Positions 1 through 64,000 of a stretch of 64,000 nucleotides of DNA are shown one piece after another. Position numbers and translations under genes: made by a program. Under the pieces are notes generated by a model. The model saw only the letters and a program-made list of their open reading frames with translations, searched no databases and had not been told where the DNA came from. Positions within the stretch are counted from its first letter, which is position 1. Each line of letters begins with the position of its first letter. The stretch is from Protonemura montana (Eukaryota; Arthropoda; Insecta; Plecoptera; Nemouridae). Location: NCBI GenBank assembly GCA_947568835.1, contig OX387602.1, positions 15,055,021-15,119,020 of the forward strand, given 5' to 3'.

Positions 1-2472
1 ATGAACCTGGCATCATTCATAAAAACGTCTAGATTAATAACATGTATCCAGGGCAGTTGATGATGAGTATGTCTATGCACTCCCGCCTTTGGGCATATCA
101 ATCATATCAGACGATGCACCGAGAGGCATCTCAACTCGCCGTCGCGGCTGATACAGTGAAAGTTTGGGTGGAATTCGACGTTGGATCGGCCGTCTGACAC
201 TATCCAATATTGGAATCATCGCTGGACAGATCAATCATTAATAAGACAGTTATAGAGTCAAGCTAAGAGGTGTTCGAGGGGTCAGCAGGATTGAGTTTCC
301 CTCGCATATGGTAGGTAATGATAGAGGCGCCACATCCGAATCTAATTTTCTCGTAGGAAGAAATCTTGAGCTCATTTTCCCTGCTCTGTTTGGCGGCAAC
401 GATCTGTTTCACTCCAATGGTGCCGATATATTTGCATAGAAACAGCCTCGAGGATTAAAAATTTCCAAGACAATTAACACGCGTTAAATTTATATGTGTT
501 TGACTTTAGAAATGTTTTCTTTTTTTTTAGGCCCAACCTTTTTTCTCCTTCAAACCACATAAAAATGATCATTCCAAAAAGGAACCTCAAACATACGACC
601 GTTGTTTCTAAAACCATAACACACCATGTAGAAACATTATGTACTTTGCAGTGAAATTTCCTCCTAAAACAACTTGACTCGATTCCGTTATACCACGAGA
701 TTTATACATCTACTTCGTGGCAGACACGGCAGAGGAACGCTAGGTTTGAGATGCTCACGGAAAAGCCCAGCATCCGGGTTGAGATTCCTTTATGGACCGG
801 CCTCCGGTCTCGACCGGTCCCGACCGGCCCTCGGGGGCAGAGTGGGTGTTGGGTTCGAGGCTCGACTTGGCTATCGGACTCGCGTAATAGCTGCAGTTGT
901 CGATCACGCGACCCCACACAACAATGACAGCCTCGAGGGGTTTACACGGAGATACACGGATGTCCCGATCGTTTTACGAAAACGAAGGATATTTTAGGGT
1001 GACTACCTCTAGCAAGGATTCTTATGTCACGAATGTTACATCCTTGTTGACGGGAGGACTAATCCAATATCTTAGGATAGATTCATGTTGCTTCTCATGC
1101 GTTTACACTTTTAACCACTAATTATGAGCCACAGGATACGGGTTTTGCGATTGAACCAGGCTTATAGACAATGCCAGTTAACAATTCATCTCCATGTTCA
1201 CAGCCAATCAAATACTTCTATTTGCATTTCAACCTCCAGTGATTTGCTTATCCAGATATTGTATGTAATACTTAACTAATTGGGAGATCAGCGATTGAAC
1301 ACCCAAATCCAGCAGACGTAAATTGGCTTAAAATGGTTTGAGAAAAGCGGAGTACGAGTAAAGTGGTGCTGCAGGCATTTTCATTAAAAAATATCAGTTC
1401 TTCAGCAGATATCATAAAGACAAGTCCTGGGTGGACCGCGAGTTTGTTGCTTACATCCTCATCGCTCGCAGATGGTCTCTTTTGTTGATACAAAAAAATC
1501 ATTTGTCATTTCCGAGGCATTTTACAGCATGCTTGTTGTTTTCCCATCCATAATAACAACCAGCAAGGATAAAATGATAATTGACGAGAAGCAATAATTT
1601 AAAAAAAAAATCCGTTAGCGCGAACTTTGATGCGCGCCAAAACATAACGTTAGATTGCAATTAAGCGTAATTTCTCTAAGCGTCTACTCGACGGGGAATT
1701 TAAATGATCGGTCATGATTACGGTTTGGATCAACGACCAATGGATGTGGCATAGCTTTAGCCAATCAGCACTCACACCTGAGGAAACTGGTGATTTCGAT
1801 TGAAATCTATAACAACTCTCTATTCCAGTTAGTGCGGTGACTTTTTGACATCCGCTCAGGAGTCAGCATGCGGCGCGCATGTGCGCCGAGGACGACGAAG
1901 AAGCTCCGTCGTGTGACCATGGAGTATCCGAGACGGTAATTCTTCTGGTGAAAGTGACAGAAGGTGCAATATGCGACTATTGACACTGCGAGTGCCTTCG
2001 AAGACGACGACGTGACTATAACCAATTATGCTAATTCTAGGGGTACACAAATATTGGGGTCATTTAAAATATGATTTTATACTTGTTTTGTGACGATATT
2101 ACGAGGGAAAAAAATAAACGCAATTTTCATGTGCAATTATCTTTGTCAAATTGAAAGTGACGCAAATTTCTTCTAATTTTGCATTGCAGATTTCGTTTTT
2201 AACCCTGTACAATTTCTGTTTGTTTTGTTATTCGTGTCATATTTGGTTTTATATTATTATCCTGGCAGTTGATTACACCAATAGAAACCGTTGATAGTGG
2301 CTCAATCACAGATACAGCATGGGCCCAATTTCTTATCATCATAGCACAAATCCAGCTATCCTATTAGGCGAGGGAAAATCGATAAATCGATTTCTTGCGA
2401 TTTACAATTGAGGTTCTTTACTCGGCAAGGAGCACGCAAGGATGACGACCCTTATTACCCAATGATAACTGA

Positions 2473-2558
2473 TGACTCCTGATTTCTGGTGACTCCTGAA
2501 TCCCGATGACTCCTATTTCGTTATCATTCCTGATAACCCATGATTCGCAGTGACTCCT
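2473..2558 (+). repeat. Short minisatellite, TGACTCCT core
   Basis: The octamer TGACTCCT occurs at 2473, 2490 and 2507, an exact 17-bp spacing, and again at 2551. The bases between the copies are similar but degenerate (variants of GATTTCTGG / GAATCCCGA). This is a decayed tandem repeat with no visible coding role. Confidence 0.7.
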
Positions 2559-3014
2559 GATTCTACGTCGGGTATATGAGTTATGTTGTCGCAAATTCGT
2601 TGTCGCCGAACTATATTGTCAACGGACACAGAAGAAAAGGATTCATGGCCATTTAACCTCCCTTCGAAATCTTTGCATACATGATTTAACGACATTGTAA
2701 TAGGTAATATTACTGTTCGGTTATGAGTTGATTATGGCTGCTATAAGTAGGGAAAGTTCTACAAAATCATCTGATCTGTGCTCATCCACATACATGCATT
2801 GCAAACCATGCAACATGTTGTGAATCATTTCGACTCAATGACAATTGATTATAATACCTAGTCAGGTACTGCATCTTGGTTTACATCACTGTGGCATTAT
2901 ATTTGTAAGTCTTCAAAACCTTGTGTTTGATTGTTTCATCTCTGCTGAACCAAAGTGCAAAAGTAATGTATATTGTTGCCAGAATTAAACATTTGTGTCG
3001 TCTGATTTGCGTTC

Positions 3015-3050
3015 AATCGCAACTGCAACTGCAACAGCAACTGCAATCGC
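3015..3050 (+). repeat. CAACTG-type simple repeat
   Basis: A short run of hexamer-like units (CAACTG, CAACAG, CAATCG) covers about 36 bp in non-coding sequence. It is imperfect and looks like an ordinary microsatellite. Confidence 0.6.
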
Positions 3051-3407
3051 TGTGTTGCACAAGAAATATAATCGATCATTTCACATGTGACTCAAGTCGA
3101 ATTGGGAAATCATGACCAATATGTTGAAACTGAAACTTGGTAGCCTCTATACTCATCTCATCAATCTGTTCCCATCCCTCACGAAGAAGATGATATTGAA
3201 TTGAATTACGTTTTTAAGCCAAAAGATAATGAACGTCAGTTTTATTGTAGAATTCCTGCAGTCTTTGCGCCCATGAAATAAAACCTAAGCCACTCTCCTT
3301 CAAAAATCATACCATGGCAAAAAAAATGCCATGAATTACTTCGCTGACTCTGAGACCTCTGAAATCATTATTTTCCACTCAAGATTTTTTTAAATCCCCT
3401 TGGGCAG

Positions 3408-3540
3408 GATCCACGAACCAGAGTTCAAGCCTTACGCCCATAAATCGGCGGGTAATGTCGTTATCACCACGGTAACAACTCATAAAAATCTAGGAAACTT
3501 CGTCAGTGATTGGCTCTCCTTTACGGATCCGACCCGTTGT
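3408..3540 (+). repeat. Dispersed repeat copy 1 (MITE-like or SINE-like relic)
   Basis: This segment begins GGATCCA, contains ATGTCGTTATCACCACGGTAAC around a near-palindromic core and continues to a GTGATTGGCT box. The same order of blocks recurs about 2 kb downstream near 5348-5515. The spacing agreement between the two copies marks them as one interspersed family. No terminal repeats or target duplications were identified, so the class is unknown. Confidence 0.5.
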
Positions 3541-5347
3541 GTCCCAATCATCTCAAGCTTGGTACATTAGAATAATATTCAAATTCAAAATATTTTCCAT
3601 TTAACTTGAACATAATTGTGTATCTCTTGTAAGAGCTTCACTCCTAATAGACTTTCATTGCAACAAGACTATCAATTTCTTTGCAAAAGAAAAACAACAG
3701 CCACGACTCCATACATTGGTCACCCTTTTGTCTACGTCTTCGCGACGTGATGTTCGCCGATGTGGGTTTGGGAAATCACGGTCAGTTCCACCTGTTGGCA
3801 ACAGCCAAGGAAAAGACACAGGTGTAGGCTTGACTGTGGACCCATGCGGCCCTACCCGTACCCGCAGCGTGCATGCGTGCCGTCGAACTCGCCCATCGAA
3901 GAGCTGCCCCACTTCCCCATATAACAAACTACGTCCCCACGCAAACTCAACGAGAGTTAGAACACTACACGAGGCTTCGGTTATGCTAATCAGGTGTACA
4001 CAAAGACAAAAACCAAAATTACACAGGACTATCACAGTTAACGTTAACGGCCACTTGTTAATTGAGACGTTAACTGTTTCGTTAAGCTTTCCCGAATGAG
4101 AGGACCGTTGAGTGAATAGTATTGTTTTTTTTGATGATTAAGAACATTCGAAAAAAAGAAACTAGCATTTGAAACTTTCTTAGACTGTATAATTGAGTTT
4201 TGAAATGAGTCCAAATTAAAGCTATACTTTTTGTGTGGTGCCGAACCCATTGAGCGCGTGAATCAGCGGAAATGTGTGTTCTGCTAAATGTTGGGTGTAA
4301 CTAGCCTTGACCGCGGTTGATCTTGAAATCAATGCCTAGTAGGTATGTTTTAGGTTTACACGATGTTCATCACTTTCATCTGGTGTTTGGGAGTAGTACA
4401 GACAAATTCGGTGCGTTCCTTTGCGGCTACATTGGACACTGATCTTGTTCGGAGTACAACGATTATCGGGCCCTGGACATAATTACCGAAGTTTACTTCG
4501 AGACAGGGGGTTTAGTTTAGCTAGCAGAGACATATTAACATTGAAATAATCACGAGCAACGTCAATTATGATAATGAATATTCGCCTCTCATGCTGGCTC
4601 GCTTAACTCTTCAGTCCCAAATTTCTTCCGCCCCTAATGTTTCCTTGCTTGGACCATAGCCCACATTTAAATTACCTCGTTAGCTTCCTAACCACTTTTT
4701 GTTCAAGAATGTTCAATTTAGCCAATATCTAGTCTTCCTCCTGAATATCGCAGTTCATTGAGAATTAGTGCTTCCTTGACACACTAAAGGTGTTAAGATA
4801 GCCATCGATACACAACTTCCCACGAGGCGATACCTTTTTGGTTATATTTGAGCGTTGTTTGCATTTTTATCCCCAAATAAGTATGCATTTTTAAGCTTAG
4901 ACGTCTTATTTGCTTCTTGAGCAAGACAGCCCATTGTAAACTATAAATTATGGAACTAAATTTGTTATTACACTATGTTCGGAGCCTTCGGGCTTTGGAA
5001 AACGTATTTTAGGGCAAACTTATTTATGAAGTGTATACATGGCAATGACGCATGTCTTCTTACATACAATTCACGTATAAAGGTCAAAATTTCCCAATAT
5101 GCGATGAGATAGAGTTTAGTTTTCCGCGATGATCGAGTAGTCAGTTTTGCTCATACCGATTTCATGTACCTCTCAACAGCATGCTTACTAGAAATGCATC
5201 AATCACAAGAAATGATAATTTCTGGAACCATGAAGGAAAACGTGCACCCATGCTAGTGGGTCACTACAGCCCACAATCTCAATAAATACGAGATCTCAAT
5301 AGACAATCGAGTGATTTTACTCGTAAGAAACCGATCATCAATCCTGA

Positions 5348-5515
5348 GGATCCAGAATGCACAGTTTAAGCTTCACCGTCATACATTTGGAGGTTATGTC
5401 GTTATCACCATGGTAACCTATGCAAATCTTTAAACATCGTCTGTGATTGGCTAAACATCTTTTAACTCCGAATGTTCATTTGAACTCTGTTTTGTGGATC
5501 TGGCCCATGATGTTA
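5348..5515 (+). repeat. Dispersed repeat copy 2
   Basis: Second copy of the element at about 3408. Shared blocks in order are GGATCCA, ATGTCGTTATCACCATGG with GTAAC, and TGTGATTGGCT. The palindromic core around CCATGG is complete in this copy (GTTACCATGG read on either strand with small mismatches). The right-hand part, after the GTGATTGG box, is longer than in copy 1. Confidence 0.5.
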
Positions 5516-6239
5516 CAAATTATTTTTGCTATCGTCAATAATTGATGATTACATACAGAGGCATAAGAAAGTAGATTCGTTGGTAATTTGCAAGTATACC
5601 CATAAATTATTTATTATTATATAAATTGCTTGCAAGATGCGTTAGCTTTTAAAAAATCAGCCTAGCAGGAACTGAAATCTTCTTGATGAGTGAGAGATGA
5701 TCTGCCAGGAAGCAGCGGACACTGGGCAGTGAGAGTTGGGTTAATAACTTCTTAGTCCCAGGTCAAAGGCCAGAAAGCCACCGTCTTTGCTAAACCAGTC
5801 ATTAACTTTGATTAGAAGACACTGTACCTTACCATATAGTGTGACTGATTTTCGCGGATATTGTGATAATTACTTCAGAAGGAATGTCGCAACATTGTGG
5901 TATAAACGGACAAGAAACCACAGCAAGTTGTGCAGGCATGCACCTGTTGAGAAAGTTCTGGAACCGCTAGACTTCTCGGGCTCACGTGTGTGAATGAGAA
6001 TGATGTGTCATCCAAATTATTTGGCGGTAGAAACAAATAATCAATTGTAAGTCATGTGAAAAGAAATTAGTTACGTATACTTATTTGGTTAGCTATCTTT
6101 CTGCATGCATATATGACACACATCTTATGCGCGAGAAATTGCCAAGCTCGGATTAAAGATCGTGGATCAATGATTCCGGGTCACAACTTAGATGAAAAGC
6201 AAAAATTACCCCGAAGGCGGCATTGAATTTATGTGACAT

Positions 6240-6243
<4 letters not shown>

Positions 6244-6273
<30 letters not shown>
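6244..6273 (+). repeat. Poly(C) tract, C30
   Basis: Thirty uninterrupted C residues. The complementary strand is G30, which could form G-quadruplexes. A near-identical tract (C29) lies at 41964-41992. Homopolymers of this length are error-prone in sequencing, so the exact count is uncertain. Confidence 0.9.
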
Positions 6274-6276
<3 letters not shown>

Positions 6277-9200
6277 AGTGAAACTTACATTCAACAAACT
6301 ATGTCTTTGACATTTTGTGTTATCAACTTTGACCTAACAAGGGTAATTTTGGTAATTATAACAATCAGTCAATATCGCGATAAAGAATGATTACTCTAAC
6401 ACATCGGGTGAAATTGTCGGTGAAACGTTTTGCTACGAGCTTTTATTATGTTGTTAAGAGTTAAAACGTGCAATTGATCCGACATGTGCAAAAATCATGA
6501 TGAGGTTGAACCAGTTGAACTCGGCAAAGGCTAAATGATTTAAAGGTAGAAAAGGTAGAAGCTTAGAGAAAAGAATGGGTAGAAGTGTACTAGAGGTTTT
6601 CTCGTCTTGCGCGTATACGTGCAAGTTTTATAACGTGAAAGGAAATTAACTCTCACATCTATACTTATCGATAAAAACTTTTGATTGATGAACTGTCGGT
6701 ACCATACATTTTTACACGTCCACTCAAAAATGTCACGACTTGGTATTATTACCGTGATGTGATGTGGTTTTCATTTTTGCCCTGATAAAAAATAAGCGGA
6801 ATTCTTGTAAATTACATTAATTGTATAGTGAAATTATATCCAGATACAATTATTATTATAGTTTGCAATTTCCTTGCTCTAAATATCATTATGGAAAAAA
6901 TAATTTCAAATTAAACTTGCTGACAGCTCAGGTCATGATTGCATTCAGTGAAATGACAAAAAAAGGATTCCTTGCCCAGAATTAAGACTAGGCATACATA
7001 AATGGCAAAGATTCTCTTGTGTATTAAGAACGATGGAATAAGCTGCATGGGTATACGTACAAGTGAAGGTCCCGAGCTCGAACCTCGCCTCTGAACGTGA
7101 CATGCCATAGAAAATAGTTGACTAGGGATTGAGGACGTATGCAAAGCTCACGGGTCATTTTATTTGCAGTGATTAGAAAGTGGTGTCGATTCATTGCTCG
7201 CCGCATGATTAACTCAGAATGTACCGGGTAAAATGTTGAATCCATCTTTGTCGTTTTGCACGTTACAACCAAAGCTAAGTACACTTCAAGTGTATGAAGA
7301 TTGTGTTTGCCTGGCAAGTACCGTAGAGTGCAATAAAATGCTTGAAGATAAGTGAATGCACGCTTCTTAAGCTATTAAATATGTAGTTATGAAGGTGTTC
7401 AGAAGGTGTTGTGAAATCTGAAGTGCACTGCCGAAGAGATGAGACAACCCTCTTGTATACCAAAGCGATATAACCATCAAGTCGAGAATTCAAATTATAG
7501 TGGGTCGCAATTGAATAACATGGCGACCATGGGCAAATAAATAGACATGACGTTTTTTACAGCACTTCAAATTGGCATTCGAATGTTATTCGTTAGTGCA
7601 TCGTTATGTTTGTGAAGACAGGTACATGAGTGAACTATATAAAATGCGTCTGACCTACTTGCATGAAGGTACAACCAGATAAATTCTGTTCTAAAAATAG
7701 TAGGTTCTTGAAATCATCAATTTGTTGCAATCAGAGTCAAACGAATGGTAGCTCTTCTCGAGACATCCTTTCAATAACCAAGGGAGGCTGTTACAGCCTG
7801 CAAGGCCGACGGGAGAGAAAGAGCATCACCTTAACTTTTTTTTTTAGTGATCCATCTCTAATTAGACGGGATTTTACTGCTCTGTTCCACGGTCGTACCA
7901 CCTTTTTTTCATTTCAAAGTATTTTTGGCAATAAAAAATCAGCCTCATTTTGAGTTTGAAATGAAGGAAGGTGCTATGCGTGAGGAAGGCAGAAAAGTGA
8001 GACGAAATTGCAGCCGAGCCAACTTTCTCCCTTCGCATCCCAATCTTTTCATTATCGTAGCTGAATATTAACAGCGTCTCTTCAACTCCTCTTCTGTTAC
8101 CTGTGGCTGGATTGCCTACACTTCTGAGTTGTTGGAATTCTTGTTTTGCTTGCTCCACAAAACTAGGGTAAAAACTCTGATAGTCGATCCTCTTCTGAAT
8201 GTTTCTAGGTCATCGAAAAACGATTAAGCTTTCTCGAAAATTCCATTATGTATTTGTAATTATTGTATCGATAGATAAAATATCTATGATTATGAATAAC
8301 AATCGAAATTCTCTGTAAGCGGCACGGAAAGAAAATTGAATTTTGTAGAGACCTCGGGAGTCTAAATTCTGTCATCGCTATCCTTTGTGGTCAGAAACAG
8401 CAGTTATCAACATTCTCTAAATGTTATTCGGGGATGATATTTTCGTTGTGCGTTTCGTCCGCAAGTTTTAGTGCGTGTCTTCACAATGCCTCTAGGCTAA
8501 AGATCAAAGCTGAAAGTGATGGGGGTGCTATTTGGAACGATTATTGAGATAAGGGTGTCCAAATTCAAAATATGATTCAAATTTAACTGGCTTCCTTGAC
8601 GGAAGTTTTTTTTTTCGTGAAATACTGTATTTTATTTCTTACGTAGTTTTTTTTGGCATGACTCCCTTCTCCTAAAAAAAATCACAATCACGATTTTTAA
8701 CCAAAACGGTCAATTTTCATTCATAAATGCATGCTGAAACCAATGTTATTATTGAATTTTCCTCTTATAGCGCACGATTCAAACTCGAAAGTACCCAGAT
8801 GTATAATTTTGATTGCTCGCTGCGTAATGATCTTTGTAACGTACACATGTAAATCGTGAATGGGATCAGAGAAAGAGAGAGAGAAATATGCATTTAAACT
8901 TAATTGTACTATTAATTCTCTTCCAGTTTGAAATAGAAGGACCTATGAGTGGTTATTGCAAGATAACCAAGTGTCTACTGCACTTAAATTTTATTTTGGC
9001 CAGTAGGAGTTTCAATTAACTGATAATTGTTACCAATTTCCTGCGGTGTCATGCCAAGATCAAGTTTTGATCAGTGACAAACAAACAGACTCGGTATGTC
9101 CTATTTCGCGAAATGATGTTTGAAAAACCAAAAATAGATCCTTAAGAACAAATGCTATTATTTTGCATCACATCCGTCAGAACACAAAAAAAAAAAAAAA

Positions 9201-10744
9201 AAACAATTTAAACGTTTCTGGAAGAAGTTTCACAAACCATTAGGCATACGAAACAATGCATGCAAATTACGGTAACATTAAAGTCGAATTCAATGCTGCA
9301 TTCTTCAGGATTGTAGGTACCTACTGCCCGTGTAATTAGAACAATGCGTTGAGGTAACCGCGTGAGAATGATAATTAACTCTGGCTAGCGCACCATGCAA
9401 CAGCTGGGATCTGTGAATGGGTTTGAAATGGAAAGGGTACGCGTTGTCTTTGGGGACAGCTATTAAGTCATCCTTCTGTGTTACAATGGGACCTGCCCAG
9501 GCAAAAACATGATAACAATAGGCGAAAGAAGTGCACACATTATTTTATTGTATGCAGCTATTTCTAGAGACTCGATGTTGTGGAAGACTACTGATTCATT
9601 ATGTTGATAATCGGGCTAAGAGATATTTCCTTGCGTAAGGAACGTAGAGTCCCAAATACTAATGATGTGGTATGGCCGCTTTTTTCTGAGTTTTGTGGGC
9701 GACATGAGAGAAAAATATAGTATATATATATATATTTTTTTTTTATTATCAGAAGTTGATTTTGAAGCATATGTCATTTCGTCAACACAGATGCAGTTTC
9801 AGAGAGATAGTAGGAGTGTAACGAATTTCGCGACGACATCCGCGACGAATTAAAAAAAAAAAATAGTGGTCAGATTTTAATCTAGTTCCAATGCGAGTTT
9901 TCTGTTCGGTCTGTTTACACTAAAAAAACAGCTATTGCCGATTGTCTGTTTTGGATTCTGATTTGAAAAGTAAAATTAAAATGCTTTCTTTATACATACA
10001 CGTCGCCAGCTAGGGGTGGAAGAGTTCTGCTCACCCACAGCAAAAACTAACCTGCTTCTGGGCTAAATTTGAATGGAAACTATAAGAAAGTTAGAAATAA
10101 TTTTTCGACTGTGGAGATTTGCGTACGGATTTCAAAGTGTGCTAATCAATGTTGTTACAGATCACTTTCATGATCATATCATTTTCAGTTAGACTCAACC
10201 CATCGTAGGAACCAGGAAGGTCTTTATGAACAGAAAGAGGTTGCAAGTCAGTACCAAAGGATTTTTTTGTGTCCGTGGCTATCTGCTACATTCAGTAGTT
10301 ATTGAGATTGTTGATGATTTAATAGATGCGAAATTTACGTTACGTGTCAGGGTGGTTGCAAGATTATTTTCAGAGCCGTGGTTTGATGATTTGACGTATT
10401 CTACGGTATTTAGGGCCGCAAACCTCTATCCGGAAAAAAACCGTAGAATACATCCAATCACATATCGGGTAGTACATTGTTTTAATGGTGGTACCAAAGG
10501 CACCATGTTTTGGGAAACAAGTTAAGTCAGATTTGATCATGCAAGTAAAAAATATTTACTTGAGAACACAGATAAATCTCCCCTACGCATTAAGAAATCA
10601 GAAGGCTCTTTTTCAAAAAAACAACTTCATTCCTAGGTAGAAGCTAAATTTAAAAAGCTAACCCTCAATTAAAAACCAAAAAATATACAAGTTTTAAATA
10701 TCAACCATAAAAAAAAAAGAAAAAAAAAACTAAACAACCGAACG

Positions 10745-11170
10745 GTTTGGCATACTGGAAACACCGATTCTTTTAAGATCACAGAAGTTAAGCAACACTG
10801 CGCTGAGTCAGGTATTGGATGGGTAACCATCATACACATGACCTGTTCGGGAGAGAGGTCGGAGGGATGAAAGTTAGTACAGCAACTTCATTCGCCTTGC
10901 TTATCAACCTCTCGCCAGCATGGATTTGTGGAGGAATCCTACTGTTCGAGTTGTACTGTCATCCGGAAGGGACGTTAAGCCGGTGGTCCCCTTGGTGCTC
11001 TTCCACAGGAGTAGGCTACGTGCCGGCACTGGGCTTCCCCTCCTCCCTTTCTAGGCTAAGTTAGGTGCATCATCATCCTCTCATTCACCGACGCTATTAG
11101 ACCAGTGCCGCAGGGCCAGTTGTCCACACTGTGTGTCGTTAAACATCACAAGTCAATCAAGAAAAAAAAA
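10745..11170 (+). mobile_element. 5S rRNA-derived SINE (SINE3-like) with poly(A) tail
   Basis: The first 90 bases (about 10745-10834) follow 5S rRNA: GGCATAC, GAAACACCGATTCT, GATCACAGAAGTTAAGCAAC and TATTGGATGGGTAACC correspond in order to the 5S segments that include the internal pol III promoter (A box and C box). An unrelated body of about 320 bp follows, including a block CATCCGGAAGGGACGTTAAG, and the element ends in an A-rich tail. A run of the form AAG-poly(A)-C flanks both ends (near 10718-10730 and 11159-11171) and may be the target-site duplication. An 81-codon frame inside (10819-11064) starts in the 5S part and is not a gene. The SINE lies just downstream of CDC6. Confidence 0.85.
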
Positions 11171-11192
11171 CAAAAATTACAAACAATCGCAC

Positions 11193-11198
11193 TTTATT
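11193..11198 (-). terminator. Candidate CDC6 poly(A) signal
   Basis: TTTATT on the plus strand reads AATAAA on the minus strand, about 570 bases beyond the CDC6 stop codon. It is the first canonical hexamer noticed downstream of CDC6 and lies about 20 bp from the SINE tail. The intervening sequence (11199-11767) would be the CDC6 3' UTR. Confidence 0.45.
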
Positions 11199-11767
11199 AT
11201 CTTGCAATGAAACAGCATTCAGTTTCATAGGGCGCACAATCAGTCTATTAAAATAGCTAGCGTTAAAATAGTTAAAACTAAAAGGCACTTTTCCTTCAAA
11301 GAATATAACAACAAATTAAGTTTTTGAATTAAATTCACAATTTCATAATATCATGTCTTGCAGAAAGTTGTCAATAAGTAGTCTAACCACAGATTGACAT
11401 CTATGGTCTAACGATATTCTTACTCTAATCAATTCACACTGAAAATTCTCTATATACATTTAAATAACAGGAAAAATGTCCTCTGCTATGCTATTATAAA
11501 ATTCTTGGCATTTTTTCAAAAATCTACGGTAGAACATTTTTTAACAATGTGGAGAAACACCTAGCTGGGAATAAAAATTGGCAGACAGGGTTACTGCAAG
11601 TCTACTTTTTTTATCAGGGCTCTTAAAATTATTTTGGTAAAAACCTCTTCAGAAATCACTTTGTAGTTCGGTAACAACCGACAGTTAATATTTCTACTAA
11701 ATATGTAGTGGAATACCCATAAAGGTAAGATTTAAAAAATATAAATATTTAGAGGTAGGTGATTGCA

Positions 11768-14700
11768 CTACTTTGTCAAACAGACTGTGTCCTTTAATAT
11801 CGATGCAAGAAGTTGCTTGTCCTGAAGCACATCGGAAACTTCTTTTTCGTCCCACTGAAGGCTCACCTGAGGAAGGATAAAGCTTACAATTAGTAGCAGA
11901 ACTTCAACAGGAACGAGCTCATATGTTGTTTTATTTACTATAAATGGTGGCTAACCAAAAGCAGAGGCAAGCTTAAGTCAAGAGCAGAACAAGTTTAAAA
12001 CAATCAAATTTTTAATAAATCCAGAAGAAATTTTACTTTAATTATATTTTATGAAAGGTATAGCAAATAAAAGGAAAATATAAGAATTTAACAATGTTAC
12101 TTTCTGAATGTTTCTACTTACTTTGGACAGTCTTGCTTCCTTCCGGCTCATGATGCCGATGATGCCTCTGGTTTCAATGAGGCTGCACAGGCTGAGGAAC
12201 TCAGACTGACACGAAGGCTGCAGGTTTCGTTTGATACAAACTCGTCGATAGACTTCATGGAGCTGACGACAAGACACCAGCGTTTAGCAACACACAATAT
12301 TCAGGTATCCGATTCGTTCAAGTCAAGCTTTAAATTAAGAGTTACTCTTCACTAAGTTGCAACAAACAATTTGGATTCTAACAGCTTTTTCAAGATTTCT
12401 GGTGAGATAAGAACGTGGCCTTTGAATTGGGTGGAATTCAGAGGCAATTAGGATTGGAATATAACTTAATCAGTGTTTTAAACCTCTGTTTGCCAAATAA
12501 ACTCCTAGTTCCACCTCCAATCCAACCATATTTAAGTGCATTGCAATCCTTAATGTGGTTGCGGGCAATAAAGAAACTAACTAACTAGGTAGGCAACTAA
12601 TAAATAAGAAGATACACATGTAGATGCACATGCAATTGCATCAACCATATTATTATTTCTAAGGTATATCAAATATGGTGCCATTAATGCCATGGAAGTG
12701 ACCTAATAGCAAAAAATGCTCACCTTTCCAACGGTGACTTCCTTTAGTTTTCCCTTTGAAATTACAAGAATGAGAGTGCAGAGCACTACTTTTTGTTGCA
12801 ACGGAAAGCTGTCATCGCAATCTTCGTCCAGTTTTTGCGAAGTTCCGTAAACATTGTTCAGCACAGACATGACCTCTTGGAGATTTATTGTGCCGACATC
12901 AATCTTCTTTGGACTCAATGTATTTGCCACTGGAATAAACCAGCAATACTTAACAAATGGTACAAAGTATACAGAGCCTTTCTATAAATTTGTAAGGCAA
13001 GTAAAGCTTTCATTGAAAAATACTCCAAAATTGCTTTGTATAGAGGACAAGTTTTTGCTTATAATACAAAAAAGTCAAGACTGGTAAAAAGAACAGGACC
13101 GAAAAAGGGAGAAAATGCAACGCAGAAATTTTAATGGACTTTTTCGCTTTATTTTTTGCAATTGGCCATTTCAATCTCAGTGAGTAGCATTTTCTTCTTT
13201 CCTCTTCCCTGATCATTCTCAACTCCAGATGTGACTAGAGCAATTAAAGGTACAGCTTGTACCTATATTTCTCAAATTCTCATTTATTTTTGTAGGTGAC
13301 CAACAGTTGTACGTGACCAGGTCTTTTACCAACTATTGTTTGTTTTTAATTAATAAACCTTTCTCCAATTGCAATTTGGTAACAAATTCCAAGGTGAAAC
13401 CAAGAAACTCTTAACTTACCATGGTCGGTTGTTGGTTTGAGTGGCATGACCCGGTTGTTGGCCATCTCGACTACCCGGCAAGCGATGTCGAGCGCCCTCC
13501 TTGCGTCCCCTGAGACGGATGCAACCTTCGCGGCCAACAACCGCACTGCAACCGGTGTGAACAGCTGGCTCGGGTCGGACTAAACATTGACAAACATCTG
13601 TTAGACCTAAAGGTTCTGGCTGAGAACGCCACAGGTTTGGTTGTATGGGGGGCATAAGAAAGTGTTAGTAAGAACAGAGCTGGCAGCTCGGTAGTATAGT
13701 TTTGGTTTGGTCTAGAAAGTGATCGAGTGATCTGGGGGGAACACCACTTTCAATGCTTTCTTCCATCCACATTTGTTAGTCATGAAGTTAAATTTCCAGT
13801 CATAGCAGGCCGAACTAAGAACCACGCTCCAGACAATATACAGCAACGACTGAAAAAATACTAATTTCACAATTTATACCATGGAATGGTTTCAGGAATT
13901 CCAATGCCAAACCAAAACAGTAACTTTAAATTACCTATTCTATGTGTGATGCCAACAAAGGACCAACCAATAGATTTTTACTAACATATAAAATTGGCAA
14001 GCTACAAGAGGAATCAAAATCCTGGCAGGTGTTTAAGTCCTACCTTTTTCAGCCTCCCAGAGAGTATTCCAATGATCTCGTCTTTCGAGTACGGAGGAAA
14101 GTGCATGAGCTGCGGCTTGAGCTCGAGACGAGCTTGTAGCCTCGGCAGGATGCGATCAGTGAGGTCCAGGGCGTTGGCAATGCCCACAAGCACCAGTTTG
14201 GAGTTGGCTTGCGAGGGCCACTCGAAGATTGTATACAAAACCGATTGGTTCTTACTGTCAAGTTGGTCAATCTCATCCAGCACAAGCAAACTTAAACAGA
14301 TAAAAGTAATTTAAAATAAAAAGTATGTTAAGGACAGAAAGCCAAATTTTAAAATGATTAAATACTAAGGTTGTGCTTACATCATTTTCTTGCACGTTGT
14401 CAAATGTTTTTGTATGCAGAGTAGATAATCATTTGATGTTTTTCCAGCTGGTCTGATGTCCAATTCCTCACAAATACGACTGTATATTAAGACGGCAGAT
14501 TTCATAGAAGTACAATTCACGTAGACAGTCTTAAAGCCCTTCTTGTACTACAAAGAAAAAGTAGAATGTATTATGTAAATAAAGTAAATAAGTATAAAAA
14601 AAGGGAAACTTTGAAATTTTTTTATAAGATAATGATGCTCGTAATAAGATAGACATTAAATACTACTGCACATCCAAGCATTTTTGAAATAAACAAAAAA

Positions 14701-15815
14701 AACATGCCTATATTACCTAGGCCATATTACTGCCTATATTACTGTATTGTATTTAAGTGGAAAATAAAATAAAATATAAATACATTTTTGGAATGGTAAA
14801 CAGTGTTCCAAATATTAAATGGAAAGTGTGTGTGATCTGAATGGTTTGTGTGGGTCCCTAAGCAGTATACACCAGAAACTGCCGTTACTACTAGAAAATG
14901 TTAGATAAAAATAAAGAACATACTGCTGGTTGAAGCATAATCTTAGAAAGACATGCCGTCTTTCCTGTCCCGGGAGGTCCAGAAATATATAACGTAGCTG
15001 AGCTCTTGTTTTCCAGGTGGATTTCTAGAAAAGATCGTAGTTTGGCAAGCTGCTCCTCGCGTCCAGGCATTTCTTCAGGCACAGTGCTATGAAGAGATTG
15101 CCGAACATCCTGGTAATTTGGCCCTGATTAAAAAGATTTTTGTTAGTTTGGTCAATGACAGCAACCATTAAAAGAGTAACCAATCTATGGATCTGATTTA
15201 TACAAACCATTGTCAAAAAGCTTTTTGGGGGAGAGGGATTTCACCACAGTATTTTCGAAGGCAGTTTTACAAACAGCAGGACTGTGTATTCTCAGCTTAG
15301 AAATTAGTTGAGATGGTGTCTGCGGAGATGAAGCAGCCACACTTTTCCTGTCCACCTTTGGTGGACTTGGACTTTCTTCATAGTCATCTGATAAAATGAA
15401 ATAATGGTCATACATTTTATGAAAGAGAATGGATTTTTGAAGCCGAGTTCAGTTTTCAGTACTAAGCAATTTTGCTTACTAGTTATAGTAGCAGATAATT
15501 ACACTTACCCTCCACACAAAACAATCTCTTAGTGCATCGCAGAGATGAACGGCCCGATGATGGGGTAACCTTGTGACGAGGTGACCAGATATCAGTCTCA
15601 CTATTGGTGTTCTCATCAGAAAACTCGTCAGAAGAAAAATGATTGACACATTTAGAAAATGTGGGTGTTCTTTTGTTTCTACTTGCTACACGACTAGACA
15701 TTTTACATGGTGATATGAAATTTGAACTGGTGTTTGAATTAGTACAATTCTCGTTTTTGAACGACACTGACGTCTGCCTTTTCCTAATATTGTACGGAAT
15801 TTTTGTTTGCAGCAT
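11768..15815 (-). CDS. Cdc6: CDC6, replication licensing AAA+ ATPase
   Basis: CDC6 is loaded by ORC onto origins and recruits Cdt1-MCM2-7 in G1, in the nucleus. Nine coding exons, in transcription order: 15815-15509, 15387-15208, 15123-14924, 14547-14381, 14290-14044, 13579-13420, 12929-12724, 12262-12122, 11866-11768. All junctions are GT-AG and in frame, giving 568 aa, close to the usual metazoan size of about 560. The N-terminus is basic, Ser/Thr-rich and carries several SP/TP CDK-type sites (SPPK, SPQTP, SPKK). The AAA+ core has Walker A GPPGTGKT (about residues 211-218), Walker B LVLDEIDQLD (about 287-296), sensor 1 GIANALDLTDR and sensor 2 SGDARRALD. The C-terminal winged helix includes SFPLQQK and SLIETRGIIGI, typical of the family. 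The start is the first ATG, with MLQTKIPYN following. An E2F-like site lies upstream. Confidence 0.95.
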
Positions 15816-16084
15816 AGTTTGTCTGGTTTCACTGTAGCCGACGAGTATTTAAAGACCTCAAATTTGCACCAAGAACACTTATTGACAAAAAAACTCCTGT
15901 TGAGTTTCTTTGGTAAATCCAGGGCAATTAGGAAAAGCTTTATTGAGCTTGAATTTATTCCTAGTTATCTGTCTAATGTTTCTGGACAGAGATACACCAA
16001 CTAGAGAGAAACACAGAATGCGACAGCTCCAACCCCACAAAGGAATCTTCGGCACATTCAAGATGGACTGTTTACGTGTGAGTG

Positions 16085-16170
16085 CAGTTACGCGCCAAAA
16101 TACACCTGGCTGTCATATGGTCTGTGTCACCAACGTGATTGGCCAGCCACCAACCCGGCGCCCGTTTAAA
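16085..16170 (-). promoter_or_regulatory. CDC6 promoter elements: E2F-like site and CCAAT box
   Basis: About 280 bp upstream of the CDC6 ATG the plus strand has GCGCCAAAA at 16092-16100, which reads TTTTGGCGC on the CDC6 strand and fits the E2F consensus TTTSSCGC. A CCAAT box in the same orientation (GGCCAATCACG) lies near 16138, and a second GGCGCC-like block near 16157. CDC6 is an established E2F target in flies and mammals, so cell-cycle control through these sites is a reasonable inference. No experiment is implied. Confidence 0.6.
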
Positions 16171-16503
16171 ATCGGCATTTAAATTATTAAATGGCATTTT
16201 CAAGTATTTTAATGGCGTTTGAGGTAAATTTGCTCTATCAACATAGAGCTAATATTGTAAATTAAGTCTACCGATTCATTTATGACCGAAAGGGATAAGG
16301 ATCATATGGATTTGCATCAATAATTTGAAGGATTGGATAAAAATGAAGTGAAATTAATTTAAAGTCCATTTGCTTAACTTCAACATTATTATGGTAAGGT
16401 CATTACAGCTTTGATCCTCGAAAATGTTCTAGTTTGCTTACAAACAATTCTTCATAAAAACTACAATTTAACTTAGATTTACATTAATTCAAGCAAAACG
16501 TAA

Positions 16504-17590
16504 CTATCCAAGTGTTTCTCTTGGTAACATGTCCCCTAAATAAACTGAGTGCTTTTGAAGTAATGCTATCAGTGGATCTTCAGGCTGGTTGCACAGGTCA
16601 TCATGTTCACTGCCTATTCCCCACAGAGAATCCAGATCGTACACTTTTCTCGCCGACTTCGAAAACACGTGTAAGGCGATATTTCCTGAAAAAAAGTAAA
16701 ATTTCATTTAACGTTCCAACCAACTTTAATTAACTAACAAAGTGCCTGTGAAAATTCGTACATTAAAGAAAAGCGCAGCTGATTAGGCAAGGGATACCTC
16801 TCATTGTCCAATTTTAAAAGGATTAGCAGGGAGAGAACTTTAGAAAAAAAAAAATCATAGCTCAAGTAAATATGTTTGAAATAATTTCAGTTCCATGTAA
16901 AATATCGCACCTAGATCCAACGCAATCCAATCCTCACACTCAGCACCCTCGATACGTGGTATTATGTCATGTGGACCACGCTTCCTTTTAAACACTTTTC
17001 TGACGAACTCGGCCATGGCTAGCATGTGACGTGTAGACTTTCCAGTCACAACGACTATGAAATCGACATATTTCATTTTTGCAGGAATAGCAGCCACAAA
17101 GATATCTTGAGCCTTATCTCTTCTTAAAATTTCGACTAGCTCTTCAATGTCAAATACTCCAGAAAGCCCACCTGTAATGTTTAGGATAAATTATTTTAAT
17201 TTCCTAGTGTTGATGGGGTCAAGTTTGTTTTCCATAATATTACGCACGTGTCAGGCTCATTCCATTGAATTCATCTTCTTTGGAATATGTCATTAAAATT
17301 GCACTAGCCGAGCCTGCATGGTGAGATTGGAGATCACGTTCTTCGTCAACGTCTAATATTACTGGCGATTCGATATCCTTAAAGACATCGTACTTTCTTG
17401 GTATCGACGCTGTCAACTCATCGATGTTTCTTTCTAATTTTTTCTTTTTTTTCTTGGGATCATCAGAGCTAGACTGGCAAAATCTAATTCTCGATGAAAA
17501 TACGGTGATTCGATGGTCTAATCTGGCGGCATGTGAAAGGGACAAGAATTTGCATTTACCAATGTAGGTTAGGAGACGACTTGGTAACAT
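16504..17590 (-). CDS. MALSU1: MALSU1, mitochondrial ribosome silencing factor (RsfS family)
   Basis: MALSU1/C7orf30 binds the mitoribosomal large subunit (uL14m) and assists its assembly, blocking premature subunit joining. Three exons: 17590-17248, 17171-16911 and 16685-16504; phase-1 GT-AG introns; 261 aa. The first 35 or so residues (MLPSRLLTYIGKCKF...) are basic and hydrophobic, like a mitochondrial presequence. A linker with six consecutive lysines follows. The RsfS domain fills the second half: DIEELVEILRRDKAQDI, YVDFIVVVTGKSTRHMLAMA, IEGAECEDWIALDLGNIALHVF and KVYDLDSLWG match the family core, including the STRH and DW motifs. ATG 17590 was chosen because the frame further upstream opens only with GTG. 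The gene lies downstream of the divergent Lines gene and in tandem with CDC6; its stop is 689 bp from the CDC6 start. Confidence 0.92.
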
Positions 17591-18934
17591 ATCGAGGAAT
17601 TGAACCACGACTCTGCCGAAAACTGTCACAAAAGCGGAAAAGAGTTATATTCAAACTGTTATTTATTTCATTCCATGTTCATATACGTAACCACCCGCTT
17701 TACGATTGGTACATCCAGTTGCAATGCAACCATTTCACAACAACGAAAGCAAGGCAACCATTCAACCCGGATGCCACAAGTACTTCGGAGTCAAATGCAC
17801 ATTCCAATCTCCGATCATTATTGAAAATAAAAGAAAAATTTGGCTCAGAAGCTCAATTTCATTGTACATAAAAACAATTTGTTTGTAACCAAACGTTTAA
17901 CCGCATATATTTTGTATATTTGCGCAAACTATATCATTTAATTCAATATATCTCGGAGCATGAAGTATTCTTTTGTTTTGATGACAGCATCATAGTGTTC
18001 ATTATGGTGGATTTATGTGTATGTATGGGAAAGTTTTATTTTTTTTGATACACGGTTTCATCGCTTGCGTCTGATAAATATCAGCACTGAATGAAGATAT
18101 ACGATATAAATTGTGCCAGGGTTGATTAAAAGTGTGAAGTGCTTCCCTGAACAACTAATTTAAACTAAATAACAAGGTCAAATTGTTCAACTTTGCCCGC
18201 CCTGTGTCCCTCATTCACAGAAACTCGAGTTGGCCTATGGCCCTAGTAAGTTTTCTATAATTTACCATTTATCGAAATTGTGCCGTTTTCTTAATATCCA
18301 GCTATTACAATTGATTTTCTTTTAGTTTAGCTCGCGTATGATCTAAACATTCGCTCTAACCTTTATTATAATTCGGGTAGGCTAAGTGAGTTGGCCACAT
18401 AAGGTCCTCTACCTATTGCTAAAGACCAGTAGCAGACTATGCTCAACGGATTTCCTTGTTTCCAGGAGTACATTCGATGAAATTGAGTTCACAGAAGCTA
18501 TGAGTTCACCTTTATCTATAATATTTTGTGTGTCTTATATCTCTGGGCACATATCCAACATAACACATCTAAAATCTAGTGACCATACATTGGCCATGTA
18601 CCAACAATGACCTTAGCAGAATGAGGGGGCATGTTATATACAGTAGTGATGCTATCAAGAAGATTGTATTTATACAATTGCAATGCATATCGTTAATTGG
18701 AATTAATCTATTTTTAGGTTCATCCGGAGACTACGCGACTGCTTGCACCCGTGTAACTGGGCACTTCTATTCCTCGAGAAATCAATGACCTTGCTGGAAG
18801 CAATTCGTTGTCTTGGACACGTATCATCATCAATGATATTATGCTGCTACGGAGGACACTACACACACCAGGATTCACAAAGGAGCACCTCATGACCAGT
18901 GTTTTGTTTGTAATCAGTTAGAAAAAAAGCGTTC
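17591..18934. promoter_or_regulatory. Shared upstream region of MALSU1 and Lines
   Basis: These 1.34 kb separate two head-to-head genes. Both 5' UTRs and promoters should lie here. No convincing TATA box or coding exon was seen. Acceptor-like sequence at about 18708-18718 (pyrimidine run then TTTTTAG) could end a 5' UTR intron of Lines. Sequence between is AT-rich and unremarkable. Confidence 0.4.
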
Positions 18935-20734
18935 ATGGTACTTAGAAGGAACCGAACCGTACCGCAGGTACCGACTATGGACGAGCCTGCCAAGAAAAAG
19001 CAGCGAGTGGAAGACGGCGGGGGAGAATGGGGTGCCGATCAGGATCAAGATCTGCTGTCGATACAACAGCACCTTCTGACCCAGTGCTTGTGTCCACTGT
19101 CGGAGGCAAGCCTGCGGAAACCGTTCCAGGGAGCAAAGCTTGCGGCTGGTGAGCTGGCAAATGGCTACCAGACCCCTGTGCTCTCGGAATGGGGCCGAGA
19201 TCGCATCCTGCTGCTCGTTAGCTCGTTGCAGTTGCTCTGCGAGGTGGCCATCAAGCAGACTGCACGTGGTCTGGTCTGCACACGAATTGGGGAGATTTGT
19301 GACGTGCTCATCAGGAACGAGTACGGACTCATCGAGCAGCTCATCGACTTCTCGTCGCACAACGACCCATTCATCTGCTTCACGGCTAGCAGGGCTCTTT
19401 CAGCGTTTCTTATCGTATCGAAGTCTCATGTGAACCCAGGCTGGCTGGAAAGTCTGACAGAAAATGCTCTCATCACGTCCCAGTCACAAAAGATATCCTT
19501 TTCTTTGGAAGTGATTAAGCATGTTGTGGAGTGGAAAGATTTGGACAACCATCCACTAGAAGACAGCAGTGAGGAGAAGCCACCTTCGACGTGTGTTGTA
19601 GTTAGCATCTCCGATCCAGAAAGTCTCGATACTAGTGAAGTGAAGTGTCTTTGCATCAAAGCATTGGAAGCAAAGTGGCCTGCCATTGTTAAAAAGTTTG
19701 ATGGTCTCATAGGGTCGTATTCAAACGAGCATGAATCTACTATAGTGACATTTCTGGGACTGTGGGAGGCAATCATCTCTGTGAAAGCCAACCTGTCAGT
19801 CGTAGACACGAAACCTTTTTACGCTCACCTCGACAACTTTGTCGTACTTCTAAATTCAACGGTACCGCCAGGTATCTGGAAACACCTTTTGGATCTTTTT
19901 AACGAGATCTTGTGTTATGGTAGTACCCTCGCCCTCCAAGACGTGCTGGCCGAAGAACCATGTGCTTTGGCCCATCTCATTGTTCGCAGTGTGAAAGATT
20001 GGCACCTTCTGGATACCCTGCCCTACCGCGGAGGAAGCGGCAGGTTCGGAGGAGGCGCGGGGGATGGAGATCGACCACTACTCCAGAAGATGGTGTTGCT
20101 CGTGCTAAAGAGTGTGGCGGTGACCGTCAAAGAGACCAGGTATGACAGCTCGAGTGACAGCTCACTCGGCTCAGAAGCTGACGACGTGGACGCCGACATG
20201 GCCGTGATCGAGCGCAGCATCCGCGAAGTCCTTCGTCAGCTGGACAACTGTGTAAAATCTCTCCTGCCGTTTCATCCGGAAACTCCTTTAGCCCAGTGGG
20301 TTGTGCAATTGTTCGCAGACCAAGACGACGCTCTGATCGAGAGTATGGTTTGCTGTTTAGACGTTGTCGTCGGATTGTTTTATAGAAATACGACACAGTT
20401 AGATCTGAGGAGAACTCTGAGCCCTGCAGCTACGTTTGTCCAATTCTTACGGGTAGTCTCACATGACCCTGATGTGCTACTGGATCTTTTGGTATCCAAC
20501 GAAACGTGTTTTCTTCTGTACTTACTGCGACTTCTCAAGTTTTTACGGCGGAACTGGTCTGAATTTGTGGCGTGTTGTGGTCGCGAGCTGAGCGAAACGA
20601 TGACTGTTTTGATAAGGCTTCGGCTTGCCATAGATCGACTTGTATCAAAGGCGTTGTTTCCGTACAATATCAATCCGGTTCTGAGGCTTCTCGAAAAATG
20701 TGAACAAATGTATGAAATGAACGATAACAGCTAA
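18935..20734 (+). CDS. lin: Lines homologue (LINS1)
   Basis: Intronless frame of 599 aa. In Drosophila, Lines is a nuclear/cytoplasmic regulator of patterning downstream of Wingless and Hedgehog, acting with Drumstick and Bowl; human LINS1 is linked to cognition. The mechanism is not understood. The N-terminal half has the family's alpha-helical repeat character with LIEQLIDFSSHNDPFICFTA followed by SRALSAFL (about residues 133-160). A polar, Asp/Ser-rich linker (SSSDSSLGSEADDVDADM) is near residue 410, and the C-terminal block ends LRLLEKCEQMYEMN, as in the Lines C-terminal domain. An in-frame TAA lies just upstream of ATG 18935, so this is the first possible start in the exon. A second ATG at 18977 (MDEPAKKKQRVE, nuclear-localisation-like) has a good context and may be the real start. 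The protein is shorter than fly and human homologues. No coding intron was seen. Confidence 0.82.
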   Translation: MVLRRNRTVPQVPTMDEPAKKKQRVEDGGGEWGADQDQDLLSIQQHLLTQCLCPLSEASLRKPFQGAKLAAGELANGYQTPVLSEWGRDRILLLVSSLQLLCEVAIKQTARGLVCTRIGEICDVLIRNEYGLIEQLIDFSSHNDPFICFTASRALSAFLIVSKSHVNPGWLESLTENALITSQSQKISFSLEVIKHVVEWKDLDNHPLEDSSEEKPPSTCVVVSISDPESLDTSEVKCLCIKALEAKWPAIVKKFDGLIGSYSNEHESTIVTFLGLWEAIISVKANLSVVDTKPFYAHLDNFVVLLNSTVPPGIWKHLLDLFNEILCYGSTLALQDVLAEEPCALAHLIVRSVKDWHLLDTLPYRGGSGRFGGGAGDGDRPLLQKMVLLVLKSVAVTVKETRYDSSSDSSLGSEADDVDADMAVIERSIREVLRQLDNCVKSLLPFHPETPLAQWVVQLFADQDDALIESMVCCLDVVVGLFYRNTTQLDLRRTLSPAATFVQFLRVVSHDPDVLLDLLVSNETCFLLYLLRLLKFLRRNWSEFVACCGRELSETMTVLIRLRLAIDRLVSKALFPYNINPVLRLLEKCEQMYEMNDNS

Positions 20735-21660
20735 GTTATTTTGTCTTCCAATGTATTTAGAATAGATTTGATATTTATATTGTCCGAAATTTGCCATTTC
20801 CTGTGCGCTTTCTGCTGTGGGTCAAAGAAAACCCAATGGCCTCACCTACTTAAAAATAAGGTTGTAGGTTGTGAAACTAAAAATGTATTTATAATCTTTT
20901 GTAAGATCTAGAACCTAATAATTTAAAACATAGAAATATATTTTTCACTAACATAGCAGGTAGGTTAATGTTCTGTTTGAGCAGATAGTACCTATGTTTA
21001 AATGTACCTATTGATAAGCAATAAGCTATTTTTATACTATACTATTAGATGTCTATTGTTTTAACTTAAGTATTTATATTGACAGAAAGTATTCAGAGAA
21101 TGAATTAAAATTTATGTTTAAGTTTATAATATATTTTAAAAGTTAGTGTAATAGTGAGTGCCATCTTTGTATTGGCTTTATTTCACGTAGCTGACTACGT
21201 ACCTATATTTTGTTGAGTTATTAAAAATGCTTACAAAACTTATCTAAACTCTCTCCTCCATGTAGATATTCTATGTATATTCCGTGCCATGGGTACCTAT
21301 TTAATTTAATATATACCGATTTAGCCGGATGGCTCTTACACCCTATTTTACACTCAAGTGTATAAATATCTTCAACGTTAAAACTATCTGTTCCCTTTCT
21401 GCTTTAAACATAAAATAGTTACCCTTTTTGTACAATTTTTTTAGACATACTTGAGGTATATATTTTAATTACAACCAAAGCCATGACACAGACATTGCCA
21501 ATACTATTATTGTACAGCTTCACTTACCTTAAGAAATGTTCATGCATAATATTATTGCCATCACAATATTCTATAATAGATAAAAGTACCATGTATGTAT
21601 GTACGTATGTACAAGGCGTACACCTACTCTGTATATAAATGAACTATCGAGACAATAAAT
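20735..21660 (+). other. Lines 3' UTR with poly(A) signal at 21654-21659
   Basis: AT-rich non-coding sequence runs from the Lines stop to AATAAA at 21654. Several upstream AT-rich stretches could give shorter ends. A short microsatellite (ATGTATGTACGTATGTA) is at about 21592-21611. No other feature is supported. Confidence 0.6.
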
Positions 21661-21682
21661 TTAATATTTTAATTCATATCGA

Positions 21683-21688
21683 TTTATT
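21683..21688 (-). terminator. Candidate DRAP1 poly(A) signal
   Basis: TTTATT on the plus strand is AATAAA for the minus-strand gene DRAP1, about 600 bases past its stop. It is under 35 bp from the Lines AATAAA at 21654 on the opposite strand, so the two convergent transcripts would abut or overlap at their 3' ends. Confidence 0.5.
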
Positions 21689-22287
21689 TTTTTTTTTTGA
21701 AGGGGAAGTGTGGTCACTGGTTGCAATCATTGCAATGTACAAAAAATAGACACAAAACAAACAAGATGAATAAAAGGGGTGCCAGAATAGTACATAGATT
21801 AGAAAAGTATCGACCTCTTTCCCAAAAAGGAAATATGCATCAATCTACAAACTGTCAACCTGTCATGCACTACTCTCTATTATGGGAATATGAGAACACA
21901 AGGACGAGTGAATGAAAATACCTCTAGTAGGTAAAAGATGAACGTTCTTTACAGAGCAACCTTTTTAGTAGGCACCCTTCAAAGGAGACCAGAGAAAAAT
22001 GTACTTTGAAGGTTCAACTGTATATACACACATAGTTAGGTGCTAGACACTAGCAAAGCAAGCGAAACTCAATTTCAAACCAATTCCAACCATTGAAATT
22101 ACAAAATGAAGTTCATGAATTCATGAAAATATTCGGTGGGTGAGTGTTACAGCAATTGAGCAGTCGATGGAATTCTGCGAAATATCAAATTTTTTCATCC
22201 TTCTTTGATGTAATGAACTATGATTTTAAATGTATGAACTTGGCATAACGCTTCCATAGTCTAATGCTGGGAATTATGCTGACTCGG

Positions 22288-23609
22288 TTACGTATCGTAG
22301 TCCTCGTCGACTTCAGTCGCAGCTGAGAGAGTAGGGAACGTTACCGGCATGCTCATCACTGGCTTAGTTTCCTCGTCAGATTCTTCTTCCTCGCTCTCGC
22401 CGACAGGTCCGCTTACTGAAGAGCTTGGATGATACTCGTTCGATGAAGAACGAAAACTTGGGCAAGCTTCCGTATTTTCTATGTAGAAATTTGGTCCTGC
22501 TCCGTTACGAAACGAGCTGGACCTAGGTTGCGTTTCGGACGATTGCCGAGAATTTCTTAAACTACGGTCTGCTTGCCTGTGAAAAAAGTACGATCGAATT
22601 TGATAGTTTGTAAGTATAAATAAATATTTCAGTTTGCAGGATTGAATGAACCGTAATACTTTCGTGATACTTTGGCATCCCGTAAGTATACATTTTCTTT
22701 CATAACGTTTCGTTAATTTCTATCGTAACGATAGAAAGTTTTTATTTGTTACAACAAAAACGATTTTTTTTTGGCTGTCAAAGGCAACATTTCATACAAC
22801 GTATCTTTTAATTTGATAGAGTACCTTCTCTCAGCTGCAGGATTGAGGTTATTGGAAATTGACGAGTTGTTGGTTGGTGTGCAGGCCTCATCTCCATCAA
22901 CTGTACTGGCATCTGGGAGGGCCTTCACAAGGTCTTTCAAAAAGTCAAAACGGCTCTCGGAGAGAATACATTGCTTCCTAAAGGATAGTTACAAATCAAT
23001 TCAAATAGACGTATCAATGTTCACCATCTGTGTACACTACAAAAATGTATGAAAATAAAATAAAACAGATGATACAATCATTTATACAAAACATACATGT
23101 GTGAAGGGGTCAGTGTCTTGGCATTTCGCGCAGCAGTTATCGCCATTGCTTTTGTTAGCAGTGATTTCACGAACAGCTCAAGGGTCCTAGGTAAGCTTTA
23201 TTAAGGAAAGTTACCAATAATTGAAGGGTACAATTTCAACGCGGAACGAAGCAAACGGCATACTTAACTCAACAACGAAAAGCTACATCCAGCTGAAATG
23301 GCTCAGACTCTAATTCAGACTGACTACTTTAGCACATGATTTAATATTAGAAGATAGGTTGTAGTTAAAGGATATAAATTATAACTGGAACAGCTTGGGC
23401 TACTTTCCCAATCTCTTCGTCCGTCTGCATAATTTTCTTGATTCTTCCCTGCAACCAAACCAGAAAATGAATATCCCAAAAATAACACCAAGTGCTATCC
23501 TTCACGGTTCATCCCCTAAAAAAGTGTTATCTCCTAACCTACTCATCTTAACATCTTGGAAACTTACCGAAGGAAACCGAGCATTATATTTCTTCTTTTT
23601 GCTTGGCAT
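22288..23609 (-). CDS. NC2alpha: DRAP1 / NC2-alpha, Dr1-associated corepressor
   Basis: NC2-alpha pairs with Dr1 (NC2-beta) through histone folds, clamps TBP on DNA and blocks TFIIA/TFIIB entry. Five exons: 23609-23568, 23448-23376, 23190-23097, 22977-22825, 22576-22288; 216 aa. The protein opens MPSKKKKYNARFPS and continues GRIKKIMQTDEEIGKVAQAV, the diagnostic NC2-alpha start. PVIISRTLELFVKSLLTKA, RNAKTLTPSHMKQC and FDFLKDLVKALPDA complete the histone fold (about residues 15-100). The rest is Ser-rich and acidic (GESEEEESDEE) and ends DEDYDT, resembling the human tail EEDYDS. Intron 2 begins ATATCCTTT and ends AC, a minor-spliceosome intron; with it the reading frame restores the conserved PVIISR. 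Introns 1, 3 and 4 are GT-AG. The gene is head-to-head with VPS26C. Confidence 0.95.
23191..23375 (-). other. U12-type AT-AC intron in DRAP1
   Basis: Read on the minus strand, the 185-bp intron starts ATATCCTTTA at 23375, the U12 5' splice consensus, carries TTCCTTAAT about 10-18 bases before its end, matching the U12 branch consensus TTCCTTAAY, and terminates TTAC at 23191. Splicing there joins ATT-T to CT-AGG and yields PVIISR, as in other NC2-alpha proteins. A GT-AG alternative (acceptor CTAG three to four bases later) has no donor that keeps the frame. Confidence 0.88.
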
Positions 23610-24085
23610 ATTGTAACAAATGTGTAATTATGTTGTCTCTAATATTTTGATACTAGACCATAAAAACATGTAAAAAAATAATGAATTTTACTAAAACTAG
23701 GCTAATCGACAAGTTACAAAACGTCGGCCGAAATGAGGGATAACAGCTTTCACACGCTACTATTGACCATTCCAACCCTCCACCGCCATTCCCACTCTAC
23801 TCGTGAGCTCATCTCGCGAACCGACTATCAACGAAATAACCCGAGTACCCACCTACGTTTAGTGGCCTTTGGTGCAAAAAATGTTACGTCACAGAGGGGA
23901 AGAAGAATCCACCGCCATCTCTAATGTCAACGTCCTTGTCACAGCTGTATAATAACCTGACAGAACGCAAGTATTCGGTGAAGATGGCTGTAAACATGTT
24001 CTAACCTCAAATTTGACACTTGGTACTTTGGACATTGAATTAAGCCAGTTTTTACCTCTTTTAATCGAAAGGAACATTTATTACG
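23610..24085. promoter_or_regulatory. Bidirectional promoter of DRAP1 and VPS26C
   Basis: Only 476 bp separate the two divergent start codons. A CRE-like TTACGTCA is at 23884-23891, close to the middle, and there is no TATA box in either direction. The compact head-to-head arrangement of two housekeeping genes suggests a shared promoter; that is inference. Confidence 0.5.
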
Positions 24086-27000
24086 ATGTCTATTTTATTG
24101 GACATCAGACTAAAAAAAGCCAACAAAGTTTATCATGAAGGGGTGAGATTCTCAATTAGATTCTCAATGCTTACAATGTTAAATTAAGTGTTCATTCGTA
24201 GTTACTCAAATTATTTAATATTGACTTCATTTCAATAATGTTTCAATATTTAAATATTTATTTTCAATATATTTCAATAATTCAAAAATTTCGAAATTTC
24301 ATTTCAAAAATTATTTCAAAAATTTGGTTTGACAGCTCCTAAGAGACTTGAACAGTGAACCACTAACCCAAAGACACTAACCCTTCCATACTCTAAGTAA
24401 ACTTGTAAAACATCATACCCTATAATAATCAGGCAGCTCATTTCAATGTTCATTACAATGGTCATTACAATGGTCTTATAGCAATCTAAAATACATCTCT
24501 GCTGACTAGAGGACCTGGTTTAATACTGCTTTTGAAACTTCTACTCCGATATTTCAGCTGCAAGGTAGTCGAAGATTTGCATAATTTATTTGCAACGGAC
24601 TAATTTCTAGCACAAGGCAGCAAAGGCATGTTCAAGAATTTACTGTAGCCTGCAAACTAGAAGAAACTCTTTTTTATTATTAGGAACACTAATAACCTCT
24701 CAAAAATTGATACCCAAACGGGGAATCAAACCCCGATCTCCACCTGTCGCGCACGTTGCTCTAATCAATTGAGCTACTTGGACACATCATTTTTTAGATG
24801 ATTTTAGCGTTTTTGATGTGTATTTGATACACTAAAATCCTCTCAAAAATGATGTGTCCAAGTTGCTCAATTGATTAGAGCAACACCCGCGACAGGCGGA
24901 GATCGGGGTTTAAATCCCCGTTTGGGCATCAATTTTTGAGAGCTTATTAGTGTTCCTAATAATAAAATACCCGGCGCATTGCAAGCGTTTGCAACTTAAA
25001 TCAGATTTTGCACAGAAGAAGAAACACAGTTTTTTTTACTAAAACATCGGCCATAAATTACCATGACACCATGACTTCCAAAACAAGTCTGTCAAGAATG
25101 CCACCATGCTTGTTGATTTGGTTTTTCCAATAATTGTGAAACTAAAGTTACATACTGAACCCTTCAGTTATAGTACGTTGTGAATGCATAAGCCTGTGTC
25201 ACTTTCCATTTCATTCTGGGTGCTTAAAAGACATTTAACAGACACTTAACATTTAAGCACAAAAATACATTTTTAACACCAACTTTTTTTTTTTATCTGA
25301 AATATTGAAAGAACATAATTTTTTCTGCTTCCATGTTTACTTCAAACAAATTGGGATATAAATAGAATTGAGTAATATATATTTTAGCAAAGTTACAACC
25401 TACTTGCGTCTGACTACTTGCCCTGTTGTTTTATTTGTTTCAGGAAAAAATAACTGGATTCATTCTGGTTCAGTCAAATGCTGATTTTAAACATGACGGC
25501 ATAACACTGACAATGGATGGTACCGTCAACTTGCAACTAAGTGCAAAGAATGTAGGAATATTTGAAGCATTTTACAATTCAGTCAAGGTAAAATAACATT
25601 GCAAAAGTATTGCACTAGTAATTTCAAACTTTATCATTGATGTATGAAGAAAATCACCCTTTAATTTTTCAGCCTATTCAGCTTGTTTCATCCACAATTG
25701 ATGTTGCCTCCTCGGGAAAACTTCCAGCCGGAAAGATAGAGATTCCTTTCGAATTTCCATTGGCACCAAAAGGGAATAAAGTACTTCACGAAACATATCA
25801 CGGTGTATTTGTCAACATACAATATCTCCTGAGGTGCGAGATGAAACGTAGCTTTTTGGCCAAAGATCTGTCCAAAGTTGCAGAGTTTATTGTCGAATAC
25901 AAACCATTAGCTTGTGACAAAGCAGTTCCTTCGCCTGCAACATTTTCAATCACGCCAGATTCTGTGGTGATGAATACAAAGGAAAAGGGACGTATTCCAA
26001 AGTTTTCTGTCACTGGCCGCTTGGACTCAACCATGTGTTGTTTGACAAAGCCATTCACTGGAGAACTAGTTGTGGAGAACTGTGAGGTTCCGATCAAGTC
26101 TGTGGAGCTTCAACTTGTCCGCGTGGAGACATGTGGCTGCGCTGAAGGCTACGCTAGGGACGGTACGCATATCCAATAGAAAAGAGTTTCTGTTAGGAAA
26201 CATCTTGACAGTTTCTACAGCTCAAAATGAATAACAATCAATAATAAAAAAGCTAAGGTTGCAAAAAAAAAGACGGAGTCTTAAAAATATTAAAGTTATC
26301 ATTTTATCTGTTTATGTGAGAAAAAATGTCTTGAAATTAACTGGCAATTTCATCAAAAGCTTTGGCACTTTCTTTTTAGCGATTAAGTACTGATACAGAA
26401 ACTAGATTCATCAGCTATCCACCGCTAACCACTGTTTTCAAATCGCTGCTTAGTTGCTGCAATTGATTGGCATGTGTCCACAGAAAATAAAATGCAGTTG
26501 TTGTAGGATGCTAAATAAGTTGGGTGTTGATAGTTTCCTAGTAAAATGCAAATAGTAAATTTTGGTTGTAAGTAAGTGATTTAAGTAACCATTCGTAGAA
26601 AATTTACTTGGAGCCTTATTTACGAAACGCTGATGTATGTCAAAGTTAACCCACTTGTTTTGATGCTACAGTGCAAGGCTAACTCATCTTACCCTGCCTA
26701 TGCTTTATATAGTCTTACCTGACTATCTGACTATTCCAATACCTGACTATACCATGGGCATGCAGTGGGGAAGGAAGTGGGTATGGTCACATCTTTAAAA
26801 TACCGGTTTAATTGACGAAGTAAACCACTGGTAGTTGAATTGTATTCTTCAACTTTGTTTTGGAAACACACTTGTAACCTTAGAGTGGGTATGCAGCGCA
26901 CATCCACACCGATGTTACGCCGCATACCCAGCACACTCACTGCAAGCCCCTGAACTATTCCAAGTCCCAGTTCAATAACTGGGATTGTTACAGAAAAAAT

Positions 27001-27483
27001 ATCCTGTCCTCATTAATGAGTAAGCACATCAATGTCTTTCTGATGTGCTAGCCGAAAGGAAACGACTTCGAAGAGAAATAAACTTTAATTTAAGTGCATT
27101 GGTTGCTATCGACGAAGCAATTCAAGAAAGTTTAATGCGATTGGAAATCTTTTTCTTGTAGCAACGGAAATCCAAAACATTCAGATCGGAGAAGGAAATG
27201 TTCCGTGTGGATTGGCAATCCCGATATACATGATTTTTCCAAGACTCTTCACTTGCCCAACCTTACTGACCAGCAACTTCAAAGTCGGTACGTCAAACAT
27301 CTTCAGTTGATTATTTTCTGTTTTTCACTGTTTTTTTTTCTGCATTCATGCATTTGTGTTGCATCAACTAACCGTTTCTTGTTCTTCCACTCATGTGCAG
27401 AGTTTGAAGTGAATCTCGTTATCATCTTCCAAGACGACCATCTAGTCACTGAAAACTTTCGAATAGTACTAACAAGGCATTAA
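24086..27483 (+). CDS. VPS26C: VPS26C / DSCR3, Retriever (Commander) subunit
   Basis: VPS26C is the arrestin-fold subunit of Retriever (VPS26C-VPS35L-VPS29), which works with SNX17 and the CCC complex to return integrins and other cargo from endosomes to the cell surface. Five exons: 24086-24142, 25444-25587, 25673-26162, 27162-27287, 27401-27483; all GT-AG; 299 aa, against 297 in human. Family blocks in order: LDIRLKKANKVYHEGEKITG, LTMDGTVNLQLSAKNVGIFE, NSVKPIQ, KIEIPFEFPL, ETYHGVFVNIQYLLRCEMKR, TGELVVENCEVPIKSVELQL, RVETCGCAEGYARDATEIQN, PIYMIFPRLFTCPTL and FKVEFEVN. The N- and C-terminal arrestin-like lobes are both complete. Intron 1 (1.3 kb) contains a head-to-head pair of tRNA-derived repeats. 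AATAAA follows at 27595-27600. Confidence 0.97.
24675..24975. repeat. Head-to-head pair of tRNA-derived repeats forming a large inverted repeat
   Basis: Two arms of about 125 bp are near-perfect reverse complements around a spacer of about 45 bp. Each arm has a tRNA-like head (24713-24785 on minus; 24854-24928 on plus) with an A box around GCTCAATTGATTAGAGC, a B box GGGGTTTGATTCCCC or GGGGTTTAAATCCCC, and acceptor ends that pair (TGTCCAA with TTGGGCA). Outside each head is the same tail, ATCAATTTTTGAGAG, then TTATTAGTGTTCCTAATAAT. The anticodon stems pair poorly, so these are probably not working tRNAs. They lie in VPS26C intron 1. Confidence 0.8.
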
Positions 27484-27594
27484 TTTTACTAAAATATAAA
27501 ATCATTCCCACCATTAAAGGTGTATATATTATTTTTTCTACCTGCATATTTCTATTGGACTTGTATGCACATCAAACTCTGTTATGTATAATAC

Positions 27595-27600
27595 AATAAA
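27595..27600 (+). terminator. VPS26C poly(A) signal
   Basis: AATAAA 112 bases after the VPS26C stop codon, followed by a T-rich stretch; the first canonical hexamer after the gene. Confidence 0.65.
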
Positions 27601-30600
27601 GTACTGTTATTGAAACTGAAATTATTATTAGGGTAGGCATCGCGCCGTACATACCAGTACACTAAATGGCCTACCCATCAAAAAAAGTATCAGCTTTTGA
27701 TATTTTCCACCAGTCTATTCATTAATCAACATTTTTCTTTGTGACAAATGTTTAAAATTTAGGGGCTAGTTGTTTAAAGCCTTTAAATTATGACTAGCCT
27801 TTCACACAATAAATAAAATTCAAAATTCAAATATATCACAAATGTCGGGCGGGAAATGAAACCGCAGCTTCCAGCTGTTCAATTCAGAATCCCCGGTAGC
27901 CGAATCTCCCGTAGTTCCATGTAAATGTTTTCCCTCCCCTTGCGCCCAGGACTGTTATTACGTGATAATGCATTTGGCTCTTCACGGGGGTTAGCCGGGG
28001 CGTGAAAGGGGGGAGGAGGAGGAAAGCCAGGGGGTACGGTTTATAAATTAGTTTACTCAAATACGTCGCTGCGTTAGCGTAGGGGCTGCACAGTATCGCT
28101 ACTACGAACTGCAAATAGCGTGAAAATAGGCGGGGAGGGGCGCGACTGTGGACTTTTTAAGAGTAGTGATTTACGGCGGGAAATGGTGGTGGCGATGCCA
28201 AATTGGAGAGTAAAGAAGGGTGTCTGCTTGGAGTAGGAGCAGGCTGGGTGCAGCCACATGAATAACAAACAGAGACTCCCTTGCCGACGACGGCGTCGTG
28301 GTAGCCGGCGGCGCAATCACACGAGGGGCGCCACAACCACATGACGACGCTAGCCGTGCGCGTTGTAGCTTTTATTTGATTACTCAATCATGCCTATCAC
28401 AATATCACGAGTCATTTCCTCTCGTCTGGAGGGCCACTTATTGTGGGGCACTTCGTCAATTCAATCAGTTATTCTGGAGTGTACGCTACTGCTTTGTGAT
28501 ATCCAATAGATGGCTCTCATGTATTGTTGATGACGAATGGAGAGATAGTATTTGCTCAACAATTACCGATTTGCTTTTCCTTTCTCCCCTGGGCGCGTTA
28601 GCTTAAAGTTGGACTCCGATTTGCTCATACGAATTTATTTTTTGGGTCAAGGACACCAAAAAATAAAATTCCCCGTTTACGGAAAAAATCTAAACAATTA
28701 TTGGGCCGCTCAATCAACTATTTTCTATTTGGCAGCATGCTCCAGGAGTGACGTCACGAGTGGGACATTGGCTACAGTGGTACGATACGTTCGGTTGGTG
28801 GCCGCTTACTGAGGCTTCTGTGCTGGCAATTATTTTGCGTAAAACTTCTCCCGAGGAGCAGTGTGGTATTTTATCTCATGTTTGTCCTTTCTGTCCTTAC
28901 AATTATCGTTTTAATTGTAGGCCGGCTGCAGGATAATAAGGAACCATGGATGTGTTTACCAGCGTTTGAATGAGTCGGGCAACACAAACTTGATAACTCT
29001 TTTTCATCGGCTAGCTTGAGCACTTTTTCATCTATGTCTCTCTGTGAAAACTTAAGGTCCAAACTGTAAGGTAGTGCTACCATTTTCAAACTGCTACGAA
29101 ACCATGCGACACGGTCGCGACCGCGCTGAGAGCGGGCACCCACCGAGCGCATAGCGCCACTGAAGTCAGTTCCCCACACGTGACGTCACTGACGGAGCAG
29201 TCCACCAAATATAAAATAGGCGATTGATTCGACCCGCAATTTTGTAGATTTTTCCTTTAAACGGAATATGTCATCGATTGATGTTCTTGAAATCACAAGC
29301 ATGTCTCAGAGGGCAAATCAGAGATTTCCTTTAATTATTTACGATGGTTCAAATAGATTGCAATTATATGTCGCGTGTCCCGACCGATATCAAGACAAGG
29401 GCGAGGCCCAGATGCTGTCCTGTATATTTCAATCAACATTTCTCGCAAACAGGTACAAATTCTTTCCTCGAGTCCAAAACGTTCCTTTCGATTTCTCGTT
29501 TCTGTCTCGACAACAATTAAATTCTATTTCTTTGCCATGTGCCGCCTCTCGTTTAAAAACGCATCAATATATATTCAAATGAACAAATTAGCCCGCTATT
29601 TTGACAAGATGGACCTTGTGTCACGTCCATTCTATCGAGTCTCCCACACAAGCAACCGCAGAAGTGGTTGTCGCCTGCTTGGTCCAAGACAGACGAGATT
29701 CTCCACTGCAGCGTCTCTTGGTCTGGCATAGCTGGCCGCTAGGGCTGTCACCCACCTCTCTTGCTTTGTCTGCATGATTTGACAGTTGCTTGTTATGGAT
29801 GTGGAGGGCCCGGCGGTCAGACAGGGTGGCGATTGTTGCGGGCGGGAGCAGCCCTTACCTTGCTTACCTAGCCAGCCCTCATCCATCCCTAGGACATATT
29901 ACAAGTATTCTAATGGTAATGCCCCATTATGTTGGCGATATATACGTTTTCTCGTTGTATATGTATACAAACAGAGATTGAAAGAGCGTATATCAACACA
30001 AGGAGATATTATAAAGCCGCAGGGCAAAGAAATTCTTGCTTGTAGACAAACCTTGGTGGACGAAAAGCTTTTTGACAGCCGAGAATTGCAGTGAACTGAC
30101 ACGTTAAAAAGAAGAAACGGACATGGCAGACAACACAATTTGATTGTTTGGATAAGTTACCCTTACGAATTCCATATTTCTCCCCCTCTGAGTTTTATAT
30201 CTCGTCAAATATAGGAAATTGTTCGACGCACGTTGTTTGGTATTAAAGTTTCAGAACAAGAAGTTATTTTGCCACCTGCGATTTGAAGCACTTTTCTTAT
30301 TTGAAACTCTGATATCAAGATACAACTGAAGAAATGTAACACTCTCACGAGATTGAACAATTAAAATCGCCGTGCAAAATGATAAAATCTTGACACTTTG
30401 AAATCGCAGATAATTCGTAAAAGAGTCGAGAATGCGATTAGAAAGCGTTATCAATTGCAAAGCCTGCACATCGCCTGTTTGTTTATTTCATTTGTTTCCC
30501 GGGGGTTGGTTATGTTGCAAGCCGTTATCGCTTGGGGGCTGTCCCATTACCGTGTTTTGACAAATCACCTGGCAGTGAGGGCTCGGGGGGGCCATGACAC

Positions 30601-31920
30601 GAAGGGGCACGACACATAGGCGCCGGGAAAACTGCGTGCATCGCGCGATTGCGCCGTACGCGTCGGACTACGACCAAATCGATTGCGTGGAAAACACTTT
30701 CACGCGCTTTCCACGAGACTCATTTCAGGGGGAAATTAATTGGGTTCGAATATATAACTTTCGAGCTTCCTTGTTCTTAGTTATGCGTAAAATTCACTTA
30801 AAATTTTTGCAATTAGTAAATCGTGAAAACTTTTGTATTTGTTTTTGAGGATAGAAGATTGCTCAGAGGAATTATTTTGAAGATGTGCTTATGGTACATA
30901 CAAATTAATTAGGTATATAGTCTGTTATTGTCACCAAACCAAAAATTGTCAATCAACTAAGCTGCAATGTTATACAAAGTTGTGCAAACTTTTTGTCACA
31001 TGACACGTTACCGCACATTCGACGATTGATCCTGTTAAATCTACCAGTAAAGTTTAAATTTGAATAATTTAAAATCTATGCTATGCGCACATATAAAGGG
31101 TAAATCTAAAAAATGATCAGATCAATTTTCTTTCGGCACTACACAATAACCTTGCATTGAGACGGGCTATTTTCTTGACACAAAAAGAAATATGACGTCG
31201 ATAAGAAGTGCCGATGGGCTGCGTTTTCAAATGGGGGCTGGCGATATCATGTAGCTCAATACAACGACATACAAAGGGTGTCATATCGCGCTTTGGTGAG
31301 GCCCTTCATTTATAGGTGCGAAGTGTGAGGTAGATAAACGAATACCTTGTCCTGTTCATGCATTGAGTCGTTTGCCGCTCAATACCTTACAGTTTCCAAG
31401 TTTTCAGTTCAGCACATTAAAAGCAATTGAAACGAATACTGACAGAGCGAACTGGCAAATAATTTGATTTGAATTCCAGCTTTTGTGCACGAAACGGTGT
31501 TGATATATTTGATAAGTAAATTTTCCATGAAATTTGAAATAGTCAAATAATCCTTAAATGTTATGAAGTATACCATATAATACGCTGTTTACCAGCAAAA
31601 TTTTCGCTCATCTCTTTGATGCCATTGAAAATATTAAATTAATCTTACAAAGTGTGGCGTAGACTACAGTGATTAAAATATCTCAACTCAATTTCATTTC
31701 ACAAAATCCTATATATCCTAGCTTGCTTAAAACGCGAATGCATATAGTATGGTACCTACAGCTATAATAAACGCAGCCCGCGTTGAGTCCACTACTTCCT
31801 ATCTCACTCCCACCGTGCAGAGTATAGGTAATTCATTTCTCTCTCCAACACTCTCCCAGCCACCCTCTGTTGCACCCCTCGCTGCTCCGTAATGTAACGT
31901 TACCACAATATCACAAGCAG
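27601..31920. other. Intergenic region, no recognisable gene
   Basis: No frame here could be matched to a protein family. GC-rich islets occur near 28070-28340 (with GGCGGGGAGGGGCG, a KLF/Sp1-type box, at about 28129-28142), 29090-29200 and 30560-30700. Some short frames on both strands look protein-like but lack splice signals that join them. The inverted repeat at 28645-29294 is the only structured element seen. Confidence 0.5.
28645..29294. repeat. Long imperfect inverted repeat / fold-back element
   Basis: Left arm about 28645-28805 and right arm about 29132-29294 are reverse complements with frequent substitutions. Best-kept blocks are TGCTCC-NNN-AGTGACGTCACG-N-GTGGG (28738-28764 against 29173-29199) and CTATTTT-N-TATTTGG just outside it. 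Each arm has a CRE-like TGACGTCA. The unique centre is about 330 bp. A minus-strand frame (29179-28871, including MVALPYSLDLKFSQRDIDEK) runs from the right arm into the centre; no function was recognised. It could be a non-autonomous DNA element or two opposed copies of one dispersed sequence. Confidence 0.7.
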
Positions 31921-31933
31921 ACTTTGTAATCAT

Positions 31934-32422
31934 ATAAACCACGCCTCCTTTCTTCTATCCGCATGGACCAATGAAAACGCGCGTTGAGCTGCCATCATGA
32001 TTTTGATTCAATAGCAGAAAGTAAAAAACATCAGCCCTGTTACTGCAGCGTTGGTCTCGGCTCGGGTTCACGGCGACCACTAAAACTACTGCTGGGATAG
32101 TGTGCTTTGATCATCATCATAATAATATGCTGTAACTATTTGGTGCGTCGCGATATCCTTCTCAGCAAATTACCGGGTGCAATTGAACGTGAACTGACTG
32201 TGTACATGGTTAATAATTAGCGATTGCCGGCTTTCGCGAATAATTGAGGTGAATTGTATGGAGTGTTCGGTTTAGTGAACTGAGTGGTGAAGACGGTTTG
32301 ACAGTTTCGTGGAGTGAAATAAACTGAAACGCGACATTATTCGTACTTTATGCGAGTTTTATAGTGTAATTATTGTGCAGTGAGGTTCACTTGCTGCTAG
32401 CTTCGTTCAGTTCGTTAAAACG
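31934..32422 (+). promoter_or_regulatory. Candidate promoter and non-coding first exon
   Basis: TATAAA at 31934-31939 is followed by ACGCCTCC and a CCAAT at 31978-31982. About 400 bp of sequence without a long frame then ends in a strong donor, AAAACG then GTAAGATAAG, at 32422/32423. On the plus strand the next known acceptor is the orthodenticle 5' UTR acceptor at 47838, so this may be a distal orthodenticle first exon. It could equally start a non-coding RNA. Transcript data are lacking. Confidence 0.35.
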
Positions 32423-35337
32423 GTAAGATAAGTGATAATTGATCTAATTTATAATTGCTATCCTGGTATCAATTGAGCATTATCCACTATAAATGTTAGC
32501 GAGAATTTAGTAAATTGCTTTTACCTCTTCCATGTTGGCATTTTTGATTGGTTTTAGTATTCGTTTGATTTCGTTTCATATGATTTTTGTCCCAGCCCGT
32601 AGAATTATCAGCCTTTATGCCGTAGCAGGCAGGTGTGACAGTGAATAACTTTGATGAATATTGTAGGTTGTTTAGAAATTTTTATGTTTTACCTGCCACA
32701 TTTTTCTTAAGATATTGCCTCTAATGAGGAACCAAACCCATGTGTTGTAGTCAAGTTGTTGCACCTCGCTAGTCGGTGGGTCTTGATGGCAGAGGTAAAT
32801 CCCAGCATGACCCCGTCGGCTCCTCTCCTTGTATCCTGAAATCGTGCTATAAGTCAATCATCTTTGGCAATCGAAATATTTGAATCTTTAAACTCTTCTG
32901 TGCAGGCAGTTTCGAAAAGAGTCACTCACATGCTTGGATTTAAAAGAATGTGTGCAATGTTTTCAGTAGCAAGGTTCGCGCTTATTTAATTTGCAAACAC
33001 AGTTTTCATTTCCTCAAAAGTGATTTAGTGATTACTCTCCTCTCAAAAATTGCACCATTGCACCTATGCCAGCGACGCATGTCAATTCTTTGCGAATCTG
33101 TCGTCGAACAAAAGTGTTAGTGGCCTCATTGTCTCACCTCAATACCCAAAAAATCTGCAACCTTTATTGTAAACAAATTTCTACATTTACCAACATATAT
33201 AGCACTAATTATATATAAAAATATCAATACCAGTCAAACTTCATAGTTGATTTTTACCGGGAAATCCCCGATCAATCTCACCAATTACTCGGGTATCCAA
33301 AGTCTTCTGCTCCGTCGGACGGTGACTCGATCGAAAGTCCACCCCAACCAACCCACAACAAGGCACATCCACCCATCCCACAACCACGCAGCTACAGTAA
33401 CAACGAAATAATTAGCCATATGTTCTGCGGTCGAACTAGTTAATAACGCTGCTCGGCACAATATGAATGACAAGTTTCATTCAATTCAACACAGCGTGTG
33501 AGTGCATGAGTAAGATGTCTAATTTGTAAAGCCTTCTACACTCTCATCGAGCGCCTTCAGACATCACTGGTAGCAGTTGAATGTTGTTGATGATGATGAT
33601 TATGATGATGATGTTGTGTTGTTGCCCAGCCATTCCATCTTCAAAGAACACTGCATTGTCATTCAGTTAAATACGTGCATCGCACACAATACCACAAAAT
33701 ACCGCCAAACAAAACACTCTGAATACCGTGGCCCGTAAACAGAAGCCCGATGTGTATACCACAGCTTTTATTAATACATTTATAATGTGAAAATAAATGA
33801 CATTTGAAAGCGAATTGTGGCTAATGCGAAGTCATGGCAATAGCTGAGTTTTTTTCGTGCTGAACGTGTGTATTGCTGCATGCTATACCCCTTTCTTAAT
33901 TGACAATTGAGAGCCGAGCGCGGAAAAGAAACTGATGTCTTCATTTTGGTTTGAACGACGATTGCAGCGCACATTGCTTGGAAGAGCTCATGCCGAACGT
34001 AATGGAAATGAGCTAATAATTATAGAGGGATGAGAAAATAATATGTTTGGACTCTGTATATGTAGGGTCCCTGCACTTTGTTAGCTTGCCGCGGGTTGCT
34101 TGCTAGAGCGTGGCGTCGCGACGCCGACGGCTGCCGACGGCATTTTACGGCGTCGTGCCAGCGATCGTAGAGGATGGCGAAATGTGTCACGGTACGGATG
34201 CGAATTAATTTAATATGGCAAAGGTATTGCATGGGTGACAACCGGTCTGATGGTGGACCTTCGATACTTTGTGTCAATCTGCAAGGTTCAAATCGAGTTC
34301 CATTGGCATTTGACCTCGCAATGTATTCAAGTTATTACTCGCGGTACCTACTGCTCTAAAGAATAACTAGGACTTTCTTACTGTAGTGTGTACATACTAC
34401 ATTTTCTTTACTTTATTTGTGTGAAGGCGTTCTGCAAGACTATACTTTATGAAATGAAAAGCAAGAGGTGCTTCTGTATAGGTATTGTAATTATTAGAGA
34501 AGTTATGTAGCAAGGTATCCGTGGTCTCCACCCACGATTTGTATATAAAATTGTCCATAGCTCTGCTCTCGTAAAACAGGCTTTTGAAACTAACTTGCAC
34601 AATAAATATTTACGACTGCCATCCAAAGTTTTAAACGAACGTGTTTTGGAAAAATTAAAAACGCATAAATTTTCACCGATGCATATTATGCTGCCACGGG
34701 TCTAAATTTATTTTACAATCCGAATTCCAGTTGCTTGCCCTTCACGCGAGTTGAATTAGAATTTTTTTTTTGACTTCCTTTTTTTTCGTATCTTATATTT
34801 TTATTATTAACCATAGTTCCATAAACAACATGCGACATCAGCATCTGGATTTTCTTGCCAGAGGAAATTAATAATATTTCCAAAACCGGTAACTTCAAAT
34901 TATACGACTTATATAAGATCTTTACTATAATAACAACTGCGATGAACCGTTGTCGTGATAAATACGCTAAAGCGACGGCAGTCTGCCTAATTCAGTAGGA
35001 TATATTCACTAACTCGCGCTAAAAACATCGAATTATTCATTTTATTTGAAACGAAAATTTCGTAAAGTTTGCGTCGCTTCTCTAGACCATAATTTAAATA
35101 ACACAATATAGCTTATGAATATAAAATATGATGATATTATTCATCGGACCCCGGCTACCGGTTTCCTCTAAAAGGACATTCTTTCTAGTCACCTTCCATA
35201 AATTATATCATATTCTATGAGTGTCCCTGGAGAATCTTGTAGCGGGCGCTGCGACTCCACAATGGACCTATCTCCCTTGCCGGTGCCTAGTGCCGGCACT
35301 TCTTCGCCGCAAGAATCTTGATTAACCATTACATGAC

Positions 35338-35368
35338 GCCGCCGCCGCCGCCGCCACCGCCGCCGCCG
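35338..35368 (+). repeat. GCC trinucleotide repeat
   Basis: About ten GCC units with one CAC interruption, in a GC-rich islet. One minus-strand frame reads it as poly-alanine, but no gene model supports translation. Confidence 0.8.
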
Positions 35369-38300
35369 CGTGCACACAAAGGTGCCGAGATGAGGACAGC
35401 GTCTTCAAAGTCCGAGTGGTCCCACTGATAACCGAAATCGAGTGCTCGAAACTTGGACTAGCGACCAAATCGGAGGAAATAAAGTCTCGATCAACCGTCG
35501 TAACATCAGTGTCTGCTGTGGACCAACGCCCGATTTCGCCTTTAGCGGGACTCCCGGAATAAATTATGCCCCTTTCAAAAACTCTCCACGTCAATATCGA
35601 AATGACATGAACTTCTTTGCGAGCTGTACGTACATATCAACTGACGCCATCAGCGGCAGCTAATGTTTTGCTGCAAATACCCACCTTGAAAAACAAAGAA
35701 GTTGTGCATGTGTATAGCTGATTAGACATTCATTAGTTTTGATAATATCAGAACAGAAGTGAAATATATAAAAATATTAATTACAGACAGACAAAAAGTC
35801 GTTTTTAATAGTGGCACTGTGTAGGTCCACGAAACATGCAACCTGTGATCGTCGAACCTAGCTTCCTCGTTTTCTGGCACGGTTTTACAGCCAGAAACAT
35901 AATCAACGTTTGTCATGCGTCGTGCTCGTTGAATCCACATCTGAAATTACATCTCGGAATCGATGTATTGATTGTAAACGGGGTTTTTATCACTCGAATG
36001 AGTTAATCCCTCTGCGAGCGTGCTGCAAGGCGAGGATAGAAAACCGTCTCTCATCTCCGATGGACCAAGTTACCTCCCGCTGTCGGTAAGAGGGACAACT
36101 AGAAGACCCAGGACTCGGACACACTAAGTGAATCAATCGAAACGAAAGACGTGTTAATGTCTCGATTGAGGTCAGCCTTCAGAGATATAAGCTAATGTTT
36201 GGTCTCTGTCAAACAGAACCTTTCAAGGAAAAAAAGTTGTCATGCGTCTCAAAAGTCTCCTCTTGTCGTTCACTTTTTTATGTAATTTTATTAATCTCTT
36301 GGATGCTAAAAGGAATTTCGATTTTTTGTGTATCCAATCATTATGAGAACTGAAACGAGAAGCGTGTTCATTATTTGAGAGTTGTTGGAATTCTTGCACA
36401 AGATGCGTTGAGTTAAGCATTTGAATACGACACAACATTGGTTTAATTATTTCACGTTTTTTTGTTTTGTTTTGGGTTCATTGGCTCGGTTTTATTTTGG
36501 GTACCACCATCAATTATGTTGAAATGCATATTTCACAATCTTCAAATAATTGGTATTCTCTCTTCGTACACTAAACTAAATTAACATTTCACATTTAATT
36601 TCAATGATTTCTCGATTCATCGCATCTTCTCCGTTTTACTAAAGTGATCCACACGTGAACGTTCAAACCAAGGAACCTGATGAATATCACTCAGAACATA
36701 GCTTGCTTCATATTCTGACACTGACACAATCTGCGGTGTTCAGCCACCAACGAGCCCACGAACTGTCATCTCGATGTTTGCATGCCTCAAGAAATATCTA
36801 TAGGGCAGATCTTAGCGCTGAGCGGAACGGTCGGTGTCATAAAGGCATCCTCCTCGATACCAATTATCAAGACAGTCCTTGCAAAGCGGGCATACGCGGC
36901 GGTGAAGGCATCCGAGCTTGCTCCACTCGACTTGAATGGCCTTTGCGCCTTTCTTAGCCGTCTCGGCACTTCTTTTCATGAGCAACCTCGCTCTCGTGAC
37001 AGGGGTGTCAAAGAAATTCAATCACTTGCTTGCTTATAGAGGTGTTGCAATTACAATGTATGGTAAGAATTGACATATTTTTACGTCTGTGATACTTTCC
37101 TCGGAGATGTATCGTAATTTTGATCGATATTTCAGATAAGCTTGTGATAAGCTTGTGACTTATCAAAATACATTATTGAAAATTACTTTTTTGGAGGTGA
37201 GTAATAACGTAACAATTACATGTTCACCCGCAATAGTACTTGTCCAAAATTTTCATTTTATTCTGCACATCCCTGCATCTGATCACCTCTCTGTCGTCGA
37301 CCCCCAAATAAACCAGTGGGTCCACCGAATTTGTGCCGGTAGCTTTGAACAGACTAATTCACGCGCGAGAGGCAGGCAGTCGGCGTTTTTTCTTTGTGTT
37401 TTTTGATTATGAACTCTTCCTCTATTACTTTGCGGTCTCGGGTCTCTGTCCTTTGAGCTGTGCTGTGAATATTAAGTTGCAATTTGTATATTTAAAATTT
37501 TAGGTCTAGCTAAACGGTACGTTTGTGTGGTTTTTATAACGCTTGGAAAGTTTGTTATATGAAAAATTGCTTTCACTCTGTCTTTCATCATTGTATATCG
37601 ACCAACGTTGGGGAGATATTTATATTTCCTATTTTTGTGAAATGGTCAAAACTTGAGGTTAGGTTTACCCAACGAAATTTCATTATTGGTTCGCATTTAA
37701 TAAGAGTGCATTTTTTGTTACAAATAATTTGTCACTGCGTTTTCTATCTGGCTTATTGTGCTATGTGGACCAAAAATCACGTCTCTTAAAACATCCCTAA
37801 TTCTAAACTGATCTTAATTTAATTCCTTTTGATAATATGGTATCGGTGGCAGTCTTACCAATCCAATAAGCATGCATTAATATGACAGGTGGGAGAAGTT
37901 AACCCTTCCACCTCTCCATTCAACAAACCCCTAAACTATTTCTTAATTTGGAAATATGTTTCCCAGCGGAGCGAAGACTTTGTTATGGTATTCCTCAATG
38001 AATCCCGCTCCGTTCATGGTCTGATTTTTCTACCATCATCTCCAGGGGGTCTGCATATTTTGACGTCAGAATTGTTAGCTCCTGTGGGGTATATATGGTT
38101 ACAAAACTTGCACACCTCACTGATTTTGGTTGTTGTTGAACAGCGCGTAACGAAATCCCACCCTATTCTTTCTCCTCAGCATATATACTGAACTGATATT
38201 GTGCGCCTATAAAAGCGACATATTACGTACACTTTGTGCATTATTGTGCATGTCTAAAGAATGTATGGAATAGCCGGTAGCCACTGGGTGGGTACACACT

Positions 38301-41300
38301 TTGCTCAGAAAAACTGTGGCGAATTGAAAATCGGTGGAGGAAATGGAAGGGACACGGCTGAATAACACAATTGCTATTTTACTTGCTTCATTCGTGCTTT
38401 TCCAGTAAAAAAAAACTTGAGGTCGAGGAAAATGTGGGAAAATTATCAAGGAAGGCGAAAAATAACTTTCCGTATTCATCATTTTGCGTATGGATTTCTT
38501 ATCTGATATTTGTGCGTGTAGTCACTAGAAAATATATACTTGACAGTTGACAATTTCGACCGAAAATACGATGATGTATAAGTATTTTTCCTCTGTTTTT
38601 TTAGCGTTGTTTTGATATCGCGACATTATCGTGTTTTACTGGCCGATGATTAACAACTGATGCTGACTGATCATGAAAAACAAATGATTGATTGTACAAA
38701 AATGTATTTTAGGAAAATACTCAAATTCATGATAAACATGATATTTTTGAACTTATTATAATACGGCCTGATTATTTAACAGACAAGAGTGTTGAATTGT
38801 TTTGCCATCATTGAAATCAATACTCAACAGTTTTCGATGAAAAATAACAACGACACTGCATTTTTTTCAACCTTTCACGCGTTTTCATTATTTTACTGGT
38901 GGGTACATATTTGTATTATCAATATTCCATGAAAATTACTTTTCAGCCAATAAACTCATAGTTAACAAATATGCACAGATAGATAAAATAGACAGATAGT
39001 CTCAAAAGACAAACAAAATTACTGGATCAAATCGGACAATATAAAAAAAACTCCAATCAACTAATAATTTTGTGCCTATTGCGAATCTGTAGCCGAAACG
39101 AGTGTACCAATTTTTCGGTGCTATGGGTGACCGAAACCCCGACCATGAACATCTGATCAGCAACATCGCGCCCATGTGTCCTCCTTGTCCATGAACGGGG
39201 GTTGGACACCATTGTTGCATCAACAATGAGCAATCGGCTCGGCAATAGACTGCCAATTTCACAATGAATGCCATCCCACCCCACCCGCTGTCGTCATGCA
39301 GCAGGAAATAATACCCCATGCAGGATTGAAATCAGTTACATATTAATAACAGAAGGTATGCAAATAGGACAGCACGTTCAGTTTGCTGTAAGCAGAGCTA
39401 TCAATCAGCTGCAAAGCTTGTGGCTATCATGAAATGGAATAATAATAAATGTATTTCTGTACATGTTAAATTAATAAAAAAGTCCTTGCGTAATTAAATT
39501 AGAAAATAAATTGATAGCTTGTCGGTAAACTGTGTTTATACAATATCATGGAAAATCCATGCAAATGTAAAGCTGTCATTTTATAATATTTAACTCGTTT
39601 TATTTTATTGGAAATGATACATGTAGCAAACTTATCTTGTGGCACATTCACAAAGAACGAATGTCGTGTAGGAATGAGAAAAAATAATACTGTCAACGCG
39701 ATGTCCGTTCCAAAAATGTACAGTACCTATTTTCAAAGAAACATTGACATGCTACTGGTGATGTTTCAAGAAATGAACATGTAGAACCAAATACTAATGT
39801 AGAGTGGGTGGATTGAAAGTTAAACCCTTCTTCATGAGCAGCCCTGTACTGCGTATGACCAGGTGCTACAGCTCTTTTTTTTAGCTTCATTTTACACTAG
39901 TATATACTACAATAATTTTTTGGTTCGACAACCTCCCAGCTAAATGCAGTTTCAATTTTGTCAGTTCCTTTGTGGCATCATGCCTTTTGACGCATACCTT
40001 CTCGCTTCCCAGCGGCCCATTCAAACACACGGTATATGTTACATTTCATTATAACTACCTACGGGGTTTTCAACTTGTGTTTGCTCGTTCAATTGAACAA
40101 TTACATCAAGCGTTGTCCGAAGATCACGCTCAATTGCCTATTATCTATTCAATCTCGTGTATCAGTGCTGTTTTAGGATCACATTCGCAGTTCACAATTC
40201 TGTGTTCGAAGGGAGTTCTTGAAAAGAAGGTGAAGAATCCCTGTAGGCGGATGCCCATCATATTGAAAGATATTTATATAGAAATAAAATAGCCGTAAAA
40301 TGAACGGATCGTTTTTTTTTTATGTTTCTCGCTGAATATGCGTGATGGGCAGAGATGAATACCGGCGGATCGGCCAAGAAAAAAAAAACAACAAAATCTA
40401 GAGTACAACAAACTGGCGAGTCAGAAGAACAACGTCCCAAGCTAGCGAAATATTCCTAGGATAAGCCATTTACTCAAAGTTGTAACAGAGAGAATTCATT
40501 TCTTTCTCAACACACTGCTTCCAAGAAATTCTGGATCAGATTGAAAATAAGTGTGTGACAACAGCCTTCACAGTTGTATCACTTGCAGAAAGTCTTGTTG
40601 CCTGTTTAAAAACCCTGCCGTGAGAAAATGTCCATGTTTTAAATGCCACGGAAAGTTCGTAAATACCTAGAAAAGTTACACATCTTGAAACGTTGCGATT
40701 TTGTCTAGCAATATGTGCGATTAAAAGAGCTTAAAAACATTCTTGACGATCACCTCACACGAGGGCATATTACAACCACACACTTATTTACAGAGGAAAG
40801 TGCCAGACATTGATTACTTTTAACTGTGTTGTGATGCCAGAAGCAGTCCTTATATTGACATGGCCACACCACTGAACACGATCCGAAATGCCAATTATTT
40901 ATTTATTATATCACAATCGGACGTTTATGACTCCGTTAATCGATGTGTGTTTGGTCGATGAGTTCGCCCTCGGCCCACCCACCCCTATTTTGTGCCAATA
41001 ATGAGCTATCATATGGCTTTCCTGCTGGCTGCTGTTCTCCGATAAGCAGCTTAGCCTTCACATAATCAGCGTTCTACGAGCTGGGATGACCGTGCACTCA
41101 TACCGCCTGATAGCATCTTCCAGGAGTACAGCATCCCTTGATCTGTGCTACCCGTTGCCGCTAGTGAGGGGTTGGACTGCAAACAAATTAGTTGTTAGCT
41201 GCAACGTAGAGGTTGCCCGTCATAATAAGACTTGCGTGGTGTGAGATTTCTCCTCAGCGCCATATCCTTAGCTAAAATGTACCATTACCCGAACTGACAA

Positions 41301-41963
41301 GTCACAGACGGCTCTTGCGTTACCAACCCCACGTAAAATCCTTTGCTGTTTGAATAGTTGTTAGAAGAAGTTGGTTTAACACCTTATTTGAATTTGAAAG
41401 CCGTTAAATTGCTAAATGAAAAAGAGTCGTCGCAAAATGTTGCGCTCTTGTTTTGTCTCGTAGAGGTGCAAGTGACAGAACGGAAAAGTGGTTTAATGAC
41501 CTAAGAAAAAATTATCCGGATTCCAAATAAATTCCGCGAAAAATGCTGTATATAGAGTTGTTTTTATTCATATCGGTCGACACGTGTCGTTGAGTATATT
41601 TACGAAGTATCTAGTACTGGTAATGTCACCTATATGTTCTGACTGGAATGCTGATAGGTTATGTGCATGCTGGCTACCTTGGGCGATCCAGCTCCACTCA
41701 CTAGTCTAGATTGGTAGCGCATCTTGCATATAAATGAGAGGGCTAAGTAAACGAGTAATTCATCATCACACCAACGTCCACGTCCACGGTTAACTTGGTG
41801 TATTACCTCGATTATCATTAATCATGTATATACTTACTAGAGCGGTGCATGCTTTGAAACGCACGAAGAAATCCGATCTTGTTTGAATTGCCATAAGTTT
41901 GTTGTTCACCCCTTGTCAGCTGACACACCCACCCCTACTCAGAAACGAGTCGTTCATTTGTCA

Positions 41964-41992
41964 CCCCCCCCCCCCCCCCCCCCCCCCCCCCC
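41964..41992 (+). repeat. Poly(C) tract, C29
   Basis: Twenty-nine uninterrupted C residues, the second such tract in the window after 6244-6273. The length may be affected by sequencing. Confidence 0.9.
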
Positions 41993-44900
41993 GATCCCAA
42001 TTGCTGTGCTTACGCTCTTGATGAAATCAGATACGCACAATTATCGTCGAACTGGACCAAGTATGAAATTGATTGTAAAAATAATCCCTTTGCAACGTGA
42101 AAGATACTAATCTCTAATTATTGATGATATAGCTTTTCAGCTAAATTAAACGAGGATTTAGCAGTTTGATGTTTAGAAGAAATTCCTAATTGGCAGTTAG
42201 TTTGGACAGGGCTTAAAAGATGCTGCAATGGATGAACTTTCTTCCACCTTATGGCGCAAGACACTGGTTAATCGTTGTCCGAATAAAGAATAAATCAGTA
42301 AATGAAGAAACCCGGTCTTAGATGGGCCAACATTCTTGATAGCAGCGCATCGCTTCTACAGGTCGTCAGGCACAGACTGTGCCAAAGACTGGTCATGATT
42401 AAACGAAAATATGACATACCTGTCGCATTACCTGACAACTTTTTTTTTTAAGTCGAGTCCTGTGAACTGCAAGAAGGACCTAATGTCTTCTATCTTCGCC
42501 TAAGATTTAGACAGGTGGTGTAAAATAGCTCACTTGTGCCCTTTTAGTGTCATTTCCATTCAGTTCCTCTCTCATATCTGACAAATCAATCTATATATTT
42601 TTTACGGTTAGCGTCAGTGGTGTTTGAGATGGGTCAAGTCGCGTGTTATTGCAAGTTTAATAGTCATTTTTTTGTTATGAAACATCAACATCAACATCAG
42701 GAACAAAAAAAAAACGTAAAAATGGGAATTTATGACAGTTATACCGATGCAAACCACGCTGACTTCTTGCGTATGACATTAAAACCCGTATGATTGGTAG
42801 AGTAGGCCACTGAATACAAATTGGTCCTCGCACCTATAAAGTGGTATACGATGACTTACGGGTAGTCTATTCATTTTATTATAGATTTCAGTAGCAATCC
42901 GAGTGTAATCCTATTTGCTTTGAGTATGGGCCTTGGACTTCAAGTCAACCAATGAACCGTAATAAAATGCTTGATTTTACCACTAATTACAGTCCATTGA
43001 ATGAGGAGAAGACATAATGGCATTTCATATAAATTTATATCAACTCGGGGCATTTCATGCGGCTCGCATGCGATACGCGTGTTTTCGGGCGATAATCTTC
43101 GGTAGCCGTTGAGTCATCGGGAGTCCACGTCCCGCGGCAGAAACCGACCATAAATACAACACAAAGATGTCGGACAATCGTAAATCAAGTGATTTATAGG
43201 CCATGTAGATATTATTAATATAAGACGGTTCGTATTCAGGAGTCGGGTGCTAGCTCGCTCGCTGCTAGTCGCGGTCGCTCTTTGGGCCTGGGCAGTGACT
43301 TGCAGGTGTAAAAGAGTTCCAGTGATACAATATCTACCGTATATCAGCCGTGCTGCCTATTACCACTGTGACATCGGCAAAGATATTTTATAGCCGGCGT
43401 CGTTGCGTCGGTTTTAAAAATCATTGGAATTGACTGCATTCCACGGGGACTGCTTACAGAATTTCTTCGCCTGCTTTAAACGTGTGATGTGAAATAAGAT
43501 CGATGTACATCTGTGAATAGATATATAAAAACATGTAAGTTTCAAATTGAATTTGCAAAAGTGATGGCGAAATAATGAAAATATATTCATTGGTAAAAAG
43601 GATAACCCCTTGAGATTTTGGAGGGTGAGCTAAGATTTTATCAAAGACCAACTGTTTACTTTCTAGCTTTTAGTTTTTTTTTACTGGATGTCAATCTGAT
43701 AAGTTGTTTCGTGGTTATCTCCCTAGATGATATCTTGACGATGAAGATGCTCTTTGTATATCAAACAATGTTTCGTTGAGCCAGGGATTATTTAGGGGCA
43801 ATATCAACAGTAATCTCAACTCCTGTCCAGCGAAGTCCACGCATAACATTAGTTGTAATTGTGGCCATGAGTTAGCCAGACTGAGATATGAATACTATAC
43901 CAGCTCGTAGTAATTATCATCGTAATAAGTCATGGTCACAATGGGGTGACTTTTCATTCAACTCCAAACGCTAAGTAGGGACCAACCCTCAATTGAACGT
44001 GAAATGTTATAACTGGAAGTGGGCATAGAAAATAATTCTAACTTCTACGTAGATCTCCAGAAAGTATTTTGACCCTCCGGTACCTATTTACATCTTAATC
44101 TCGTCCACTCTGAACGGGGTTGCTTGAAAGCATCCCCAAATAATTTCACGTCGTCGACGCAATAATGGGCTAGAGGTGGAACGATTTCATTCAGAAGGGC
44201 GAAGGCTCACCGGCAATTCGGATGCTGCTGCGCACTGGACCATAAACAACTCATCTGGAATGCGTCTTCTCGGGGAAAGTTGGAGCCAATAGGATGTTAG
44301 GGGCGTTGAGAGTTGGAATTGGGAGGCGGCGTTGGTACCTCCTCTAACAGATTTGATGATAACGAGATGAAAGTGATGTTGTGCACTGCAAGCTTTAGGT
44401 GAAATGACATCTGTCTTTAGAAGCACATGGCTGCTGCTACTGCTACAGCTAGAACATGTTTCAACGCCCGCATCTACGAATTTCCGTGGTGATTTTTAGA
44501 GGACAGGAGAATGGAGGGAATCATGTTTGGACTTATTGATTGCTTACGGACAGGTCGAAATTTTAAATTGTTTAACTCCTGTCCCCCAACTAATGCATTT
44601 AATAATGTAATTGTCAAAGGAAGCGCACCACATTTAAATTTAATCCCAAGCCATACGACAAAAAAGTCGTGAAGAAAATGCCGTTTCGTCTGCGGCAACT
44701 TTAGGTTTATTGTATGAATGTCTTCAAAATATGAAATACTAACAGGTGGGCCAAAAAATAGAAACGTCCCTTTCTTATGTTCTGTGTTTTGTTATTTTTA
44801 GGGTTGGTTGTTTCGCCTTTACATTACAGGTTATTTTACAACAAATGCTAGCCCTGTGAGCCCAGGTAGAATAAAAATAATTACCGCAACCATTTCTATG

Positions 44901-45849
44901 AACATGCCACTCTGCGTAAAGGATGTCTTGCTGCTCTTGTATGTCTACCTGTACAGTTTCTGTTCATGCATGTAATAATTGACAGCTCGTATTTGAGATG
45001 AGTTTGTGCATCACAGAGAATGGTCGTTCCTGGTCGGTCACCGAAGTTATTAGTTAGTACATTGGATTCTGCTGATACCTACACTGTTGCAGAAATATGT
45101 ATTACCTACAATCGAAGATAACCTGTACTAAGCTGAAGCATGCGAATTCTTGCAAAAGTGAGAATATCATCAAATTGTTAGATAAACCTATTCAATTTCT
45201 TAAAAAACCTATAAATTCTTTTTAGGAATAGACAGGATTTGAGTGGAGCGATCTATCTGTTTCTATCTGTTTCTGTTTCTATCCGTCGTTTTTTTAACTA
45301 AAATGTAATTTAAAAATGTAAACTTTTATTGGTGTATAGGCTTTGGTGTGGTTAAATATAGTATACGCAAGAATTAATTTTCGAAATGGTATTCGAATCG
45401 ATTTCGACGCCACATTTGACACACTTCTGATTCTCACCGTCCATAAATGGATACTTATCTAAATAAACTCATTTCATAATTCGGAAAAATTCCATTCGAA
45501 TTAATATCAGTTTACACGGTCCTGTCGCTCTGATTTGTCCAGCATGCCAATTATCCGATATAAGTTTGAAAATAAAAGTCATGGCCCTTTTTGAAGGGTT
45601 GCAAGGTACTGCATTAGCAATATTGCAGGTATATAAAAAAATCGCATGTTGGTACACCTGTGAACTCTTCCCCTGGCTGAGAGAAAAGAATAGTGGGATT
45701 GTAGGTAGAATACCTCGGCAGCCTGGACCGACCGATGACGAACACGTGAGGCAAAGGGACCCAGGTTAGGTTAGTGAGGCAACCTCGTCAGTCATCTCCC
45801 TTCAGTGCTGGTGGCTGGTTGTGCGGCCCTGTGCTACGATCGCATCAAG

Positions 45850-45964
45850 TGAATTCAGTGTCAGATGAGTCGGTTTTGACGTAGATTCATAGACTCTTGG
45901 TTTAATTTACCAATATATTTAAATATTTGTTGGAAACTAAGTGCGTGAAAGGTGATTTTAACAG
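45850..45964 (+). promoter_or_regulatory. Candidate proximal 5' UTR exon of orthodenticle
   Basis: An initiator-like TTCAGTG (twice, near 45803 and 45856) is followed by non-coding sequence ending in TTTTAACAG and the donor GTAAGC at 45965. The next plus-strand acceptor with a coding exon behind it is at 47837/47838, directly before the orthodenticle ATG. A 5' UTR intron of about 1.9 kb is therefore plausible. The start point is a guess. Confidence 0.4.
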
Positions 45965-46186
45965 GTAAGCTACGCGCATGCGGTTTTATGTTTGTATTCC
46001 TTGATCGATAATGGTACTGTACCGTGTGATTCAGTTTTTTAAAGTTTGGGTTGCAAGTCCTTAGACATTTCTTATGGTTAATTATTATGTGGGTAAAAGC
46101 TTGTTAAACGGTCCGTACTTAAAATTTCAATGATGTCTTCCAAAGTTTTACATTTCTATATTAAATAGACATTTGATGTTCGTTAT

Positions 46187-46215
46187 GCGTGAAGAGGAAC
46201 ATATCCTCTTCACGC
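46187..46215. repeat. Perfect 12-bp hairpin
   Basis: GCGTGAAGAGGA, a five-base loop ACATA, then TCCTCTTCACGC. The stem is perfect. It falls inside the proposed 5' UTR intron of orthodenticle. It could be a protein-binding palindrome or an RNA hairpin; its length is below that of a typical microRNA precursor. Confidence 0.8.
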
Positions 46216-47837
46216 GGATTTTTGTTTTTGTTTGCCCACCTCGTATAGCTAGGTATTTTTGTATTTAGATAAGACTTAGTTTTTGGCTAATTATATGTTC
46301 ATTAATTTGGTTGTGTCGGCTGCGACCTTCATTAATTATTAATCTGTTTAGTAATTTAGGACATAGAGATAGTCTCCTAGCGCTTTGAGGGATTTGAAAT
46401 CACAAAATAATGGCAATAAAATGCCAGTACGTTATTATTATACCGTAGAAATGTGTACAGCGATTTACTACAAAGACGGAGTTGTCAGAACGGACACCCT
46501 TTAAAGTAGTAATAATTATCAATTGTCTACATTTGCTTCGCTACCGCGTTGTTGCACTCCCCTGTCTCCAGTGTCCGATGCACAATGACACGGCGTACCT
46601 GTCCGCACATTCAACCATCACCCACCAAACTCACCCACCGCTTTACCTGATGGTCATTGCTTTCAGACATTTCAACCTGACAATTTACCAAAATGTCTCA
46701 AAGAAAGGTGCTCACCACCTTCCTTTTATCTGATTCTACGAAAAACGCTTCTTTCATACACTGCGAACACGGCAAGTCTGTTTACTTGGGGATTTGCAAG
46801 TATCGGGTGGCTGTTCTCGTTTATGAGATATTTTGGGAAAGGATATTACCATTTTGATGGTTATTTGATCAAGTCTACCTTTGGCTTCAGCGGCCGGAAG
46901 TCCAGGTTCGGTCAGAGGGTTTATCTGAGCATTGCCAGAGGATTGAGTTGTCAATAGACCTGCCTTTGAGCTCCTGATTGGATTATTGCAGATGCGGAAA
47001 GCCACGAAACTGTAGAAGTCTCGATTGACACAAGTTATAATTGCCAAGGTGTTAAATTTGCAAACATGTTGTCAGATGGAACTAAAGTGTACAAATATTT
47101 TCAGAAGTAGATTCAGCAGCTTCTGCAATTGCATGTGACCGAAAGTTGAAACCCATATTGCGCAATCAAGTTTTTATCGGGCCGTTTCTCGAGCCAGAAT
47201 AAATGGGCTAAAATTGCTTTGTGGGCGAATTCCCTTTCTGTTTACAGTGGATGTAATTTTGGAGGCTGTAATAAACTAGGCGCCATAACGATAACACGTG
47301 ATCAAGTTACAAAGAATAATTGCTCTCCTCACAATTTTTGTTGACATTTTATGTGATTGCAGATTTGATTTCTTACCAATTTGTTACATCAAAATGTCAC
47401 TTCTTATCTAAACAGACTAATGACACCCGCGTTTCTATTATGATTTTCTGATGATCTTTTTGTTTTCGAAGTTTAGTTCGATTTTGATGATCGGACATTC
47501 TTTTTACTTCCGATATTCTTTTACTATACAGGGGCACAAACATGTATTGCAAGACCATGGACTGGACAAAGCAGACTTTTAATCCACCCCTGTTAAGCCA
47601 TTCGCGCGAATGGCTATGCGTGTTGTTACTTAAAATATGATAGCACAAATTACGTACACCTCTAAAGAAATTTAACTTTGACGGCGAAGGCAAATTTTCC
47701 CGCTTACCCGAAAATGTCGGCTGGCAAATCACCGTTCCTGTAGTAAATCCCACCCAACCGGGATTGTATCCCTCACATTTCTTCTCGATAGCTTCAACCT
47801 AAGGCGCCATAACTCTAATTTCACGGTTTTTTTTCAG

Positions 47838-50800
47838 GGTGAGCGACCGGCCCGTATACTGGAGTTCCCGTGCCGGTTCAGCCATATGGCTGGCTACCTG
47901 AAGTCCCCGGCACCACCTGTGCCGGCACATCACCAGTTCCACCCGCCCCACCACGGCGTGCCCATGCCGGGACTCTCGGGTCCTTTCGGCCTGCAGCACG
48001 CCCTCGACTCCGTGCATCCAGGAGTCGGTTACCCCCCAGGTACGAGGCGCAACTCGATATATTCGGTCGCATGTTCGTTGTTTTGGTGCTAATTCCGTTG
48101 ATGGTGGTTGGAAAAAGTTTTTCTGGGGAAATCTGTGGATTGGGATTATCGTACTCAGCGGAGAAACAATAAAACGGAAATGCTTATCACCATCTCAGGA
48201 ATGCCACGTTACAATTATCACGTAGCCAAGTATTTTTATTAGTTGTTTATTGAGAACCAAATGCTGCCAATATAATTCTCGATATTCCTCAACAACGTCA
48301 CACTAAATATGTTCACCAATGACCGCTTTTTCGGATAAAACAATTATTTGAACGCTGCGACGACTTCAATTATTTGATGCGAAGTGTACAACCAATTATC
48401 GGCCGCGATTTTAATTCCTTTACCTACCTCAGCAGATAATCACGCATTTTATTTAATTGAGTCCAGTAATCTCGTTGATTTAACCTGCATTTGATAGTTG
48501 TCCGCTTAGTCTGCCACACACTAGTATATGTAAGGTGAGTAAGACGGCAAGGATAAGGGGCATTGCGGGTGTCGACGCCGTCGTGGAAGCCATAGTGGGA
48601 CGTGTGCGCATCCCCTTGGGCAGACTTTGACCCAAAGGCTCTTGATTCGCATCCCGCTCTAGGTCTTCGGCCGTTCAACTACGTGCCACCAGGGCACGCA
48701 CCCCAGGGTTGTCGGTACATGCACCGACAACAATGTGGGGATTATATTGTCATTACATAATTACAGTGCTATGTAGATAACACTCTCAGACCTGGAAATC
48801 CTTCCCAAGTCATTACTACGATCAATTAGTTTTGATTGGTTGGGTATTTTTCACAGATCAAAATCAAGATTCACCATCAATATTGATCACTAAGTTCAGC
48901 AAATGAATTCCCGTGATTTAACGATAAGACGTCGCTTTTGTTTTCGACGTAGATTTTGTCTGTACGAAATTGATAGTCTCGCGATCTTGTGTGCCATAGT
49001 GCCATTATAACCTCGGTATTTTCAAAACTTGTTAGAGATTAAACCCCTTATGTGTATTAGACAGTTCTAGCGATCCAGGGTGTTGCTTTTTGAGTGCATT
49101 AGCGATAACCGTCCAAATCGTCCATTGCAACCATTGGCATTAAAATTAAAATATAATGTTAGTCGCCATTGATAGGAAAGTGTTGGAATCGCAGTGTATG
49201 ACGATGACCGCGTTGTTCTGTTCTTGTGTAGCCGTTCCCGGTTATTATAACCATCAGGAGCCGGGTCCTGGAAGCCAGCAAGCTAACAGGGAGGAAGCTG
49301 TGCGACCTGCCAGTCAGGTCCCCAGTCACTCCCGGTCTGAACTCGACGAGAAACTTCGGGAATTGCGAGAATCAATCAGTTTCCCTACCTCGCATTCCAT
49401 GGCCCCGGACGGGCTTGTAACATTCTCCCGATTACCTCCCGGTAAACTACGGCACACGAATCTTATTTACTATTTCAACTTTTAAGTGTACAATGTAAAA
49501 TTTGTGTGTGAAGCTGACTTGTATTGAAGCTCGACTGATCGCTGTCGTCATATGGGAAATGGCACCGTTCGTTTTCTGCGATACATCAGAAGTCACACAT
49601 GTTCGTAAGTTAGCCGGCGTTCATTTCCCAAATGCCGAAGCGTTTCTGGTCTGTTTCACCAGAAGTCATCTTTGCGCTCAACGCAAATGTGTGACTAACT
49701 TTGTGCATTCTTCGCAGGGAGTGGCCAGACGTATGTACCTTATAATAGGGCCGTTGCAAACCCAGGGTACCAGTACAATTTTACCCCTGAGCACAAGATA
49801 AGCGTCGTCGGTAAAAAGAAAAGAGGCAGGAAGCCGTTAGCGCTTCCCGCCTCAATTCCAGAATCGCAGAACGCCAGGGAAGACACGTTTGAAACTGCAG
49901 CGTTTACATACGGCAAGGACGGCATCGTAAATTTCTCAAAAAAGTACAAAAAAACTGGTAAATCAAAAATGCATCATATTTCTGTTTGAAGTTTTTAAGA
50001 GGTTTGACGCATTTCTGATAGGCCCCTTTTCAAATAATTCCAGCTCGCGAGAAACAGGTCAGCGTCGTTAAAAACCCTAGGGGAAAACCCAAGAAAAGCA
50101 TTCCCGGGCTTCCTGAACCAGCGGTCGAACCCGTTCAGGACACTAGCTTCTCGCACGCTCCCTGCCCGGGATCTAGTGCCTACTACCCCATAATGGAGCC
50201 GCCAAATGTTGCACATCAATCCGTGAAGCCTCACGGCGGCTACACGGTCGTTACGCCCTACTCGAACACAGGCGCAAAGACACTCAAAATTCCCCCCAAC
50301 CAAAGAAAATTCTCTCCAAAGACTACCGCGTCACAATCGAAGACGTACTCCGTCTCGTCGGATTCGTTCCGTGGAATCAACGCGGGATTCACGATGCTTA
50401 CGCCAACGACGTATGACAGCATGCAAACACCACAGGAAACTCGGTTCGACTTTCCACACAACACCGACTACTACCCAACAACAATACCAAATAACTTCTC
50501 ACCGAGCGAACGCACCGAGTCACCGAACATGTATTACCCCTACAGCGGGGCGGGCAATCTAAGCTCTGCGCTTGGCGTCCTAGGGCCTGCGTATGGTAAC
50601 TACGGATCTGCGTATGGTAACTACGGATCTGCTTGTGGCAACTTGAGGTCGGCTTACCAGTACACGCAAACGAGTGGGTGCTACTTTCCTCCGTCGTACT
50701 CCGTAGAACCTGCAGAGCAGACCTCCTCGGTGCCTTACTTTGTTTCACACTATCCGGGGTCGACCTACAATGCCAATGGAAACTACAGTGGATCTGCAGC

Positions 50801-53800
50801 TTACAATTCTGGACCTACTGGTTACAATGCATCGTCCGATTACAATGCGTCTTCCGGTTACAATGCACCTTCCGGTTACAATGCGTCTTCCGGTTACAAT
50901 GCGTCTTCCGGTTACATTGCATCTTCCGGTTACAATGCATCTTCCGGTTACATTGCATCTTCCAGTTTCATTGCACCTATGGACGAACCCACAAACTATA
51001 GTGGACGAGGTCCGCACATGCCAAATGACCGCGGGGCCTTCATGCCAAATGACCGCGGGGCCTTCATGCCAAATGACCGCGGGGCCATCATGCCAAATGA
51101 TAGCGGGGCCATCATGCCAAAGAATATCAAAACTGTGCCAAAGGAAAATGATTCCTACGTTGTACGTGAGGAAAGCTTCGTGCCAAATGTACATGTCCGT
51201 GGGCACTCCACCGTAGCAAAAAAGAAAAATGCCAATGACAGTGGTTCTAGCGATCACAACCAAAAATTCACGACAGAACTATCGTCGACAACCAATGAAG
51301 CTACGGATAATTATCTCAGTGATCTACTGGAGAATTCGTACGCAAGTGGGGAAGGAAATTTCATTCTCCCCAACCTTCTGCCTCCGATAATCAAGGAGGT
51401 GGTGTATGGCGACGTGACTGAACCAACGAAGACGTCTTCTGAACCTACGAACACGCCGCCTGAACATACGAACACGCCGAAACCGGACTCGACGACCAGC
51501 TCTTTCGACGACGCCACTGCTGGCAAAGAGGATGTGTCTGACGTCTGCGAGGATTCGGCTAACTCGGAGTATTTCTCCCCGTCGTCCTGCGATTCGGACA
51601 CGCTCTTTATAGACGAGGATGAGGAGGTTTTTGACGGTAAGATGCCTAATTACGATAGGATAAGGTAGCCGGATTAGGCTCGAGGCTCATTTGTGTTTAT
51701 TGTCATGTGGATTTTGCAAATGATGGTTCTCAATTGCGTTTTTTGGTTGTTACATATCTTTGCTAATTGCAATTCGTATGCTCTTTTTTGATTCCTCTTC
51801 ATGGTCGGGAAGAAGATATTCAGCAACTGTTTGTTGACAATCCACTCTAAGTTTTATAAAAATATATTTAGATACCCCGTGTGAAAGTCGGATTAGAACG
51901 GGACGAGGCTTGTTAAAATTATAATTTCTGCAAGAAAGTTACACATGTTTATAGAGTTAAAATATCTTTCTGTCGCGCGTTCTGCACTTTTATTACTAAG
52001 TATCGCAATATTATGTTCACAGAGGAATAAAGACAGAACGTACGCGTTCTCTCTCCCTTACACGTTGAAATGTAGAACCCCTGTGATGATCAGCGACCCC
52101 CTCCCCACATAACTTAATAGGATCTAACGTATCACCAACATCAAAGAGTTCTACGAATTAAGATAACGATGCGATTTTTAAATTGCTTCACAAAGGAATT
52201 AGTCTGATGGCCATTTTCTAGAACGATCGAAACTAATTGTGCACATGCGCTTAATAATGCGGGTCTGACTGGATTGTTGATCGATTATCGTAAGTAAACG
52301 TTGCAAGTAAGCAAGTAATTCATTACACACTACTTGACATTACATTGCCAAATCCGAAACGGAATTCTTGTCAAATTCCTTAGGACCAGGACATTTCTTT
52401 ATCGAAATCAAGTAGTCCGTACCTCTCTTATTTCTGTTTTACGTCTAGTCGGACTGTAAACAACTTTCTATGGACACCAACAAATGGATGGCTGATTCTG
52501 CTACTTACTTTGGTTTACTATTTAGCTACCTGCCTTTGAGAAATTCGATATAGGTACCATGTTTGTACCTATGGTATTTGTGATCAGATCACAGTCGAGG
52601 CGTTTGTAGCAACATGGTACTTGGCCTAAATAGTGCTACGATCGGGGCACGCCGCGGTCAAAAATAACACTTTTCTAAGAGGTCTCAAGGTGCCTGAGGT
52701 TTATCAACAAAAGCATGGGACAGTGCGATGTATCGCAAACTGCTCGAGTGAGTTCTTGGCAGATGGGTAGGAGTAACCTAAGTGACAGTAAGTGATGTAA
52801 ATGGACAGTGCAGACCGTTGAGAGCCGAATGGTCCAGAGAACAACATGATCCCTATAGATTGTATCTATTTGGTGGAAGAATATCGCGGGTAACTTTAGA
52901 TCGCCCGCGTTTGAAAAGAGTGTTTTCACAAAACTTCCAATGCGGAACGGAATGATTTTTCGAATTTGCGAGAAAATGGACACTTCACGACGGTTCATAC
53001 ACTCGTTGTCTTTTTTAAAACTTTCTCATTAATTTGTTATTTTTAGGGAGTAAATATTGAGATAACTGAGTCCACACACGTGGGCTGCACATGCGTTCGC
53101 CACACGTATCAGCAAATAAAATAAAATGTTTGCCGCCCTCTTTTTAACCGCACTCTTCCACCTAGCCGAACAAAAAAACGTTAATTGTTACAAGATTCCA
53201 CTATTAGTGAAACACAGCTACGGACTCGTGAATCATGTTTGGTATCATTGATTGGGGGCGACACGTGGGGCAAATTGATACTGGCTGAGGTTTGGTCGTT
53301 TGCTTTGCGGGGCGAACGGCGCACGTGGCGCGGTTTTAGGGCTCTTCGAGTGGACTTGCGGTGTGCCATGAGATCCTAACAGTTGCCCTGGCCCTTGAGA
53401 AACCCCCTATGCGCGCGAAGCAGTTAGCACTTTGCGTACTCAAATGTCTAGCGAATTGGACAATTTTCAACCAAACTAACCCTACTTGTTTTACCGTCCA
53501 CTGATAGGTTAGTTTTAACTTAAACATATGCCAAGTTTGTACCTATATTCATTTCCAATTGTGAAGATCGTACTAGCTGGAAAGTAAGAGATGCAAGTAT
53601 TAGAACTGCCCTCTGCTTTGCTACCGACTCGTGAGTGAAATTTCAGTTTCAAAATACTGATAATACAAAATGATCTCAAATTGCTAGCAACATTTTTATA
53701 TTTCGGAAAATCAAAAGATCTTACCGCGACAAAACTTTGGCGCAAAAGGGAAATGGAGAACAAGAACGGCGATGATTTTTATTGTTTTTTAACGACAGTT

Positions 53801-56800
53801 GGCCCACGAGTCACCCCAGAACAATTGGTGGCGCCTCTGTGGGAAAAGCCTGATCTTTTGCTGAAAAGAACATATCAAAATATATTCATTACTTTTTGTC
53901 GCTGATTCTTGACAAAATACCAAGATATTGGATACAAATATAAATTGTACAGGAATTTCAATTAAATTTCTCGTTTGCCGCTTTGCCCGTGTCATGGATA
54001 GATAGCGTTCAACTCTCGAGCACGCGACGATCGATCTACCCCAGCGCGTCCTCCGTTTAGTTGGCGGAACCAAACCGGCGGGCGATGTGAGAAAACGCCA
54101 GCTGAAAAGTGCGCAGAGAAGGAATGAAGGGATTTGCTAGTTTTATTCGTTCCGCGGCCCTGCACCTTCCTTGATTCCGGCGTGCACAATTCTATTCAGA
54201 AACTCAACGGCATCTCGAGTGAAACACAAATCACAATGAGTTTCATCTCTCGGCTCGGCAGCGCCGAGGGAGTTTTATTTACTCACGAAATCACAATTCA
54301 GAGATGGATGTATTCAAATGAAAATTTCTGTGTTTTCCTGTTTCCTTGGTGATTTTCGAATTATTTCATCCGATACATGAATATTTGTACGCCTCGATAG
54401 TACTCGATTTACAGACCTAAACGCCATACCATAAGTTACACATTACAGCGAATTCCATAATAATATGAGTGCATGATAATAAGTAATTGATATGCTGCAA
54501 GTAGCTCATTACAATGCAGTTCCAATTCACAGCGTCAAGCGACCAGTTAACCAACGTCAAAGTAAAAGACTTCATGAATTTCTAATTGGAAATTATCAAA
54601 TAACATAACGTGTGCCGTTTTTCTCGCCCTTTGAACGCTGAAAACGCCCAAGATTTCGATCCTGCTCGCCCCGCGATTGTACCTTCAATGCCCGGGCTCC
54701 GATACAGATGCGCCCGGGTCTAGTTTTTCGCATTTTACAAGCATGTGTCAGAAGAGAACCTCTTACAGTGGCGAACCGGGTACCAGGTGCAAAGGAGTTC
54801 TCATTTTTGTCGCCGTATCATGCCGCGAAGGAATTTACAACTCAATGCCTATCGCTAATTTGCGATAGGTTAATTCTGTCCACCCCTAATTATTTGCAGC
54901 GTTGGTACATATGCAGACAGGTAGATCTTTGACAGCTGACACGGAAGCAAGAATTGTCTGAAACCTTTCTCGCTAAACGTTATTTTTCTAAGAAATAAGA
55001 CATAATTTCGCAATAACACATCGCATTCGTGATTCAGAACTTACCTAATTGTCTGGATAAGCTTGAACGTGACAGCCGGGATGCAGACACGGGTGAAAAC
55101 TCACGCTTTTGATTTCAAAATGGCGAATTGACGTGCTGACGTTCTACATCTTGAGATCCATGCAAGCAGATTAGGTGCACACCTTTCTTGCGCGCGCCCA
55201 ACATTGTTGGATGGCATTGACAGACAATATCAAAGCACATCGACAATTGAAAATAAACCCATTTTAGCTACTCCACCATTCTATTAACTTTTAACCCTGA
55301 TATTTATCAGATAGTGAAAAGAGTAACTGCTAGGCATCCCCGTGATTTAGCCAGGTCAAGACAACCATTCATTTAAAACATAATTTATAAGGATCATAAA
55401 ACATACAATGGCTCGCCACTAAACACTAATGCCACCTAATCCTTGAATTGCTGCTGGTTTTTTTCCCTGTGGTGTATTGCAGGACCAGGACGTAATGTCA
55501 ACCCAGCTGCAGAACAAAAAATACGCCCGAAAAACCTTCCAAAAAATCTCGCCAACTTTGAAATTTATAGAATGTGGACCAATATCCAAGATGAAAGGAT
55601 TATTTGAGAAAAAACAAAGCCGTAAAAAATGAAATGAAAACTTTGCATCTAAAAAAAATGTATATCGCATTCGTTGTTTTTCATCGTTGTGATCCATCGT
55701 TGGTCGCGTCATGTTGGTCGGTCGGGCGAGACAGGACGTTTTCCCGCTGTCCTGGCGGTTTATTCCATCACCATGGGCCCATGTATCCATCCCATGGCTG
55801 CTGTCCCCCATCCTCATGCAGCCTCCCATGCAGCCCGTGCTAGCGGAGGCAGAGTCCTAAGCCGGCTTAGCGCCGAGGACCACGGAGCTTTGTTCGCTAC
55901 GATGTGACCCCCCCTGCCCCCCTGCCCCTGACAGCCACCACCCTCCGCGTGCATTACGCCCGATATGGGCCTGTAGTCATATCTGCCCCGCGAATGGAAT
56001 ACACACTTCCATTTCATGTAGACCTCGGCGACAACATGCAAGCTGTGCAGTTTCGAAAAATCGAACTGCCCCGGGAAGCTCTTGACGTCAAAGTTTCATT
56101 GCATATTTTATGTTTTAAATTTCAAAGATTGTTTCTGGTGAAAATCGCTTTCTGTCAAATCCCACGCGGAAGAAAAGAGATCGTTCGACAACGCAAATCA
56201 CAAATTTCCCAACGAAATGAGATTTTTCACCAAGCGTCCACAGTTTTCAACTTTCTTCCGTTTATATTTTGAACTTTTCATATTTTTTACCAGGATCCGG
56301 CCACCATTTTGTGTGCTAAAGAAGGACGCTCCTTTTCTTTCCAGGAGTGAACCCTCGGAAGCAGCGAAGGGAGAGGACGACGTTCACGAGAGCACAGCTC
56401 GACATTTTGGAGTCGCTGTTCGGCAAGACGCGATACCCAGACATCTTCATGCGGGAAGAGGTCGCCCTGAAAATCAACCTGCCCGAGTCCCGAGTGCAGG
56501 TAATTCGAGCTTACATCCTCTACCACCAAATCATCGGTCCAGGAATCGCAATGCCTTGGCGTGGTTTGTCACGAATTTAAAAAACCGAACGCACAACGAT
56601 ATGGACTGCAAAGCAATTGGCTGCAAAATAAATCGGACTCTATTTATAAAAAGTGCTAAAAAGTGCCTTCTGATTGTTGTCGTGTCTTAAAAAAAGCCAT
56701 TCTAAGCTTAGCACTTTTCAGCTCAACTTTGAAGATAGGTGTTGTATTAATTTTGTATTAAACCTGCAATTTCAAAGCCATCTGCATGCATTGGGTTTCA

Positions 56801-59800
56801 GTAGCTAATAATGGGTCTAGGTAGCAATGAAATTGGTGCTTCTAATACTACATAGAATGTATCACTGCATTCACGGTCATGATTCATTAGACAAGCTGAA
56901 TTTTTAAGTGCAATCGCTATGTCATTTACATGTTCTCTGAAAAACTAAATTATAAGAAAATGAAAATGGAATTGGGGTTGTAACTTTCGACTCGTGAGCG
57001 CGTATAAGCTCGTGTAACCCCGATAATCCCTGCACAGCATCGATTGTCGAATATTAATTCATAAAAAGAGCACATTAGTCGCGAGTCAACAGTGGGTGCG
57101 TGTTGTCCATTCGCACCCCGACGCAGAATTCGTGCCGTCTGCATTGCTTGTTTGACACAGAAATCGAGTTCAATGGGCCCTGCCGTATATTATGTGTGTT
57201 ATAGGCAACATTAAGTTGACACAGGGATAAGTCGGGGTCCCGTGGAACTGATGTCTTTAGCGATGTCTCCATTCGACATCCAAGTTAATCCTGCCATTGA
57301 CGTCGGCTGATCCTGCACCTTGAGCGCAAGGCTCACTGCGCGCTAGGTCAAAATTCAATTCACGGGTTTGCCAAGATTCGTCGTGTTTGCGATGGCTCAG
57401 CTTTTGCAATTTCGAATTTTCTATGTCCGTCCGTACATTTTTTTCCTCGTTTTTTCATTACAAACTGGTATTAAAATATTTTGCAACTCGTGAGTGAAGC
57501 TCCTAACTCTTAGAAACAGCTGACTTTCACTGCATGTGATTGGTTGTTGCCATGGCAATAAATTCAGCTCCCACTTTATCTTGGAGTTAATAAAATTTTA
57601 AAACTGGACATCAGGGAGGCCAAGTAGCGTCAAAGTATTTTCCTTCCCACTTCGGTCGGTTTTGTATTTGCACGCACTAAAGTTAACTTCACGAAGCAAA
57701 CTGGGAAAGTAAGTTTCCTCGGGCCTGCCACTCTATGCTAATCTCATCACAACTGTTGATGCTCTTGGTGCGCTGAACACAGAAAGTCGATCAGAGTGCG
57801 TGTGTTCCAAGTTAGTGGGTGCGTGGGTCGAGGCTCCCGCGGGCAAGTAAACAGCGCCACGTGTGCCCTACGCTGATCATGGTTCACGCTCGGCGCCGGT
57901 CATTAGGCAATCCAATTAATTTCGAGGGCAGTGTGGCGAGTATCGCTCTGTAGAGTCGGGAATAGAAAGTGTTAAGAATATTTTTTAATTCTCTACGTTT
58001 TCCTAGTTTTTTTTTTTACGATTTTAAATTAAGGTCATTTTTTAAAGCTAGTTTTTATGCTCTAAAAGCTAAAAACTCATTGTTATAGTGCATTTTTCTC
58101 TAACTTCCTTCTTCGTTTGTGGGAGTCATCCTCTTCTTGCCAGGAAGTAGTTTGTCTGGCTTTATCCCCCAGAAATCACAGCAAACCCGTCACGTTTAAT
58201 GCGTAACTTTTCAAGTTTCGTTTTCTCCCCGCATTTTTCCTCGTTCACAATTTCCAAAGGAGACAAAAAAGACTACGAATTTGTCACATCACGGGGTTAC
58301 GGGGGAGAATCGACGACGTGATTTTCAATGCTACGCAGTTTTCAAGCCCGCACCTTCTCATCTTTTTCATCAAATTTTTTTTCTTGAGTCAGTAGGGGTC
58401 TGATCTATTTTCCTCGCTCTTTCGAGCCATGATTGTGCGTAAGACTTTTGTTAGTGGAATCTCTCATACTACAGCATCTCTTCTCGGTCGCCGCAGAAGA
58501 CTTGTAGACTGTCTCCACTGCATTATGTGTCCTCCAGCCCTCCTCTCTCGCATGGAGCACCTATTTCCATTAACCGTGCGAGCAGCGAAAAAAGGGCGGA
58601 TTAGACCTCAGAGAATAAAGGGCCCATGGGTTGGGGGTGCTGTTCTACAGGGGTGTAAATGACTGGCCCAATGTTTGCACGTCTGAGCCAGCGGGGAGGG
58701 GGCTGCATGTGTGCACGACACAGAAAATAGATTCAAGGGATGAGGGTTGAATATCTAGAATAATGAAATCACATCAACTGTTTAAAATGGCTTGGCTTGG
58801 TCTCCAGGAAAAGCGATACAGAGTGTGTAAGGGAGAGGGCGGGATGCGACGGAGCGGACGACCAAATTGAGTTTCAATTTGCGATGAATTGATGGGGCCC
58901 ATCGGACTCGCCGGAGCGAACTCTGATAACAATAAACACTGTATCAATATTCAATAACGCGGAACAGTGATCGAGCGCTACGACGAGATGACGAGGCTGT
59001 CGGATTTCGATGCAAGATAAAGTGACGTAAATCTCTAGGAGATCGGAAACGGAATGTCTGCAACGGTGCGCAGGGCTCCGCGCGGCACGTGATTTGTGTG
59101 ATAAGCCGACCTCTGAGAGCTAATTCGATTGTCGTGTTCTCTTGCAGGTCTGGTTCAAAAACCGGCGAGCAAAGTGTCGCCAACAACTGCAACAACAGCA
59201 GCAACAACATCAACAGACCCTTAGCGGCTCCCCGACCAAGTCCTCGAGAGCCTCCAACAATAACAATAAGATAAAATCTTCCACCAAATCACCCCCGCCC
59301 CTGACGTCTTCGTCTTCGCTACCTCAGCCACCGCTCATCAAAAACAATATCTCGAACAATGCTAGTGCGTCGCCCCCGCCGAACAACGGCATGATGTCGA
59401 TAAAGAAAGAGTCTTCGCCGGGCGTGCCGGCATACCACCACCAGCTATCGACGACCACGACGGCCCCGTCGTCGGCGCATCGCATCAACGTGCCGAATGG
59501 ACCGACGACGCCTTTAGGTGGAGGCAGCAGCGCGCCGTCGTCGATCATGACGACACCGAGTCCCCCGGTGACGCCTGGCAGTTCGGCGGGGTACCAGACC
59601 GACCCTCTGGGCCCAGCTTACAACTTCTGGGGCCCGACCGGCAACTCGAACGCCGCTTCTTGCTACTCTCAAAACTACGGGCAGTACTACAGTCCGATGG
59701 GGGTGGATTACTTTCCACCACCTCCCCAATCAGTGAGCCACCACCATCAGATGTCTGGCGGGTCCAGCGGCGGGGCCAACTTGTCCCAACACTACTCGTC

Positions 59801-59948
59801 GCACAATCAGATGCTGGCGGCAGGGTATCACCATCAGATGGCCGCGTACTCGGGCATGAGCATGGCCGGCCACCAGTCGTTCAACTCGGTGCGGCATCAG
59901 GACTGCAATCTGGACTATCAGTCAGACAAGTACATTCTGGCGGACTAG
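47838..59948 (+). CDS. otd: Orthodenticle / ocelliless (Otx-class K50 homeodomain factor)
   Basis: Otd is a nuclear transcription factor for head, eye and midline development; its K50 homeodomain binds TAATCC sites. An acceptor at 47837 opens the exon with 48 bases of 5' UTR. Coding exons are 47886-48039, 56345-56499 and 59148-59948, giving 369 aa. The N-terminus [11 protein letters not shown] and [11 protein letters not shown] matches insect Otd. The homeodomain is about residues 58-117 ([12 protein letters not shown] to [10 protein letters not shown]) with lysine at position 50 (K107). The second intron splits it between homeodomain residues 46 and 47, the classic paired-class position. The tail has a Q run, ITTPSPP-like [11 protein letters not shown] and YNFWGPTGN, as in fly Otd, and ends [11 protein letters not shown] without the vertebrate Otx tail. 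Intron 1 is phase 1 and holds the exons at 49232-51668. Confidence 0.95.
49232..51668 (+). CDS. Unrecognised AT-hook/low-complexity protein exons inside otd intron 1
   Basis: Three plus-strand exons: 49232-49441, 49718-49957 and 50044-51668, with GT-AG introns all in phase 1. Exon 1 encodes [17 protein letters not shown] and a charged helix ([14 protein letters not shown]). Exons 2 and 3 each begin with related basic blocks, [16 protein letters not shown] and [18 protein letters not shown], the first a good AT-hook. Exon 3 continues with a Tyr/Asn/Ser/Gly-rich region: AYGNYGS repeats, nine SSGYNA-type units, four MPNDRGAF-type units and three EPTNT-type units, ending in an acidic stretch [20 protein letters not shown] follows at 52026. 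The 5' end is uncertain. Otd exon 1 joins in frame (742 aa in all), or an ATG at 49156 or 49198 could start a nested gene by reading through the acceptor. No family was recognised. Confidence 0.65.
50817..50979 (+). repeat. 18-bp coding tandem repeat (SSGYNA units)
   Basis: Nine units of 18 bp (like TCTTCCGGTTACAATGCG) encode [24 protein letters not shown] (two), [18 protein letters not shown] and SSFIAP. The frame is kept throughout with mostly synonymous or conservative differences, which suggests it is translated. Confidence 0.85.
51018..51113 (+). repeat. 24-bp coding tandem repeat (MPNDRGAF units)
   Basis: Four full 24-bp units start at 51018, 51042, 51066 and 51090 and encode [24 protein letters not shown] and MPNDSGAI; a fifth, MPKN, is degenerate. 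The near-identity of the units indicates recent expansion. Confidence 0.85.
52026..52031 (+). terminator. Poly(A) signal after the otd-intronic exons
   Basis: AATAAA about 360 bases after the stop at 51668. It supports the third intronic exon being a true terminal exon rather than an open frame by chance. Confidence 0.5.
52032..56344. other. Rest of otd intron 1
   Basis: No further exon was recognised between the intronic poly(A) signal and the homeobox exon. A GC-rich block at about 55720-55990 has open frames in several phases (one reads [11 protein letters not shown]), but no clean acceptor and donor pair was found. The remainder is AT-rich. Enhancers are possible. Confidence 0.45.
56500..59147. 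other. otd intron 2
   Basis: Phase-0 intron of 2.65 kb splitting the homeobox, donor GTAATTCG and acceptor CTCTTGCAG. No nested gene was seen. A CCATGG-centred palindrome (GTTGCCATGGCAAT, near 57544) resembles the core of the dispersed repeats in the first 6 kb, but the flanking order differs. Confidence 0.6.
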
Positions 59949-61522
59949 CGACGGAGGCGGCGGTCAGGCCCGGTGCGACAACCCGAGTGACTTGCGTCCG
60001 AATTGCGGCATCGCGTCTCAATGCCAAGTGCCTTGCAAGAAGTCGCCGTCTTCGCACGAATTCATCGTGGGTTTCTTTCTAGTGTTCGTATTGTCTGTCC
60101 GGTGAAGTACGTGCAAATTACATTTACATCGAGTTCAAATGACCGCGTGATTTGTTCTCGCCTTCCTTTTAAAGCCATACGGGAAGAGCGAGTATTTTTC
60201 AAGCACGCGCCGCGATTTTTTCATGTTGTATTCAAGAATTTCTTGAATTCTCATTTAGCTTTTAATAGCATACCAAATAATGCATTCTTATATCATAGCT
60301 CATTCAGCAGCTTCATTTTTTTATTCCTGTTTTCTAAAGCTTTTATTCAGATTCAGATTTTATCATGAAATCTTTTATTGTTACTTAATACGATTTGTCT
60401 ATTGCAAAGCAAGGTCGTTCTTACATCGAGTCGTCTTTTTTGTTGTCTTCTATGCCATTATGGATTTGTTTCGAGTGATGTGGTTGCCATGTTCTAAACG
60501 TCATCTGTTTGTTTGACACGAATAATGAATGTAACGCACATGCACTAAAGGCACATTACCAATGTCACAATTTATACTAATGCCTAATACTGTATGCGTT
60601 GACAAATCTCAGGGAAATAGAAGAATCTCGCTCCACAAGAAAAGTGTACAAAGGAAACATGCTAATGTCTTCAGTACCTTCTTGATTTGGTCTTCATTTT
60701 CTGTGTGCCTAAATTTAGGCCTAACCCGGATGAAACGCACAATCAATACACATTTATTTGCCATTTGCCAAGAAATATATTGTACTTAATTGTCTGAAAG
60801 AAAGTTTTGTGATTTTGTTTGCGAGCGAATATTGTAAATAATATCGACCCAATGATAATTTGGCATCCAATTCAATGGTCACCTATCCAACTTCCTTATC
60901 ATGACTTCCCTCCCCGCGTTTCTAGGGGCTCGACTTCCCTGCGCGGCGCTCTTTGGGGGGGCAGATTGGCGCATGGCGGCTGCGACTCAAATCGCCCTAA
61001 ATACCGAAAAGCGCACCGTTTTGTTTTGTCCCTCGCTGGCTTCTTTGTTTTCACACGACACGTGTCTGTTCACGTGTCTCCGACTTTTGGGGCTTCTGAT
61101 TGCTCCTGTAGGAGGCTGCCGCCTCCCTCCGTGGTTATCCGTATCTCGCTCGTGATCTCTCTCACGATCCCAGTTCGAGATCTGAGGTGGAACTTCGATG
61201 CGGTCGTCAGGGAAAGACGACGCTCCTCATTTTACATGTGAATGTTGACTGGTATTACCGTTTGGCACTGTTTATTGTGGCAAACATTCTGATTATTTCA
61301 TGCGAACTGATCTATAATAGACCCAATAGACACTTAAACCGTGAGGGAAGATACCTTATCAAAGCTCTCTGTATTAATATACTCTTAACTCTTAAGACAA
61401 AAATGGATCTAGAGGGCGTTGATTTGGTCTTCTCTCACTGGCTTGACAATGCATCTACAAACCAAAATATATTTTTCTTGAGGAATTCATTTTTTTAATA
61501 TCTCAAACGTGAGATCAATAAA
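59949..61522 (+). other. Likely otd 3' UTR, poly(A) signal at 61517-61522
   Basis: Non-coding sequence follows the otd stop to the AATAAA at 61517. A GC-rich segment at 60900-61160 is unusual for a 3' UTR; an earlier end cannot be excluded. Open frames here have no recognisable similarity. Confidence 0.4.
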
Positions 61523-64000
61523 AGCAATCCCATCCAATTTTCTTTTAATTTTCAAATGGGGAAACTCTCACATAAGAGGCCAGACATTCAACGAATTACC
61601 AAAGAAACTACAATTTTCAACCCTTGAAGTACAAAATGATTAGAGGTGAGTGGGTATTATTAGCTGGTCAATCAAAGTATATCTCGGAAATACCCTAATG
61701 GACTTAACGCCAGGTAAATGGCTTGCATGATATCCCTCTCGCTTATCTTCTCAGACAAAAGTCCGATTGCGGAACTGGTTGCTGCACCGTGGAACTAAAT
61801 TAGCCCTCGACTGGTACGTTGAACGACGTTCGGACACGCGCCGACGCCACCGCACCGAGCGTCGGTCTTCTATTCACGTGCTTTAGGGGACGCCAGCCAG
61901 AAACATGAGAATATAATCGTGGATGTTCCAATTGAAATTAACGGACAACCAATTGCACCGTCCACTCACCCTGTGTGCAGAAAATTAATTGCTCTGAGCG
62001 CGCCTTTTCATGAAAATAAATCCATGTTTGCAATCCCTCGTCTACCATAACCCCTAAGACTCCTATTGAAGCAGTTCATGCAGTGCCCTAATCATATACC
62101 CAATGATATCATGCATAATAAATACAATTATTTTTGAAGCAGGTAGATTGGTTGCTGTTGAATGTCAGACTATAGGTATAGGTACTCGATTTGGTAGGAT
62201 TACTTCACAGGCTTGTCGAATTCGAATAATGTGGTATTTTCTTAAAATAATCTGGAGTGAAAATCCATTCTCATACCAGATTGCCACCCCACTAAGTCAG
62301 TAGTCTGAAGCAGAAGATCTCTGACAGATAGAGATCTAATCAGTTCACTAGTCCTATATATTCTGTCTATCAATGAAGGGCTAAAGAGATTACCAGCATA
62401 AGGGTTGTTGTTGTAGGTACAAAAAGGCACTAGAACAACCCTCCGCGATAAAGCACCCTTAAATTGCGCCACGTGCTCCGGTCTTTAGCGGCAGGTAATA
62501 TTGTACTCCTTCACTTATCGTGCAATTAGCCTAACTGGCTGTTGCAAAACACCCGACAAAGAAGAGGGTGGCTTGCAGATTGGTGGTATTAATGTTTCAG
62601 CATTCATATCGTTTGATCTCATTTATAAAAATACGAGCTTGTTTCTCGGTATTAAACGAAGGTGTGTACAGGTACACAGCTCAAAGTTTTTGCATCGTGG
62701 TTTACGCTTGCACGCAGTTGGTACCTACCTACCAGGCTTTTAGGAGTCTTGTCGTAAATATTCCAATTTGTGTCGAGCCATGGTATCGATAGATAGATCG
62801 ATATTTATCAAACTAAAGTGTACATGATTTAACTTGTTTCAAACCAGAAATTTCTACAAAAGTGCATGTATGCCTCCATTTAGCGAACGTTAACCCTACT
62901 TCGAAAACACGAATGTTCCATTTTTAGATTCAAATAACACCGAACTGGCAAGGTCAGCTGACTAACGTGCGGCGCATTTGACAGTTACAGCTTTGCGCCG
63001 ATTTTTTGTGTGTCTGCTGCTGGAGGTATGTCTTGCCGAAATAAAGCAAGGAAAATTTGTCTCTGTGCTTGCCATGATTATTTCCTTTATGTAGTACTTC
63101 ACTAATGAATAAGTTAATACCGATTTAATACCTTTTGGGACACAACTGTCGGGTTTGCGTCAATGTGCGTCTATTTAAGGGGTGATGTTGTGGGGGTGCT
63201 CGTCGAAGGGAGCACTTGGGGGTGGTTTAAGGACCCAACTATCTGAAAGAACCTCATTTCTCTGCCTGATTAACCGCGGATCTTGTTTCATCGGGGGTGG
63301 GTCTGCAGAGAGGTGGGGTGGGGGGATTGGGGTGCAGCCCAAAAGGGAGGTAGAGTTCAAAACGATGGGCGAAGAAAGGGGCCTTTGCCAAATGCTCAAA
63401 GTAATTAATTAAGATACTTGAAAACATTATTCATTACGGGGTAGGTTTCATTTTGCCCAAGCCATTGGCTACCGTAGATTACGTTGTTCTGGGACGGCAA
63501 CTTTTGGTTTTTAATTTAATAAAACGGCTTGACAGCGAAGCCACCATGGACGCGTGTGCGCAGATTTCTACCTCGCTATAATATCCCCAGAATTGTGTAA
63601 TGTAATTTAAAATAATGTGTAAATGAAATGGAAATGCATGTAGCCATGTGTAACCTACTCGTACGTTCCTACATTTAATCACTTAGTTTTTGAAGATTAG
63701 CTTTTAATATTACAGGTGGGATTTAGGTGGTGGAACATACTGCATCTGTTTGTTTATTGTTTGTAAGTAGGTACACATAAAAACTCGTTTGTGGTAAAAA
63801 TGATAATTCTGCTAGGATAATACCAGGTTGGCGTAGAGTTATGCGAGTAAAGTCCTTTGAGCCCGTTTGTAAGCCGCCTGCTTATCTGTACAGACATTTT
63901 GTCAAATTTATGAATCTGTGTAAAGGAAAATGTAGAGCTGTCACGACGAGTGAAAATATGTGAAAAATATGCATTGCGCTCAGTCAAGGATTTCAGTAGA
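61523..64000. other. Intergenic DNA downstream of otd
   Basis: No gene recognised. A G-rich stretch lies at 63178-63360, including GTGGGGTGGGGGGATTGGGG near 63311-63330, which has four G runs and could form a G-quadruplex on the plus strand. A short palindromic GATAGATAGATCGAT tract is at about 62787-62802. Confidence 0.5.

Follow-up and report, generated by a model that had tools for sequence, protein, structure and literature searches.

Three exons nested in the first intron of otd1 of the stonefly Protonemura montana and their possible use as an alternative 3' end

The first intron of otd1 in the stonefly Protonemura montana contains, on the strand of its host, three predicted exons that carry a long open frame. 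Do these exons supply the otd1 transcription unit with an alternative 3' end, or do they form a separate gene that lies within it? The window, a stretch of 64,000 nucleotides (contig OX387602.1, positions 15,055,021 to 15,119,020), was analyzed computationally, and positions below refer to it unless another coordinate system is named.

The host gene and the frame of the nested exons

The canonical host gene is intact and encodes 369 aa on the + strand in coding exon 1 (47886-48039, 154 nt, ending in phase 1 at the donor CAG|GTACGA), the first part of the homeodomain exon (56345-56499, beginning in phase 1 and in frame with exon 1), and the last coding exon (59148-59948). The homeodomain matches Pfam PF00046 (E 4.4e-21), has OTX2 as its top PDB match (8e-36), and is of the Otd/Otx type; an intron interrupts it before VWF, with a donor after ...SRVQ at 56499. 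The host is an otd/Otx homeobox gene with the split homeodomain of that family. A tandem paralog, otd2, has its exon 1 near C1:15142476 and a homeodomain match at 15142882, and the intron between them is only about 0.3 kb (borders by eye). Rfam and tRNA scans were both empty.

The nested exons lie on the + strand at 49232-49441 (exon 1, 210 nt, phase 1-1), 49718-49957 (exon 2, 240 nt, phase 1-1), and 50044-51668 (terminal exon 3, 1625 nt, ending in TAG). All of their borders are GT/AG, each exon begins in phase 1, and their products comprise 69, 79, and 540 residues. A candidate poly(A) signal for the terminal exon, AATAAA, is located at 52026-52031; an AATATA occurs 5' of it, at 51861. When otd exon 1, which would contribute 51 codons plus one base, is joined to the three exons, 154+210+240+1625 = 2229 nt give 742 codons with a single terminal stop. 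The uninterrupted frame through valid splice sites that was proposed in the preliminary description is therefore confirmed. The junctions used here rank first of 84 and first of 76 frame-keeping donor/acceptor pairs by a simple splice score, the weights of which, like the start-context rules, come from general knowledge rather than from P. montana. Among all 3335 AGs of the window, only 3.2% score as high as the acceptor at 49232. Frame continuity alone carries little weight (about 1 in 3), because exons 1 and 2 resemble duplicates of one symmetric exon, and their shared phase would then not be independent.

The similarity between exons 1 and 2 at the protein level is weak and was assessed by shuffles (score 44 against a shuffle mean of 23.4, sd 4.3; reached in 1/2000). 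It spans from PGY near the 5' edge of exon 1 to DGLVTFSR near its 3' end, and each half of exon 1 aligns with exon 2 above shuffles (37/2000 and 30/2000). No significant similarity was found between exons 2 and 3 (216/2000 shuffles), nor any between exons 1 and 3 (1491/2000), or between the Otd N-terminus and nested exon 1 (590/2000) or nested exon 2 (111/1000). Extending exon 1 into the open frame upstream of 49232 lengthens its alignment with exon 2 by VA, with the V beyond the acceptor, and raises the score from 44 to 49.

Coding evidence and the encoded protein

The terminal exon is almost certainly coding, as its frame holds 548 open codons; dinucleotide shuffling of the same 1.7 kb (n = 300) never gave an open run longer than 257 codons, and shuffling of the whole window (n = 20) none longer than 237. 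Of the six possible frames, the used one alone is free of stops in exon 1, in exon 2, and in all three pieces into which exon 3 was divided. Codon usage was scored with a model of the species' own genome over eight non-overlapping segments: nested exons 1 and 2 as one segment each, and six blocks of 60 codons from exon 3 outside its repeat part (50586-51125). The fractions of the noncoding null reaching the segment scores were, in order, 2.5, 9.4, 7.1, 1.4, 4.6, 23.9, 1.3, and 0%, so that five of the eight fall below 5%. In this first model, 4 of 8 chosen homeobox loci (L005, L008, L009, and L011) lacked a usable frame and were omitted, and the training frame taken from L010 showed no homeodomain motif and was probably wrong. 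A retrained model with L004 and L007 as its sole homeobox loci (L006 and L010 excluded, otd exon 1 held out) again placed 5/8 segments below 5%, and under it the score of otd exon 1 was reached by none of 1500 null stretches. One minus-strand frame scores slightly higher than the used frame in exon 1 (0.235 vs 0.221), and in the repeat piece a minus-strand frame scores clearly higher (0.258 vs 0.126). Changes among repeat copies were synonymous in 4/8, 1/4, 3/9, and 4/8 cases, where fractions of 0.26, 0.22, 0.27, and 0.24 were expected; this slight total excess was set aside as evidence of selection, the counts being too small for reliance.

At the 5' boundary of nested exon 1, 3.0% of noncoding null stretches score as high as 49234-49398 (2.3% after retraining), against 32.5% (27.2%) for the extension upstream of it, 49156-49230, in a test that has low power on 25-55 codons. 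Nested exon 1 thus scores as coding up to the acceptor at 49232 and not clearly beyond it.

The nested protein contains two basic motifs, KKKRGRKP in exon 2 (49813-49836, with RGRKP at 49822-49836), which is AT-hook-like and NLS-like, and the weaker RGKPKK (50079-50096). These are followed by a Tyr/Gly/Ser/Asn/Ala-rich stretch of 140 aa (50574-50993) built on 21-nt and 18-nt tandem repeats (GYNASS), a 24-nt tandem repeat of about 4 copies with the unit MPNDRGAF/I (51017-51121), and a Ser/Thr-rich acidic tail (51132-51665; net charge -21 over 178 aa). The 140-aa stretch (Y 15%, G 14%, S 21%, N 9%; not Gln-rich) bears out the Tyr/Gly/Ser/Asn-rich domain reported earlier. AT-hook proteins (PF02178) are defined by an RGRP core. 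This core is absent here, and the two motifs resemble AT-hooks only loosely; Pfam returned no AT-hook hit at E<=10, in a search whose hmmscan filters can lose so short a model. The suggestion of a second DNA-binding architecture is accordingly not established, the core being non-canonical. The preliminary description could not assign the protein to a family, and neither Pfam nor NCBIfam gave a significant match. Two sub-threshold chance hits were discarded, that of exon 1 to DUF6653 (E 0.3; 11.1 bits, cut-off 27) and that of the terminal exon to NF008991 (E 0.79; 9.1 bits, cut-off 696), along with a single chance PDB match of exon 2 (E 0.34).

The nested protein looks disordered. A single-sequence AlphaFold2 model of its terminal exon has a mean pLDDT of 37.7, a value that speaks only weakly for disorder when no alignment enters the prediction. 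In composition (Tyr, Gly, Ser, Asn, and Ala), the protein has the disordered stretch of prion-like, FET-type proteins, and Pfam finds no RNA-binding domain in it. The acidic tail and KKKRGRKP would fit a nuclear protein. A 9-residue activation-domain pattern matches once, at NYLSDLLEN, and was given no weight.

Copies elsewhere were sought in several collections. In the 258-Mb, TTAGG-bearing genome of the species itself, no second copy of the terminal exon or of the DNA at 48040-50043 was found, and exons 1 and 2 with the start of exon 3 gave three matches, all at their own locus. A query with the 177 residues at the start of the terminal exon matched nothing in bacterial and archaeal contigs, a result that speaks against a close prokaryotic source and no more than that. 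It also matched nothing in viral contigs, where the otd homeodomain used as a control was equally unmatched, so that the viral negative carries no information. A scan of 124 kb for the nested exons outside their own locus returned a compositional match to the otd1 tail (E 0.008) and chance rows (E 0.56-0.77). The nested arrangement is absent from otd2, where its presence was not required and would have supported an isoform. Derivation of the nested protein from the Otd C-terminus was considered and rejected: the likeness to the tail (LGPAY..., YFPP; 25/500 shuffles; E 0.002-0.008 without composition correction) was treated as composition.

Where a transcript of the nested exons would begin

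In the interval that separates nested exon 1 from otd exon 1, positions 48436-48534 of the + strand form a possible noncoding exon with a good acceptor and a perfect MAG|GTRAGT donor, the only one on the + strand of the window. As a 99-nt coding exon it was rejected; the frame from otd exon 1 hits a stop in it (by eye), and no ATG-led phase-1 frame reaches 48534. From 44000 to 49149, a score of 1 or higher is attained by five ATG-led phase-1 donors, among them otd exon 1, and the other four lie upstream of otd exon 1 and belong to no recognized gene. None of the 76 GTs in 48040-49181 combines a score of at least 1 with an ATG-led phase-1 frame, the nearest miss being the donor at 48734 (score 0.99, five codons). 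Of the coding phase-1 donors in this neighborhood, that of otd exon 1 is the best. The promoter motifs TATA[AT]A and TCAKTY are both missing from the + strand of 48040-49231, and the same scan finds both in 45001-47840. The open frame of nested exon 1 also extends upstream over 49150-49231 (+ strand), with ATGs at 49156, 49198, and 49204, of which 49156 and 49204 carry A at -3. Within the exon, the first ATG of any + frame, at 49399, is in frame, and the 167 nt before it are ATG-free, which also results in 11% of cases when the bases are shuffled and in 20% when the codon order is. Just before 49232, the frame reads a hydrophobic stretch of 11 residues, whose hydropathy peaks at 2.5 in the nine-residue span ALFCSCVAV; a pyrimidine tract before an AG would encode hydrophobic residues in any case.

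These data are best accommodated, at what we regard as even chances, by the three nested exons giving otd1 transcripts an alternative 3' end. Such transcripts would begin at the otd promoter, join otd exon 1 to 49232 rather than to 56345 in certain cells or stages, and stop near the AATAAA signal at 52026. That the 48039-49232 junction is used is inferred from the sequence. Nested exon 1 looks like an internal exon; it scores as coding up to its acceptor and resembles exon 2, and therefore probably needs an upstream coding exon. The product, 742 aa long, would carry the Otd N-terminus, the basic segment, the low-complexity stretch, and the acidic tail, and would lack a homeodomain. The basic segment could take it to the nucleus, the Tyr/Gly/Ser/Asn stretch could self-associate, and the protein might act as a modulator or competitor of Otd, with the choice between the two 3' ends setting the amount of full-length Otd. 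Of the alternative transcript suggested in the preliminary description, the coding exons in frame with otd exon 1 thus stand, and the isoform itself is only plausible and mildly favored.

As a general expectation, separate nested genes are favored over isoforms, and an independent same-strand gene in otd intron 1 with its own promoter is a serious contender, if somewhat short of even chances. This possibility, also raised earlier, stays alive through the 48534 donor, which could end a separate first exon, and through the in-frame ATGs; the absence of TATA[AT]A and TCAKTY between otd exon 1 and 49232 counts against it. In one form, a noncoding exon ending at 48534 would be spliced to 49232 and translation would start at 49399, the first ATG of exon 1, giving 635 aa. 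Nucleotides 49232-49398 would then be untranslated despite their coding score, and despite the resemblance of that half to exon 2 (37/2000 shuffles). In the other form, transcription would start just upstream, 49232 would not be a splice site, and translation from 49156, 49198, or 49204, two of them with A at -3, would give 716, 702, or 700 aa. The V gained beyond the acceptor in the exon 2 alignment speaks slightly for such an own start. Yet this form requires 49156-49230 to be coding, which its score does not clearly indicate, and makes the high-ranking acceptor at 49232 an accident. Nesting in a first intron has a precedent in VAChT within ChAT (accessible text of PMC3053374), and the accessible text of PMC3890989 reports intronic poly(A) signals as silent in Drosophila, so that host and guest can coexist.

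A special case of this second form, whose small probability is part of that of the independent gene, is a secreted structural protein rich in repeats, of an egg-shell, cuticle, or silk-like kind, with the hydrophobic stretch, which could be read as a secretion signal, as its signal-peptide core. The GYNASS repeats do hold N-X-S sequons (14 in total against 9.1 in shuffles, 95/2000), but outside the repeat array these occur at chance (9 against 7.8, 741/2000), the hydrophobic stretch coincides with the pyrimidine tract before the AG, cysteines are few (5), and KKKRGRKP and the -21 tail suit a nuclear protein better; we consider this very unlikely. Equally improbable is the use of nested exons 1 and 2 also, or only, as otd cassette exons, yielding Otd of 439, 449, or 519 aa with a basic segment before the homeodomain if exon 2 is included. 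Both exons are phase 1-1 and multiples of three, and all three combinations run stop-free into the homeodomain exon, but duplicated symmetric exons are expected to be frame-neutral anyway, and the 1.6-kb terminal exon would be left unexplained and need a use of its own. That the frame is decaying or was never expressed seems scarcely credible: its repeats appear fast-evolving and no homolog was found (in the species' own genome and otherwise in viral and prokaryotic collections), against which stand 548 open codons, intact splice sites, and a codon signal in most segments.

Known systems and significance

VAChT and ChAT lie on the same strand with a possible shared 5' end, and VAChT has its own start codon and no protein sequence in common with ChAT. 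VAChT occupies a single coding exon inside ChAT intron 1 (accessible text of PMC3053374). The likeness is a coding unit inside the host's intron 1, whereas in otd1 three exons rather than one continue the host's frame. In lola, mod(mdg4), and broad, alternative 3' exons alter the DNA-binding part behind a common N-terminus, the common parts carrying a BTB domain and the alternatives being zinc fingers. The otd1 locus likewise has one 5' coding part, alternative downstream coding exons, and a differing C-terminal half, but its common part is only 51 Otd residues and its alternative has no recognized domain. HMGA-type AT-hook proteins combine a short basic motif around R-G-R with disorder and an acidic tail. 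The nested protein shares an R-G-R-type basic motif, predicted disorder, and an acidic tail, and differs in that RGRKP and RGKPKK lack the RGRP core and gave no Pfam AT-hook hit at E<=10. The accessible parts of two papers describe homeobox-gene isoforms without a homeodomain or with a deletion in it, MEIS1D and OTX2S (PMC3157405, PMC4795653), the latter from a vertebrate relative of otd and transdominant on the tyrosinase promoter (PMC4795653). They resemble the proposed otd1 isoform in the loss or alteration of the homeodomain, and those parts describe no long unrelated C-terminal replacement, which in otd1 would be about 690 residues. Among the literature matches listed, no otd isoform or nested gene of this sort is described.

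The fuller proposition is tentative, and in our estimate more doubtful than probable. It holds that otd1 makes two proteins from one promoter and a shared coding exon, a homeodomain factor and a 742-aa homeodomain-free protein, through a captured terminal exon set that is absent from otd2, and that a splice or poly(A) choice in intron 1 switches head patterning. If the nested exons are a separate gene, an orphan lies inside a developmental regulator and is obliged to share its transcription. If they are an otd1 isoform, a head gene of deep conservation has acquired an additional product in one of its paralogs, otd1, and not in the other, otd2, and the level of the homeodomain protein would be tuned by a single splice choice.

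The otd locus and its neighborhood

The otd gene of Protonemura montana is intact, with exons at 47886-48039, 56345-56499 and 59148-59948 encoding a 369-residue homeodomain protein for which OTX2 is the closest among solved structures. A tandem paralog, otd2, lies ~31 kb further on from otd (C1:15142476-15147079 on contig OX387602.1, here C1; ~23-28 kb beyond the window end), and its exon 1 starts with MAYLKSSPYSVNGIGLAMPSMDPLHCYPPG. The first intron of otd2 is ~0.3 kb (borders judged by eye), whereas that of otd (otd1) spans 8.3 kb and is the site of the nested exons. Close to the 5′ exon previously presumed for otd, an open frame at 45467-45769 has an ATG at 45581 and a phase-1 donor at 45764, which would permit an alternative N-terminus. 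Other open frames include one of 606 codons (18914-20731), apparently lines (a Drosophila gene) or one of its homologs, one of 185 codons (25622-26176), which we take to resemble DSCR3/VPS26C, and several beyond otd2 (C1:15150571-15166419), apparently exons encoding a large kinase similar to genghis khan/MRCK. The genome (258,480,905 bases, 34 contigs; the window is C1:15055021-15119020) abounds in arrays of TTAGG, the telomere repeat of most insects: exact 30-mer matches, overlaps included, number 6912 on one strand and 6102 on the other, against 0 for the reversed control. Among the matches listed, arrays at C1:11637666-11638095 and C1:16524876-16526433 lie deep within the 33.1-Mb contig C1.

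A very probable orphan coding unit in otd1 intron 1

Intron 1 of otd1 very probably holds a real, intact, orphan multi-exon coding unit on the plus strand (exons 49232-49441, 49718-49957 and 50044-51668). As the preliminary description stated, all three exons have AG/GT borders and begin in phase 1, and joined to otd exon 1 they form a single frame of 2229 nt whose sole stop is terminal. By a simple splice score the proposed junctions rank first in each of two sets of frame-keeping donor/acceptor pairs, one of 84 and one of 76. The terminal exon lies in a frame that is open for 548 codons, the longest run in 300 shuffles being 257. Outside the repeat part of the terminal exon, five of eight non-overlapping segments score as coding by codon usage at the 5% level, and again five of eight under a model retrained with otd exon 1 held out, which passed as positive control. 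In a separate frame comparison, a minus-strand frame outscores the used frame both in exon 1 and in the repeat part of the terminal exon; in each, the used frame is the sole stop-free one.

Exons 1 and 2 encode 150 residues (net charge +6) that include KKKRGRKP. The AT-hook previously proposed survives only as a resemblance: the RGRP core of a true AT-hook is missing, and Pfam gave no AT-hook match, with a model short enough for the scan to miss. In the terminal exon, a 140-residue stretch enriched in Y, G, S, N and A is built around repeats of 21 and 18 nt; a 24-nt repeat encoding MPNDRGAF/I follows, and a Ser/Thr-rich acidic tail (net -21 over 178 residues) comes last. No family reached its cut-off in a Pfam/NCBIfam scan of the protein, AlphaFold2 on the single sequence gave a pLDDT of 37.7, and searches of the genome showed no second copy of the nested exons.

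Isoform of otd1 or independent nested gene

The preliminary description suggested that the three exons may form an alternative otd transcript, a reading to which we give an even chance; the open frame, a coding-like exon 1 and the best upstream donor speak for it, and a donor at 48534 and upstream in-frame ATGs against it. Frame continuity is weaker evidence than it appears. If the exons were independent, the chance of phase 1 in every one would be ~3% (0.3 cubed, taking 0.3 as the phase-1 frequency). However, exons 1 and 2 are alike (a similarity reached in 1 of 2000 shuffles) and tandem exon duplicates are necessarily symmetric and of common phase, leaving a weight of roughly 1 in 3. Three further points lean toward the isoform. 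Judged by its sequence, nested exon 1 behaves like an internal coding exon. The coding score of its 5′ part (49234-49398) is reached by 3.0% of noncoding null stretches (2.3% after retraining), and the similarity of this part to exon 2 by 37 of 2000 shuffles; the extension beyond the acceptor (49156-49230), only 25 codons, gives 32.5 and 27.2%, and is thus not clearly coding. An internal coding exon 1 requires an upstream phase-1 coding donor, and otd exon 1 (donor 48039) is the best available. Within 48040-49181, none of 76 GTs combines a score of at least 1 with an ATG-led phase-1 frame; the nearest candidate, 48734, scores 0.99 with five codons, and four other candidates within 44000-49149 all lie upstream of otd exon 1. 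Neither TATA[AT]A nor TCAKTY is present in 48040-49231, which favors the isoform only weakly, since many insect promoters lack both.

Three points lean toward an independent gene nested in otd1 intron 1, at odds we put a little below even. The first is 48534, the only perfect donor (MAG|GTRAGT) on the plus strand of the window, which falls downstream of otd exon 1 and ahead of nested exon 1. A good acceptor precedes it by 98 nt. The site would fit a separate transcript whose first exon is noncoding, and this candidate hidden noncoding exon (48436-48534, plus strand), outside every exon previously proposed, may belong to otd or to the nested gene. As a frame-carrying donor into exon 1, 48534 was rejected, as no ATG-led phase-1 frame reaches it. 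In addition, the frame of exon 1 has upstream ATGs at 49156, 49198 and 49204, and adding the upstream frame lengthens the exon 2 alignment by VA (score 44 to 49), one residue of which lies beyond the acceptor. Hydrophobic residues just upstream of the 49232 acceptor might pass for a signal peptide, although residues of this type are what a pyrimidine tract encodes in any case. With lengths divisible by three and phase 1-1, exons 1 and 2 could also be used as cassettes ahead of the homeodomain, an option new to this analysis, giving Otd products of 439, 449 or 519 residues.

A possible switch between two otd products

The papers listed, together with passages of PMC6783274, showed neither an otd isoform of this kind nor a gene nested in otd. 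Three reports offer analogies, which are no evidence on the otd1 locus. In Drosophila, intronic poly(A) signals were reported to stay silent as long as the 5′ splice site is in place (PMC3890989), which allows the host and guest ends to occur side by side; in human genes, nested genes were reported able to force host exonization and cryptic polyadenylation (PMC3192792); and OTX2S, a splice variant from a vertebrate relative of otd that carries a deletion in its homeodomain, can act transdominantly (PMC4795653). If the nested exons are an otd1 isoform, the choice of splice and poly(A) sites in intron 1 would act as a switch, trading Otd for a homeodomain-free protein with the Otd N-terminus.
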